A stretch of DNA of 58,242 nucleotides, taken from Acidobacteriota bacterium (GTDB taxonomy: Bacteria; Acidobacteriota; CAIWXX01). The stretch is taken from assembly GCA_016191015.1 (NCBI GenBank), contig JACPPM010000346.1, positions 1 to 58,242 of the forward strand. The letters run 5' to 3'. Made by a program: the position numbers and the translations under genes. Of the stretch, positions 1-58,242 are shown piece by piece (positions within the stretch are counted from its first letter, which is position 1; each line of letters opens with the position of its first letter). The notes beneath the pieces were generated by a model that saw only the letters and a program-made list of their open reading frames with translations, was not told the DNA's origin and ran no database searches.

Positions 1-26
1 GCCCTTCTAGGAGGAATGACATGCCA

Positions 27-625
27 GTCGCAATCCCCTCATTGGCCTTTCCTGTTTCGACCGAGCGAAGAAGCCGGCTGCTCCCAAAACGAAGAGTCGC
101 AATCCCCTCATTGGCCTTTCCTGTTTCGACCAAGGGCATAACATGAAATTCGATCTCTCGCATCTGTCGCAATCCCCTCATTGGCCTTTCCTGTTTCGAC
201 GCGTGGAGTGCCGGTTGGTCCTCACGGGGAGATGGTCGCAATCCCCTCATTGGCCTTTCCTGTTTCGACCCCGATCGTCGCTCTCGGCTCCGTGTGGCAG
301 AAAGGGTCGCAATCCCCTCATTGGCCTTTCCTGTTTCGACTAGTCAGAGTCGTCGATACCCAGTCAGGACCAACTCAGTCGCAATCCCCTCATTGGCCTT
401 TCCTGTTTCGACATCCAGGGGTGGATTGATAATCCCACTGCGTTGCAGAGTCGCAATCCCCTCATTGGCCTTTCCTGTTTCGACTGGAAGATGCGATGGT
501 AAGGCTTGGCTTCACGCCTGTCGCAATCCCCTCATTGGCCTTTCCTGTTTCGACTGGCCGATCTCCGTTTCGTCAGGGAACTGATGGAGAGTCGCAATCC
601 CCTCATTGGCCTTTCCTGTTTCGAC
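27..625 (-). CRISPR. Type III CRISPR array, truncated at left edge
   Basis: Nine identical 35-bp repeats start at 27, 96, 166, 235, 306, 378, 450, 520 and 591. The eight spacers between them are 34, 35, 34, 36, 37, 37, 35 and 36 bp long and unrelated to each other. Bases 1-26 are part of a further spacer, so the array continues off the window. Read on the minus strand, each repeat starts GTCGAAACAGG and ends GGGGATTGCGAC, giving an ATTGCGAC 5' handle of the type III kind. This sets transcription leftwards, with the leader-proximal repeat at 591-625 and cas2 just beyond the leader. No repeat in view is degenerate, which fits an active leader-proximal end. Confidence 0.98.
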
Positions 626-895
626 TGCGCCCTCTCCACCCTATTGAAAAATCTGGCCTTGGACCCCCCCTTTGCGGGGATCTCGCGAAACTCGCATTTC
701 TGAGCCCCCAATGGTCGATGAAACACCTCCTTTCCGGTTTAGGTAGCCTTCCGTTTTCAATGACTTGCGCTTGCTGCGGGGATGATTTCGATGCCGCTGA
801 GGTGCCAGTTTCCGTAATGCGCCGAAAATCAATCACTTGGAAGCCGAACCGAGGAGCATGCCCTCCAGGGGCCTTCATCCTTGCAACCGAGATCC
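626..895 (-). promoter_or_regulatory. CRISPR leader region
   Basis: This gap lies between the cas2 stop and the leader-proximal repeat and holds no convincing gene. The 54 bp next to the first repeat (626-679) align without gaps to the 54 bp beside the relic repeat at 5594-5628, with 35 identities by hand count. That conservation marks it as the functional leader. A C-run with the GGTCCAAGGCCAG block (minus strand) is the best conserved part. I see no clear sigma-70 promoter; the array may be transcribed from here or by read-through from the cas operon. Confidence 0.75.
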
Positions 896-1177
896 CTAGA
901 TTATCGTACATGGCTGGGAATACACCGTTTGGACGATCTCGCCGAGGCCAAACGAAGCGTCAGCGCAATCGGCACATGCTCGATAGATGCGGATGTTGCC
1001 GACATCGGGTTGACCCAGAGCGGACTTCAACGCCTCCGCTAGAGCATCCATCCGGTTCTCCGCCAGCTCGCACTCAAACACCGACCGTTGGACCCGCTGC
1101 CCATACCCTTCCAGCACCTTCGCCACATGGGATCGGATAGAATCATCCTCGATATCGTAGGCGATGATGTACCTCAT
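896..1177 (-). CDS. cas2: Cas2 spacer-acquisition protein
   Basis: This 93-residue protein has the length and beta-alpha-beta ferredoxin-like opening of Cas2 (MRYIIAYDIEDD, then RVQRSVFECEL). Cas2 dimers bridge two Cas1 dimers in the integrase that inserts new spacers at the leader end. The ATG at 1175-1177 overlaps the stop of the cas6-RT-cas1 gene in an ATGA junction, so the two are translationally coupled; the longer upstream frame lies inside that gene and is not used. It is the last cas gene before the leader and array. The Asp of the YDI motif is present. Confidence 0.95.
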   Translation of the reverse strand: MRYIIAYDIEDDSIRSHVAKVLEGYGQRVQRSVFECELAENRMDALAEALKSALGQPDVGNIRIYRACADCADASFGLGEIVQTVYSQPCTII

Positions 1178-4041
1178 GGTCTGATCCTCAACGGAATATA
1201 AGCAGATACCCGCTTTGTCACAAGCTCCTTCACTTGCCGCGCCTGCCGGTCCATGAACGCTCGGTAGGATAGCTCCTCCTGTTCTCCGCCGGGCCTGAAC
1301 GCCGTCAGTAGACGCCGCTCGATCCGTTGGATGAAATCCCGCCGGAGCTCGACGGACATGAAACACTTGTGCTGATCCCCCTGATCCACGATGAAGTCAG
1401 CAGGAGTGACCTCGCGCCGTGACACGCCAGCCCATACCAACGCGTCGATCAGATGGCGGAATTCCTCTTGCAGGTCGCATGCGAGTGCATGGTAAGCACC
1501 TCTCTGGGCGTGGAAGATCCCGATGCGAGGGTTCAGGCCTGCTGCGATCAGGGCCGTCGACAGATGATTGTAGAGAAGCGTGTAGCCGAATGACAGCATG
1601 GCATTGACGGGGTCCGTCGCGGGATGCGCTTTGCGTCCCTGGAACCCCCAATCTTCCGAGAGGCTCCGTTTCAGGCAGGCGAAGAAGAGCGCCGCAGCTT
1701 TGCCCTCGAATCCCCGCAACGTCTCCACATCCGACTTGTTCGCACAGGCTGCGGACATCTCCCGAATCTGAGCGGCCGCCTCCTCACCGCCATCCAGCTT
1801 GTAGCGCACACAGAGCGCCGCCGAGTTGTTAAGCTTGGCCGCCGCGACCTCCCGGACAAACGCCGCGCACGCCTCCGGATTCTCCACGAATCGTCCCTGT
1901 GCTTCCCATGTCGGCCAGTCGGGGCTGTGCGGAGTAACGACGGATATCAACTCTCCAGACCGGCGGCAGAGGTAGACCGGCACCCCGTCCCCGATCAGCC
2001 GGAGGAACAGGGGAAGTGTGGCCCTGGTCCGCCCGACGAGAACCACGTGCGAGATTGAATGAACCGGCACCTTCTGCGTGACGTTGTCAGGCCCCACAGC
2101 AATAAGGCAATCTGACTGGACGGAGATCTTGGAAGATGGACCGAGGACGTACAGCGGTTTTGGACCCGGCGTTCGGAGCGCAGATTCTCCGCCAAGGGGC
2201 ACGATCTCCACCCGACGCCGGACAGACCCCCTTGGTGGCGCGCCCGCGATGGTGCGAACGGTTGAAAGCGGCGCTTGGGCGAGCCACGAGTACGGCGGAA
2301 TCTTCGGCGCATCCTCTTGCTGCACTGCAACGGTCTCAGCCGCATTGGACTCCATGATCACCGAACGGCAGAAGAGATAGCCAAGGTAGGTGAATCCGCT
2401 GTCGAAGCTCCGGATGTTTGTCTTTTCGGGATGCAGATCCAGCCCAAGACGCCCGAGCGCCTCCTGAGCTGCAGCCTGCGCCGCGTGCGCCGACTCGAGA
2501 TCCTTGCACAGCACGACGAAATCATCGGCATATCGCACCAGTCGATAGTCCTGCCCGAGCAGCTCCTCGTCGAACTCGTCCAAAAAGAGATTGGCAAGTA
2601 GTGGGGAGATGGGCGATCCTTGGGGAAGCCCGCGCGTTCTCTCCAAGACGCGACCTTCGAACAGAACCGCGGCCTTCACCCACTTCTCGATGAGCGCGAC
2701 GAGCGGCTCGGCTGGGAAGAGAGCATCGATCTTCGCAAACAGCCGGGACCAGTCGACCGTGTCGAAGAAGGAGGAGATGTCGGCATCGAGGACATAGCGA
2801 AAGCCGGCGTCATACGCCTTGGCAATCGCGGTCGCGGCACCACGGCGCGAGAACCCCTTTCGATAAGCATAGGCGCAGTCTTCAAGAACGGAGTCAATGG
2901 CGGGCCCCAGGACCGCGCAGACGGCACGTTGTGCGACGCGATCGCGAACCGTCGGGATAGCGAGCGGGCGCAGCTTGCCGTTGCGATCCCGGGAGACGAA
3001 TCCCGCGAGGCGATCCGGATGATAGCTACCCGCACGAAGGTCGTCGGCGATCGAGCAGAGATAACCTTCGCTCATGCTCTGGAAAGCACCCGGCTTCACG
3101 CCGTCGACGCCTGCCGCGACCGAGCTCGACAGAAGATGCCGGAGCGACTCGTTGAGAACGCCAGCCGAGCAGGCGCGGTCGAGCGCGCTCTCTGCCGGGC
3201 GAAACGGATCGGACGACGGAGTGCCGCCACCCAAGATCCGATACTTCCCGAACCCGAAGTGCGTGTTCTCGCCTCCGTGCACGTGCTGGCCGAGCACAAG
3301 CACTGAAAGCCACTCCACCGGGAGCACGTCGAGAACGACTCGACCGACGACGCCACCGAGAGTGTACCCGTGAGGCCGTTCGGGGTCCTTGCCTGTCACT
3401 CCATCGACCGGCACGTCAAGCCACAGGAGCCGTGATGGATCTGAGCGACATGCCGGCGGAAGGGGTGGAACCTTTTCTCGCTCGGTGCGCCCCGGGTATC
3501 GCCCGTGCGCCAGTAGGAAGAGGCGATTCCAGAGCCGGGAAAGAAAGTGGCCGACGGGGAAGCAGGCGGCGTTGAGGTGCCGGGCCCCTTTGATCTGGTC
3601 GGCCGGCAGTCGCTCCAGGCGGAAGGGGGAAACGAACTGTATGGTCAGAGACGGTTCAGTCCCGGAAAGAATGGGTGGGGCGAGCTCAGGTTGCGGAAGC
3701 TGCTCGGCGGAGACGACGTCGTAGTTCCCGCCAAGAACAGGTGCTGGTGATTCATCGGTGGCACCTCCATGGTTCCCGGCGCGGGCCAGGCCGGCCAGTA
3801 GAGTACGAGCATCGGCGCGCGATTCCGAACAGAAGGTTAAGCCTATTCGGTACAAGTCGCCGGGTTCGAAGGTCACTCGACCGGACTCGCAGGCGAACGG
3901 GACAAGCCCGACGGGCATGTCATGACGGCGGAGCGCAGCGCTCAGAAGTCCGCGCAGCACCCCTCCGTGGTTGAAATGGAACCTGGCGCCGCGACGCAAG
4001 CGGAGCGTGAGGAGGTATCGATCAAACTCAATGGCGAACAT
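1174..4041 (-). CDS. cas1: Cas6-reverse transcriptase-Cas1 fusion
   Basis: This 955-residue protein has three modules. Residues ~1-275 are a Cas6-like RAMP region ending in a Gly-rich stretch (GENTHFGFGKYRILGGG). Residues ~295-565 are a group II intron-type reverse transcriptase with the catalytic Asp in LDADISSFFD (D421), RGLPQGSPISPLLAN, and YADD at 504-507. Residues ~628-955 are Cas1, with candidate metal ligands E779 (RGFEG), H844 (GIFHAQRG) and D856/E860 (CDLQEEFR). RT-Cas1 fusions of this architecture acquire spacers from RNA in type III systems, and the Cas6 part would process pre-crRNA. All core catalytic residues are present. The ATG at 4041 follows GGGGGAGC. It lies 75 bp after the CARF-HEPN gene and overlaps cas2 by four bases. 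Confidence 0.96.
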   Translation of the reverse strand: MFAIEFDRYLLTLRLRRGARFHFNHGGVLRGLLSAALRRHDMPVGLVPFACESGRVTFEPGDLYRIGLTFCSESRADARTLLAGLARAGNHGGATDESPAPVLGGNYDVVSAEQLPQPELAPPILSGTEPSLTIQFVSPFRLERLPADQIKGARHLNAACFPVGHFLSRLWNRLFLLAHGRYPGRTEREKVPPLPPACRSDPSRLLWLDVPVDGVTGKDPERPHGYTLGGVVGRVVLDVLPVEWLSVLVLGQHVHGGENTHFGFGKYRILGGGTPSSDPFRPAESALDRACSAGVLNESLRHLLSSSVAAGVDGVKPGAFQSMSEGYLCSIADDLRAGSYHPDRLAGFVSRDRNGKLRPLAIPTVRDRVAQRAVCAVLGPAIDSVLEDCAYAYRKGFSRRGAATAIAKAYDAGFRYVLDADISSFFDTVDWSRLFAKIDALFPAEPLVALIEKWVKAAVLFEGRVLERTRGLPQGSPISPLLANLFLDEFDEELLGQDYRLVRYADDFVVLCKDLESAHAAQAAAQEALGRLGLDLHPEKTNIRSFDSGFTYLGYLFCRSVIMESNAAETVAVQQEDAPKIPPYSWLAQAPLSTVRTIAGAPPRGSVRRRVEIVPLGGESALRTPGPKPLYVLGPSSKISVQSDCLIAVGPDNVTQKVPVHSISHVVLVGRTRATLPLFLRLIGDGVPVYLCRRSGELISVVTPHSPDWPTWEAQGRFVENPEACAAFVREVAAAKLNNSAALCVRYKLDGGEEAAAQIREMSAACANKSDVETLRGFEGKAAALFFACLKRSLSEDWGFQGRKAHPATDPVNAMLSFGYTLLYNHLSTALIAAGLNPRIGIFHAQRGAYHALACDLQEEFRHLIDALVWAGVSRREVTPADFIVDQGDQHKCFMSVELRRDFIQRIERRLLTAFRPGGEQEELSYRAFMDRQARQVKELVTKRVSAYIPLRIRP

Positions 4042-4116
4042 TTCAAGCTCCCCCGCGGCCGCGCGGACTCAGGTTGGCGTTACGATCACACGTGGGCCTT
4101 CGCTTGAAAGAACTTC

Positions 4117-5427
4117 TCATAAAGCGCCGGCCGGCTGTTCAAGAATGCGGACGGCATCCCGGAGCCACCCAAGCCAGAGGGGCCCGATCTCGTTCCACTT
4201 CTCGTCGTCGATCGGGTCGATGCCGTGAGCCAGAAGTGAATGACTACGAGCTTTGATGAGGGTCAGGAGACGTGTTCGGCTACGTTCAAAGTAGGCGCCG
4301 AGAGGATCTCCCAAGCACGTGAGAAGCTCGTAGGAGGCCACCAGCCCGAGTTGGATCGGATCGGGAGCGCCGGTCGTGCGCTGCTGACCCCGATGTGATT
4401 CCAACCACCGGCAGGCCTCGGGGCTGGCGACCAGGGACTCTGAGCTGCAATCGATGTCACCCGTGCGGAGTCCGTAGTGCTGTCGGAGTCGCACCTGCGC
4501 CAGAAGCTCGGTTGCTCGGTAGAGTCGAGCTACAGCATCGTCGTATCGGTGTCTCGCAGCGCAATGCTCGGCGATCTCGATCAGGTCGCCTACCAGGAGA
4601 GTCCCGGGCACGTCCTGCAAGCTCCAGGTCTCCGTCCCTCGAAGCAGAGCTTTCACCCGGATCAGCTTTTTCAGGTGCCCGGAGTGTTTCCCGGCCAGCA
4701 TCTCATCCTGTGTTGCAAGTTCCCTCGCGGCTGCGTGATCGAAGCGATCCCACGCCACTCGCATGAGCGCCTCAAGATGCACCGATGATACCAGCGATCT
4801 CATGGCAGGGCGGGCGCCTTGAAGGAAAGACTCGAGAACCTCGGCGGCTGAATCGTATTCGTGAGCGGCGATCAACTCTTGAGCGCGTTGCATGGACTGT
4901 TGCAGGTGCAGGGATTGAGCTTGTTGAGCCACCGAAATGTCACCGGCAGCCACCCTGACCAAATCCGGGCGGCTCGCCGATGACGTGTTGAGCTGCAGGG
5001 TCCAATCTCGAGCCATGACGTATGCGTAAAGGAAAAGCCCGACACTCATCGTCTTGGTCCCACCGGTGTAGTTCGCGAGGACTTCTCGTGCTTCCTCCGA
5101 TGAGCGGATGTCCTCATCGACCTGACGGCAGGCCTCGCTGACCTGGTCGATGTCATCAGGATCGGAGACTGTGAAGACAGAATAGGATGCGGGAAGCAGG
5201 CCCGCCTTGCGTGCGATGGGTCCGGCGGCCTGTGCCGGAACAGCTTCCGCCTTGCATGCCGGGCAGCGCTGCCCTGGCGACGTGGTGACCGCTTCGGTGA
5301 TCGTCTTGGCCGACCCCCGTTCACCGCCGCTGCAGATGAAATAGACATGAGTGGGGGTGGTCTGTTGAATGGCATGAACGACGGGGGCGTCCGAGCCGCC
5401 AACCGTGCAGATGAGGATTCTTTTCAT
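4117..5427 (-). CDS. CARF-HEPN CRISPR ribonuclease, TIGR02710 type
   Basis: This 436-residue protein has an N-terminal CARF domain. Its first strand leads into a small-residue loop (ILICTVGGSDAP), and the ligand-loop motif NYTGGTKTMS lies at ~119-128. The C-terminal helical part carries R-x6-H at 394-401 (RSHSLLAH followed by G), the HEPN RNase signature. Proteins of this family are activated by cyclic oligoadenylate made by Cas10 and degrade RNA non-specifically. A CPAC pair at 55-58 could be a small metal site within the CARF domain. The gene follows cmr1 after 318 bp that contain a relic mini-array, so it may be read through or have its own promoter. Assignment to the family rests on motifs; no search was run. 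Confidence 0.88.
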   Translation of the reverse strand: MKRILICTVGGSDAPVVHAIQQTTPTHVYFICSGGERGSAKTITEAVTTSPGQRCPACKAEAVPAQAAGPIARKAGLLPASYSVFTVSDPDDIDQVSEACRQVDEDIRSSEEAREVLANYTGGTKTMSVGLFLYAYVMARDWTLQLNTSSASRPDLVRVAAGDISVAQQAQSLHLQQSMQRAQELIAAHEYDSAAEVLESFLQGARPAMRSLVSSVHLEALMRVAWDRFDHAAARELATQDEMLAGKHSGHLKKLIRVKALLRGTETWSLQDVPGTLLVGDLIEIAEHCAARHRYDDAVARLYRATELLAQVRLRQHYGLRTGDIDCSSESLVASPEACRWLESHRGQQRTTGAPDPIQLGLVASYELLTCLGDPLGAYFERSRTRLLTLIKARSHSLLAHGIDPIDDEKWNEIGPLWLGWLRDAVRILEQPAGAL

Positions 5428-5521
5428 GTGTTACTCCCATTCCTCATGGTCTTATCCTCAGAAGTAAGTTTCACCAGACTCGATGTTCTTTCAGAGGAGT
5501 CTCGCGTTTTTCGCAGAACCG

Positions 5522-5690
5522 CGCTAGAACCCCTCCTTTGCCTTTCGCCATGCGTCCTTCTGGTTATTCAGGAATAAGTGGATATTCCGGTGAGTCGCAA
5601 TTCCTTCATTGGCCTTTCGCGATTCGACTGCACGATCTGCAACTCGCTGAGAACCCTGGTCTTGGTACCCGTCTCTGCGGAGGTCCCACC
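5522..5690 (-). CRISPR. Degenerate one-spacer CRISPR mini-array with leader relic
   Basis: Bases 5594-5628 match the main repeat at 30 of 35 positions. Bases 5522-5556 match at about 21 of 35 when aligned from the same end. The 37 bp between them (5557-5593) has normal spacer length and contains a GGAATA/TATTCC inverted repeat. Next to the better repeat, 5629-5682 align without gaps to the main array's leader (35 of 54 identical). Leader, good repeat, spacer and decayed distal repeat are therefore in the same order and polarity as the real array. It occupies the cmr1-to-CARF-HEPN gap. Confidence 0.8.
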
Positions 5691-5745
5691 CAATCCCGTC
5701 CCGTCAGCTTCGAATCTTCAGCAATCCACCTCCTTGCGAATCATC

Positions 5746-6723
5746 TCACACACCAAGACCGGTGGTTCCAGCCAGCGACTTATCGAAACCAAGGTCGTCG
5801 TGAAGGTACATGTACATTTCGCTGTCCCCGGGCAAGGCGACAATCTTCTCCCTTGGGGACCACGTCATCACGGGGATGTACGAGCCGGTCTGGGTCCGGA
5901 AGAGTCGCCACATCATTGGGGAGGCGAGCCTTTCCTGCCCGTGACCACCCATCTGGTTCCTCTCGGCGGCTTTCACGGCGCGAGCCTGCCAATCTTTCCC
6001 GTGTATTAGATCCTCCAAACCAAATCGCCGGTTGGTGAGCTGTTCCGTTTTCATGCCGCCAACGAAGACCTGATCGAGAGTCGAGAATCGAAACCAGGAA
6101 GAGCACTGTCGAGCTCGGGTCATGTCAGGTGGATGAAGCCCGTCGACGACCTTTTTATTCATTCCCTTGAAGCCAGTCTTCAAGTACTCTCGGAGGGCCG
6201 AACAGTTGGCGAGGTGTTTCTGCTCGTCAAATTCCTCGAATCCACTTCCCTTGAATAGATCGTCCGGATTCCTAGTCGAACACCAGTGCAGAGATCCGTA
6301 GCCTCGCCGGGAACGACGGCCGATCGCCCCGAGATGGAGCCATGTCCAAACGACAGCCTGCAAAGGTTCGACAAGCGACTCCTCGGGTATTCGGAATCCA
6401 ATGGTCAACTGCTTTCCGTCAGGGTGGCACATCAAGGTAGAGGCCTGTCGATCTGCCGGCTTAGAAGGAAACAACTTGCGTTGCTCAGGCGACGGGAGGG
6501 AAATGGAGCTCAGCACAGATATCCCCTGCCCCGTGTCGGTGCTGCCCCAGAGCCTGGATTCCAGGGAGTTTGGGTGATCGCCTCCAAGGGAACGCGTCCA
6601 GAACCGGAGCATCCCTCGAACGGCGGGCGGTCTAAGGGTAGGGGGGTCGTCGCATTCCCTGGCGTTGGCGCCGCCGATCATGACGGGCATCACCAACTTC
6701 GCTGTCACGGTCTTGATGGTCAT
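5746..6723 (-). CDS. cmr1: Cmr1, Cas7-like RAMP subunit of type III-B complex
   Basis: This 325-residue protein carries the Cmr1 signature RPPAVRGMLRFWTR at ~31-44, followed by a Gly/Arg-rich segment (GAIGRRSRRGYGS). Cmr1 belongs to the head of the Cmr effector complex near the 3' end of the crRNA and takes part in target RNA capture. The ATG at 6723 lies 9 bp after the cmr6 stop, in the same strand series. Length is within the usual range for the family. It is the last cmr subunit gene before the relic mini-array. Confidence 0.93.
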   Translation of the reverse strand: MTIKTVTAKLVMPVMIGGANARECDDPPTLRPPAVRGMLRFWTRSLGGDHPNSLESRLWGSTDTGQGISVLSSISLPSPEQRKLFPSKPADRQASTLMCHPDGKQLTIGFRIPEESLVEPLQAVVWTWLHLGAIGRRSRRGYGSLHWCSTRNPDDLFKGSGFEEFDEQKHLANCSALREYLKTGFKGMNKKVVDGLHPPDMTRARQCSSWFRFSTLDQVFVGGMKTEQLTNRRFGLEDLIHGKDWQARAVKAAERNQMGGHGQERLASPMMWRLFRTQTGSYIPVMTWSPREKIVALPGDSEMYMYLHDDLGFDKSLAGTTGLGV

Positions 6724-6732
6724 GCTGGCTCC

Positions 6733-8133
6733 TCAGTCGGGAAAGCCGTCGAGCCACTCGATCCGCTTCAGCACTCCCGGTTTCTTGGCAGTTTTCCTCC
6801 GCCACTGCCTGATTTCGCCCGCGTAGTGCTGCCGTAGAAGTCTGACAACTTCAGCCTGTACCTCGTGCGATTCTCTGAACAGACGCTCCAGTCGCGAGGG
6901 CAATTCTCCAGGAGTGAGTGTCGGCGGGAGAAGCCTTTCAGCCCGTTTCTGCGGGGTCTCAGGTGGTGGCTGATTGGGTGTCCTGTTGTTATCATCAACG
7001 GACGTCAGAGCGACCTCGACATTGAAGTACCCGTACCCCGCCGCCGTCTTGGCACCGATGCCCCACAGATCGAGCCCTTGACGCAACCAACCCTCTATCT
7101 TCTCACGTAGCTTCTCTGTCTTCCACGAACTGAGCGCTCTCACTCTCTCTTTCGCGGCATCATCCAGTCGGAGCGCCTGAGGCACGCTCGCGATACGAAA
7201 CGAGAATTCAAAGGGCGTCTCCGGACGAACCGCGAGAAAGCAGATGGGGCGAGGGCCCTGATCGTCGGTGGGGGCTTCGTTTTCCGGATGGTCATAGTAA
7301 TTCGGGTAGTGTGGATTGAGGATGTCCGGTTGAACTACGCACTGCTTTGCATTCTGCATGGCGCTCACGGAGGGGACCGCATCGAAGCACGTGAGCATCC
7401 CGCCGGTTGCGGTGGTTCCCGTCAACGCTGACAGATCAGCAAACACTTCTCGCCAGGGAGAACCTTCTTGATCTCCACCTGTGTCTTTGATGAGCTTCTT
7501 CCACTTCCTCAATTCGTTGAGGGGAGTCTTCGGACCGTGCTCTACGTTCTTCTTGTCTTTATGCCTCTCGATGAAAAGCGATCCGAAGATTGCGCGCACG
7601 AGCCTGGCTCGGGCGATCGAAGCCAGCAGATTGGCAGGAGGTGATTCGGCCAGGTCGTTCGGGTCATTGGGCGCCTCCGGGACAGCGTCTGATTCTTCCA
7701 TCAGTTCCATTTCTGCTACATGGTGAAGGAGACCCTTGACGGATGAGCCCGGGATCAGCGGGAACCCCAGGAGATGGTGGAGAGCAATTCCTGTCTCCAA
7801 AGCTGGGTTCGTTCCCCATCCCACGATAAGTCTCCACTTCGACGTGTAGGTTACGGTCGGCATGTTCGAAAGGTCTTTGAGGGCTGAGGCGTAATTGCGA
7901 TGCCAGTCTTCGTAGCGGCTTATCCCGACTCGCTGAATGGCTTCGACCATGTCCTTGAGACTTTGCCTGCGTGATTCGTCGTGGTCGAAGGCCTTCAGGT
8001 GCTTCGTCTTCCCGTGCACGACGCGCACCTCGTCATGGAAGCAGTCGTAGTCATGGAACCTGCAGAACAGAAGGGCCGGTGAACAGTCGCCGTCCGGCCT
8101 CTCGTGATCTATTGTGGTGCACACTGGGCTCAT
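6733..8133 (-). CDS. cmr6: Cmr6, Cas7-like RAMP subunit
   Basis: The protein is 466 residues from the ATG at 8131-8133, which overlaps the cmr5 stop as ATGA; the frame extends 11 codons further upstream, but that start would lie inside cmr5. The family hallmark is present: GWGTNPALETG then LIPGSSVKG at ~126-134. A later Gly-rich stretch (GIGAKTAAGYGYF) precedes a charged, Pro-rich tail of ~100 residues. Cmr6 caps the Cmr4 filament beside Cmr1. It is longer than usual, through an acidic insertion (~140-170) and the C-terminal extension. Confidence 0.92.
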   Translation of the reverse strand: MSPVCTTIDHERPDGDCSPALLFCRFHDYDCFHDEVRVVHGKTKHLKAFDHDESRRQSLKDMVEAIQRVGISRYEDWHRNYASALKDLSNMPTVTYTSKWRLIVGWGTNPALETGIALHHLLGFPLIPGSSVKGLLHHVAEMELMEESDAVPEAPNDPNDLAESPPANLLASIARARLVRAIFGSLFIERHKDKKNVEHGPKTPLNELRKWKKLIKDTGGDQEGSPWREVFADLSALTGTTATGGMLTCFDAVPSVSAMQNAKQCVVQPDILNPHYPNYYDHPENEAPTDDQGPRPICFLAVRPETPFEFSFRIASVPQALRLDDAAKERVRALSSWKTEKLREKIEGWLRQGLDLWGIGAKTAAGYGYFNVEVALTSVDDNNRTPNQPPPETPQKRAERLLPPTLTPGELPSRLERLFRESHEVQAEVVRLLRQHYAGEIRQWRRKTAKKPGVLKRIEWLDGFPD

Positions 8134-8501
8134 GGCTTGTACGCCTGCACGGCTCGTCTGAGCCACCCGGCAAATGCGATGGCTTCTTCGGTCAGCCGCC
8201 TGAGATCAGTCCCATTGAGGCATGTCTGACTACCGAGCTCCCCCACCCAGCGGCGGAAGACGGTGATGTCATCGCCTTCCGGAACCCTCAGCCCGAGGAC
8301 GGGATCCGTCAGATGGCACTGCAGGGCCTGCGCCATGTCGTGATATTTCTTCGCCATCAGGAATGCCCACGTGGCGAGAAGGCCGTTTGTCCGCATCATG
8401 ACCGGCAGCTTCTCGGCAAGGTTGCGGAAATCGTCGTTGTCCCTGTAGCGATCGGCAATCCCGTAGGCGTGCTCAGCTCTCAGTTGATCGAGGCTTTTCA
8501 T
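8130..8501 (-). CDS. cmr5: Cmr5, Cas11-like small subunit
   Basis: This 123-residue, all-helical protein has the Cmr5 pattern. A central NGLLATWAFLMAKK helix precedes a C-terminal helix (LTEEAIAFAGWLRR) that ends in an aromatic/basic tail. Cmr5 forms the inner filament that contacts Cmr4 and the target RNA. The ATG at 8501 follows GGTGAGGTGA and lies 8 bp after the cmr4 stop. The stop overlaps the cmr6 start. It should be compared with the tail of the Cmr4-like protein at 11068-12306, which looks like a second copy of this fold. Confidence 0.93.
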   Translation of the reverse strand: MKSLDQLRAEHAYGIADRYRDNDDFRNLAEKLPVMMRTNGLLATWAFLMAKKYHDMAQALQCHLTDPVLGLRVPEGDDITVFRRWVGELGSQTCLNGTDLRRLTEEAIAFAGWLRRAVQAYKP

Positions 8502-8509
8502 GAGTCACC

Positions 8510-9379
8510 TCACCCGACCCATGCCATCCTCGTCACGCCCAACCCGGTCGATTCATCGCCGCCCAAGCTCAGATACGTCTCGGTGCCCTTCTCTTCGCCG
8601 GTCAGCTTCTTGCGCAGGGACTTCAGAGCTTCTTCCCTGGACATCCGCGTTTCGGACGCTGTCCGTTCACTCGTGCATCCGATGAACGCATAGAACACAG
8701 CCTCCGGTGGAACGGCCTCGACTGAAAAGAGCATTCCACCTTCCACGGTCTTCGCCGACGTGAGCCGATTGTGTTGAGTGATGATCGTGGCATGACGCAC
8801 GAAGTAGTCGAACACACTGTCGGCAACGAGCACCACCCTGCCCGCGTCGATACCATCGAGGCCGCCCTTCCAAGACCAGGCTAGATCGTTCCTATGAAAA
8901 GGAAATTCCTCCAGCCAGAGCGGGCTCGGTCCATTCATCACTCCGAGGTAATGGTCCTCATCGGGTGGAGCCTTGATCTCGTCCAAGGCAGGTTTCTGAC
9001 CGAGGAAGTGAGAGGTGTCGTCAGAGTACCGTCCGATGACGAACGGACAGGTTATCCACACGAAGACCTTCGGGACAGAGCGAACGGGAAACAGGAGAAT
9101 CCGCGCGTCCAGAACCGAGATGCACCCGGCCGAGATCTCATTCTGCTGGTCGCTCCCGAAGAGCCGTCGTGTCAGGGCCTTTGCCTCGGCATCGTCTTTG
9201 ACCTCAAAACGATCTCGTAACGTTCCGCGAATACCGGACCCCGGAATCATAGGGTATCCCGTCGTCCGTTCGCGGAAGATCGGCAGGTCGACGACCCCGA
9301 CGTCCTGACCGCATCCCACATGGAGAGGCGTGATAGCCCGATAGAAAACCTGCTGGAACTTGTATTCCGACATAGTCAT
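8510..9379 (-). CDS. cmr4: Cmr4, backbone Cas7 and target RNA nuclease
   Basis: The protein has 289 residues. Its opening, with the ITPLHVGCG segment, VVDLPIFRE and then PMIPGSGIRG, is typical of Cmr4, and D31 in the VDLP motif aligns with the catalytic aspartate that cuts target RNA at 6-nt intervals. A C-terminal Gly-rich segment (LSLGGDESTGLG) fits the RAMP fold. Several Cmr4 copies form the crRNA-bound backbone. The ATG at 9379 follows TGAGGAA, only 4 bp after the membrane protein stop. This is the canonical Cmr4; a divergent second one lies three genes upstream. Confidence 0.94.
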   Translation of the reverse strand: MTMSEYKFQQVFYRAITPLHVGCGQDVGVVDLPIFRERTTGYPMIPGSGIRGTLRDRFEVKDDAEAKALTRRLFGSDQQNEISAGCISVLDARILLFPVRSVPKVFVWITCPFVIGRYSDDTSHFLGQKPALDEIKAPPDEDHYLGVMNGPSPLWLEEFPFHRNDLAWSWKGGLDGIDAGRVVLVADSVFDYFVRHATIITQHNRLTSAKTVEGGMLFSVEAVPPEAVFYAFIGCTSERTASETRMSREEALKSLRKKLTGEEKGTETYLSLGGDESTGLGVTRMAWVG

Positions 9380-9383
9380 TTCC

Positions 9384-10313
9384 TCACAATGGACGCGTGA
9401 CGGGCTCTTCCGCCCAGAACACGTTCAACACGAGACCGATCAGTAGAACGACTGCAGCCCAGACCAGCGAAAGTGACATGCTGACCTGGCCGTCAACGAT
9501 TGTGCTCAGGAAACGGGAACTGATGATCACCAGCGCGATGGCATGACACGCTCCGATGCACAGAGTGTCGAGCGCCCTGCTGAGCACTACACCCAATCGA
9601 GGCATAGGACGCAGCCTGTGCCCCATCTCCAGCACGAGGTAGAGCGCCGCGATGCCCAGGCAAGCGCTCCCGACTCGCCACCGCGATTGCTCAGAAAGGT
9701 ACTTGGTGAAGCTGTCACTCGCGACGAGAAAGAGATAGCCAACGGCAACCGCACCAGCGAGTCGGGGGACGAGAGACTGCACGGACTCGATCGGCGAAAT
9801 CTGGGAGGGACGGCCCTTCACGAGAAACAGCATGCACGAAATGCCATAGGAGAGCAGGGCGAGCCACCAGGCCGAGAGCGTGAACAGATTGGCGAGAAGT
9901 AGCGCCAGAAGGAACCAGTGGAAATGCCTCACCGGCCACCCCGACGCGTAGATCGCGCGCGCTCTCGGGACGTCGTAGTGTTCGACGAACCATCCGAACA
10001 TGATCCGTCGATGACCGACCACCGAATGGTGGTGTTGCTTCAAGAGAGGATCCGACTTGAGGATCTCCCAAAGCGCCCAGACGATCTCGTGGCGATCGCG
10101 ATGGTGATCGTCGCGAATGACTTGCCACAACAAATGCTCGCCCTCTCTTGCCAGTCGTCTCAGCAACTCGTATCGAAAATGAAAAACACTTTCCTTGTCC
10201 AGAGTCCTGGTTTTATCTATCTCGGTGGGATCGAATCCGACCTGTGCCAGAGCTACAATCTCATCGGCCTTCAGCTCTCGAACGTCTTTCTCGGCTGTTT
10301 CCAAAGACGACAT
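9384..10313 (-). CDS. Six-TM membrane protein inside the cmr operon
   Basis: I do not recognise a family for this 309-residue protein. Residues 1-~128 are soluble and rich in His, Arg and acidic residues (IRDDHHRDRH, LKQHHHSVVGHRR). About six hydrophobic segments follow: ~131-150, 150-166, 184-199, 213-230, 248-268 and 279-300. There is no CorA GMN motif, no HEPN R-x4-6-H motif and no visible CARF domain. It starts 11 bp after the CARF gene and ends 4 bp before cmr4, so it is co-expressed with the effector complex. By analogy with membrane effectors of type III systems (Csx23, Cam1), it could be a pore or membrane-damaging effector whose sensor is the adjacent CARF protein. That role is inference. 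Confidence 0.8.
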   Translation of the reverse strand: MSSLETAEKDVRELKADEIVALAQVGFDPTEIDKTRTLDKESVFHFRYELLRRLAREGEHLLWQVIRDDHHRDRHEIVWALWEILKSDPLLKQHHHSVVGHRRIMFGWFVEHYDVPRARAIYASGWPVRHFHWFLLALLLANLFTLSAWWLALLSYGISCMLFLVKGRPSQISPIESVQSLVPRLAGAVAVGYLFLVASDSFTKYLSEQSRWRVGSACLGIAALYLVLEMGHRLRPMPRLGVVLSRALDTLCIGACHAIALVIISSRFLSTIVDGQVSMSLSLVWAAVVLLIGLVLNVFWAEEPVTRPL

Positions 10314-10324
10314 CAGTGCCTGCC

Positions 10325-11071
10325 CTATGAACTTGCCAAGTCCTCACCTGGCAGATATCCCCTGCTTGTGAACCCCACCAATTGCGGGTCCTCATCGTCT
10401 TCGTGGAGGTAGATGAGTCGCCAGTCATTCTGTTGAGGCAGGATCAATGCCGCTTGGATGCCGTAGATCTTGTAACCACCCGACACGACGAGATCACAAG
10501 CTCCGTTTGTCCGCGCCAGAGTGCCAAGGTAGTTGCCAAAGCATTCCGTTCGCTGCTCCAGCGTCTCTCCCTCGATTTCACTGCTCACGCGCACCAAGCC
10601 GGCCCCCAAACTCGCCACCTGCGCGAGCTGGGCCGAGAGATGTTGCGCGGCAATGTAAGAGTCGTCCGTCGCGGCGGCAGCACAGACAAAGATGACCCGC
10701 TCGTAGGCGGAGTGCAAGAAGGAACCAAAGCCAGCCTCGTTATGCGAGTTGCGATGGTGGGCATGTAACTTCAGGATGGTTGAAATCTCTGCAGAATACC
10801 TGAGGGGACGATCCAGATCTTGGGCAACGAACTGTGAGAGCTGCGAAGCACTGCTGGCGCTGAGTAGTCTTCTGAGCTGCTCCCGGACGAAAGCCCCGGT
10901 CAACTCACCTCGATCCCCATCAACTATCGACAATCGTTTGGAAGGGTGATCGAGACGGTCGCCATCGAACCACTTGCCATAGCCCTGAATGTCCTGAAAC
11001 GGACCTTCGTTCTTCCAGCTTGCCGAATGAAAGAGCGAAGCTCCGACGGTCACGATCATTCTTCTCTTCAT
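10325..11071 (-). CDS. Stand-alone CARF protein, TIGR02619/APE2256-like
   Basis: This 248-residue protein starts at the ATG at 11069-11071, which overlaps the preceding stop as ATGA; the longer frame upstream lies inside that gene. It opens with a Rossmann-type strand and loop (RMIVTVGASLFHS). Near the C-terminus it has DLVVSGGYKIYGIQAAL (~193-209), the position and form of the CARF/Csm6-type GG-x-K ligand motif, then a strand (WRLIYLHEDDED). No HEPN, PD-(D/E)XK or HTH domain is attached. Single-CARF proteins can be ring nucleases or sensors. Here the next gene, 11 bp on, is the membrane protein, so a two-component sensor/membrane effector is a reasonable inference. Confidence 0.8.
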   Translation of the reverse strand: MKRRMIVTVGASLFHSASWKNEGPFQDIQGYGKWFDGDRLDHPSKRLSIVDGDRGELTGAFVREQLRRLLSASSASQLSQFVAQDLDRPLRYSAEISTILKLHAHHRNSHNEAGFGSFLHSAYERVIFVCAAAATDDSYIAAQHLSAQLAQVASLGAGLVRVSSEIEGETLEQRTECFGNYLGTLARTNGACDLVVSGGYKIYGIQAALILPQQNDWRLIYLHEDDEDPQLVGFTSRGYLPGEDLASS

Positions 11072-12306
11072 CGCAATGTCAGCTTTGGGGGCTTGAGAAG
11101 GATTTCCGCATATCGGCTCAGCCATACCAGGGTGGCTTCGAATGCAGGTGGCGCCTGCTGGTGACCCTTGATTACGCCTTGAACGCGGCTCATGAGGGCC
11201 CCTTCGTCCGTTTCTCTGAAGAGAACCTGCAGAAACATCCGATAGGCTCGGGTTTCGCAACTCAAACCCGTCTCGGGGCGCGCGGCAAGCTTGGCCTTGG
11301 CAAGACAGAACCCGAGCGCCCCTCCGATCCCGGAAGCACCCCACCGCGGTCCAAGCTCGCGACACAGGCTGTAAATTACCGGTGCCTCCTCGCTGGCCCC
11401 GACCCCCTGAACTGCCTGGAAGACCCTCTTCATCACGCTGACCTCGCTCTCCACGCTGGCAGCTCCGTGCGTGGGGACGAAGATCGGACCACCACCCGTC
11501 GGCTCAGCAGCATTCTCGATCCAGGCGTATCCGAATCCTGTGCTTTCCCAGCCACCGAGCTGCACAAGCTGATCGTCTGCGAGCAGTAAGGGTGTGTCCG
11601 ACGACACCGTCACGAAACTCAAGAAGACTGTGCCGGCCGGTATGAGCTCGATCACACGGAGCGATCCGTCTTTCACGATCCCTGTCATCGCGTCGACAGC
11701 AGTCAGGGTCCGAGTCTCACTCGATTTCCTCCAGAATACCTTGGCTGCCTCCCGGCCCGCCATGATGAGATTTCCCGAGGGATCGGTTCCAGCCAGGTCC
11801 GAGATCGCCTGCCAATCGATAGTGGCCGAGCTTTGTCGGAGCTCAGTCGTGGCTCCCGGAAGTACGAACGTCGCCAGGTATTCCTGGTGCTTCAGTCTCG
11901 GCGGCAGAAGACTCGACGTCCATCCAGCGATCCGAATCATCTTGGTCAGCGGCGCAGCCGCGAATACCCGTGCCATCCCTCCCCCGTCGAGGGGGACTGG
12001 AAAGCACAGAATCTCGCCGTCCCCGAGGACGACTCTCGAGGGCACGCCGGGATTGAGGCCGTCATCGGGGGAGCCGTAGACCTCGGTCCGGCTATTGTTG
12101 AAACCCCCAGTTTCGTTACGCACGTTGCCTTTTCTTCCTGCCAGTACGCCTCGCAGGGAGCTGCCGGGAACATAGGGCAATTCCTGGAACACGTCGACGC
12201 TGATGGGTCGATCGATCGCCGGGGAACCCGATGTCGAACCGAAATTGGCGGGAGTGAGCAGCGTGATCCTGAGCAGGTGCGAGCCTCGAGTCAATTCCAT
12301 ACTCAT
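11068..12306 (-). CDS. Second Cmr4-like RAMP fused to a Cmr5-like helical tail
   Basis: This 412-residue protein starts at 12306 in an ATGA overlap with cmr3. Residues ~1-265 are a Cas7/RAMP domain: RITLLTPANFGS, AIDRPI with D32 where Cmr4 has its catalytic Asp, PYVPGSSLRG, and a late Gly-rich LGGWESTGFGYAW. A Gly/Pro linker (~266-285) leads to a helical region (~288-412) in which GASGIGGALGFCLAKAK and AFEATLVWLSRYAEIL resemble the two conserved helices of Cmr5. The operon also has normal cmr4 and cmr5, so this is an extra, fused Cas7-Cas11-like subunit. Its stop overlaps the CARF gene start. The Cas7 part is certain; the Cas11 part rests on eye alignment. Confidence 0.82.
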   Translation of the reverse strand: MSMELTRGSHLLRITLLTPANFGSTSGSPAIDRPISVDVFQELPYVPGSSLRGVLAGRKGNVRNETGGFNNSRTEVYGSPDDGLNPGVPSRVVLGDGEILCFPVPLDGGGMARVFAAAPLTKMIRIAGWTSSLLPPRLKHQEYLATFVLPGATTELRQSSATIDWQAISDLAGTDPSGNLIMAGREAAKVFWRKSSETRTLTAVDAMTGIVKDGSLRVIELIPAGTVFLSFVTVSSDTPLLLADDQLVQLGGWESTGFGYAWIENAAEPTGGGPIFVPTHGAASVESEVSVMKRVFQAVQGVGASEEAPVIYSLCRELGPRWGASGIGGALGFCLAKAKLAARPETGLSCETRAYRMFLQVLFRETDEGALMSRVQGVIKGHQQAPPAFEATLVWLSRYAEILLKPPKLTLR

Positions 12307-13505
12307 CGCCAGACACCGACCAGAATGCGCCCAAAACCGGCGCACGCTCCCTTCGCAGAGACAGAGGATAACCAGTTGCTTTGAATGATCGTCGAATCTG
12401 GTTGCGCGTTTGGCCACTCGTAGAAGAAGATCGATCCGGCCGGGATGAGCGCGTGCAGAGGCCGAGGACATCCGAGGCGAGTATTCCATCCGCTAGCGTA
12501 CAGTGGCTTGCCGATCGCAGCTGCGATCGGAGAGTTGGTCAGCACCTGCGGCCACTGGCCTTCCCAAATCATTGGTGTCAGGAGGTAGGCCAGGAAGCCC
12601 TTGGTGTTTGCTACTGCCTTCACGATTTCGTCAAGCATCTCCTGCAGAGGGCGTCTCGCGCCATCAAGCGCCTGGAATTCAAACCGCGCCCGGCCCCTGT
12701 CTCCACCGAGGAACCCCACTCTTTCGATTGGACATTGGAGCGGCTCTCGAGTCTGAAACCATGCCGTGAACCCGTAGCCCAGACGAGGGAGCGTCGGATC
12801 GGGTTCAGCAGGTTGAAACCGACGGTAGGGTCGGGTGAAGAGTATCCCTTCCTCCGCCCGGCCGGTCCGGTTGTCCATTCCAAGCCCAGCCCGAGACTCT
12901 CGCCTGAATACCTCCGTCAACCGAAGGACTTCATTGCCAAGTGGAACTCGAGCCCCCGGATGCCCACGAAGAATACGACCGAGAACTTCGAGACTGACCA
13001 GCATCGTGGTTTCATCTTCATCACCAGGAAGCGGATCCCCATCGAGAATGCACGGAAGCATACATGACGTCAGCTCGGACCGCTTATCGACCCCCCGGGG
13101 AACGATCAAGTCGCCTGGAAAGGGCGGCCAGCCTTGACAAGGCTTCAGACAACGGAAACTCAGAGGCTTCGGGAACCACAGGCCTCCACGGGGATCGGCA
13201 TAGCAATAGCCGAGTAGCTCCGCGAATTGCTTGCCGGCCGGGGCAGTCAGAATATCGTCAAGCCGGGGTCCGAGCACTTCCTCCGTCCATTTGCTACCAT
13301 TGCTCTCAAAGATGCAGGTCCCGATGGCACCATGAATGAGGATGGGTGACGGCTCCTTGTCCCTGATCAAGTGATCGACCCCTGCGCGTGCCGGCCGGTT
13401 ATCTCCGAAGAGAAGTGGGTCGATGGGATCGATCTCAACTTGGTACACAGTCGTGCGGGCGACTTGCTGATGACCGGTGGAGGCCACTCCTATTACTTCT
13501 CCCAT
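12303..13505 (-). CDS. cmr3: Cmr3, Cas5-like subunit
   Basis: This 400-residue protein shows Cmr3 features: DPLLFGDNRP near the N-terminus (~29-38), then RAGLGMDNRTGRAEEGILFT (~205-224), and a C-terminal IPAGSIFFYEW followed by GAGFGRILVGVW. Cmr3 binds the crRNA 5' handle and pairs with Cas10 at the base of the complex. The ATG at 13505 follows GTGAGGTGAAAC and lies 8 bp after cas10. The stop overlaps the start of the fused Cmr4-like gene. Length is normal. Confidence 0.94.
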   Translation of the reverse strand: MGEVIGVASTGHQQVARTTVYQVEIDPIDPLLFGDNRPARAGVDHLIRDKEPSPILIHGAIGTCIFESNGSKWTEEVLGPRLDDILTAPAGKQFAELLGYCYADPRGGLWFPKPLSFRCLKPCQGWPPFPGDLIVPRGVDKRSELTSCMLPCILDGDPLPGDEDETTMLVSLEVLGRILRGHPGARVPLGNEVLRLTEVFRRESRAGLGMDNRTGRAEEGILFTRPYRRFQPAEPDPTLPRLGYGFTAWFQTREPLQCPIERVGFLGGDRGRARFEFQALDGARRPLQEMLDEIVKAVANTKGFLAYLLTPMIWEGQWPQVLTNSPIAAAIGKPLYASGWNTRLGCPRPLHALIPAGSIFFYEWPNAQPDSTIIQSNWLSSVSAKGACAGFGRILVGVWR

Positions 13506-13513
13506 GTTTCACC

Positions 13514-15349
13514 TCACGGGCGGGCCTCGCGAGCGAGAAAGGCGATGACGTGGAGCTGATTGGAGACGCTCTGGCTCACCGTTTGATCCGCGGCGTTCAA
13601 TAGCCAAGTCGCACCCCGTAGCTCATCGTCCCAGACATGGTCCGCTTCTTCTTGGCTGGTTGTCCTACGCCGGGTGAGCCGCTTCAGCTCGGCCCGGATC
13701 GCATCCAGAGACGTGGCGGACTGCAAAGCCGAGTCCGGGAGGCTCCTTAGAAACTCCTCAACATCATGCACCCAGCCCGATGAGAGCCGATCCGTGCACC
13801 GCAGCCGGAGCGCGTCACGCATCCGGCTCCAGCCCTCGCCCCAGTGATCGACCGCGGTCCATTCGCTGCCGGACGCGGTCTGGACGGAAATTCCCAGGCC
13901 GTTCTTTCCGTCAAGCGCCTTCGCCTTTTCGAGCGCCGCGCGCGCGGCTTCGATCGCGGCCCCAAGTGGTCTCTCACGATCAAACATCGCTACTCCCACC
14001 GAGATCGTGGTTTCGCAGATGTTGTTTCCCCATTCCGCGTGGATTGTCTCGGCCAAGTCCAGAGTACTCTCAATCGGACAGAGGATGAGCCCCTCATCTC
14101 CACCCAAGTAGAAGGCTTGAGCGTGATGCTTCGGCATCTGCCTGCGCAGCATGTCGGCGAAATTCATCAGCTTCTGCGGGACCGTAACCGAATGTTTCTG
14201 AACGGTTCTGCCCATGTTGTCCCCGTCGAACGTGACAACAGCGAGGTAGTTAGAAGGCTCCGGTTTCAAAGGCGCGGAGGCGGGAGATGTCTTGTTAGCA
14301 TCCACGATCTTCTTTCTGAGATCTTCTTGGGCATTCTTGACCGCTTCTAGCGCCGTCAGCTCCCCATGCGCCTTCTGCAGATGGCGCTTCAATGTACGTC
14401 CAAAGTAGAGCGGCGACGGGTCGCTGGACTTCTCGTCATAACCCGGCACTCTTCGCGCACATTCCTGGACTTCCTTCAAAGACCATGAAAGCAAGCCGGT
14501 GCGATTAGCGATTTGTCCGGCCCACCACGCGGCAGCGATATTGCTCGTGGAGGGGAAGGACACGTCCGAGAGGTACCCGGCGAAGCGTTTGATGCAGCAG
14601 ACAGGACAGAGCCTTTCGCCGACATCGAGGCGGTATCCGAGTTGAACGCTCCGCAGTCCTTCAATATTCTCTTGGGATTGACGCCATTGCTTCCAGTCAT
14701 CGCCGCCGACTGCTTCTCGTCGGCCGCACTGCGTGCACTTCCCGACCGGATGCCCGACGTTTGTCGGCAACGGGCGCGTCCTCTTGACTGCCTGGAAAAG
14801 CCTATCGACGAGCATCAGACCATCGGGCAAGTCGGGCGGCTCGACCTGTTTGACGCACCAGACCAGCTCGACAGGGGACGCAATATCGTCCTCAAGCATG
14901 CGCACGATCTCGCACCATGTGTCATCTCTGCTCTTGGAAGCCACCTCCTGACGGAGGGCCTCCCATGCATGCAGCGGGCATCGCGAGATTCTCTTCCGAA
15001 AGAAATCTCCGACATCGTCGATAGCCCCGCCGCTTTGAAAGTACCCACTCGCCCTGTTGGGAATGGAGTACTCCGAGGTTTCCAAAACATCTTGGAACGG
15101 CAAGTCAGCGATGCGCTTGAAGCGGCCTAGCTGCGCTTCGCTCGGGAGAACCACCATGGCTTGAAGGTGACTCTGAAGAGTGTCGAGCACCTTCGCCATT
15201 GTCCACGAGAGGAACGCCGAGCCCACCCACAGGTCCCTCGATCGGCGAGCCTCAGAGATCCATTCCTGCACAGGTATCAGTGCAAGACTCCAGTAAATCC
15301 GAGGACCGGAGAGAGACGCGCCTTCAGCCGATTCACCAGTTTGAACCAT
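13514..15349 (-). CDS. cmr2: Cas10/Cmr2 cyclase subunit lacking an HD domain
   Basis: Counted from the ATG at 15349 (a TTG at 15397 would add 16 residues), the protein has 611 residues. It begins directly with the first palm domain (QEWISEARRSRDLWVGS), so the N-terminal HD nuclease of many Cas10 proteins is absent. A zinc site is formed by C205/C208 and C248/C251. The second palm has FDGDNMG (~374-380) and GGDE at 416-419 instead of the usual GGDD; an acidic pair is kept, so cyclic oligoadenylate synthesis is still plausible. A helical C-terminal domain follows. As first gene of the operon and centre of the complex, it should feed the two CARF proteins downstream. Confidence 0.95.
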   Translation of the reverse strand: MVQTGESAEGASLSGPRIYWSLALIPVQEWISEARRSRDLWVGSAFLSWTMAKVLDTLQSHLQAMVVLPSEAQLGRFKRIADLPFQDVLETSEYSIPNRASGYFQSGGAIDDVGDFFRKRISRCPLHAWEALRQEVASKSRDDTWCEIVRMLEDDIASPVELVWCVKQVEPPDLPDGLMLVDRLFQAVKRTRPLPTNVGHPVGKCTQCGRREAVGGDDWKQWRQSQENIEGLRSVQLGYRLDVGERLCPVCCIKRFAGYLSDVSFPSTSNIAAAWWAGQIANRTGLLSWSLKEVQECARRVPGYDEKSSDPSPLYFGRTLKRHLQKAHGELTALEAVKNAQEDLRKKIVDANKTSPASAPLKPEPSNYLAVVTFDGDNMGRTVQKHSVTVPQKLMNFADMLRRQMPKHHAQAFYLGGDEGLILCPIESTLDLAETIHAEWGNNICETTISVGVAMFDRERPLGAAIEAARAALEKAKALDGKNGLGISVQTASGSEWTAVDHWGEGWSRMRDALRLRCTDRLSSGWVHDVEEFLRSLPDSALQSATSLDAIRAELKRLTRRRTTSQEEADHVWDDELRGATWLLNAADQTVSQSVSNQLHVIAFLAREARP

Positions 15350-15572
15350 TGGATTCACCCACCAGATGCGACAAGACGAGCGATGAACTGAGGTCAAACC
15401 AGAGGGGGGTTCTTGGACGTGTCACGCTCAGGCCGACATACGAAGTTAATGGTCCCCAGAAGTCCCCCATTCCGGCACCACAGACGCCCCCCGGAGCCCG
15501 AATAAGTTCGAAGATGCTTGTCGGCTCAGGAGGCCGGTGGAGGAGCATGTTGAGAATATAAGACGATAGGGC
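15350..15572 (-). promoter_or_regulatory. Upstream region of the cas operon
   Basis: This 223-bp gap lies between the reg_prop pseudogene and cas10 and must hold the operon promoter if the 14-kb unit is transcribed from its head. I find no convincing -35/-10 pair; a TTGACC at 15392-15397 on the minus strand has no good -10 at 17 bp. It contains no gene I can support. Confidence 0.35.
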
Positions 15573-16736
15573 TCAGCCGTCAAACCTTTGTGGATATAGG
15601 AGCTCAGCCAGGCCCTGATTTGTGCCGGCCCACAACCTGCCGCCCGAGGTTCGGAGAAGCAGGTCGACAACGTCCGCCGGCGGGCCATCGGATGTCGTGA
15701 ATACCTGTATGACGGTGAGGCGCTTCGTACCGGGGTCATGACTGAGCCGGCACAACCCGAGGGCCGTGCCGACCCAAACCGCGCCATCGCGATCGCTGAG
15801 CAACGCCCTGATCCGTTCGGAGGCTAGGCCGTCATTCGCTCCGTATCGGGTCGTGCGCCCTTGATCCTCGCGCCGATACAGGCCTCGGGAAGACGCGATC
15901 CACAGAGCTCCGCTGTCGTCCTCCACCATGTCCACAACCTCGAACAAAGACGCACCTTCAGGCGCTCCGATATCGACGGGGCGCGCTTGCTAGAGCTCCC
16001 CTTCGCGTTCCAATCGAAACAACCCACGATTGGACCCGCACAAGGTGGCGCCCGCGCAGGTCTCGAACAGTCTGTAGATGGACGGCAGCTCGCTGGCTCC
16101 ACTTGCGACGAAGAACGGGCGCGCCGATGACCCCGCCGGATCACGCGCTCCAACCAATCCGACACCTCCGGCCAAAGCCGCCGCAACGTCGATTCGAAAA
16201 AGACCGCCCGGACTGGCGGCCACCCAGTACTGACCGCTCCGAGTAATCACTAGATCTGTCACGAGATTGCCAGTCAAACCATCCCCGCGCCCGTAGATAG
16301 TGAATTCGTAGCCGTCGAATCGCGAAAGTCCGTCGGTGGTGCAGAACCAGAGGAACCCACTCGGATCCCACTCGATGTCGGATATCGCATCCTGTGACAA
16401 CCCGTCCGCGACTGTGTAGACACGGACTGGGAGCTGCTCTGCAAGCGCGACACACGCGTGGCCCAACGCGACCCAGAACATCGCGACGATGACTGAGACG
16501 CATCCGCGCCTCGCACCCGGGCGCTGGCAAGGCTCGCTCGCTACCCTTGCTGGAATGTGGGAGCTCTTGCACGCACGCTGATCGTACTTGCCCGGACCGT
16601 CCTGCGTCAGCGAGAGGCGAAAGGATTTCGCGCGGGGACGTCGGAAAAGAATATTTCGGGCTTCGCTGCTTTTGGGGCTATTGTAGTGCGGTGTGCCTGC
16701 CGATAGAATAAAGGGCAGTTTATTTGGCGAAGGCAA
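15573..16736 (-). pseudogene. Two-component regulator propeller (reg_prop) gene, broken
   Basis: The frame begins with a possible signal segment (MFWVALGHACVALAEQ). It continues with propeller blades of the reg_prop type (GLSQDAISDIEWDPSGFLWF, GLSRFDGYEF, TDLVITRSGQYWVA). An in-frame TAG at 15990-15992 interrupts it; beyond the stop the same frame resumes with more blades (DDSGALWIASSRGLYRR, RDGAVWVGTALGL) and ends at 15573. Intact members continue through 12-14 blades, usually into a sensor kinase, GGDEF or regulator domain, none of which remain. The gene is thus both interrupted and truncated. The start is uncertain. Confidence 0.8.
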
Positions 16737-16944
16737 GACCTACTGGAGTCTCCGGCCGCGGGGCGCGGCTGTGACGGGTTTCCCTTTCATCAGGGAGTCG
16801 GACTGATCAATGCGATCCGGTCGAGGGGTCTCTCGCCATTGGTGGCCCGCCCGGAGCGTTTTTGGCCACTCATTGGACCTTGATTCCTAATCAGGTGGCG
16901 CCCGCCTGCTGTTGGTCGATATGAGCCGTCATCAGGAGGGGTAT

Positions 16945-19878
16945 GTGCGTCTGAGTCGTACGTCCCACCGAAGGTCGAGCTTCCGGGCGCTTGGGGACCG
17001 CGTGGCCCGGATCGGAGCGATGGTGCTTACGTCTGCCGCTCTCGTGGTTGCCGGCGATGAACCGCCTGCTCGGGCAGGGCGCGCACAGGATCTGATCGAG
17101 CTGCTTCGAGCTGCCGGCACTCAATCACAGCCGGGCCGGACGACGGCTGAGATCGAACGCGAGCTGGCGGCGATCGGCGCTCCGGCGGTACCGCTGCTGG
17201 CGCAGGCGCTGCAGATCGAGCCCGATGGACGCGTACGCGAATCCGCGGCGCGGGTGCTCGGTTACATCGGGCCCGCGGCCTCGAGCGCCCGGTATTCATT
17301 GCGGGCCGCGCTTGGAGACGCGAGTCCTTCGCTGCGCGCACAGGCGGCGGCGAGCATGGTTTCAGTCGACCCATCGACGACCCCGGAAGCGGTGCGAGTG
17401 CTCATAGGGTTGCTGAAGGAGCCGGACGCTGAGATCCGGCTCAGGGCCGTGCGGGCACTCGGCGATTTCGGCCACGCATCCGCCTCCGCAGTGCCGGCGC
17501 TGAAAGTGGCCCTCGCCGACAGTGACCGCGGGGTGCGCGATTCGGCTGCAAAGGCGCTCGAGCAATGCGCCGAAGCCCCGGCGCGCCAAGCTCAGAAGGA
17601 CCGTCTCTTCCTTATGGGCATCGGCATGCTGCGAATCAACTGGACCGACGTCAGAGGCAACGAGATCCGCTTCCGGTACAGCGACCTCGGTCTTCCCGCT
17701 GAGTTTTCGACGCGCGAGCGAGCCTCGTTCATGATCGACGGCACATTCGGGGGGGGTCGATACGACATCGACGGACACCTCGACTACGACCCGGAGAACC
17801 GCATCACCGAGCCGCCGCTCGACTTCTTCGTCAGTGCCGGCAACAAGAGCACGTACGGCTCTGCCGGGGACTTCCGTACAGGCGTTTTTCTCGATTCCAT
17901 CTTCAGCCAATACTTTCATCCGTTTCGTGGAGGGCTGGCCGGAAAGGCCGGCGAGCACATCGGCGCCGAGGCCGTGCTCGGGATAGCCCGCGGCGAATCC
18001 GGGATCGACGAATTTCCGGCTGACGCGGGCGCCGGACCGTACTACATCCAGGACACGCCCATCCTACGTGGCAGTGAGGTGGTCTTCCTTGTGACCAAGA
18101 GCGCAGTGGACCCGTCGGTCGAGCTGTCGCGGCGGCAGGTCACACGCAACGTCGACTATTTCGTCGACTACGACCGTGGCGCTCTCATTTTCAATTATTC
18201 ACTGTACCCGACCGATGACCTCGGAAACCTCGTTTTCGTCCTTGTGAGCTACCAGTTCGAAGCCCTCGGAGGGCGCTTCACTCGTGACGTCTACGGCATG
18301 CGGGCGTGGGTGTCGCCCGCTTCGTTTCTGAAGGCGAGCTTTTCATACATCGCCGATTCCGATTCGTCGCTGAGTTTCGCCGACGCGTTCGAGAAGCGCC
18401 GAGGAATATCGTCGCTCGGCCTGCGGGTCGACTCGAAGCGGGTGTACTTTGTGGGTGAGGTGGCGTCGAGTGCCGGGGCGGGCGCGGGGCGTGAGTACGG
18501 CGTGTTCGGCGGCGGGCGTGTGAACATCACTGACAATCTTCGCGCCTACGTCGATGGCTGGCGCATTGCGAGCGACTTCTCCACGTTTGCCAACCGGCAG
18601 CTTCAGTACGGCTACAGCCTCTACCAGATTTTTCCCTCGTTTGCGGAGAGGAGCATCTTTCTGTCGCCGTTCCAGTTCACGCGCAACCTCGGCGCGGACC
18701 TCTATCCGTTCACGTTGGCGCGGCTGACGGCGGGCGAGCGTGAGGCGACGGGGTTCCTCGAATGGGACCGAGGCCACACACGCTACTCGGGAGGTTACGG
18801 GATCGGGCGGGATTTCCACAGTGCCTACGACAGCGATCTCGCCTACTTCTCCACGTTCCACGATGGCGATGCAACCAAGTACTGGGGCAAGTTCGGTGCC
18901 GAGCGCACATGGGATTCTGGCCGGGATGTTCGCGACTCTCGCGATCTTGAAGCTCTGTTGGGGCTCCGCCAGCGTCTGCTGCGCACCGGGCGCGGTGACC
19001 TGTTTGTGCAGGCCGACTTCAACGGCGACCAGCTCGACGATCTCCTCGACATCCTTCCCGATACACGCACCGAGTCCTTCTCGATCGCCGGTGAGTTTCT
19101 GACCGGCCAGGAGGGAGTTTTCGCCGGATATCGCAAGCAGCGTGTGGTCGACCTGGACGACGACGAAGTCACCATGGACGGCGATATCTTCGAGGCCGGG
19201 GTGAAGCGCCCGGTCTACAAGTGGTTCTTCGTCGATACGCGCCTGCGGCATGAGAGTGTGATGCGGGGAAAGGAGAACAGTAACAGCGACATCCTGTCGC
19301 TCGGAGGCGGAATCGAGAGCCGCGAATTCCGTGCACTGGGCCGGTACGAGGTGCAACTCAACAAGGCACCGGGCCGCGAAGGGCGCCGCCATCTGTGGTC
19401 GCTCTTCCTCTTTGGCTCGCCGCTCAAGGCGCTGGACGTTTCGCTGCGCTACTACAGGCAGAGCGGCACTGATGAGGCGCTCACCTCCTTGACCGAACGC
19501 TCCGAGGAACAGCTCAATGTGCGCGTCCTCTGGAAAGTAACGCGCCGCTCCTCCGTGTACTCACAGTGGCGGTATGACACCAACATCGAGCTCTATCCGC
19601 CACTCAATCGCACACGCAGCAACTCGGTAGGCTCCATCCAGGGCGTCACCTTCAAGCTCACTCGCAAACTCGACTTCCTGGCCAACTACAAGCTGCTACG
19701 CGTCTGGGGCCCGATCGAGAACCGGAGAGAGACGGCCGCAGCCGAGCTCGGCTATCTCCTCTTCAAGCATTTCCGCTTCGGCGTGGGCGCGGAATACGTC
19801 AATTTCAGGGATCAGCAGGATCCCGCTGAGAACTACACATCGCGAATCGGGTATTTCAAGCTCGTCGCGCTTTTCTGA
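16945..19878 (+). CDS. HEAT-repeat and outer-membrane beta-barrel protein
   Basis: The GTG at 16945 follows AGGAGGG by 4 bp and is preferred to an upstream ATG (16921) or TTG (16912); the product is 977 residues. A signal-like hydrophobic stretch (AMVLTSAALVVAG) precedes ~180 residues of HEAT/PBS-lyase-type repeats (AAARVLGYIG, RAVRALGDFG, DSAAKALEQC). The rest alternates polar and aromatic residues in the manner of an outer-membrane barrel and ends in Phe (YFKLVALF), the usual barrel-assembly signal. It heads a three-gene operon with two very large secreted proteins, 43 and -4 bp apart. It may anchor or export them; that is inference. Confidence 0.78.
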   Translation: MRLSRTSHRRSSFRALGDRVARIGAMVLTSAALVVAGDEPPARAGRAQDLIELLRAAGTQSQPGRTTAEIERELAAIGAPAVPLLAQALQIEPDGRVRESAARVLGYIGPAASSARYSLRAALGDASPSLRAQAAASMVSVDPSTTPEAVRVLIGLLKEPDAEIRLRAVRALGDFGHASASAVPALKVALADSDRGVRDSAAKALEQCAEAPARQAQKDRLFLMGIGMLRINWTDVRGNEIRFRYSDLGLPAEFSTRERASFMIDGTFGGGRYDIDGHLDYDPENRITEPPLDFFVSAGNKSTYGSAGDFRTGVFLDSIFSQYFHPFRGGLAGKAGEHIGAEAVLGIARGESGIDEFPADAGAGPYYIQDTPILRGSEVVFLVTKSAVDPSVELSRRQVTRNVDYFVDYDRGALIFNYSLYPTDDLGNLVFVLVSYQFEALGGRFTRDVYGMRAWVSPASFLKASFSYIADSDSSLSFADAFEKRRGISSLGLRVDSKRVYFVGEVASSAGAGAGREYGVFGGGRVNITDNLRAYVDGWRIASDFSTFANRQLQYGYSLYQIFPSFAERSIFLSPFQFTRNLGADLYPFTLARLTAGEREATGFLEWDRGHTRYSGGYGIGRDFHSAYDSDLAYFSTFHDGDATKYWGKFGAERTWDSGRDVRDSRDLEALLGLRQRLLRTGRGDLFVQADFNGDQLDDLLDILPDTRTESFSIAGEFLTGQEGVFAGYRKQRVVDLDDDEVTMDGDIFEAGVKRPVYKWFFVDTRLRHESVMRGKENSNSDILSLGGGIESREFRALGRYEVQLNKAPGREGRRHLWSLFLFGSPLKALDVSLRYYRQSGTDEALTSLTERSEEQLNVRVLWKVTRRSSVYSQWRYDTNIELYPPLNRTRSNSVGSIQGVTFKLTRKLDFLANYKLLRVWGPIENRRETAAAELGYLLFKHFRFGVGAEYVNFRDQQDPAENYTSRIGYFKLVALF

Positions 19879-19921
19879 AACTCGACAGAATCGGATGCGC
19901 CACAAAGACCGGGGGATTGGA

Positions 19922-22900
19922 ATGGGAATGAATCCGCACAAGACACGGGCCGCAGTCGCATTCGCCGCGTTTCTCACCGCGGCCTCCGCCGGAATCAGCG
20001 TGGGCGCCGAGACGCTGTGTTACACCGAGCGGATCACGGATGCCCCATCCTATGGCATCTATACCGGCTGGGACGACCCGAACAACCCGATTCTGTGGAC
20101 CCACAATGTGCCCCCGGGGATCCTGGGTTCTGTCGTCAGGGTCGGCCTGTATATCGAGGCATATGACGTCGACTACCCGGCCAATGATGAACACGATCGC
20201 GTTTACTTTAACGGGTACGAGCTCGGCCTGCTCGAGGGCCTGAACAATCAGTGGGGAACAGTCGAGAAGACGGTGCCGCCGTCGGTGCTGGTCGAGGGGA
20301 TCAACCAGCTTCGCGTGGACGTGGATGAGTTGCACAAGGGATGGAAAGTCACGATCCGCGCGAGCGAGATCCGCTTCTACTGTTCGACACCCGACCCGGA
20401 TTTTTCAATCGGAGCTTCGCCCGACAGCCTGACGGTGCCCCAGGGCGCGTCGACCAGCTCGACAATCACACTCACGGCTTTGAACGGTTTCTCGGCGCCG
20501 GTGGACCTGAGCGTCACCGGCTTGCCGGCAGGCGCCACGGCGACCTTCTCGCCGGATACGGTCACTCCGTCCGGGGATTCCACATTGGAGATCCTGGCAG
20601 CGCTCGACACACCCGCCGGCACCTATGAGCTGACGGTGAGCGGGAGCGGCGGCGAGCGAACGCACAGTGTGAATGTGACGCTCCAGGTCACCCCTGCCCC
20701 CGATTTCAGCCTGGAGGCTGAGCCGGAGGAGCGTCAAGTCAGTCAGGGATCAAACGCCGGATTCACTCTCCACGTCGAAGCTCTGAACGGCTTCTCCGCG
20801 CCCGTGGACCTGAGCATCACCGGCCTGCCCGCAGGTGCCGCAGCGACGTTCTCTCAGAATCCCGTGACCCCCTCGGTGGATTCCGCTCTGCAGATCCAGA
20901 CGGCACTCGACACGCTGGTGGGAACGTACGAGCTGACCGTGAGCGGAAATGGAGGCGGGCGAACGCACAGTGTGAAGGTGACGCTCCAGGTCACCACCGC
21001 CCCCGATTTCAACATTGAGGCTGACCCCGACGAACGCGAGGTCGTCCAGGGATCGGCGGCTGATTTCACCGTGCACGTCGTCGGCGTAAACGGCTTCACG
21101 TCGATCGTCGCCTTGGCCATCGAGGGGCTCCCGGCCGGTGCAAGTGCGGGCTTTGTTCCCGACAACGTCACTCCGACGGGCGACGCAGTGCTCACGATCG
21201 GCACCTCCGCTGACACCCCCACCGGTGAGTATGATCTCACGATCAGCGGCGAAGCCGGGACGCAGAAGCGCACGGCTCAAGTCCGGCTGGTGGTCGTGCC
21301 GCCACCCGATTTCCAGATTTCGATTGCGCCGCCGAGCGTCACGGTTGCGCCGGGTGCTGCGGCGATGTTTACCGTGAGCCTGGTAGCGCTGAACGGGTTC
21401 GCCGCAGCGGTGGATCTTGACATCTCTGGGTTGCCGGCGGGGGCGACCGGGATTCTCTCGAATGACCCAGTCACTCCGAATGCGACCAGCCAGCTCATGA
21501 TCAGCACCCTCACCAGTCTGCCGCCAGGGGCCTACGCGTTCACAGTGACCGGCCAGGGCGGCAGTGGTCTCTCTCACTCAGCTTCCGCCACCCTGGACGT
21601 CAGCTCACTCCCGGATTTCTCCGTCGTTCTCTCTCCGCCGATTGCGACGGTGGCTCGCGGGTCCACGGCGCAGTACACAGCGAAGATCGCAGCATTGAAC
21701 GGGTTCGACCGCCCTGTGGATCTGGCCGCCGAAGCACCAGCCGGGTTTGTGATCGCGATCGAGGACGATCGGATCGACCCGCCGGCCGAGTCCGGGATTG
21801 CCGTGACGGTGCCCGTCACCGCCCGTCCCGGCACGTATTCGATCACGATCGACGGCCGCAGTGGCGGCCGCAGTGGCGGCCGCAGTGGCGGCCGCAGTGG
21901 CGGCATCGCTCACACGGCCGCTGCCCAGCTTATCGTAACCGAACAGACCTGTCCCGGCTTCCGTCTTGGGATCGAAGCCCATCCCGCATCCGGTCCCGCA
22001 CCGCTGACCGCGCGATTCCGAGCGACCATCACCCCCGCCGGCACGTACAGCGGGAGCTACATCTACGAGTGGGATTTCGCGGACGGCCAGGGAAGCACAG
22101 ATGCGTCGCCGGCGCACTCATTCATCCGCGCTGGGACCTACCGCGTGCGTCTCTCTGTGACCGATGATTGCGGGACACGCGTCGATGACCAGACTGTGGT
22201 CCGCGTCACCGGCTTCGAGGGGTCGATTGAGAAGTCGTTTACGCGGGATGAGGCGCGGCCCGGCGATGAGGTCGTCATGAAGATCGTGTTCCGCAACGAA
22301 AGTGCGGCGGGCTGGCAGCGCGTCATCGTGTCGGACGAGCTCTCGGAGCATCTCGAGTACCTCGACGACGACGCCCCTGTCGAACCGCGCCATGAAGGCC
22401 GTACGCTGATATGGGAGTTTCCGCAGATCGCGGCGAAGGAGAGAATCCGCTTCGAGGTGCGGCTGCGGGTGGCGTCGGGGACTCCACCGGGCAGGATCGT
22501 CAACATTGCGAGCCTGGATCACGAGACTTTGTCGAAGCCGATCAACTCTGCCCCCGCATCCGTCCGCATCGGAGCGCTGACGGCGGAGATCGTCAAGAGC
22601 GTGGACAGGGATGTCGCCGAGCCGGGCGACGTGTTGGTATACAGGATTCGCACGAAGAACCCGTCAGGTGTTGCGATCACAGGGGTCGTGATCGCCGACG
22701 AGCTTCCGGGGGATCTCGAATTCGTCTCGCAGCAGTCCGCGCTGACCTTCTCTCCGGAAGGGGCGCGGCTGAGGTGGCGGGGGGTGATTGATGCTCGCGG
22801 CACTGAGCTCGTCACGGTCACAGTTCGTGTGCGCGAAGCGACCCCTGCAGGGACGATCATCAGGAACTCGGCGTCGCTCGAGGCCTCCGAGCTGCCGCGC

Positions 22901-23947
22901 CGGATGGTCTCCAACTCGGTGCAGACCGAGGTTTCCTCGGAGCCGATCTCGCAGACGCGTGTCCGGTTCACCAAGGCCTCCGACCTGCCGCAGATCGAAA
23001 TCGGCCGCATTCTCCGCTTCCGCCTGACGATTGAGAATCGCTCCGCCTCGGCTCTGCTTCCGCCGGAAATCCAGGATTTCCTTCCGCAGGGATTCGGGTA
23101 TATCCGGGGTTCGACCCTGCTCGACGAGTCGCTCTTCGGCGATCCCACCGGCCGCCGTACGCTCATGTGGTCGCTCCCCGCGATTGATCCAGGGCGGACC
23201 GTGACGCTTCGCTATCAGGTCGTCATCGAAGCCGACGCGCGCCGTGGGCGCAATGTGAACCGTGCGGTGCTGCGCACGCGGGACACCTCAGGGCAGGCGG
23301 TCACGCTGGATGCCGAGGAATTTGTTCAGGTCGGCGGGACCGGAATCACGTTCCTGGCCGGGATCGACGGGTTTGTGTACATCGACCGGGACGGCGACGA
23401 GTCGTTTTCACCGGAGGACACGCCGCTGGCCGGGGTTGAAGTGCGCATCTCCTCGGGCATCCGCGCTCTGACGGATTCGACCGGGTACTACTCGGAAGAG
23501 GGCCTAAACCCAGGCTCGTATGCAGTCGGGCTGAACACTGTTACCCTGTCCGAGAAACTCACACCAATCAACTCGCCCGTGGCCGTCACTCTGCCGGACG
23601 GTTTCACCGAACAGGTCGATTTTGGGGTCAAGCTGGTCAGCGAGGAGAGCGTCGAGAGTGCGACCATTGTGGGGCGCGTGTTCTTCGATCGCAACGGGAA
23701 CGCGCAGTTTGATGAGGGCGATCCGCCGGTTGTAGAATTCCGCGCAGAGCTTGACGGAGCTCTGGTCACGCAAGGAGCGGACGGGGCGTTCCTCTTTGCC
23801 CACATCCCATCCGGCCCTCACACGATCGCTGTGCTGATCGGCGATGCGCGCTATGAAAAGCAGATCACCGCTGCCCGCGGTGGGAACCGTGTCGACGTGC
23901 CGATCAAGTTCTCCGGCATCGAGATCTCGATAAGGAGAGAGCAATGA
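19922..23947 (+). CDS. Secreted Ig-like/PKD/DUF11/SdrD-B repeat protein
   Basis: This ~1341-residue protein starts at 19922 behind GGGGGATTGG (19895 is an alternative) with a signal peptide (AAVAFAAFLTAASAGISVGA). A ~150-residue N-terminal domain is followed by five Ig-like units of about 101 residues, each opening with PDF, at 20396, 20699, 21002, 21305 and 21611. After a short SGGR repeat comes a PKD domain (YIYEWDFADGQGS). Three DUF11 domains follow (FEGSIEKSFTRDEARPGDEV, and later copies), then two SdrD-B/Cna-like domains (GFVYIDRDGDESF, GRVFFDRNGN). The role is cell-surface or extracellular, structural or adhesive. Its stop overlaps the start of the giant gene by four bases. Confidence 0.85.
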   Translation: MGMNPHKTRAAVAFAAFLTAASAGISVGAETLCYTERITDAPSYGIYTGWDDPNNPILWTHNVPPGILGSVVRVGLYIEAYDVDYPANDEHDRVYFNGYELGLLEGLNNQWGTVEKTVPPSVLVEGINQLRVDVDELHKGWKVTIRASEIRFYCSTPDPDFSIGASPDSLTVPQGASTSSTITLTALNGFSAPVDLSVTGLPAGATATFSPDTVTPSGDSTLEILAALDTPAGTYELTVSGSGGERTHSVNVTLQVTPAPDFSLEAEPEERQVSQGSNAGFTLHVEALNGFSAPVDLSITGLPAGAAATFSQNPVTPSVDSALQIQTALDTLVGTYELTVSGNGGGRTHSVKVTLQVTTAPDFNIEADPDEREVVQGSAADFTVHVVGVNGFTSIVALAIEGLPAGASAGFVPDNVTPTGDAVLTIGTSADTPTGEYDLTISGEAGTQKRTAQVRLVVVPPPDFQISIAPPSVTVAPGAAAMFTVSLVALNGFAAAVDLDISGLPAGATGILSNDPVTPNATSQLMISTLTSLPPGAYAFTVTGQGGSGLSHSASATLDVSSLPDFSVVLSPPIATVARGSTAQYTAKIAALNGFDRPVDLAAEAPAGFVIAIEDDRIDPPAESGIAVTVPVTARPGTYSITIDGRSGGRSGGRSGGRSGGIAHTAAAQLIVTEQTCPGFRLGIEAHPASGPAPLTARFRATITPAGTYSGSYIYEWDFADGQGSTDASPAHSFIRAGTYRVRLSVTDDCGTRVDDQTVVRVTGFEGSIEKSFTRDEARPGDEVVMKIVFRNESAAGWQRVIVSDELSEHLEYLDDDAPVEPRHEGRTLIWEFPQIAAKERIRFEVRLRVASGTPPGRIVNIASLDHETLSKPINSAPASVRIGALTAEIVKSVDRDVAEPGDVLVYRIRTKNPSGVAITGVVIADELPGDLEFVSQQSALTFSPEGARLRWRGVIDARGTELVTVTVRVREATPAGTIIRNSASLEASELPRRMVSNSVQTEVSSEPISQTRVRFTKASDLPQIEIGRILRFRLTIENRSASALLPPEIQDFLPQGFGYIRGSTLLDESLFGDPTGRRTLMWSLPAIDPGRTVTLRYQVVIEADARRGRNVNRAVLRTRDTSGQAVTLDAEEFVQVGGTGITFLAGIDGFVYIDRDGDESFSPEDTPLAGVEVRISSGIRALTDSTGYYSEEGLNPGSYAVGLNTVTLSEKLTPINSPVAVTLPDGFTEQVDFGVKLVSEESVESATIVGRVFFDRNGNAQFDEGDPPVVEFRAELDGALVTQGADGAFLFAHIPSGPHTIAVLIGDARYEKQITAARGGNRVDVPIKFSGIEISIRREQ
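21858..21903 (+). repeat. 12-bp in-frame tandem repeat
   Basis: About four copies of a 12-bp unit (GGCCGCAGTGGC) encode Ser-Gly-Gly-Arg repeats just after the fifth Ig-like domain. Copy-number slippage would change linker length without breaking the frame. Confidence 0.9.
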
Positions 23948-26900
23948 GAGCCCGGCTAGCATTGGCGATCGCCCTGGTGGTGGGGAGTGTCTGCGCAGAG
24001 CGAGTGGATGCCAGCACGGGAATCAGCGGCGCCACTCAGGTCAACAAGTGTGAAACCAACCAATACACGATCACGGTCACGAATACCGCCGCCAATCCCA
24101 TCAAGAACATCGTCGTGCGCAACACGATGCCGGCGCCGGGGTTTTCGTATGTGCCCGGTTCCTCAACGATCAGCGGCATGTGTAGCTCAACGGCCGATCC
24201 TTCGATCGCAGGCGTGGAGCTCACCTGGACACTCAACACTCTCTGCGGCCCCGGCTTTTGGCTGACGACCGGCCAGTCCGTCACGATCGCCTTCTCGATG
24301 AGCACAACGTGTAACTCTGTAAGCGGCTCCGATAACGTTGCCGTGGACTACACACTCCTCGGCAACCCTTTCACTGACACCACGGCAATTTCGATCCAGG
24401 TGATGCCCGGCGCGATTACGATCACCAAGACGCCCGCCGTGATCGCGGCGGGGCTCGGCGATACCGTGACCTGGACCCTCACGATCGCCAATACGGGGCT
24501 GGGCAACGTGAAGAACGTCGCGGTCTCGGATGTTCTCGGGAGCGGCCTCACCTACCAGTCCTCCACGCCGGCCGGCAACAATGCCGGCCAGACAACAACA
24601 TGGAGCTCGACCGAGATCCCCGGCCTCGCCCTGATGATTCCCGGCGCCTCCATCTCGATCGATCTCACGGCTCAGGTCACCGCCTGCACGGGCCTCGACA
24701 ACACGGCTGACGCGAGTTGGGGTTGCGACGGCGGGCCGACATGCTATGACACCGCCACGATGGGCGGAACAGCGACCGCATCGGTCCAGTTCATCATCCG
24801 CACTCCTAACGTGCAATTCACTCCACCGCCGATCGTCTTCAGCTACTGCAGCAGCAGCACGACGGCGAGCTTTCCGGTGAACAACATCGGCGACGGCACG
24901 GCGCACAGCCTCAGGATCTGCGTCGATTTCGGTTCGCTCGCGGTTGGAAGCGTCACGCCGCCGGCCACGTACTCGACCGGCTGCTTCGACCTCCCGGACA
25001 TCGCCCCGGGCGGCACCTACAATCTCGAGTTCACCCTCTCCTACTCTGACCTGTGCGCTCGCCCGCTTCCTTCCGGAACGCTGCTCTGGCAGCCGCTCTA
25101 CCTCGACGATTGCGGTAACATCTTCTACCCGCCGGTGCAGATGAGCACGTACACAGCCCCGGCGAATACACCCACGCTGAGTGCCTCCAAGAGCGGCCCG
25201 GCCACGATCTACATCGGCGCCAGTGCCACATGGACGATCAACGTCACGTACTCGGGCGTGACCGCGTGTGGCTCGGGCACGACCGGGAACGTCGCGGTGA
25301 CTGACAACGTTCCGGCAGGGTTCACGGTTACCGACCCGGGCGGCGGCGTCTGGACGCCCGGAGGCGGTGGAACCGGCGGCACAATAACGTGGACATTCGA
25401 TCCAGCCGTGACGCCGGCGTTCTCGACAAACATCACTCTTCAGGCACCAGACACAAGCCAGTGCGAGACGTATTGCTTCACCACGGCGACGAACTCGGTT
25501 CAAGCGTCAGTGACTGATTGCTGCGGGTGCGCGCTCTCGGCTTCGGCCTCGAGCGGATTCGCGATCGAGTGCAGCCAACTCGTCACCTCGTCCAAGACAG
25601 CCGCGCCTGTGACCGCCGCGAAGTGCTCGAACGTGACCTATACCAACACGTACACGTTCGCGGACGATGCCGCGTTGGACACGGTCACACTGAATCTACT
25701 TTCGTTCATTGAACACGCGGAAAACGTCCAGACCTACGTCCCGGGATCGCTGACGGTCGTTTTCGATGCGTCGGATGTGACCGCGTGCGTGGTCGTGACC
25801 GACACGACTCCCGGGGGCAGCCTCACCCTCGACTTTTCCGGCTGCGCCGCCACGTCGATTCGCAACAAGAACCTGACAATCACCTATCAATTGACGATCA
25901 CCGACAGCACTCCCCCCTCGCCGCCGTGCGGCGCCGCCATCAGCTTCTACTCATGGTCGACTCTCGACCTCGGCACGATCTCAGGCCAATGCCTGGCAGA
26001 CGGTCAGATTCATGAGACCACGATCGTGACGGTCGAGCCACCGGCGATGGCCGTCACCATCACCGGAATTCCGGTCATCGCCGATCGCTGCGGCAGCTAC
26101 GATGTCACCCTCACGGCCAGCCGAACATCGACCGTTGGATTGCCGTACGATGCGATCGTTCGCCTCGACACGAACAACTACTACATCATCAGCGTTACCG
26201 GCTACGGCGGCGTTCTGCCGGTGTCGGGACCGACCGATTTCGGCACGTACGTCGAATGGGATTACGGCGACGGATTCGCAACGGGGACACCGGCGACGAT
26301 CCAGATGAGTGTTCAGAAGCGATGCGCGGGTGGACCCGGGCTCAGCGGAGCAGTCTACTTCGATGATAGCTGTCACAACGACGCCACGGCCGACCGCACC
26401 TGCTCGGCCTCCACAACGGCAACGCCGACCCTGCTGCTCAACGGCGACCTTCTGGTCGAGAAGACGCCCGAGGTCTACTACGCCTCCAGCAACACAGTGC
26501 AGTGGAAGATCTATATCACTAATCGCGGGAACGGCACGGCCTACAATGTCTGGGCCGACGACGTGCTCGGGTCGGGACTCGGCTACGCCAGCTCGGTGGT
26601 CTCTCCCGGGGCTGGTGTCACGACGACCCCCGGCCAGGATCACACGGGAGGAGCAATCAACGGCGTGACCTGGGGGATCACGTCGATGGCGCCGGCCGAG
26701 CGGCGCGAGATCACGATCAACGCCAACCTGCTCAACTGCACCGGCCTGACGAACGACGTTTCGACGAGCTGGGGGTGCATTGGCCAGGATTGCCAGGTTC
26801 CGCTGACCGACAGCGCGACCGTCGCCATCCCCGCCGGCCTGCTCATCAATACCAACAACGTCACAACGCCGCTCAACGCCTGCGCATCGCCCTCGGCGAC

Positions 26901-29900
26901 AATCACGCTGAGGAACGCCGGCCAGATCACGCTCTACAGTCTGGATGTGAAAGAGACCCTCCCCGCCGGCCTCACGTACGTCCTCGGCACAACCGAGTAT
27001 CGTGTCGACAACGGTGGTTGGACACCGGGCAACGATCCCAGCCCGACGACATCCCCACTCCACTGGACCTCAACGGAGCTCCCTGTGCTCGCCAGCATCA
27101 CGCCGGGCACCACGATCAATATCCGGTTCCAACTGCTTGCCGGCTGCACATTCGCGGGCGGACAGGTTACCGTCCAGACCGACTATTCCAATCCATGCGG
27201 CAACGTATTCTCCACCGACGCCAGCTCGTTCTCGGTCGCACTGACCGCGCCCAGCCTCACAATCGCGAAGGTGCGGACAACACCTGCCTCCGGTCCGCTG
27301 AACTGCGGGGAGAGCGTGACCTGGCAGATCACCGTCACCAACAATAGCGCGTACACGGTCCCGGTAGTCTGGGTCCAGGACGTCCTGGGCGCGGCCTTCA
27401 CCTATGTGTCCTCGACGGGAGACCCCACCTACGGGCCTGCCGACGGCGGCGTGAATTCGGGCCAGAACGTCTACTGGGAGATCAAGAACCTCCTTGGCAC
27501 GGCCGCCGCTGTCCTCACCGTCACCGCCACAACCGACTCGGCTCCATGCAGCAACGACCTGGTCAACAGCGTCACGGCTTGGTGGGGGTGCGGGAACGTG
27601 GACGGGCTCTCGAGCACCAACCCGAGTGGCGAGGCCGGCTGTTGCCTCTCCGCCACCGGCGTCACGACGAGCCATACATCGACACGGCAGCCGACGCTGA
27701 GCATGAACGTCTCGGTTTCGCCGATTTCGATCGATGCGTGTGCTGGAGCAGGGACCTTCACGGTCACCATCACCAACACCGGCACGACCGACGCCGCAAA
27801 CCTCGATCTGGTACTGACACTCCCCGCGGGGCTGAGCTATGTCAGCGGATCGACCACGGTCACGTGCCCCGGAGGAGGGACGAACACCACAGATCCGGCC
27901 ATTGCGAGCACCCAGTTGATCTACTACGACACAGGTAACACGGCCACCAACCTCTGCGACTCGCTGCCGGCCGGCGGTACGATCACGGTCGTTTTCGACA
28001 TCGCCGCTGACTGCTACGTGACCGCGAATCTCGGCATGCGGCTCTTCTACTACGATTGTTGCAATGACCAGCAGTACCAGTCGACTGCAAACCAGTCGAT
28101 AACGGCGAACTCACCGTCGCTGACAATCACCAAAACGCCGCTCGTCAGAGCTCTGGATTGCTTCGACGCCACCGATCAGGTGACCTGGACGATCACGGTC
28201 ACCAACAACGGAAGCGGCACCGCCGGATGGGTTCGTGTCCAGGACACCCTCGGTTCGAACCTCGTTCTCGACGGCTCGGTTCCGGCCGCCACCTCGATGG
28301 GAGGCAACAGCTACGGGTGGGAAGTTGCGAATGTGGCCGGAGGCGGAGGCACGGCGGTCTTTACCGTCACGGCCCACGCGACGCAGCCCGCGAATTGCAC
28401 CGCGGCGCTCACGCGCGACACTGCCACAGCCAGATGGGGATGCGGCGTGCCTGACGGCAACCCGAACACCACCGAAGGATGTGCCAACGGAACGACAGTC
28501 ACGGCCAACGCGCAGGTTACCCTGCCGAACCTCGCGATCGCTACCACCGATGTCACGCCGTCGTTCTCATGCACTGCAGACGGTACCACGTCGGCGAACA
28601 TTCAGGTGCGCGTGCGCAACTCCGGAACGGGTGCGACGCAACAGAACTTCGATGTCCTGGTCGCCGACAACCATGGTTGGTCTTCGACATTCACGGTCAA
28701 CGCCCCGCTGGCAGGAGGCGGCCAAACCATCGTGAATGTCCCGTGGACTCTCGACTGCTTCACCTGCGCATCGACGATCACCGTCACTCTCGACACGGGA
28801 AACACGGTCTGTGAGTGCAACGAGGCGAACAATTCGGTATCGGGCAACTTCAATACGCCGTCGCGGAATATTCGCATCGACTCGATCACCCGGACCTGCT
28901 CGGCCGATGGCCAGTCCAGCGTCCAGGTCCAAGTCACCAACGATGGCTGTGCTGCGATCGTTGTCAACTTCATTGTTCGGCTGCAGGACGACCAAGGAAA
29001 CACGCAGACCACAAATGTTGCAGGTCTCGCCGCCGGCGCCTCGACTGTCCTCACCTATGCGAACTGGCCCACCGCCTGTTCGCCCGCCGGCCGGCAGTTC
29101 ACAGCCACAGCCGATACCGGCAGCACGATCTGCGAATGCACCGGCGCCGACAACTCGCTGGTCGTCAACGACACGAACACGTCGCCGGACCTGGTGATCA
29201 ACAGCATCACGCCATCCACGAGTTGCAGCTCCGATGGCAGCGTCAGTGGTTCCATTCAGGTCGTGGTGCTAAACCAGGGAGATGGGCCGGTGACCGGCGA
29301 CTTCGTCATCGACGTCAACGACGGTCAAGGCTGGAACGCGCAGCCCCGCTACTCGGCAGACCTTGGCGGCGCTCTTCCGCTGCCTGCGGGCAATTCCTCC
29401 ACTGTCACGGTGAACTGGAGCCGGAGCTTCACCACCGCGCCGTATACCTGCAGCTTCCCGAGCATCTCCGTCACCCTCGACAGCACCAGCGTCATCTGCG
29501 AATGTGCGACGGGCAACAACAACTCGACGGCGTCCTACACCATGTCGTACCCCGATCTCACGATCACCTCGGTCACACCGAGCTGCAGTGCCGACGGTAC
29601 CGTCTCTGTCGACGTGACGGTAGCTAACAACGGCTGCGGCACGGCGAACAACTTCTCAGTGCTGCTCCAGGACAACGACGGCCGGTCCAGCTCGCAGGTC
29701 ATCGCCGCTCTCGCCACAGGTAACCAAACCACGCTGACGTACTCGCCGTGGGTGGTCGACGGCAACCCAGCCTCCCTCACCTTCACGGCGACTGCCGATT
29801 CCGGCGGCGCCCTGTGCGAGCTTTCGGGATTGAACAATGTTGGCACAGCCAACTACTCACAACCCAACCTGCAGGCGGTCTCAGTCGCACCAGAGTGCCT

Positions 29901-32900
29901 GGGCGATACCAACTACCGCGTGCAGATGGTGATCAGGAACGACGGCTCGAGCGGAGTCGCAACACCCTTCAACGTACGGATGACGGATAACGACGGTCAC
30001 TCGTCCGAGCAGCTCTTCACGGCGCTCGGAGGTACACTGCCGATCGCCGCCGGCACCCAGCAGACGGTCACGTTCAGCGCCTGGGTTGTGGACTGCAATC
30101 CCACCTCGCTGGTGTTTACCGGCGAGGTCGATCCGCAGAACCAGATCTGCGACGCCAACGATGGCGACGACACCGCCACCGGAAACATCGACGTCCTTGA
30201 TCTCGAGCTCACAGCGATCACGCCCGCCGTGGGCTGCACCGCCGACGGAAGTCTCACCGGCACGATCTCGGTGACGGTCACGAATCGCGGAGGCGCCGCG
30301 ATCACCACCGACTTCAGAGTCCAGGTCGATGACGGAGCCGGCTACAGCGCGAACCTGATGTTCAACGCTGACCTCGCCGGTACACTACCGCTCGCCCCGG
30401 GCGCATCCTCAACCGTGGCATTCGCGTGGCCGAAGAGCTTCACCGCGCAGCCGTACGTGTGCTCATACCCGGCCATCACCGCCTCAGTCGACACGGCCAA
30501 CGCCATTTGCGAGTGCACCACGGCCAACAACAGCGCCAGCACTTCATACTCCCTGGTACTCCCGGATCTCCTGATCACCGACATCGACGTGACGTGCACC
30601 TCGGATGGACAGTACAGCGTCGCGGTCACGGTCGATAACACGGGCTGTGGAACGGCTACGAATGTGCCGATTCGCCTCCAGGACAACGACGCGCACACGC
30701 AGACTCAGACCCTTGCATCGATTGCCGCATCCACCCAGGAGATCGTGACATTCGCCCCCTGGCCGGCCGACGGCGACCCGGCACTGCTCACGTTCACGGC
30801 CACTGCCGATCCCACCGCGGTCGTCTGCGAATTCGACGGGACGAACAACGCCTACTCCGAGGACTATCTGAGACCCAACCTGAGCCTGGTCTCGATCCAG
30901 CCGGAGTGCGTCTCCGAGGAGCACTTCCGTGTGAGCCTGGTCGTCGAGAACCGTGGCTCCATGCAGGTGGACGTGCCGTTTGCGGTGCGCCTCTCGGATA
31001 ACGACGGACACGTCGTCGAGCGCGCCTACACGGAGATCGGCGGCTCACTGCCGATTCCCGTGGGCGGGAGCCAGACGGTAGTATTCGACGACTGGGTCGT
31101 CGACTGCGACCCGCCCATTCTCGAATTCACCGGCGTGGTCGACGCTCAGTTGACGATTTGCGATAGCAATGTCGGCGACAATACCGGCACTGCCACTGTG
31201 GCTGTCGGGGACATCGAGGCGACCACCCTGGTACCCGCCGCCGTCTGCAGCGCCGATGGGAGTATCACCGGCACCATCGCGTTGACCGTCACCAACCGCG
31301 GCGGCGCGGCGATCAACTCCGACTTCCGCGTCAATGTGAGCGACGGGCAGGGATGGAGCGCCGATCTGATGTACGCCGCGGACCTCGGCGGCACTCTGCC
31401 GATCGCGCCGAGCGCGTCGCCCACCGTCACTATTCCCTGGACGCGATCGTTCACAGCCACGCCCTACGTCTGCGACTTCACCGCGATCACAGCCGCCATC
31501 GATACGGGGGCCATTCTGTGCGAATGCACCGACAATAATAACTCGATCACCACGATCCATCACGTCGCCCTCCCCAACATCGTGGCTGGAACGGTCACGC
31601 CGGCCTGTTCGAGCGACGGCAGGGCGACTATGAATGTGACCGTGAGTAACGATGGATGTGAAGCCATCGCATCCGATTTCAACGTCTCCGTCACAGACGG
31701 CAGACGCACCCAGAGTTTCTCCTTCACCTCGCTCGGCGGCAAGTTGCCGCTGTCGCCCGGACAGACGCAGACTCTCACTGTGGGCGACTGGACCGTGACC
31801 TGCTCGCCATCGCGACTCGATTTCTCGGTCACATTCGACGTCGATGGCAGTGTGTGCGAGCTCAACGGCAACGATAACACGGCCGCCGCCGCCCGGCCGC
31901 TCGACCTGCCGGATCTCGTCATCGGGGATGTGACCTGGGTCTGCAACGCGGACGGGACAGTCACCTTCACGGTCACGATCGTCAATCAGGCCTCCGGGAG
32001 CGCGAGTGGCGCGACGTTGGAAGTTTTCGACGAGAGTGGCGTCCGAGTCCATTCGCAAACCGTCTCTCCTGGCAGCGGCTCGGTGAAGGTGAGCTTTACT
32101 GTCGGACCGTATTCAGGAGGCGTCGACCACCAATTCCGTTTCGTCGTTGATGGGGACGACAAGCTATGCGAGTGCGATGGAACGAATAACGAGGGAACGG
32201 CGACGGTCAACTGCCCGATCACCGAGGGGAACGTCGGAATCGTGACCGGGAAGACCGCTCAACCGGTTCGCACCGGACCATGCGGCGAAGTCGAATTCAC
32301 CCTGCGCGTGCAGAACGTCGGCAGCAGCGAGGTCTTCGATCTGGTCGTGAGCGACACGCTGCCCCGTGGTTTCGGCTACGTGCCAGGATCGACGCGGGCC
32401 ACGTGGCCCCGCGGCAGTTTCAACCGCGATCCGGTCATCACGGGGAGCCGCCTGGAATGGTCAACCGGCGCGGACCTCAAAGGCGGGAACCCCAGAGGCG
32501 ATACGCTGATGCTCGCGTTCCGCGCGCGCGTGGGTACGTGCGATCAGGCGAGCGGCACCCTGATCAACCGGATGGCGGCGACGGCCGAGGACGACGATGG
32601 CAAGCCCATACCCGCGCAAGGTTCGGATCCCGACGATGATGATCCGGATGACGCGTCCGCGGCGACCGTCAGTGTCGCCTGCCCGCACCTCAAGGTTGAC
32701 AGGCGATGTCCGGAGCGCACTGAGGTGGCGCCGGGGGCGCAGGTCGAGTACACCATCGTGGCCGTCAATGACGGTGACGCCGGCTCTGAGCTGACCCGGC
32801 TGACGATTCGCGATGTGCTGCCTGCCGGGTGGTCTCTCGCAGCATTCACGAGTGACGGCAGTCAGCCAGCATCATCTCCGGCGCCTGGAGCCACGGGAAC

Positions 32901-35900
32901 ACTGGTATGGGACTATGGGGACGTTCTGCTCATCCCCGGTTCTCCGATTCGCCTCCGCATCAGCATCGTTGCCGATGCCGGCGCCTGCGGCCAGGACCTC
33001 CGTGACGACCTGACCGTCCGTGCCGAGGATCGTTGCCAGAAGGTATACCGGAGCGACCTCCCCGGATGCGTGCTGCGCGTGGTTTGCGGAGAAGCGCCTC
33101 ACCTGATCATCGAGAAGCGCTGCCCGGCGGCTGTCCAGCCCGGTAATGTGGTCCGCTTCGATGTCATTGTCCGCAACACCGGTAACGGCTCCGCGAACGC
33201 AGTGACGGTGCGCGACCGACTGCCCGGCCGCTTCGAGTACGTGCCCGGTTCGTCGGTTGTCGACGGCGCGGGGATCGCCGACCCGGATGTCGACGCGCGC
33301 GTGCTGACCTGGGCGCTGGGTACACTCGCTCCCGGAGCCGAGATCCGTCTCGTCTACGGCGCGGTCGTCCCGGCCGACACTGAGCCGGGGCGCTACTGCA
33401 ATGAGGCGCGGGCCGGAGCGGGCGGCTCGTTCGAGACCGACCCGATCGAATGCTGCGTTGTGGTGCGTCGTGAGCTCGCCGAGTGCTGCCTCGTGGCGGA
33501 TCAGCGCGCAATGACATTCGTCGAGCAGCCGGAACAGCTCGTGTCGTTTATCGAGCCGTACTTCCGCACCGAACCGGCCATGTTCGCATCATACGCCGCG
33601 TTCGATCTGTGGGAACGGGTCACGACGACACCCGAGACGCCGGCTCACTTCATGAAGGAGCGGCTGAGGAACTATGCGCTCTCGAACGTCGAGGAGCTGT
33701 ACAGCCGCTCCCAGCTCGGTGTCACCCTGGATGACGGCACCCTCCGCCTCTCTTTCGGCGGGGCCTACCCCGAACGCGAGGGTGCGGGCTGGAGCGGATC
33801 TCGCGTGGACACGACCATGACGGCGTCGCAGGTCGCATTTGAGCTCCTGGCTCTCAACCGGGCGCGCCGGACGGAGGATCGCGCTGACATGAAGTCGAGG
33901 ATCGATCGGGCACTCGACGAGCGTGTCGCTTTCGTGCGATCGCCCGACCAGCAGCCCCTGCCGCATGCCTGGAACCTCGACGGCGGTGGCACACCGGCCC
34001 GCGGCAGCGAAGCGGGCACGTTCTTTGACCTCAGCACCATGTATCTCGCATCGTTGGAGCTCTCCAAGGCCGGCGTGTCCGGCCTCGACGACGTCGCGCT
34101 GCAGTGGCGTCGGCAGCTCGGCGAGCTCGAGAAGAACGATCCCGACCTCAAGCACCTTCCCGAAGACCTCTTCTTCACGCTCGCCTTGATCGAGGGCGGC
34201 AGCACCGATCAGGCCCGCGCGCGCTTCGAGCGACTGAGCGCGTTGCACGCGAACGCCAAATCGCCGACGTCATACGAAATGGCGCTGATGGCCTACGTCG
34301 AATACCGCCTCCATGGTGCGGTGGCGCCGGAGAGGATCGAGCAGATGCGGCAGAGGTTCTTTGCCAACTCGCTCGCCCTCTTCGCCGAGCAGCAATCAGA
34401 CTTCACCTGGAGGGTCGATCTGCGCACCGCCGGGGCCGTGGTGCTGGCCGCCGAGCCACTGCTCGCCCGAGGGGATGACTTCGCCGCCAGCGCTCTCAAT
34501 CGGACGTTCGACGAGGCCGGGTTGTTCCTGAGGGAGAAGGACCTCCTCGCCGGCCGCTCGCCGCTTCTCATGCTTCGCAACTATGCGTTCTCGGACATGA
34601 TCCTTCCGATTCTGGCGCTCCAGAAAGGCGATACCGACATGGCTCCGGTTTTCACAGAGTATGCGACTGTCCGATCGCCAGGCGTCGCGGACACGGCGGA
34701 CGACCTCTTCCCTCCAACGTTCTCGAAGGTGCTGTCGCCTCAATACGAGGAATCGGCCGGGCAGATCGCGCGGGTCTCGGCGGCAGCTCAGATTGTCGGC
34801 CGCGCGCTCGCGAAGCATCCCGAGAGATCGGTGCGCGAAACTGCCCGGGCCATCGACGATTTCGGCAAGCGCTATCTCAGATCGCTCGTCGAAAGCGGCT
34901 CGGGGTATGTCGAAGGAGGGCTGGTCATGGTTCCGTTCGACGCCATCGCCGTCAAGGGCGATCGGCAGGGGGTGCAGGATTTCGAGGCACTCCGGACGAG
35001 CACGGTGTGGTCGACCGCGGCCCTTGCGGTCTCCATGCTCGCCGAGAAACTATACGTTGAGGGTGGTGGCCAGAGGAGCGAGGAGATTCGCCGCCTTCTC
35101 GCGCGGCAGACGGAGATCGTGGTGGCATTTGGGACGGCCGGCCGCGTGTCCGCGCGCTTCCGACTCGATGTGACGGGCGATTCGCCGCGCGTCCTGCCGT
35201 CGCCGGAGCAGGCGGACCTTGCAACGGTTGCATCGCTCTACGCAGCAACCGGTGCTGATTTCCTGCGTGAGACCATGGAGAAGGCCGACGGGGCGATAAG
35301 GCCCGCGGATCTATGGGTTCTGCTCGTAAAGCCAGCGATGAGGGCAGAGCTCGAGCGAGAATTGAAGGCGATGGTGGGCGATGAGAAGCCCGGGATCGGC
35401 TGGTCGGCGGCGCGGGTCGAGGCCCGCGGCATGCTCGGCCTCGACGCCGCAGCCGAAACAGAGGCACTGCTGAAGCTCTGGGACGAGAACACCGAGCTAC
35501 CGCGTCCGGACCGCGTCGAGGACGCAACGCGCGGCCCGCTGCTGCGCTATCAGCCGCTCGACCTTCTCCTCTATCTCCACGCCACCCGCAACCGGACTGA
35601 TTTCCGATTCCGGCGGGCCGTGAGCCTCTTCGGGTCCCTGCTCGAGAGCGAGTGGGACGTGCAGTGGGAGACGGGCCGGGCCCAGTTGCCGCCGTCCGAG
35701 CTCTGGGTGCTCGAGCAGTCGCCGAGGACCGTCCCGGAGCCTGGGGATCTGGTGCGATTCCAGGTGCGGGTGGAGAATCGCTGCCCGGTGGCGGTGGGGC
35801 GGTCGCAGGATATCCCGCTGCTGAAACTGGATGCCTCATTCTCACCGACGCTTGTCTATGCGGGCACTGACCGTCGCGACGGTATCGAGGTGCTCAAGCC

Positions 35901-36777
35901 GTTCACATGGGTCAAGCGCGCATTCCTCGACGGCAGCGTCATCGAGTTCGCATACAACGCCCTGATTCCGAGAGACGCTCAGAACAACTTCATCGAAGGC
36001 TTCCTGCACGTTCGCGGATCGGGCACCGCCACCGATGTGGGGCTATCGAGTGCGATGTGCGAGGCGGTGATTCCGTTCAAGCGTCTGCCCGTCGCCGCCC
36101 TCAGGCACCTTCCTGGTCTCGTATTCGATGACCAGAACGCCAACGGAGTCCTCGACGCGGGCGAGCGTGGCCTTCCTGGTATCCTCGTAAAGGACACGCG
36201 CGGGCGTATCTACAGGAGCGATGCGGAGGGCCGGTTTGAGGTGCGTGCCGGGGTCGAGACGTTGGGTGTGCAGGTCGAGCTCAAATCGGTCCCGGCCGAC
36301 CTGGTGCTCACGACCGACCCCACGCTCTTGGTGCGCGGCGACTTCAATGGAGTCGTCCGCTTCGGACTCGTGCAGTGCCGCACGGTGCGCGGGTTCGTGT
36401 ACGAGGACCTCGATGGGGATCGCGAGCTCGATGCGGACGAGCCGCGCGTGCCGGGTGCGGTCGTGCGCGCGGGAGAGAAGGAAGCACTCAGTGGTGCCGA
36501 GGGCGAGTTCGTCATAAAGAATCTCCCTGTAAAGTGGGAGGACCGCGTCGCCCCGATCGCCGACCAACCGGCGCTCCACGGCCGGCGCCTCGCCGTGCAG
36601 ATAGTCCCCCCGAAGATGGGACATAGCGCGCTTCGCGCGCCATTGGAATGGTGGAGTGCTGGAATGATGGAAGAATGGGTTCCGGAATGGGGCAGCGGTG
36701 GCAATGGGGCTTTCTCGGCGATAGGCCGCCACGGCGCGGCCGCAGCACCCATCGTTCCAACATTCCACTATTCCTGA
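23944..36777 (+). CDS. Giant secreted DUF11/CARDB repeat protein, 4277 aa
   Basis: The ATG at 23944 overlaps the previous stop and follows AAGGAGAG; a signal peptide (LALAIALVVGSVCA) is clear. Residues ~25-1520 are Cys-containing DUF11-type domains (VTWTLTIANTGLGNVKNVAV and later copies). Residues ~1529-2759 are CARDB-like units. Residues ~2765-3175 are three further DUF11 domains. Residues ~3180-3915 are a mostly helical region unlike the rest, and the end returns to DUF11-like and SdrD-B domains (GLVFDDQNANGVLDAGERGL, GFVYEDLDGDRELDADE). The many cysteines suit an extracytoplasmic protein. The last ~45 residues are encoded by a palindromic repeat element, so the original C-terminus appears replaced or lost. 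It is probably an adhesin or surface filament. Confidence 0.85.
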   Translation: MRARLALAIALVVGSVCAERVDASTGISGATQVNKCETNQYTITVTNTAANPIKNIVVRNTMPAPGFSYVPGSSTISGMCSSTADPSIAGVELTWTLNTLCGPGFWLTTGQSVTIAFSMSTTCNSVSGSDNVAVDYTLLGNPFTDTTAISIQVMPGAITITKTPAVIAAGLGDTVTWTLTIANTGLGNVKNVAVSDVLGSGLTYQSSTPAGNNAGQTTTWSSTEIPGLALMIPGASISIDLTAQVTACTGLDNTADASWGCDGGPTCYDTATMGGTATASVQFIIRTPNVQFTPPPIVFSYCSSSTTASFPVNNIGDGTAHSLRICVDFGSLAVGSVTPPATYSTGCFDLPDIAPGGTYNLEFTLSYSDLCARPLPSGTLLWQPLYLDDCGNIFYPPVQMSTYTAPANTPTLSASKSGPATIYIGASATWTINVTYSGVTACGSGTTGNVAVTDNVPAGFTVTDPGGGVWTPGGGGTGGTITWTFDPAVTPAFSTNITLQAPDTSQCETYCFTTATNSVQASVTDCCGCALSASASSGFAIECSQLVTSSKTAAPVTAAKCSNVTYTNTYTFADDAALDTVTLNLLSFIEHAENVQTYVPGSLTVVFDASDVTACVVVTDTTPGGSLTLDFSGCAATSIRNKNLTITYQLTITDSTPPSPPCGAAISFYSWSTLDLGTISGQCLADGQIHETTIVTVEPPAMAVTITGIPVIADRCGSYDVTLTASRTSTVGLPYDAIVRLDTNNYYIISVTGYGGVLPVSGPTDFGTYVEWDYGDGFATGTPATIQMSVQKRCAGGPGLSGAVYFDDSCHNDATADRTCSASTTATPTLLLNGDLLVEKTPEVYYASSNTVQWKIYITNRGNGTAYNVWADDVLGSGLGYASSVVSPGAGVTTTPGQDHTGGAINGVTWGITSMAPAERREITINANLLNCTGLTNDVSTSWGCIGQDCQVPLTDSATVAIPAGLLINTNNVTTPLNACASPSATITLRNAGQITLYSLDVKETLPAGLTYVLGTTEYRVDNGGWTPGNDPSPTTSPLHWTSTELPVLASITPGTTINIRFQLLAGCTFAGGQVTVQTDYSNPCGNVFSTDASSFSVALTAPSLTIAKVRTTPASGPLNCGESVTWQITVTNNSAYTVPVVWVQDVLGAAFTYVSSTGDPTYGPADGGVNSGQNVYWEIKNLLGTAAAVLTVTATTDSAPCSNDLVNSVTAWWGCGNVDGLSSTNPSGEAGCCLSATGVTTSHTSTRQPTLSMNVSVSPISIDACAGAGTFTVTITNTGTTDAANLDLVLTLPAGLSYVSGSTTVTCPGGGTNTTDPAIASTQLIYYDTGNTATNLCDSLPAGGTITVVFDIAADCYVTANLGMRLFYYDCCNDQQYQSTANQSITANSPSLTITKTPLVRALDCFDATDQVTWTITVTNNGSGTAGWVRVQDTLGSNLVLDGSVPAATSMGGNSYGWEVANVAGGGGTAVFTVTAHATQPANCTAALTRDTATARWGCGVPDGNPNTTEGCANGTTVTANAQVTLPNLAIATTDVTPSFSCTADGTTSANIQVRVRNSGTGATQQNFDVLVADNHGWSSTFTVNAPLAGGGQTIVNVPWTLDCFTCASTITVTLDTGNTVCECNEANNSVSGNFNTPSRNIRIDSITRTCSADGQSSVQVQVTNDGCAAIVVNFIVRLQDDQGNTQTTNVAGLAAGASTVLTYANWPTACSPAGRQFTATADTGSTICECTGADNSLVVNDTNTSPDLVINSITPSTSCSSDGSVSGSIQVVVLNQGDGPVTGDFVIDVNDGQGWNAQPRYSADLGGALPLPAGNSSTVTVNWSRSFTTAPYTCSFPSISVTLDSTSVICECATGNNNSTASYTMSYPDLTITSVTPSCSADGTVSVDVTVANNGCGTANNFSVLLQDNDGRSSSQVIAALATGNQTTLTYSPWVVDGNPASLTFTATADSGGALCELSGLNNVGTANYSQPNLQAVSVAPECLGDTNYRVQMVIRNDGSSGVATPFNVRMTDNDGHSSEQLFTALGGTLPIAAGTQQTVTFSAWVVDCNPTSLVFTGEVDPQNQICDANDGDDTATGNIDVLDLELTAITPAVGCTADGSLTGTISVTVTNRGGAAITTDFRVQVDDGAGYSANLMFNADLAGTLPLAPGASSTVAFAWPKSFTAQPYVCSYPAITASVDTANAICECTTANNSASTSYSLVLPDLLITDIDVTCTSDGQYSVAVTVDNTGCGTATNVPIRLQDNDAHTQTQTLASIAASTQEIVTFAPWPADGDPALLTFTATADPTAVVCEFDGTNNAYSEDYLRPNLSLVSIQPECVSEEHFRVSLVVENRGSMQVDVPFAVRLSDNDGHVVERAYTEIGGSLPIPVGGSQTVVFDDWVVDCDPPILEFTGVVDAQLTICDSNVGDNTGTATVAVGDIEATTLVPAAVCSADGSITGTIALTVTNRGGAAINSDFRVNVSDGQGWSADLMYAADLGGTLPIAPSASPTVTIPWTRSFTATPYVCDFTAITAAIDTGAILCECTDNNNSITTIHHVALPNIVAGTVTPACSSDGRATMNVTVSNDGCEAIASDFNVSVTDGRRTQSFSFTSLGGKLPLSPGQTQTLTVGDWTVTCSPSRLDFSVTFDVDGSVCELNGNDNTAAAARPLDLPDLVIGDVTWVCNADGTVTFTVTIVNQASGSASGATLEVFDESGVRVHSQTVSPGSGSVKVSFTVGPYSGGVDHQFRFVVDGDDKLCECDGTNNEGTATVNCPITEGNVGIVTGKTAQPVRTGPCGEVEFTLRVQNVGSSEVFDLVVSDTLPRGFGYVPGSTRATWPRGSFNRDPVITGSRLEWSTGADLKGGNPRGDTLMLAFRARVGTCDQASGTLINRMAATAEDDDGKPIPAQGSDPDDDDPDDASAATVSVACPHLKVDRRCPERTEVAPGAQVEYTIVAVNDGDAGSELTRLTIRDVLPAGWSLAAFTSDGSQPASSPAPGATGTLVWDYGDVLLIPGSPIRLRISIVADAGACGQDLRDDLTVRAEDRCQKVYRSDLPGCVLRVVCGEAPHLIIEKRCPAAVQPGNVVRFDVIVRNTGNGSANAVTVRDRLPGRFEYVPGSSVVDGAGIADPDVDARVLTWALGTLAPGAEIRLVYGAVVPADTEPGRYCNEARAGAGGSFETDPIECCVVVRRELAECCLVADQRAMTFVEQPEQLVSFIEPYFRTEPAMFASYAAFDLWERVTTTPETPAHFMKERLRNYALSNVEELYSRSQLGVTLDDGTLRLSFGGAYPEREGAGWSGSRVDTTMTASQVAFELLALNRARRTEDRADMKSRIDRALDERVAFVRSPDQQPLPHAWNLDGGGTPARGSEAGTFFDLSTMYLASLELSKAGVSGLDDVALQWRRQLGELEKNDPDLKHLPEDLFFTLALIEGGSTDQARARFERLSALHANAKSPTSYEMALMAYVEYRLHGAVAPERIEQMRQRFFANSLALFAEQQSDFTWRVDLRTAGAVVLAAEPLLARGDDFAASALNRTFDEAGLFLREKDLLAGRSPLLMLRNYAFSDMILPILALQKGDTDMAPVFTEYATVRSPGVADTADDLFPPTFSKVLSPQYEESAGQIARVSAAAQIVGRALAKHPERSVRETARAIDDFGKRYLRSLVESGSGYVEGGLVMVPFDAIAVKGDRQGVQDFEALRTSTVWSTAALAVSMLAEKLYVEGGGQRSEEIRRLLARQTEIVVAFGTAGRVSARFRLDVTGDSPRVLPSPEQADLATVASLYAATGADFLRETMEKADGAIRPADLWVLLVKPAMRAELERELKAMVGDEKPGIGWSAARVEARGMLGLDAAAETEALLKLWDENTELPRPDRVEDATRGPLLRYQPLDLLLYLHATRNRTDFRFRRAVSLFGSLLESEWDVQWETGRAQLPPSELWVLEQSPRTVPEPGDLVRFQVRVENRCPVAVGRSQDIPLLKLDASFSPTLVYAGTDRRDGIEVLKPFTWVKRAFLDGSVIEFAYNALIPRDAQNNFIEGFLHVRGSGTATDVGLSSAMCEAVIPFKRLPVAALRHLPGLVFDDQNANGVLDAGERGLPGILVKDTRGRIYRSDAEGRFEVRAGVETLGVQVELKSVPADLVLTTDPTLLVRGDFNGVVRFGLVQCRTVRGFVYEDLDGDRELDADEPRVPGAVVRAGEKEALSGAEGEFVIKNLPVKWEDRVAPIADQPALHGRRLAVQIVPPKMGHSALRAPLEWWSAGMMEEWVPEWGSGGNGAFSAIGRHGAAAAPIVPTFHYS
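29188..31560 (+). repeat. 1011-bp higher-order CARDB repeat
   Basis: Three CARDB unit types (A, B, C) recur in the same order. Type A begins at 29188 (DLVINSITPS), 30199 (DLELTAITPA) and 31210 (DIEATTLVPA), so the period is 1011 bp (337 residues) both times. Types B (DLTITSVTP; DLLITDIDV) and C (NLQAVSVAPEC; NLSLVSIQPEC) lie between. The third period is partial and drifts after its A unit. The protein units are clearly related but the DNA is diverged, so the duplications are old or the copies are under divergent pressure. Confidence 0.85.
36645..36774. repeat. Palindromic repeat element at the 3' end of the giant gene
   Basis: The 26-bp left arm (36645-36670, starting GGAATGGTGGAG) and right arm (36749-36774, ending CCACTATTCC) are inverted repeats with about 22 of 26 pairs matching, separated by ~78 bp. 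Just upstream, GCGCG/CGCGC around CTTCG forms a small hairpin. The element supplies the last codons and stop of the giant gene, and its translated sequence looks nothing like the SdrD-B domain before it. The form resembles dispersed MITE/REP-type elements. Confidence 0.75.
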
Positions 36778-37026
36778 GGCTAACCATCACACGCTCAGTT
36801 GCCTCCGCGACGAAGTCTAACTCCCATTGTAGAGTTTCCGAGACGGCCTCGGCCGCTCCCTGACGCTCGCGGCTTGGTTGTCCGGTCAGAAGGCGCGCCG
36901 AACTCTGCGGGCCGAGCCGTTCGAACCTCGCAGGCACGCGTTCAGCGTCATCTGAGGTGATGGAAGATCGCCTCGTTGCGCAGGATATCATGCACTTCCA
37001 CAACGATTCGGCTGCCACCCATCCCC
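36778..37026. other. Intergenic stretch without a supported gene
   Basis: About 250 bp between the giant gene and the helicase promoter. Minus-strand frames here give no family I recognise, and I find no RNA gene or terminator with a T-tract. Confidence 0.4.
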
Positions 37027-37055
37027 TTGACGCACGCTATAACATGTGCTATATT
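37027..37055 (+). promoter_or_regulatory. Sigma-70-type promoter of the defence module
   Basis: TTGACG (37027-37032) and TATATT (37050-37055) are separated by exactly 17 bp. The expected start site, ~37062, coincides with the GTG/ATG start codons at 37061/37064, and there is no Shine-Dalgarno sequence, so the mRNA is probably leaderless. Confidence 0.7.
37038..37053. promoter_or_regulatory. Dyad between -35 and -10, candidate operator
   Basis: TATAACATGTGCTATA is an imperfect palindrome (6 of 8 half-site positions match) and overlaps the -10 box. The first gene encodes an N-terminal XRE-type HTH, so autorepression at this site is a plausible inference. Confidence 0.5.
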
Positions 37056-37063
37056 AATCAGTG

Positions 37064-40000
37064 ATGGCGCACACGGGCGATAGTGGTGACAAGGACACAC
37101 CGACTGCGAGTGCAACCGTTCCGCCAGATAGCGCCCGCCGGATACGTGAATTTCGAATTCGGCGGAGTCTCACTCAGACCCAGCTCGCGCAACGCCTCGG
37201 CGTTTCCTTCGCCACCGTCAACCGATGGGAAAACGGTCAAACGCGGCCTTCGCCCTTGGCTTGGCGGAAGATTCTGGCATTGAGTGGCGAGCCACGGGTT
37301 GTTGGGATGCAGCCGCGTGACAGCCTCGGTGAGCCACCCTGCCTGGATTTCACAGGCCGTCCAGCCGCCGTCATGGCCGTGGCGGAGGGAGAGAGACTCT
37401 CATTTGGCCATCTGGCCAATCCAGCATTCGCCACTGAGATTTCTCGGATCGATGCGTTGCCCCACCAGAGAGCCGCTGTCTACGACCACATGCTGCCGCA
37501 TTTTCCCCTTCGATTCCTCCTGGCGGACGATGCCGGCGCCGGCAAGACCATCATGACAGGACTATATCTTCGCGAGATGCTCGCACGACGTCTGGTCCGG
37601 CGAATCCTAATCGTGCCTCCTGCCGGACTTGTTGGAAACTGGCAGAGCGAGATGGCGGTTCTGTTCAATCTTCGTTTCGAAGTCGTCGAGGGGATCGATG
37701 CCAAGAGGTTGAACCCGTTTGCCGGGGAGATGGGTGGGCGGGTGATTGTGAGCATCGATACGTTGAGGAGTGCACATGTTTTCGAGCGGCTCAGGGAGAG
37801 TGTCGTTCAGCCGTACGACGTAGTCGTTTTTGACGAAGCACACAAGCTTTCGGCGAGCCGTGGGAATGATCTCCGAGTCCGCCGCACGGACCGCTACAAG
37901 CTTGCGGAGGCCCTGGCAGGTGTGCCAGACGTCGAGAACCAGTGGAGGATGCCATGGACACCGCCGAACTTCCTGCTCCTTACCGCAACCCCGCACATGG
38001 GCAAGGAGTACCCATATTTCGCACTCTGGCGGTTGCTCGATCCGATCGCGCTCTCGACACCTGAGGCATTTGCCGAGTATCCGCCGGAGCGGCGTTTCTT
38101 TCATTTCATCCGTCGTTCGAAGGAGGAGATGGTTCATCTCGACGGTCGCCCCCTTTACCCGACCAGGATTTCAGACACATTGGCCTATCGGCTATCACAG
38201 GGAGAGGTGAGCGAGCAGTCGCTCTACGACGAGACGACCAGCTATCTCCGGTTTGTCTACAACAAGGCAAAGCTCCTGAACCGCTCCGCTGTGCGCCTTG
38301 CCATGAGTGTCTTTCAACGACGGCTGGCAAGCTCGACCTTCGCCCTTCTCCGTTCTTTCGAAAGACGGATCTCGAAGCTCGATGCGCTGATCGAAGACGT
38401 CCAAGCTGGGCGGATCACGATGGAGCAGATCTTTCTGCTCCAGCGCCAGATCCGCGATGAAGACGATGTCCTGGAGTCGAAGACTGCGGACGAGGAGGAT
38501 TCCCTTCCAGACGGTCGCGAGGAGAACGAGCAGAGTGAAGAGCAGCTTCTACAGGGCGTTGTCGCTGCGTCTCTGACCGATCTGGTCGCCGAGCGGGAGC
38601 AGGTAGTTGCGTTGCGCGATCTCGCGAGGCGTGTCTTCGACAGAGGAGTCGAGGCCAAGTTCGAGCGGCTCCGGGAAGTGATCGAGTCCGAGCGTTTCGG
38701 GAATGAGAAACTGATCGTGTTCACCGAGCACCGGGACACACTTGAGTTTCTGTTGAGGCGACTGCACGGTATGGGCTATACGGACCAGTTGGCACACATT
38801 CATGGTGGCATGCACTACTCGGAGCGAACTGAACAGGTCGACCGCTTTCGAAGATCCCTGTCCCAGGGCGGGGCGCGGTTCTTGATATGCACGGACGCCG
38901 CGGGTGAGGGCATTAATCTTCAATTTTGCTGGGCGATGGTCAACTACGATGTGCCCTGGAATCCGGCGAGGCTCGAACAGCGCATGGGCAGGATTCACCG
39001 CTACGGTCAGAAACACGATCCGGTGGTTATTCTGAACCTGGTGGCCCCCGAGACACGAGAGGGCAAGGTCCTGCAGACGTTACTCCACAAGCTGGAGCGG
39101 ATTCGAGAAGCCCTTGGCTCCGACAAGGTCTACGACGTGATAGGGAGGCTCTTCCAAGACGTGTCCATCAGGCGGTACATGGAACTTGTCGTCACCGCAG
39201 ACGATCCCGATGCCGTGACGGCAGAGCTCGGGGGCGTATTGACGAAAGAGCAGGTCGAGGCGCTGGCCGCACGCGAAAGCTCGTTGTACGGCGACGGTGG
39301 TGAAGTGAAGCGAGATCTGCCCCGCCTGCGTGCATCGATGGATTACGAGATCTATCGGCGCCTGATCCCCGGGTATGTCCGTAACTACATCGAGACCGCG
39401 GCTCCTCTCGCGGGAGTGGCAGCCGAAGGTGACCTGGGAGGGTTCTTCGGACTACGTCCGCTCGATCAGGAGGCCGGCGCTGCATTGCTCCCGCTATTGG
39501 ACGTCTATCCCAGGCGTCTCCACGATCGCATGACCGTGTCGAGGCCGGTCCTGGCGAAGGACGGAATCTGGGTGCACCCGGGTGAGCCGCTGTTCGAGCG
39601 ATTCCGCACGCTCGTCAATGACAGGCTCGGCCCAGAAGCTCGCCGCGGTGCTGTGTTCATAGACCCCGAGGCCGATCGGCCCTATCTTTTCCACCTCGCC
39701 ATTGTCTCCATTGTGCGCGAGGCGGACCCACAGATTCCCGAGCTCGCAACAGAGCAGCAGAGAGAATGCAGGCTGGTTGGAGTTAGACAGTTCGAAGGAA
39801 CAGAGGTGGAAAATTGCCCTTTCGAGCGCGTGCTACTTCTCAGAGGCGGTGTCGGGCTGACTTCCGAGGCGCAACGACTGGCCATCTCCTCGGCACTACT
39901 TCGCGAGCAAGCGGCCGCTTTCATTACGGAGAGAATTGCGCGCCCGATGGCACAGGGGCGCAGGGAGGCCCTGCTGGCCGAGCTATCGCAAAACGAAACT

Positions 40001-40708
40001 CTTGTGCGGCGCGGCTTCGGCTTTCAGGAGGCGGATCTCGCGGAAGCTCGGTCAAAGCAGACGGAGAGGATTCACGCAGGAGTCAAAGCCGCCGCCGCTG
40101 AGCTCGATCGAATCAAGAAGGAGCAACGCGCGCTGGCCGGCAAACGAGAACGGGCGGTCGCGGTGCTTCGGCGAGAGCCTGATCTTGTTGGCATCGGCCC
40201 GGTTCGCTTCATCGCCCATGCGCTAGTGGTCCCGTCGTCTGATCCTGCCGATCGCGCCCGACACGATGGGGACGTCGAGCTCCTCGCGATGCGGATCGCG
40301 CGTGAATGGGAGGAATCCGAAGGCGCAACGGTGATCGATGTACACACACCCGATCTGGCTCGAACCGCTAGGCTTACGGACTACCCCGGGTTCGACCTTC
40401 TCTCTATTCGACCCAACGGCGACCGGCGCGGAATAGAAGTCAAGGGACGGGCTGGCACGGGTGACATCGAGATCCTCGCGAACGAGTGGGCAAAGGCCTG
40501 CAACATGCGCGAAGCCTACTGGCTCTACGTGATATACGATTGTGCGACCCCTGCCCCACGCAGGGTCCGCGTCCAGGACCCTTTCAACCGTTTACTCGCG
40601 AAGGCGAAAGGGAGCATGCTGGTGGGCGCAAAGGAAGTCGCCGAAGCCGCTCAGCCTCAGGTTGCAGAATACCCGGATGCAGCGGGTCATCGATTCGGTC
40701 CAGGGTAG
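37064..40708 (+). CDS. XRE-HTH / SNF2-like helicase / DUF3883 protein
   Basis: From the ATG at 37064 (GTG at 37061 is possible) the protein has 1214 residues. An XRE-type HTH occupies ~26-65 (SLTQTQLAQRLGVSFATVNR). The SNF2-like motor has Walker A DDAGAGKT (~155), DEAH in VVVFDEAHKLSA (~257), and C-terminal motifs TDAAGEGINLQ and QRMGRIHRYGQ (~640). A DUF3883-like domain lies near the C-terminus (~1120-1190; GIEVKGRAGTGDIEI, WLYVIYDC). Helicases of this type act in phage defence with DUF1156 methylases and DUF499 ATPases. Fusion to an XRE HTH could give the protein control of its own operon or sequence-specific loading. The next gene starts 3 bp after its stop. Confidence 0.88.
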   Translation: MAHTGDSGDKDTPTASATVPPDSARRIREFRIRRSLTQTQLAQRLGVSFATVNRWENGQTRPSPLAWRKILALSGEPRVVGMQPRDSLGEPPCLDFTGRPAAVMAVAEGERLSFGHLANPAFATEISRIDALPHQRAAVYDHMLPHFPLRFLLADDAGAGKTIMTGLYLREMLARRLVRRILIVPPAGLVGNWQSEMAVLFNLRFEVVEGIDAKRLNPFAGEMGGRVIVSIDTLRSAHVFERLRESVVQPYDVVVFDEAHKLSASRGNDLRVRRTDRYKLAEALAGVPDVENQWRMPWTPPNFLLLTATPHMGKEYPYFALWRLLDPIALSTPEAFAEYPPERRFFHFIRRSKEEMVHLDGRPLYPTRISDTLAYRLSQGEVSEQSLYDETTSYLRFVYNKAKLLNRSAVRLAMSVFQRRLASSTFALLRSFERRISKLDALIEDVQAGRITMEQIFLLQRQIRDEDDVLESKTADEEDSLPDGREENEQSEEQLLQGVVAASLTDLVAEREQVVALRDLARRVFDRGVEAKFERLREVIESERFGNEKLIVFTEHRDTLEFLLRRLHGMGYTDQLAHIHGGMHYSERTEQVDRFRRSLSQGGARFLICTDAAGEGINLQFCWAMVNYDVPWNPARLEQRMGRIHRYGQKHDPVVILNLVAPETREGKVLQTLLHKLERIREALGSDKVYDVIGRLFQDVSIRRYMELVVTADDPDAVTAELGGVLTKEQVEALAARESSLYGDGGEVKRDLPRLRASMDYEIYRRLIPGYVRNYIETAAPLAGVAAEGDLGGFFGLRPLDQEAGAALLPLLDVYPRRLHDRMTVSRPVLAKDGIWVHPGEPLFERFRTLVNDRLGPEARRGAVFIDPEADRPYLFHLAIVSIVREADPQIPELATEQQRECRLVGVRQFEGTEVENCPFERVLLLRGGVGLTSEAQRLAISSALLREQAAAFITERIARPMAQGRREALLAELSQNETLVRRGFGFQEADLAEARSKQTERIHAGVKAAAAELDRIKKEQRALAGKRERAVAVLRREPDLVGIGPVRFIAHALVVPSSDPADRARHDGDVELLAMRIAREWEESEGATVIDVHTPDLARTARLTDYPGFDLLSIRPNGDRRGIEVKGRAGTGDIEILANEWAKACNMREAYWLYVIYDCATPAPRRVRVQDPFNRLLAKAKGSMLVGAKEVAEAAQPQVAEYPDAAGHRFGPG

Positions 40709-40711
40709 CAC

Positions 40712-41767
40712 ATGGCTCTGACTGATCCGCTGAGGGACCTATTCACATCTGAAGTTTGTGACTCTCTGCGCAAGCGCCAAGCCACGTCTGAGGAGGTCAG
40801 CATTCGCCTGCGAATCATCGAGGCAGACGAGGCCGAGTCGGGCACTACCGACGATGAGGATAGGAGACGTTCCCTACTAGCCTATCGGCGCGCCTGGGTA
40901 GCCTACATCTCGGCATCATCGGCGTCGGGGATGCTCAATGGGGATCGAGGAGCCGATCTGCGAGGCAGGCTCCGCGGAGCGGATAGCAATCAATTCCGCT
41001 CGGCAATGGCAGAATGCATGAGTTGCTGGCTCCTGTCGAATCAAATGCATCTACTGCTCAACCCGGATGAACCTGGGCGTGGAGGGAAGAAGCTCGATAT
41101 GCGAGTGTGTATCAATGAGGCATGGGTCGGTGTCGAGGTCAAGGCGCCCTTTCGTGAACACCCCAAACCGCCCAAGGGCAAATCCACGGTGACTTGGTGC
41201 GGGGACGATTCTGACAAGATCGCTGAGTGCTTGAAGGCGGCAAACAAGCAGTTCCGTGATGACGGCCCGAATCTGCTCGTGATCGTCCCGACGCTTCGAC
41301 TGATGTTATTCTCACGTCGTCACGATGTTGTGTGCGCGGCATACGGGGAGAACAGAATCTGCATACCGGTGGATCCCCTACGCGGCCAGGTAGGTCCTAC
41401 TGAGGTCAAGTTTTCTCCCAATGGCAAGTTCTTGAACCCGACCGGACCCAACGAGCGACCACTGAAGCTCGACGGATTACCCGCGTACAGACGAATCAGC
41501 GCGATCCTCTGCATCGAAGAGAAGGTGACGCAGAAGTACTCTCTCACTGACCTACCTCTTTTCTCACCTGATGGCGAAGAAATCAAAAGATGGCGGAGCC
41601 TTTACTCCGGCGCTGATAATGATCCTCAGATCGACCACAATGTCATGGTTTTCCACAATCCCTTCGCCTATCACCCCCTCTCCGAGGATACGTTTGAGAG
41701 GTATCCACAGTTGGTTCGCTCCGGGGACGAGATGACATGGACAGATGGATATGGAACTAAGGCGTAG
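40712..41767 (+). CDS. PD-(D/E)XK nuclease-like protein
   Basis: I recognise no named family for this 351-residue protein, but it has a plausible PD-(D/E)XK core: E101 in a helix (AECMSCWLL), D129 (KKLDMRV), then E142-V-K144 (WVGVEVKAP), followed by a helix with K179/Q180. The spacing of about 27 and 13 residues is normal for restriction-like nucleases. It lies 3 bp after the helicase stop and 36 bp before the AAA protein, so it is part of the operon. It could be the DNA-cutting component that helicase-methylase-ATPase systems need. Nuclease activity is inferred from motif spacing only. Confidence 0.65.
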   Translation: MALTDPLRDLFTSEVCDSLRKRQATSEEVSIRLRIIEADEAESGTTDDEDRRRSLLAYRRAWVAYISASSASGMLNGDRGADLRGRLRGADSNQFRSAMAECMSCWLLSNQMHLLLNPDEPGRGGKKLDMRVCINEAWVGVEVKAPFREHPKPPKGKSTVTWCGDDSDKIAECLKAANKQFRDDGPNLLVIVPTLRLMLFSRRHDVVCAAYGENRICIPVDPLRGQVGPTEVKFSPNGKFLNPTGPNERPLKLDGLPAYRRISAILCIEEKVTQKYSLTDLPLFSPDGEEIKRWRSLYSGADNDPQIDHNVMVFHNPFAYHPLSEDTFERYPQLVRSGDEMTWTDGYGTKA

Positions 41768-41803
41768 GACTGGTTGGGAGGCCCCAACCAAAGGAGGAGC
41801 GGC

Positions 41804-43303
41804 ATGAAGACCCCTGACCTGTTCCATGGCTCGTTGCCGTTCGATCTCGCCGAAGACCTGCAGAGCCTCAATCCACATTGGCAGGGGAAACCTGGGCCTC
41901 CGGTTCCGCCGTTTCGACGGTGGATCTTCCCGAGGTTGCTCCAGCTTCTGAAATCGGGACTTACTCCAGCCGTCGTCCTCCGTGGTCCTCGACGCGTCGG
42001 CAAGACGGTTCTTGTGCGGCAGGTCATGGAACATCTCCTGGGCGAAGGGGTAGATCCGCATCACGTGTTCTACCTGCCCTTTGATGAGATCAGGAGCCTT
42101 CGAGAGGTCCCGGACCCCGTAATGACAATAACGAGATGGTTCGAGCGGTCAGTTCTGACACAGTCGCTCAACGAGCTTGCCCGTGCTGGGAAGACTGCCT
42201 ACCTGTTGTTCGATGAGGTTCAAAACATCGATTCATGGTCACCGCAAATCAAGCACCTCGTCGACAATCACCGCGTACGTGTGGTGGTAACGGGGAGCTC
42301 GTCACTCCGTATCGAAGCAGGCCGAGATAGCTTGGCCGGACGGATCACGACGGTCGATCTCGGCACGCTTCATCTGCGCGAGATATCGCACCTAAGATTC
42401 GGCGGCGCCCCGGAGCCGTATTGGGCTGACAACGGAATGGACACCGTTACCACCTTGGATTTCTGGCGTCGCGCGGTATCGTACTCAGCGGAGCACCGGG
42501 AAGCGCGTCGCCGGGCGTTCACGGCCTTCTCCGAACGAGGTGGTTATCCGATTGCACACGAACGCCATGACGCGCCGTGGCCGGAGATCGCCGACTACCT
42601 CATCGAAACGGTGATCAAGCGGGCCATTCAACATGATCTGCGAATGGGGTCCCGCGGCCTCAAACGAGATGAGAAGCTGCTTGAAGAGGTCTTCCGCCTG
42701 TCTTGCCGATATGCGGGGCAAACTCCGGGTCAGAAAGTGTTTGTGCCCGAAATTCAGCAGGCACTCTCAGGAAACATTGGCTGGAATCGTATCCTGAGCT
42801 ACCTCAGATTCCTGGATGGTACCCTTCTCATGCGGCTCGTTCCGCCGATGGAGCTCAGACTCAAACGGAGGAAGTCAGCACCGAAGGTCTGCCTCTGTGA
42901 TCACGCACTTCGGGCGGCGTGGTTGCAGGAGGTAGTGCCGCTGGATCCCGAAGGACTCGGGCGCGATCCCCACCTATCCGACCTCGCCGGTCACCTCGCG
43001 GAGAGCACCTTGGGCTACTTTCTTGCATCCATCCCAGGACTGGATGTGGCGCACTTCCCGGAACGAGGGGCGGAGCCCGAGGTCGATTTCGTCATCACCG
43101 TGGGTGCCAGGCGTATCCCGATAGAAGTGAAGTACCGCAGGCGCATCGACCCTCACGAAGACACGCGAGGGCTTCGAGCGTTTCTCGAAAAAACCGTCTA
43201 CAACGCGCCGGTCGGCCTGCTCGTGACACTCGAAGATGACGTTTTAGTTCCTGATCCTCGTATCGTCCCGATTTCCCTCTCTTCGTTCTTGTGGTTGAGG
43301 TAG
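41804..43303 (+). CDS. AAA ATPase of the DUF4143 type
   Basis: The ATG at 41804 follows a strong AAAGGAGGAG, and the product is 499 residues; a longer frame from 41774 is less likely. Walker A is GPRRVGKT (~61-68), Walker B is LLFDE (~134-138), and a sensor-like VVTGSSS follows. The C-terminal half is DUF4143-like and ends with EVDFVITVG then IPIEVKY, the restriction-like D...E-x-K remnant common in this family. Such ATPases are frequent in mobile and toxin-antitoxin-like contexts. Here it lies between the nuclease-like gene and the methylase (6 bp to the next start), so it is either an added subunit or a passenger in the module. Confidence 0.85.
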   Translation: MKTPDLFHGSLPFDLAEDLQSLNPHWQGKPGPPVPPFRRWIFPRLLQLLKSGLTPAVVLRGPRRVGKTVLVRQVMEHLLGEGVDPHHVFYLPFDEIRSLREVPDPVMTITRWFERSVLTQSLNELARAGKTAYLLFDEVQNIDSWSPQIKHLVDNHRVRVVVTGSSSLRIEAGRDSLAGRITTVDLGTLHLREISHLRFGGAPEPYWADNGMDTVTTLDFWRRAVSYSAEHREARRRAFTAFSERGGYPIAHERHDAPWPEIADYLIETVIKRAIQHDLRMGSRGLKRDEKLLEEVFRLSCRYAGQTPGQKVFVPEIQQALSGNIGWNRILSYLRFLDGTLLMRLVPPMELRLKRRKSAPKVCLCDHALRAAWLQEVVPLDPEGLGRDPHLSDLAGHLAESTLGYFLASIPGLDVAHFPERGAEPEVDFVITVGARRIPIEVKYRRRIDPHEDTRGLRAFLEKTVYNAPVGLLVTLEDDVLVPDPRIVPISLSSFLWLR

Positions 43304-43309
43304 TCCTGA

Positions 43310-46300
43310 ATGGACGACTATCCCAGGCTGATCGAAAACGCCTTCCCGCTCAAGGAGACGTCGATCGATTCCGTTCATGAGAAGAATGTGCGCCACGGTC
43401 ACATCTCGACGCTGCATATCTGGCCGGCGCGGCGGCCGTTGGCGGCGTGCCGTGCCGCGCTCATCGCGACTCTGTTGCCCGATCCGGGGGACCCGGAGAA
43501 ACGGCGTGAGCTCTGCGGAAAGATCGGCGGGCGGATCAAGAAGGTGGTCGAGCGCAAGAAGATGCCGAATGGCGCGGTGATCGAGCGCGAAAAGGAAGTT
43601 ACCGAAGGCGGCATTCTGCACTGGCACGGCGATCCCAAGTCGAAGGACGAGCGAGATATCGCCAAGAAGCAGAAGGAAGATATCGAGTGGTTTCGCGAGG
43701 AAATCCGAAGGGCTTACGGGGGCCGATCTCCGCGCGTACTCGATCCGTTTGCCGGCGGCGGGGCGATCCCATTGGAAGCGATGAGGCTCGGTTGCGAGGT
43801 CACCGCTTGCGATATCAACCCGGTCGCATGGTTCATTCTCAAATGCACCCTCGATTATCCACAGAAGCTGGCCGGACAGACCTGGCCGCTTCCCGAATTC
43901 ATTCTCTCCAACGAAGAATTCATTCGCACTTTCCTCGAGAAGGCGAAGGGGATGGGCGCAAGCGAGGCAAAGATCGCATTCGAAGCGCTTCAGACTGGGG
44001 CGGCTCATGTTCAACGCAAAGGCGCGAAGACGCGAAGACGCAAGGGTGCGCACGACATGGAATCAGCGGTCAATGGTGTTCTCTTTCCTGCCGAACGTAT
44101 GGACGCTGAGGCTGATCTAGCGTGGCAAGTCCGTGCTTGGGGACAGTGGGTCCTCGAGAGGGCGCGTCGCGATCTCGCCCGATACTATCCGATTTACGCT
44201 GAGCTCCAGCCGATCGAGCCGGGGCAGCCGTATGAGCCGCAACCGCCGCGTCTCGTGCCGATCCGCGAGGATGGTACTGCTGACGTCGACGCACTGAACG
44301 CCAATCACTCCGCGGAGTATCTCGCTCGGAGGCGCAATCCACGTTGGGTCGCGAAACCGGCCGTGGCCTACCTCTGGGCACGCACGGTCAAATGCAAGAG
44401 CTGCCGGGCCACGCTGCCGCTTCTCAAGACGCGCTGGCTCGCCAGAAAAGACCGCAAGCGCGTTGTGCTGACGATGAGTCCAAGGGCCGACGGCACCGGA
44501 GTCAACTTCGGAGTCGATGCCGAAGTGCTCGTGAAAGGTGGCAATGCTGCGCAGCGGCGCGAGGGCGACCGCAAGATCGGCGCGGGAACGATGTCCCGCT
44601 CCGGCGCCAAGTGTCCCTGCTGCAGCGCGATCATGACCATGGAAGACATCCGCGTCGAGGGCCAGGCCGGACGGCTCGGCTCCATCATGACCGCGGTCGT
44701 TGTGGATGGCCCGAAGGGCAAAGAGTATCGCCTGCCGACCGATCACGAGCGGGAGGTGGCGCGTGTCACGAAGGAGGATCTCCAGACTGCTTTCGCCGAC
44801 GTGCCTTTCGGCATCCCCAACGAGCCGATGCCAAGCTCGGAAGCGCTGGGCATGCGGGTACAGCTCTATGGCTTCGACGTGTGGCACAAACTCTTCACGC
44901 CTCGCCAGCTCCTCGCCCTCGGAACGTTTGTGAAGCACACCCGCGCTGCCCGTGAGGCGATGGCGAAATACCATTACACGTCGGTGTGGATCGAATCAGT
45001 GTTCGCCTATCTGTCAGCAGCCGTGTCTCGGCTGGCCGACCGAGAGAGCGAGCTTTGTACTTGGCAGGTCAACGCTGAGCAGATCAATCACACCTTCGCT
45101 CGATTCGCGCTTCCAATCACCTGGGATTTCGTGGAACTGATGCCTTTGGCAGATTCGAGCGGAGGGTACTTGCAGGCCGTCGAGTGGGTCGGGCTGGTTG
45201 GATGGCACCTCCTTGATGCTGCTGTGGAAGCGCCGCCGCCACTCGTCAAGTGCCGCTCGGCTCTTCAACCAGACCGAAATGGTGCTTTTGATGCGATCAT
45301 CACGGACCCGCCATACTACGACGCAATCCCATACTCGGACCTTATGGATTTCTTCTATATCTGGCTGCGACGAATTCAGGACGGTCAGCCGGCTTCTGCG
45401 GACGAATTCGAACCGGTTCTCGGACCCAAGTGGAGTTCTGAGCGTCAGGATGGAGAGCTGATAGACGACCCGAGTCGGCATGACTCTGACTCGGAGCGCT
45501 CGAAGGCAGCTTATGAAATCGGAATGGCTCGCTCGTTCTCCGCCTGCGGGTCAATACTCGCTGAAAACGGGCGCATGGTAGTCGTCTTCGCCAACAAACA
45601 GCCCGACGCCTGGGAGACACTCGTGGCTGCTCTTATCCGCGCCGGATTCTGCGTAGACGGTTCGTGGCCGATCCAGACCGAACGGTCGGCGCGCGTTCGA
45701 TCCCTGACATCGGCTGCGCTCGCCTCATCTGTGTGGCTCGTCTGCAAGAAACGTCCCGCGGCATCGCAGCCGGGCTGGCACACGAAAGTGCTTGCCGAGA
45801 TGCGCGAGAACATCGGCCAGCGGCTTCGCGAATTCTGGGATGCTGGAATCCGCGGGCCGGATTTCGTGTGGGCCGCGACGGGACCGGCGCTGGAGGCCTA
45901 TAGCAAGCACCCGGCGGTCAAGAAGACGACGGACCCGGGAAAGCTGATGACCGTCACGGAATTCCTCACCCACGTCCGCCGCATCGTCGTCGACTACATC
46001 GTCGGGCAAGTCCTATCCGGCGGCAGCCGGGGTGATGAGGATACGGCCGCCGCCGAACGGCTCGACGAGCCCACCGCCTACTATCTGCTGCATCGCTACG
46101 ACTTCGGTTTCGAAGATGCTCCCATCGGCGCGGTCATCCTCTATGCCGTCTCATGCGGGCTGTCCGACCGCGAGCTATCTGACACGTGGGATCTCATCGC
46201 GAAGACCGGCAGCGATGCCTCAGTTGATGACTCACACGAGCGCGATGACATAGAGGATGAAGCAGAGGAATCTGAAGAGCGCTCGGGTGGCCGTGCGCGA

Positions 46301-46630
46301 CTCAAGACCTGGTCCCAACGCCACGGGAAGAGCATGGGCGTCGAGGCGCCAAAAGGCCGCGCGATTCCGCTCATTGATCGCTTGCATCGGTTGCTGCACC
46401 TCTGGCGAGCCGGCGATGTCCACAAAGTAGACGCCTATCTCGATGACCACGGACTGCGCCGGCAGGAGCTATTCAAGCGTGTGCTGCAGTCCCTCATCGA
46501 GCTGTCCCGCCATGACAAGCGCCCGGATAAAGAGGAGCTGCAGATGCTCGAGAGTCTCAGCAACCACATCGGGGCGAAGGGACCAGTCCCGGTAAGTCGA
46601 TACTACGATGAGATCACGAATGATGATTGA
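43310..46630 (+). CDS. DUF1156 adenine-type DNA methylase
   Basis: This 1106-residue protein opens with the DUF1156 signature (FPLKETSIDSVHEKNVRHGH, then WPARRPLAACRAAL). The AdoMet-binding motif is RVLDPFAGGGAIPLEA (~142-157). The catalytic motif is DPPY in ITDPPYYDAIPYSDLMDFFY (~665). Two CxxC pairs (CKSC ~363; CPCC ~435) may bind zinc. DUF1156 methylases occur beside DUF499 ATPases and helicases in predicted defence systems, where they probably mark host DNA. Around residues ~235-246 the coding sequence includes a repeat-like purine-rich stretch (QRKGAKTRRRKG), likely a repeat element inserted in frame. The stop is at 46628-46630, just before the DUF499 gene. Confidence 0.92.
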   Translation: MDDYPRLIENAFPLKETSIDSVHEKNVRHGHISTLHIWPARRPLAACRAALIATLLPDPGDPEKRRELCGKIGGRIKKVVERKKMPNGAVIEREKEVTEGGILHWHGDPKSKDERDIAKKQKEDIEWFREEIRRAYGGRSPRVLDPFAGGGAIPLEAMRLGCEVTACDINPVAWFILKCTLDYPQKLAGQTWPLPEFILSNEEFIRTFLEKAKGMGASEAKIAFEALQTGAAHVQRKGAKTRRRKGAHDMESAVNGVLFPAERMDAEADLAWQVRAWGQWVLERARRDLARYYPIYAELQPIEPGQPYEPQPPRLVPIREDGTADVDALNANHSAEYLARRRNPRWVAKPAVAYLWARTVKCKSCRATLPLLKTRWLARKDRKRVVLTMSPRADGTGVNFGVDAEVLVKGGNAAQRREGDRKIGAGTMSRSGAKCPCCSAIMTMEDIRVEGQAGRLGSIMTAVVVDGPKGKEYRLPTDHEREVARVTKEDLQTAFADVPFGIPNEPMPSSEALGMRVQLYGFDVWHKLFTPRQLLALGTFVKHTRAAREAMAKYHYTSVWIESVFAYLSAAVSRLADRESELCTWQVNAEQINHTFARFALPITWDFVELMPLADSSGGYLQAVEWVGLVGWHLLDAAVEAPPPLVKCRSALQPDRNGAFDAIITDPPYYDAIPYSDLMDFFYIWLRRIQDGQPASADEFEPVLGPKWSSERQDGELIDDPSRHDSDSERSKAAYEIGMARSFSACGSILAENGRMVVVFANKQPDAWETLVAALIRAGFCVDGSWPIQTERSARVRSLTSAALASSVWLVCKKRPAASQPGWHTKVLAEMRENIGQRLREFWDAGIRGPDFVWAATGPALEAYSKHPAVKKTTDPGKLMTVTEFLTHVRRIVVDYIVGQVLSGGSRGDEDTAAAERLDEPTAYYLLHRYDFGFEDAPIGAVILYAVSCGLSDRELSDTWDLIAKTGSDASVDDSHERDDIEDEAEESEERSGGRARLKTWSQRHGKSMGVEAPKGRAIPLIDRLHRLLHLWRAGDVHKVDAYLDDHGLRRQELFKRVLQSLIELSRHDKRPDKEELQMLESLSNHIGAKGPVPVSRYYDEITNDD
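44013..44046 (+). repeat. Short purine-rich repeat inserted in frame in the methylase
   Basis: The stretch has three staggered copies of a CGCAAAG/CGCGAAGA-type unit and encodes the basic run QRKGAKTRRRKG. Such A/G-rich 'CGCGAAGACGC' repeats occur between genes in many bacteria. Here one lies inside an otherwise conserved-looking domain without breaking the frame. Confidence 0.6.
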
Positions 46631-46692
46631 AACAAGAGAAGATTGGCGTCGCACAGGATGTCCAACCGACGCCACACAGTCGAAGCGGGAGG

Positions 46693-49600
46693 ATGAAAGT
46701 GGCTAAATTGCCGTGGACACCCTGGCACAAAGTCGTTGAGCTGCGCGCTGATCTGAAATCCGGCGAGCTGCCGTTGCACATTTTCGCGGCGGATCTCTAC
46801 GAAGTTCTCATGCAGAGCGGCAAGCGCAGGGTTTATGAGAACGCCGAGGAATTCTTCGGGCTCACCTTCCCGACGCACAATCTTCGCGCTCTGGTGCGCG
46901 ATGTCGTCTTGCGGCTCGCAGGCAAGAACGACAAGGCCGTGCGGCAACTTGAGCTGACCTATGGCGGCGGCAAGACGCACACACTCATCACGCTGCGCCA
47001 TTTGGTTCACAAACCCGAAGCGCTGCCGAACCTCCCGGCAGTCGAAGAGTTTGTGCAGACGATTGGGCAACGCCCCCCACGTGCGCGTGTGGCTGGGCTC
47101 TGCTTCGACAAGCTCGACGTCGAGACCGGAACGGCCGTTCGATCACCTGAAGGAGTCACACGGCGGCTCATGTATCCGTGGAGCGTTCTCGCATTTCAGA
47201 TCGAAGGGGATGATGGACTCAAGGTCCTCCACGCCCACCGTGAGGCCAAGGAGCGCGAGACAGCGCCTGCCGAAAACGTCCTGACTGAGCTTTTGGAAAT
47301 CCCCGCTAAGAAGGGGTTGGGCGTGCTGATCCTGATAGACGAGGTGCTTATGTACGCCAGGGAGAAGATCGCGCAGGATCCTGCCTGGCGTTCTCACCTT
47401 GTCAACTTCTTTCAGTGTCTGACTCAGGCGGCGACCAAAGTGGATCGTTGCTGCGTGGTGGCCTCTCTACTCGCCACTGACCCGCGCAAAAGCGACACGC
47501 TTGGCCGGCAGGTTCTCAACGAGCTCTACGACGTCTTTCGCCGCCAGAAAGAAGAAGGTGTGGAGCCTGTTGTAAAGGAGGACGTGGCGGAGGTTCTCCG
47601 GCGTCGCTTCTTCACACCGGCATCGATTCGGGATAGCAGCATTTTCCGGCCGCAAGTGATCGCGGCTTTGCAGGGAGTCAAGGATCTCGATGAACAGACG
47701 TCACGACACGGAATTGCGGCGGAAAAGCGGTTCCTAGACAGCTATCCCTTCCATCCCGACCTCACCGAGGTGCTTTACGAGAAGTGGACTCAGCTCAGCG
47801 GCTTCCAACGCACTCGTGGCTTGCTCCGCACCTTCGCCTTGGCGCTGCGCGAAGCCGCAGAATGGGATGAGTGTCCTCTCGTCGGGCCAGAAGTGTTCTT
47901 GAATGCGCCGGGACGGGCGGGGCTGTCGGAGGCTACCCGCGAGCTGGTCGCCGTCGCCGAAACCGAGGAACACGAGGGAAAGAAGCAGGCATGGACCGGT
48001 ATCTTGGATGGCGAGCTTGAACGGGCCCGCGATATTCAGATCGAATCGATCGGCTTGGGCTTCCGTGAGATTGAGCAGGCCGTCATCGGCACATTTCTCC
48101 ATTCGCAGCCGGTCGGGCAAAGTGCTCGAACACGGGACCTGTTGCTTCTCCTCAGCTCGACACGACCTGGAAAGATCGAGCTGGAAAAAGGCCTCGTTCG
48201 ATGGGCGCGTACGAGCCACTGGTTGGACGATCGCCACGTGAGCTCGGACGAATCCCTGCCGGGTCAGTGGAGACTTGGCAACAAGCCGAACCTCACGCAG
48301 ATGCACGCGAAGGCTGTGGAGGAGGTCAAGGATGAGATGGTGTTGACCAAGCTGATTGACGAGATCGCACGCACGAAAGCGCTGACATCGGGCGCCCAGG
48401 CGGCCGGAGTTCGGGCCCACATTCTTCCGGTCAGACCGCGTGACATCGATGACGATGGATCCTTTCGGTATGCCATCCTCGGTCCTGGTGGGGCATCCGA
48501 TTCAGGCAAGCCGAGCGCCGAGGCGTGTAGCTTCCTGGACGAGGGAACGAAGGATGACAGAGTGTACCGGAACGCCGTTTTGCTGCTTGTCCCGTCACGA
48601 GACGGATTGGAGACGGCAAAGGCGAGCGTTTCCGATTGCCTCGCGTGGGAAGAGGTGCACCGCGAGCTGACCAAAAAGCAGAATGACGGGGCGACACTCG
48701 ATCAGGCGAGAATGGCCACGTTGGCGATCAACCTCGACCGGTCAAGAGGACGCATTCCAGAAGCGATCAAGCAGGCTTACTGCATCGTCGTGACAGTCTC
48801 CGAGACCAACCAGGTTCAGGCATTTCGCATCACCATCAGCGACGACCCCGCCTTCGTGACAATCAAGGGGGACCTGAGGTCGCGTGTCCAGGAGAAAGCC
48901 GTCACGGCCGAGGCGCTTCTCCCAGGCGGACCCTATGACTTGTGGGAGAAGGGCGAGACCAGCAGAATGGTGAAGGATCTAGCTGGAGCGTTTGCGCAGC
49001 TACCCCGCCTGCCGAAGATGCTGAAGGCGCGAGCCATTCTCGACACACTCGTTGATGGATGTGAGCAGGGGACCTTCGTGCTTCGACTGATGAGGCCCGA
49101 TCGAACATTTCGCACGTGGTGGAAATCGCGCCCCGATGAAGCCGCGTTGGCCGACCCGGCGCTTGAGCTCGTGCTACCTCACGCCGCGGAGCTCGCGGAG
49201 ATCGAGCCAGAACTGCTCGCTCCGGCCAAGCTGCCGGAGCTATGGAAGGGCGATGAAATCACCGTCGGCGATGTGATCAACTACTTCAGGGGAGACCACG
49301 TCGTCCAGGTCCAGAGGGAGGGGTTCGTAGAGTCCAAACGGATACCCCGGGCGCACCGCGGGGTGATCGAAGCGGCTGTGGGTATGGCAGTCGAATCCGG
49401 CAAAGTGTGGCTCCTCGCGGCACCGGCGAGCCTATTGACTGAACCGATTCCACCGGGGGTGTTGACAGACGCGGCCGTTCTGCGGGAACCTCCGGCGACG
49501 ATCGCTCCTGCTGAAATCCTACCGGAGGCGCTCCCGAGTGCATGGAAAGAGGAATCAACCACGGCGCTCTCGCTAGCGACCGCCCTCTCCGCAAAGGCCG

Positions 49601-50001
49601 GTCGCGCGCTTCCCTGGAAGACAATTCGCGATGTAATCGCAACCGGACTCCAAGCTCGGTTCTTTGCCCTGGAGCCCGACTCGGGTCCATGGCCGTGCGG
49701 ATTTGAAGGTGCGCAGCGAGTGAAGCTTCAATTGGCCGGGGTCGCGCCGGAGAAGCACGGTCCTCTTGAGGAACGGAAACCCAACGTTGCGGTGGCAACC
49801 AGCGAGCTCGAACCTGTGGAGATCCAGGACCTCGCCGACCAGATGTCATCCCTGCTCGATCTGCGAGCACGAACAAGCTTGCCGATTCGTTTCCGTTTGA
49901 CGATCGAGTTGGGAGATGGGGATGTGCCAGTCGAGGCTGAAGTTCTCAGCAACTTCAATGAGGTTCTGGCGAAAGTTCGGGAGGGATTCACTCTGAGGTG
50001 A
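46693..50001 (+). CDS. DUF499 AAA-family ATPase
   Basis: Counted from the ATG at 46693 the protein has 1102 residues; a TTG at 46627 overlapping the methylase stop and a GTG at 46699 with GGGAGG at better spacing are alternatives. The domain begins at once (LPWTPWHKVVELRADLKSGE) and has Walker A GGGKTH (~91-96) and Walker B GVLILIDEVLMYAREK. DUF499 proteins are large ATPases found with DUF1156 methylases and SNF2-type helicases in defence islands (Hma-like modules). It is the last gene of the operon, followed 4 bp later by a GC-rich hairpin. Substrate and exact role are unknown; it may sense or translocate on invading DNA. Confidence 0.9.
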   Translation: MKVAKLPWTPWHKVVELRADLKSGELPLHIFAADLYEVLMQSGKRRVYENAEEFFGLTFPTHNLRALVRDVVLRLAGKNDKAVRQLELTYGGGKTHTLITLRHLVHKPEALPNLPAVEEFVQTIGQRPPRARVAGLCFDKLDVETGTAVRSPEGVTRRLMYPWSVLAFQIEGDDGLKVLHAHREAKERETAPAENVLTELLEIPAKKGLGVLILIDEVLMYAREKIAQDPAWRSHLVNFFQCLTQAATKVDRCCVVASLLATDPRKSDTLGRQVLNELYDVFRRQKEEGVEPVVKEDVAEVLRRRFFTPASIRDSSIFRPQVIAALQGVKDLDEQTSRHGIAAEKRFLDSYPFHPDLTEVLYEKWTQLSGFQRTRGLLRTFALALREAAEWDECPLVGPEVFLNAPGRAGLSEATRELVAVAETEEHEGKKQAWTGILDGELERARDIQIESIGLGFREIEQAVIGTFLHSQPVGQSARTRDLLLLLSSTRPGKIELEKGLVRWARTSHWLDDRHVSSDESLPGQWRLGNKPNLTQMHAKAVEEVKDEMVLTKLIDEIARTKALTSGAQAAGVRAHILPVRPRDIDDDGSFRYAILGPGGASDSGKPSAEACSFLDEGTKDDRVYRNAVLLLVPSRDGLETAKASVSDCLAWEEVHRELTKKQNDGATLDQARMATLAINLDRSRGRIPEAIKQAYCIVVTVSETNQVQAFRITISDDPAFVTIKGDLRSRVQEKAVTAEALLPGGPYDLWEKGETSRMVKDLAGAFAQLPRLPKMLKARAILDTLVDGCEQGTFVLRLMRPDRTFRTWWKSRPDEAALADPALELVLPHAAELAEIEPELLAPAKLPELWKGDEITVGDVINYFRGDHVVQVQREGFVESKRIPRAHRGVIEAAVGMAVESGKVWLLAAPASLLTEPIPPGVLTDAAVLREPPATIAPAEILPEALPSAWKEESTTALSLATALSAKAGRALPWKTIRDVIATGLQARFFALEPDSGPWPCGFEGAQRVKLQLAGVAPEKHGPLEERKPNVAVATSELEPVEIQDLADQMSSLLDLRARTSLPIRFRLTIELGDGDVPVEAEVLSNFNEVLAKVREGFTLR

Positions 50002-50005
50002 GGAG

Positions 50006-50033
50006 CTCTCCGGAGCACGTCTCGCCCGGAGAG
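50006..50033 (+). terminator. Hairpin after the defence operon
   Basis: A perfect 8-bp stem (CTCTCCGG at 50006-50013, CCGGAGAG at 50026-50033) with a 12-nt loop begins 4 bp after the DUF499 stop. No T-tract follows, so intrinsic termination is uncertain. Confidence 0.55.
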
Positions 50034-50502
50034 TGATGGACACGATGGAGATGCTTGCTTTCTTTCCATAGCTACGTCTCGATGCAGAGGTTCTGGTGGA
50101 CCGTTACAAGCCGGTGCCCTTTGACCGATCGAGACGATGACGATCTCGAAACATTTGAGGAACTGGCGTGTGCGAGATTCCTCGAGTAGACTGACCCTGA
50201 CGGCCAGCCAGTCTGGCCGTGGCAGCACATCCGATCAGAGCAGCTCTGGAGGAATGCGGCTCGTCGCGCGACCTTTCTTCGATCGGGAGCCCGTCGGTCG
50301 TTGCGCCGTCCGTGATGTACGTCCGCACCACGCATTCGATATCGGTGCAGAGGACTCCACCAGCGTGGATGCATGTTCCTCCTGAGATTCGGAGTACGTC
50401 GCGGACCCGGTCGTGATCTCCGCTCCCGGTTCGACCCAGAGAATCGGTGGCGATCTGCGGGATCGACGGGTCGTCCCCAATCGCAAGGGTTCGCTGCCAC
50501 GG
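50034..50502. other. Intergenic region without a supported gene
   Basis: Frames on both strands are open for up to ~230 codons, but their products are low-complexity, Arg/Pro-rich and unlike any family I know. I see no RNA gene. Confidence 0.4.
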
Positions 50503-50709
50503 GCGCCCCGGAGGGGCGCGATGAGAATAGCCCACCGATTCATCGGTGGGCTCGCTTGGCAGAGGAGAATCTGGAGTCCCGGAGGGACGACCGATCCGTC
50601 GCCGATCCGGTGCGGGTATTCTCAGCCGTCCCTCCGGGACTGGCTGATCCATCGCACACGTGGACCCAGGGCTGGCGCCCTGGGCATGTTCGCCGTGCCC
50701 CTCCGGGGC
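50503..50709. repeat. Multi-hairpin palindromic repeat cluster
   Basis: Six strong palindromes lie in 207 bp. They are GCGCCCC/GGGGCGC (50503-50519), AGCCCACCGAT/ATCGGTGGGCT (50529-50552), GTCCC/GGGAC (50576-50588 and 50628-50640), CCCAGGGC/GCCCTGGG (50665-50684) and GCCCC/GGGGC (50697-50709). The two GTCCC units also form a perfect 15-bp inverted repeat with each other (50575-50589 with 50627-50641). The design resembles clustered dispersed hairpin repeats of environmental bacteria rather than a terminator. Confidence 0.8.
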
Positions 50710-50928
50710 TCCTGTGAGCGGCCGATTCCAGTGATCTTGGGCGTTCGACCGCACAGAGTCCTCGTCCGAACGCGTGCCACGGTCCCGTATTCGGGATGGG
50801 CGGAAGAGAACCAAGGGTCTCCCGTTCCGAATCCGAGTGTGTCTCTACGATGGTGGCAAAACGGAAATTCCTATGCTAGGCTGTCGTGATGAGAGCACGC
50901 AAATCGACAAGGGGAGATTCGTAGTCTC

Positions 50929-51831
50929 ATGGCGGCAGTGGAATCGTCGCCCGCGGCGACGGTCCTGATTCCGACGCATGACCGCGGGGCACTCTTGGCC
51001 TATTCGCTGGCGAGCGCCCTGAGGCAGACGGTCCAGGACATTGAGGTCCTCATCGCCGGCGACGGCGTGACGGATTCGACACGCGAAGTCGCGGACGACG
51101 CGGTGCGCCGCGACCGGCGCGTGCGCTTCCTCGACAACCCGAAGGCCGCGCATCGGGGCGAGGCGAACCGGCATGCGGCGGTCCTACGCGCCCGTGGAGC
51201 TATCGTGTGCCATCTCGATGATGACGACCTCTGGCTACCACACCACGTGGAGACGATGCTCGCTCTCCTGGAACATGCGGACATCGCGACAACGATGCCG
51301 GTCCTCGTCTGCGGAGGCGAGGTTCGTCCGTTTCCGATTGACCTTTCGAACGCGGTCCATCGCCGCCTCTGGACCCATCCCAGGAGCACCTTCGCCAGCT
51401 CACCGACATTCGTGGCCTATCGGACCGCCGCCTACCGGCGGCTGCCGATCGGCTGGCATCCCCCGCGCGAGGGGCACGCGTCGGACAAGTATGTCTGGGC
51501 GCAGTTCCTGGCTGACCCCAAGTGCCGCGTGAATAGTGGGTTCCGTGTGACTGCGCTGGGACTGCCGAGCGCGGAGCGAGCGGGGGTCGGCATCGGGGAG
51601 CGAGCCGAAGAGCGTCGGCGATGGACCGATCGCCTTGCGGATGCGGACGGACGGGCAAGCTTCCAATTCGAGGTGCTTGCTGGCCTCGCTCACGACCACG
51701 TTGAGCGCTTGAGCCTCATCTGGGGAGCCTTGGAGATCGCGCTCGGCGTGCCTGTCGTAGGCGACTTGGCGATATCTGTGGGGCGGCGGATTTTCGGGCG
51801 CTGCCACAGCCACACACAGCACCGGGAATGA
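50929..51831 (+). CDS. Family 2 glycosyltransferase
   Basis: This 300-residue protein has a GT-A fold opening (TVLIPTHDRGALLAYSLASA), the nucleotide-binding Asp region (IAGDGVTDST) and a metal-binding acidic run HLDDDDLW (D97-D100). GT2 enzymes transfer a sugar from a nucleotide donor to a growing glycan. No membrane segment is evident, so it acts at the cytoplasmic face. Its stop overlaps the next gene's ATG (ATGA), placing it in a four-gene sugar cassette with an epimerase and split transketolase. The acceptor and donor cannot be read from the sequence. Confidence 0.88.
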   Translation: MAAVESSPAATVLIPTHDRGALLAYSLASALRQTVQDIEVLIAGDGVTDSTREVADDAVRRDRRVRFLDNPKAAHRGEANRHAAVLRARGAIVCHLDDDDLWLPHHVETMLALLEHADIATTMPVLVCGGEVRPFPIDLSNAVHRRLWTHPRSTFASSPTFVAYRTAAYRRLPIGWHPPREGHASDKYVWAQFLADPKCRVNSGFRVTALGLPSAERAGVGIGERAEERRRWTDRLADADGRASFQFEVLAGLAHDHVERLSLIWGALEIALGVPVVGDLAISVGRRIFGRCHSHTQHRE

Positions 51832-52862
51832 CCGACGTGACCTCCTGCAATGATCCCGCAGCCACGTCGCCCGGCCCTCCGGAAGAACCTTCATTGCGCC
51901 TTCTCGTCTCTGGTGGCGCCGGCTTCATCGGGGCACATCTCTGCGATCTCCTGGTCCGGCGTGGACACCAAGTGCTCTGCGTAGACAATCTCTTTTCTTC
52001 CTCCGCGCGCGGGGTGGAGCACCTCCTGCGACACGAGAGCTTCACCCTGATCGACCACGACGTGTCGAAGCCGCTGGCGGTCGAGCCGACGTTGAACGGG
52101 GTCCTGCACCTTGCTACCGCCGCCGATCCGCAGCTCTTTCGCACGCATCCGGTGGAGATAGCTCGAGCTGCGGCGCTCGGCACGGCGGCGATGCTCGACC
52201 TCGCTCGTGAGCACGGGTGCCGCTTTCTGCTCGCCTCCTCCGACGCCGTATACGGAGATTCCCTGGAGCGCCCGCTGGCTGAACACTGCCAGGGAGCTGT
52301 CGACCCCGTCGGACCGAGGAGCGCATACGATGAAGGGAAGCGCTTCGCGGAGAGCCTGACCGTGGCCTACCAGGTCCAGTGGGGCGTCGACACCGTGATT
52401 GCCCGGATCTTCCACACGTATGGGGAAGGCATGCCATCGGACGGCCGGCTGGTTCCGACCTACATCGCGAATGCCCTCCAAGGAGCGCCTCTCATCGTCC
52501 GGGGAACAGGCCAGCAGACGCGCGCCTTCTGCCACATCTCCGATCTAGGGGAGGGAATCCTCGCCCTCTTCCGCTCGGCGCACCACGGCCCGGTGAACCT
52601 CGGAGACCCCCGCGAGATCTCGGTCCTCGCCCTCGCGCGCATGATCATCGACCTCGCCAAGAGCACGAGCCGTATCCAGTTCGGTGAGCCGCTCGAGGGA
52701 GATAGACGATCCCGGTGTCCCGACATTACTCTGGCGACCCGGCTACTAGGGTGGCGCCCCCGCGTCGCACTCGAGGACGGTCTGCGGAAGACAATCGCGT
52801 GGGCGAGTGCCGCCGCCGCCTCGGCGCCCGGTGGCATGCTGCCGGCGGAGCGCCGACCGTGA
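51828..52862 (+). CDS. NAD-dependent sugar epimerase/decarboxylase
   Basis: This 344-residue extended SDR enzyme has the NAD motif GGAGFIG (~29-35), a catalytic-type ASSDAVYG segment (~136-143) and Y167-x3-K171 (SAYDEGK). Later motifs (ARIFHTYGEGM, DGRLVPTYIANAL, TRAFCHISDLGEGI, NLGDP) resemble UDP-glucuronate decarboxylases and related UDP-sugar epimerases. The substrate is probably a UDP- or other nucleotide-sugar. Because a transketolase pair follows, the cassette may build an unusual pentose- or ketose-derived sugar. A ~20-residue Pro-rich N-terminal extension precedes the Rossmann fold, so a later start is possible. Confidence 0.87.
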   Translation: MTDVTSCNDPAATSPGPPEEPSLRLLVSGGAGFIGAHLCDLLVRRGHQVLCVDNLFSSSARGVEHLLRHESFTLIDHDVSKPLAVEPTLNGVLHLATAADPQLFRTHPVEIARAAALGTAAMLDLAREHGCRFLLASSDAVYGDSLERPLAEHCQGAVDPVGPRSAYDEGKRFAESLTVAYQVQWGVDTVIARIFHTYGEGMPSDGRLVPTYIANALQGAPLIVRGTGQQTRAFCHISDLGEGILALFRSAHHGPVNLGDPREISVLALARMIIDLAKSTSRIQFGEPLEGDRRSRCPDITLATRLLGWRPRVALEDGLRKTIAWASAAAASAPGGMLPAERRP

Positions 52863-53740
52863 ATTGGACGCCTGACACCATGCCGGGCGACGAGCTCGTC
52901 GAGAGCCTCAAGACCAAAGCCCTCTGGGTCCGGCAGCGCACGCTCGGGATGGCCTGCCGCGCCGGCGACGGGCATATCGCGTCCACTTTCTCCTGCGTGG
53001 AGATCCTCGTGTCGCTGTACTTCGGGGGCTCCCTTAGGTTTGATCCGGCAGCGCCCGACGCACCCGGCCGGGATCGGTTCATTCTGAGCAAGGCTCAGGC
53101 TGCCATGGCGCTGTATGCGGTCTTGGCAGACCTCGGTTTCTTCCCGCTGGACGAGCTTGACACATTCTGCCTCAACGGGAGCCGGCTCGGCGGACACGCC
53201 GAGAGCTCCACGCCGGGCATAGAGGTCGTCTCCGGCTCTCTTGGGCACGGTCTCTCGCTTGGTTGCGGCATCGCGCTGGCCGGCAAGCTCGACGGCGCTT
53301 CTCACCAGGTGTTCGTCTTGGTGGGCGACGGCGAGTGTCACGAGGGCTCCGTCTGGGAGAGCGCGATGTTCGCCGGGCACCACAAGCTCTCGGGCCTCAT
53401 CGCCATTATCGACAACAACGAACTGTCCGCTTCCGATCGGTTGGATGACTACCTCACGCTAGAGCCGTTTCGCCAGAAGTGGCTCGCCTTCGGGTGGGAA
53501 ACCCTGAGCGTTGACGGCCACAGCATTCCGGCGCTGCTCGCGGCCTTTCGCTACGCCAAGGACGCGAGCAGGGAGCGGCCGCTGGCGATCATTGCGCGCA
53601 CCGTCAAGGGCAAGGGCATCCGGTTTATGGAGGGCCGGCCCGACTGGCATTACCGCATCCCGGTAGGCGACGAGGTGACGAGGGCGCGCAGGGATCTGGG
53701 CCTGGAAGAGCCAGAGCATCCGGAGGAGGAGGCACCATGA
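52859..53740 (+). CDS. Transketolase N-terminal (ThDP-binding) subunit
   Basis: The GTG at 52859 overlaps the epimerase stop (GTGA) and gives 293 residues; an ATG at 52880 is an alternative. It shows the N-terminal transketolase domain: GHIASTFSCVEILVSLYFG, SLGHGLSLGCGIALA, and the ThDP/Mg motif VGDGECHEGSVWE ending in IDNNELSASD. Split transketolases need the C-terminal subunit encoded by the next gene, whose ATG overlaps this stop. In glycan clusters such pairs transfer two-carbon units to make unusual sugars rather than serving the pentose phosphate route. The exact product is unknown. Confidence 0.9.
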   Translation: MNWTPDTMPGDELVESLKTKALWVRQRTLGMACRAGDGHIASTFSCVEILVSLYFGGSLRFDPAAPDAPGRDRFILSKAQAAMALYAVLADLGFFPLDELDTFCLNGSRLGGHAESSTPGIEVVSGSLGHGLSLGCGIALAGKLDGASHQVFVLVGDGECHEGSVWESAMFAGHHKLSGLIAIIDNNELSASDRLDDYLTLEPFRQKWLAFGWETLSVDGHSIPALLAAFRYAKDASRERPLAIIARTVKGKGIRFMEGRPDWHYRIPVGDEVTRARRDLGLEEPEHPEEEAP

Positions 53741-54657
53741 GGGCGGCATTCCTGGAGGCGCTGCTCGTGGAAGCCCACAAGGACACGCGGATCATCCTGG
53801 TTAGCCCCGATACCGGTGGGTTCCACTGCGAAACATTCCGGCGCGAGCTTCCGGGACAGTACCTGAACGCGGGAATAGCCGAACAAAACGCGGTCGGCAT
53901 TGCCGCCGGCCTGGCCCTGGCTGGAAGACGCCCCTTTGTCTTCAACACGCTGTCCTTCAACTCGTTCCGCTGCTTCGAGCAGGTCCGCCTGGATGTCTGC
54001 GCGATGAGACTGAGCGTCGTCCTCGTCGGAGTCGGCGCCGGCCTCGACTACGGCCTCTTCGGGCCCTCGCACCACGCGATGGAGGACATGTCCCTCATGA
54101 GGTCTCTGCCCGACATGTCGGTCTTTAGTCCGGCCGACGATACCGTCGCGGCGGCCCTTGTCCAGCACACCGTTCAGGGGGGCGGCCCTGCGTATCTCCG
54201 GCTCGATCGCGCGGGCACGCCGCTGGTCTATCAGAGAGACGCTCGCATCGAGCTGAGTCAGGGTCTGGCCCTCCTGCGCACCGGGCGAGACCTGCTCATA
54301 GCCGCCACCGGCCGGATGGTTGAACGCGCGATGGAGGTCGCCGACACGCTATCGGCGTCTTTGGTCGACACCAGCGTCGTCGACGTCTTCCGGCTCAAGC
54401 CGTTTCCCGCGCGCCGGTTCCTCGACTTGGCGGAATCGTGTCCCCGCATTGCAACGCTCGAAGAGCACTCTGCTTCGGGCGGGCTGGGGACTGCCATCCT
54501 GGAGGTATTGGCCGATCATGGGCTCACGAGGAGCGTACGGCGCTTCGGGCTTCCCGATCGCTTCTACCACGTCTGCGGGGATCGCGACTACATGCACAAG
54601 GCGAGTGGGTTGGATGCAGCCGCGCTCGCGGCTCGCCTCGTCGACAATCGCCCGTGA
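53737..54657 (+). CDS. Transketolase C-terminal subunit
   Basis: The protein has 306 residues. It contains the pyrimidine-binding domain with the catalytic Glu region (LNAGIAEQNAVGIAAGLALA) and the C-terminal domain (EEHSASGGLGTAILEVL) of split transketolase/DXS-like enzymes. ATGA overlap with the first subunit gene implies equal production. It closes the sugar cassette; the next gene is convergent and 106 bp away. Confidence 0.9.
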   Translation: MRAAFLEALLVEAHKDTRIILVSPDTGGFHCETFRRELPGQYLNAGIAEQNAVGIAAGLALAGRRPFVFNTLSFNSFRCFEQVRLDVCAMRLSVVLVGVGAGLDYGLFGPSHHAMEDMSLMRSLPDMSVFSPADDTVAAALVQHTVQGGGPAYLRLDRAGTPLVYQRDARIELSQGLALLRTGRDLLIAATGRMVERAMEVADTLSASLVDTSVVDVFRLKPFPARRFLDLAESCPRIATLEEHSASGGLGTAILEVLADHGLTRSVRRFGLPDRFYHVCGDRDYMHKASGLDAAALAARLVDNRP

Positions 54658-54763
54658 ACTACTGCCATCCAAACGCCCACGCCGCTCGAGGTGTGTTTGC
54701 TCAGCCCCGCTCCGCGCCTCGGCTTTGACACCGGCGGGGGCGCTCGCGGCTTCGACTGCGTTC

Positions 54764-56887
<2,124 letters not shown>

Positions 56888-57434
56888 GAGTGAATGACCT
56901 CATCGTCCCCTACGGTACGAGCCGGGGATGGGCAGGTTCGGAGGAGCACCGGTCCGGCCACGCGGTCTCTCCGCATCCGTCTTCGGACAATCTTCCCCTA
57001 GATCCTCCTTGTCTTCGCATCAGACAGGAGAGACATCTCGCCCCGTGACCGATCCGTTGGAATACTACAGACATAGTACAATGTCGATGCCGGATCCCCC
57101 GCGTTCCATGGATTCTGTCCGAAGTATGTTCTCGCGCATCGCAGCTGTCAAACGTTTTCGAAAACCGTCAACCCGCTCGCTGCCACCTCAACGCCGCGGG
57201 GCGGCAATCAAACAGGCAAGACCCAGGCACGCTGCAAGACCCTTCCGAGCACCTCTTAGTGTCTAGGAAGTTGAGTGTTGACGCAAAATGGCAAGAAATG
57301 TGAGGCGGCTAGATCTTCCGAACTCCTCTCAGGAAAGCACGAGGGGAGGAATGCAGGAACGGAGCGGTCGTCTCCGCCGCGTTGGGAATGCAGGAATTCC
57401 CGCGGCGCGCCGATGTCGCACGCTACCTGGAGTA
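56888..57434. other. Intergenic region upstream of the kinase
   Basis: No gene, RNA gene or repeat is evident in these 547 bp. The kinase promoter should lie at its left end on the minus strand, but no clear -35/-10 pair was found. The right end may hold more decayed reg_prop sequence. Confidence 0.4.
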
Positions 57435-57650
57435 TCACCGTAGTGTGTTGAGCGCCCGGTTCAGACCGCCACCATTCGTGCCGATCCACAGGCTGCCCTC
57501 GCGATCCGTGTGTAGAAACCAAACGTAATCGGTGGTGAGGCCATCTTGTGACCAGAAGTTTCTGAATACAGCGTTGTCGAAACAGGGAGGCCCACTGGCT
57601 GTCCCGATCCAGAGCCGGCCACGAAGCTCCTCTCCTTTTCCCTGCTTTGC
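57435..57650 (-). pseudogene. reg_prop propeller fragment
   Basis: On the minus strand this reads GRLWIGTASGPPCF, FWSQDGLTTDYVW, then DREGSLWIGTNGGGLNR, and stops at 57435-57437. These are two blades of a two-component regulator propeller protein, with no start, signal peptide or output domain. It is the second broken reg_prop gene of the window. Confidence 0.75.
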
Positions 57651-57806
57651 CCGGCGATGGGGATCGACCGCTCTCTCTTGCGTTCGGCGAGTTATCGCCG
57701 CTCGAGTCTACCTGATTGCGACCGGCACCGTCGTGTCGATGAGGCTCAGCTGTGCCCAGGGCTGCGGCAAAGTCGAGGCGCCGACTCGGGCGAGTCCTTT
57801 CCATGC

Positions 57807-57948
57807 GAAACCGCAGATGGCGCAGATTTCCGCGCAGATTACGCAGGTACTTCCAGCATTCAACCGACGAGCAACCTGCTCCTCACTCTCGGGTCGGCGC
57901 GAAGCAATCGGCGACATCTGCGAGTCAATCTGTGAGATCGGCGGTTTC
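57807..57948. repeat. Inverted-repeat element with CGCAGATT-type arms
   Basis: The left arm (57807-57848, GAAACCGCAGATGGCGCAGA onwards) and right arm (about 57904-57948, which reads GAAACCGCCGATCTCACAGA on the minus strand) form an imperfect inverted repeat of about 42 bp around a 55-bp centre. Each arm is built of CGCAGATT-like units, the form of a widespread class of dispersed palindromic elements. No transposase is attached. Confidence 0.7.
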
Positions 57949-58009
57949 CGGGACCTTGCCGTAACCTTGAGCTGCGCCGCTGGTCTCTTCCCAACCGGGA
58001 TCGGCGTTC

Positions 58010-58060
58010 GGGGGGGCGGTTCGTGCTGGAGCCGCGACTCCAGCACGGGCCGGCCCCCCC
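58010..58060 (-). terminator. Strong nested hairpin downstream of the RelA/SpoT gene
   Basis: A perfect 10-bp stem (CGTGCTGGAG at 58022-58031, CTCCAGCACG at 58038-58047) is nested in GGGGGGGC/GCCCCCCC (58010-58017, 58053-58060). It lies 42 nt past the stop of the minus-strand gene at the right edge. There is no clear U-tract; it could also be part of a dispersed repeat. Confidence 0.55.
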
Positions 58061-58101
58061 AAGAAGCCGCAGATCCACGTTCTATCCGACACGGCCCGGA
58101 A

Positions 58102-58242
58102 TCAGTGCCCGACCGCTTCCTGTGACTCGTCGCGGGCGCGGATGGCGTTGTGAACGCCGTCGATCTCGCTGACGGTGGTGAGGACCTTCTCGAGGTGTTT
58201 GAGATCACTGACCTCGAGATCCATCTTGATGTAGCCCTTCCC
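58102..58242 (-). CDS. RelA/SpoT-type (p)ppGpp enzyme, C-terminal ACT domain (partial)
   Basis: Only the last 46 residues are in the window; the gene enters from the right edge. The sequence (GYIKMDLEVSDLKHLEKVLT, then VSEIDGVHNAIRA) matches the form of the C-terminal ACT domain of bifunctional RelA/SpoT proteins, where a beta strand is followed by a helix with HLEKV and a short GV-x5-R strand. The ACT domain has a regulatory role. The stop is at 58102-58104. Other ACT-domain enzymes are possible, since the catalytic domains are out of view. Confidence 0.7.
   Translation of the reverse strand, partial: GKGYIKMDLEVSDLKHLEKVLTTVSEIDGVHNAIRARDESQEAVGH

Follow-up and report, generated by a model that had tools for sequence, protein, structure and literature searches.

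A Cas7-Cas11 fusion gene and a CARF-membrane protein gene pair in a variant type III-B CRISPR operon of Acidobacteriota

Three additional genes separate cmr3 from cmr4 in a type III-B CRISPR operon of an Acidobacteriota bacterium (assembly GCA_016191015.1). Are they an accidental insertion, one cassette, or separate additions to the Cmr system? We analyzed positions 1-58,242 of contig JACPPM010000346.1, referred to below as the window. Its minus strand carries a complete type III-B operon (15397-5746) in the order cas10, cmr3, fusion gene, CARF gene, membrane protein gene, cmr4, cmr5, cmr6, and cmr1. All six canonical subunits matched their family models within this one locus: Cas10/Cmr2 (13514-15397), Cmr3 (12303-13505), Cmr4 (8510-9379; 3.5e-55), Cmr5 (8130-8501; 1.4e-14), Cmr6 (6733-8166 as the longest ORF, with the true start further in), and Cmr1 (5746-6723). 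The ORF map and the family models agree with the original prediction on the three genes between cmr3 and cmr4 and on their coordinates. All three are intact, and they encode a fusion of a Cmr4-like Cas7 and a Cmr5-like Cas11 (11068-12306; 412 aa), a stand-alone CARF protein (10325-11071; 248 aa), and a membrane protein (9384-10313; 309 aa). The cmr3/fusion and fusion/CARF junctions are 4-nt ATGA overlaps, as had been noted; the CARF and membrane protein genes are separated by 11 nt, and the latter is separated from cmr4 by 4 nt.

Next to cmr1, also on the minus strand, lies a gene for a CARF-HEPN ribonuclease of the TIGR02710 family (Csx1 type; 4117-5427), a second, soluble effector. A CRISPR array with nine identical 35-nt repeats occupies positions 27-625. 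One degenerate stray repeat (5594-5628), perhaps the relic of an array, lies where cmr1 and the Csx1-type gene are separated by 318 bp. A gene for a 955-aa fusion of Cas6, reverse transcriptase, and Cas1 (1174-4041, minus strand) adjoins cas2 (896-1366, minus strand), and the two form a reverse transcriptase-dependent adaptation module beside the Cmr operon.

The fusion protein is comprised of a RAMP domain (approximately residues 10-262), a linker, and a Cmr5-like helical domain (approximately residues 285-403). Its description as Cmr4-Cmr5-like was supported for both halves. The N-terminus matched the PADLOC Cmr4 model (1.6e-16) and also the NCBIfam Cmr4 model (2.4e-14), yet its score of 53.8 is below the equivalog cut-off of 87 for TIGR02580. 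The top PDB matches of the predicted fold, a moderately confident model, were Cmr4 chains (E 5e-11). D32, invariant in all three known fusions, aligns with an aspartate of true Cmr4 proteins, the catalytic residue of Cmr4.

The C-terminal 125 residues were identified as a Cmr5 domain by three sequence routes. First, while the window C-terminus alone matched the PADLOC Cmr5 model weakly (0.024), its two relatives described below matched it more clearly, that of SZUA-115 with 5.5e-5 (PDLC01641; model positions 4-108 of 109, practically the full length) and that of Thermoanaerobaculia with 7e-4. Second, among 177,635 PDB sequences, the best two matches of a C-terminal profile built from the three relatives were Cmr5 chains (0.0037 and 0.0038), the next match being at 0.5. 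Third, a profile-profile comparison of the fusion C-terminus with six Cmr5 proteins yielded 95%. The fold search with the C-terminal domain alone, based on a low-confidence model, gave no significant match, and the highest TM-scores listed belonged to Cmr5 structures. The AF2 models of the fusion and of its C-terminal domain had low confidence (pLDDT 61 and 64). As ordinary Cmr4 and Cmr5 are also encoded, the fusion is additional to them. It is not a member of the known "Cmr8" family, since the published Cmr8 is a 142-aa family from the oral microbiome.

We searched for relatives in 396 sampled Acidobacteriota genomes, in 149 genomes of the class Thermoanaerobaculia, and, with limited sensitivity, in 11.3 million genome contigs. 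Besides the window's fusion, only two others were found in these genomes and contigs. In the contig scan, a single-sequence query found nothing, and a two-sequence alignment recovered one of these loci. That locus (L018), from the metagenome-assembled genome SZUA-115, has the order cas6-cas10-cmr3-fusion-CARF-TM-cmr4-cmr5-cmr6-cmr1-CRISPR, where TM is the membrane protein gene, with 4-nt overlaps at cmr3/fusion, fusion/CARF, and CARF/TM. The other (L012, on the same contig as our locus L017) belongs to the Thermoanaerobaculia metagenome-assembled genome Chersky.9_17 (G253), and its order is cas10-cmr3-fusion-cmr4-cmr5-cmr6-cmr1-CRISPR. Thus, three loci are known, all from draft genomes and all from Acidobacteriota. 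The class of the window's genome differs from that of SZUA-115 and Chersky.9_17, the numbers of searched genomes in these classes being 2 and 149, respectively. Alignments of the fusion, CARF, and membrane proteins found no relatives among viral contigs, and none were found in PHROGs. Plasmids contained no relatives of the three genes, only ordinary Cmr4.

SZUA-115 has the three genes in an identical arrangement and with 34-40% identity, which excludes chance. The original prediction had proposed that conserved co-occurrence in unrelated hosts would mark a system; the co-occurrence itself holds, and extends to another class, but the hosts are all Acidobacteriota. Between the window and SZUA-115, the identity is 37% for the fusion, 40% for the CARF protein, and 34% for the membrane protein, compared to 41-53% for the core subunits. 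This nearly equal divergence fits a long common inheritance. Both recent insertion and decay can be rejected: each of the three genes has an uninterrupted reading frame, is packed closely against its neighbors, and shows the above conservation of 34-40% identity, and the Chersky.9_17 locus has no remnant between the fusion gene and cmr4. The genes are built into the operon, as predicted.

The same locus argues against one cassette of three genes, as originally proposed. In Chersky.9_17, the fusion gene ends 47 bp before cmr4 with no CARF or membrane protein gene in between, and no relative of the membrane protein was found genome-wide. The fusion without the CARF-membrane protein pair therefore suggests two modules, a clade-specific Cmr subunit and a separable pair. 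An alternative close to the original prediction is a dedicated unit of all three genes, in which the fusion would recruit the pair so that the Cmr complex works at the membrane. The order of the three genes is indeed preserved in two classes, and the Chersky.9_17 locus, which lacks the pair, has a gene for a transmembrane CARF protein (9816-10982, plus strand) near cas10, so that a membrane CARF protein occurs near every fusion locus. Still, three co-occurrences prove little, because ordinary type III loci have membrane CARF proteins, too. Since the fusion does occur without the pair, we consider a dedicated unit improbable. The transmembrane CARF gene in Chersky.9_17 is accompanied by a gene for a DHH hydrolase of the CorA-associated type (11310-12110, plus strand), both being divergent to cas10.

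Phylogenetic trees were built with plasmid outgroups and with further Acidobacteriota loci, five for Cas10 and Cmr3 and four for Cmr4. The three fusion loci formed one clade with 100/100 support in the Cas10, Cmr3, and Cmr4 trees, and the N-termini of the fusions formed their own 100/100 group. The other Acidobacteriota loci have the order cas10-cmr3-cmr4 or cas10-cmr3-cmr1-cmr4 and no fusion. Therefore, the fusion marks one clade of Cmr systems, with the CARF-membrane protein pair present in two of its three members. We also considered whether the fusion could be a second ordinary copy of Cmr4, as duplicates exist in the Acidobacteriota Cmr locus L027 (genome G418), and rejected this, as both cmr4-like genes of that locus match Cmr4, not the fusion, and fall outside the fusion clade. 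These two genes (9411-10535 and 11682-12593, minus strand) flank cmr1.

Taken as a whole, the locus is best described as a variant form of type III-B and not as a separate kind of system. It shares with the type III-B Cmr complex all six canonical subunits, and both halves of the fusion are homologous to Cmr4 and Cmr5; it differs in having, in three genomes, an additional Cas7-Cas11 fusion beside separate Cmr4 and Cmr5. With this extra gene, it still belongs to type III-B. We found no description of a Cmr4-Cmr5 fusion in the open literature searched, including passages of the 2025 classification (PMC12669027).

The reading that we prefer, and hold with moderate confidence, is that the fusion serves as a seventh subunit in the backbone of the Cmr complex, and that the CARF protein and the six-helix membrane protein are a split effector; the place of the fusion, its cleavage activity, the ligand, the contact between the CARF and membrane proteins, and the effect on the membrane are what we infer. 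The fusion, as a Cas7 joined to a Cas11, would have a fixed place in the backbone, most likely beside Cmr3-Cas10, where it would stand in for one Cmr4-Cmr5 pair, probably retaining target RNA cutting. In favor of this reading are the translational coupling of the fusion gene to cmr3 by the 4-nt overlap in all three genomes and the well-supported clade of the three loci. An alternative is that the fusion acts outside the main complex and assembles with Cas10 and Cmr3 into an additional, small complex, as an independent step towards single-chain effectors similar to Cas7-11. This would agree with the tight linkage of cas10, cmr3, and the fusion gene, with the cmr3/fusion 4-nt overlap, invariant in all three genomes, and with the retention of normal Cmr4 and Cmr5 in every fusion locus. 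However, a single Cas7 domain could hardly hold a full crRNA, and each locus has only one cas10 and one cmr3 gene to share between two complexes, so we regard this alternative as quite unlikely.

With this fusion, Cas7 and Cas11 have also become joined inside a multi-subunit III-B operon. This step is similar to the emergence of the single-chain Cas7-11 effectors, with the unfused genes still beside the fusion. Like Cas7-11 of types III-E and III-I, the fusion combines Cas7 and Cas11 in a single polypeptide. Unlike Cas7-11, in which one chain with several Cas7 domains takes the place of the complex, it has a single RAMP (Cas7) domain and a C-terminal Cas11 domain, has Cmr4 and Cmr5 ancestry, and is accompanied by a complete multi-subunit Cmr operon. 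Fusions of Cas7 and Cas11 also occur in III-D variants.

The CARF and membrane protein genes are direct neighbors in the window and in SZUA-115, the two genomes with the pair. Neither the window CARF protein (248 aa) nor that of SZUA-115 (245 aa) has an effector domain, as both end after the sensor domain. In both genomes, the best PADLOC model was CARF_RelE of the Cami1 type (3.6e-6 in the window and 1.2e-8 in SZUA-115), and the match covers only positions 2-169 of 294, the sensor part of the model. Given this coverage and the next gene directly behind, the fused RelE ribonuclease domain is absent from both proteins. The CARF motifs TVGxSLFxSASW and GGYK are conserved, and a PDB search with the CARF profile yielded only chance matches.

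In the membrane protein, a soluble N-terminal part (about 130 residues) precedes five to six predicted transmembrane helices; a simple hydropathy scan counted five in the window protein and six in its SZUA-115 relative. The latter matched the PADLOC model Mem_01 ("6TM with a globular domain at N-terminus") with a modest score (7.8e-4, 16.7 bits), and five composition-matched local shuffles of it yielded no Mem_01 matches. The window protein itself did not match Mem_01 and is linked to it via this 34%-identical relative. A Mem_01 scan of 297 Acidobacteriota genomes gave no match, but its controls likewise gave none and Mem_01 misses the window protein, so this result does not speak for absence. 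One further match to the membrane protein, in genome G175, was set aside: it covers only residues 156-308 (4e-5), looks exosortase-like by eye, and is not linked to CRISPR in the visible stretch.

A similar gene arrangement has been described. In each of the 12 III-B loci that contain it, Cam3, a six-transmembrane protein with a helical N-terminus, is encoded immediately downstream of Cami1, a CARF-RelE protein, and Hoikkala and colleagues suggested that it may be an accessory protein (PMC11229360). The window and SZUA-115 loci share with the Cami1-Cam3 pairs a CARF gene directly upstream of a gene for a six-transmembrane protein with a soluble helical N-terminus, in a III-B context (PMC11229360). 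From the two descriptions, we infer that Mem_01 and Cam3 are probably one family. The differences are that the CARF proteins here lack the RelE nuclease domain of Cami1, and that the similarity to Mem_01 is weak and, for the window protein, undetected. With Cam1 and other transmembrane CARF effectors, the pair has in common that a putative sensor of cyclic oligoadenylate is connected to a membrane part; here, however, the two parts are encoded by separate, coupled genes.

A stand-alone CARF protein could also be a ring nuclease similar to Crn1, which would degrade the signal and switch off the Csx1-type RNase, the membrane protein being an unrelated accessory. Like Crn1, the window protein is a stand-alone CARF of about 250 aa with serine and lysine in matching motifs; Ser12 and Lys201 are part of motifs similar to the functionally important ones of Crn1, which counts in favor of this possibility. 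The two CARF proteins also matched CARF7 (5.9e-4 and 1.4e-5) and, weakly, Cas_APE2256. Crn1 belongs to CARF7, 248 aa fits the 250-aa limit applied to ring nucleases, and Cami1-type CARF domains are capable of ring nuclease activity (PMC12409355). On the other hand, CARF_RelE outscores CARF7 in both proteins, and in both genomes the CARF gene is coupled to the gene for the six-transmembrane protein. Moreover, SZUA-115 would then own a ring nuclease with no effector recognized at its locus. We consider a ring nuclease possible but rather doubtful, and favor the split effector.

The palm (polymerase) region of the window Cas10 contains the motifs GGDE and DGDN, and we looked for an N-terminal HD nuclease domain in this protein and found none; therefore, action via RNA cleavage and second messengers is expected. 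In the split-effector reading, target RNA would activate Cas10, which would make cyclic oligoadenylate; a CARF dimer would bind it and switch the six-transmembrane partner, disturbing membrane function. The pair would thus probably let the cell act on its own membrane upon phage detection, and the membrane-coupled function proposed in the original prediction is a reasonable, if putative, reading of this pair. The window has two receivers of the signal, and the CARF-membrane protein route would run parallel to the Csx1-type RNase, which could be sufficient as an effector by itself. SZUA-115 (92% complete) has one Cas10 without a recognizable HD domain, and a genome-wide search for HEPN genes of the Csm6/TIGR02710 families found none. 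Hence, no effector other than the pair was seen at the SZUA-115 locus.

This bears on a published question, namely whether Cam3-type six-transmembrane proteins act as effectors themselves or only assist Cami1, the CARF-RelE nuclease, for which PMC11229360 leans to an accessory role. As the Cam3-like protein of SZUA-115 is coupled to a CARF without a nuclease, and no other effector was found at this locus, the question becomes directly testable there. In a bolder version, to which we give little credence, the Cmr backbone would use its dedicated Cas7-Cas11 subunit to dock a CARF-gated membrane protein, combining RNA sensing and membrane action in one assembly.

The window's genome has a second Cas10 palm domain elsewhere (L036; G000:C235:37027-37449), which raises the possibility of signals shared between the window locus and a further type III locus. 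The remaining part of the window encodes two repeat proteins of very large size, 1350 and 4277 aa (19895-36777, plus strand), with DUF11, PKD, and CARDB domains, adjoined by a HEAT-repeat protein (16912-19878). A second defense island (37061-50001, plus strand) follows, with an HmaA-like helicase (1.8e-149), an HmaB-like DUF1156 methylase (2.6e-114), and an HmaC-like DUF499 ATPase (1.9e-69), and a PDC-S01-like gene sits between these Hma-like genes.
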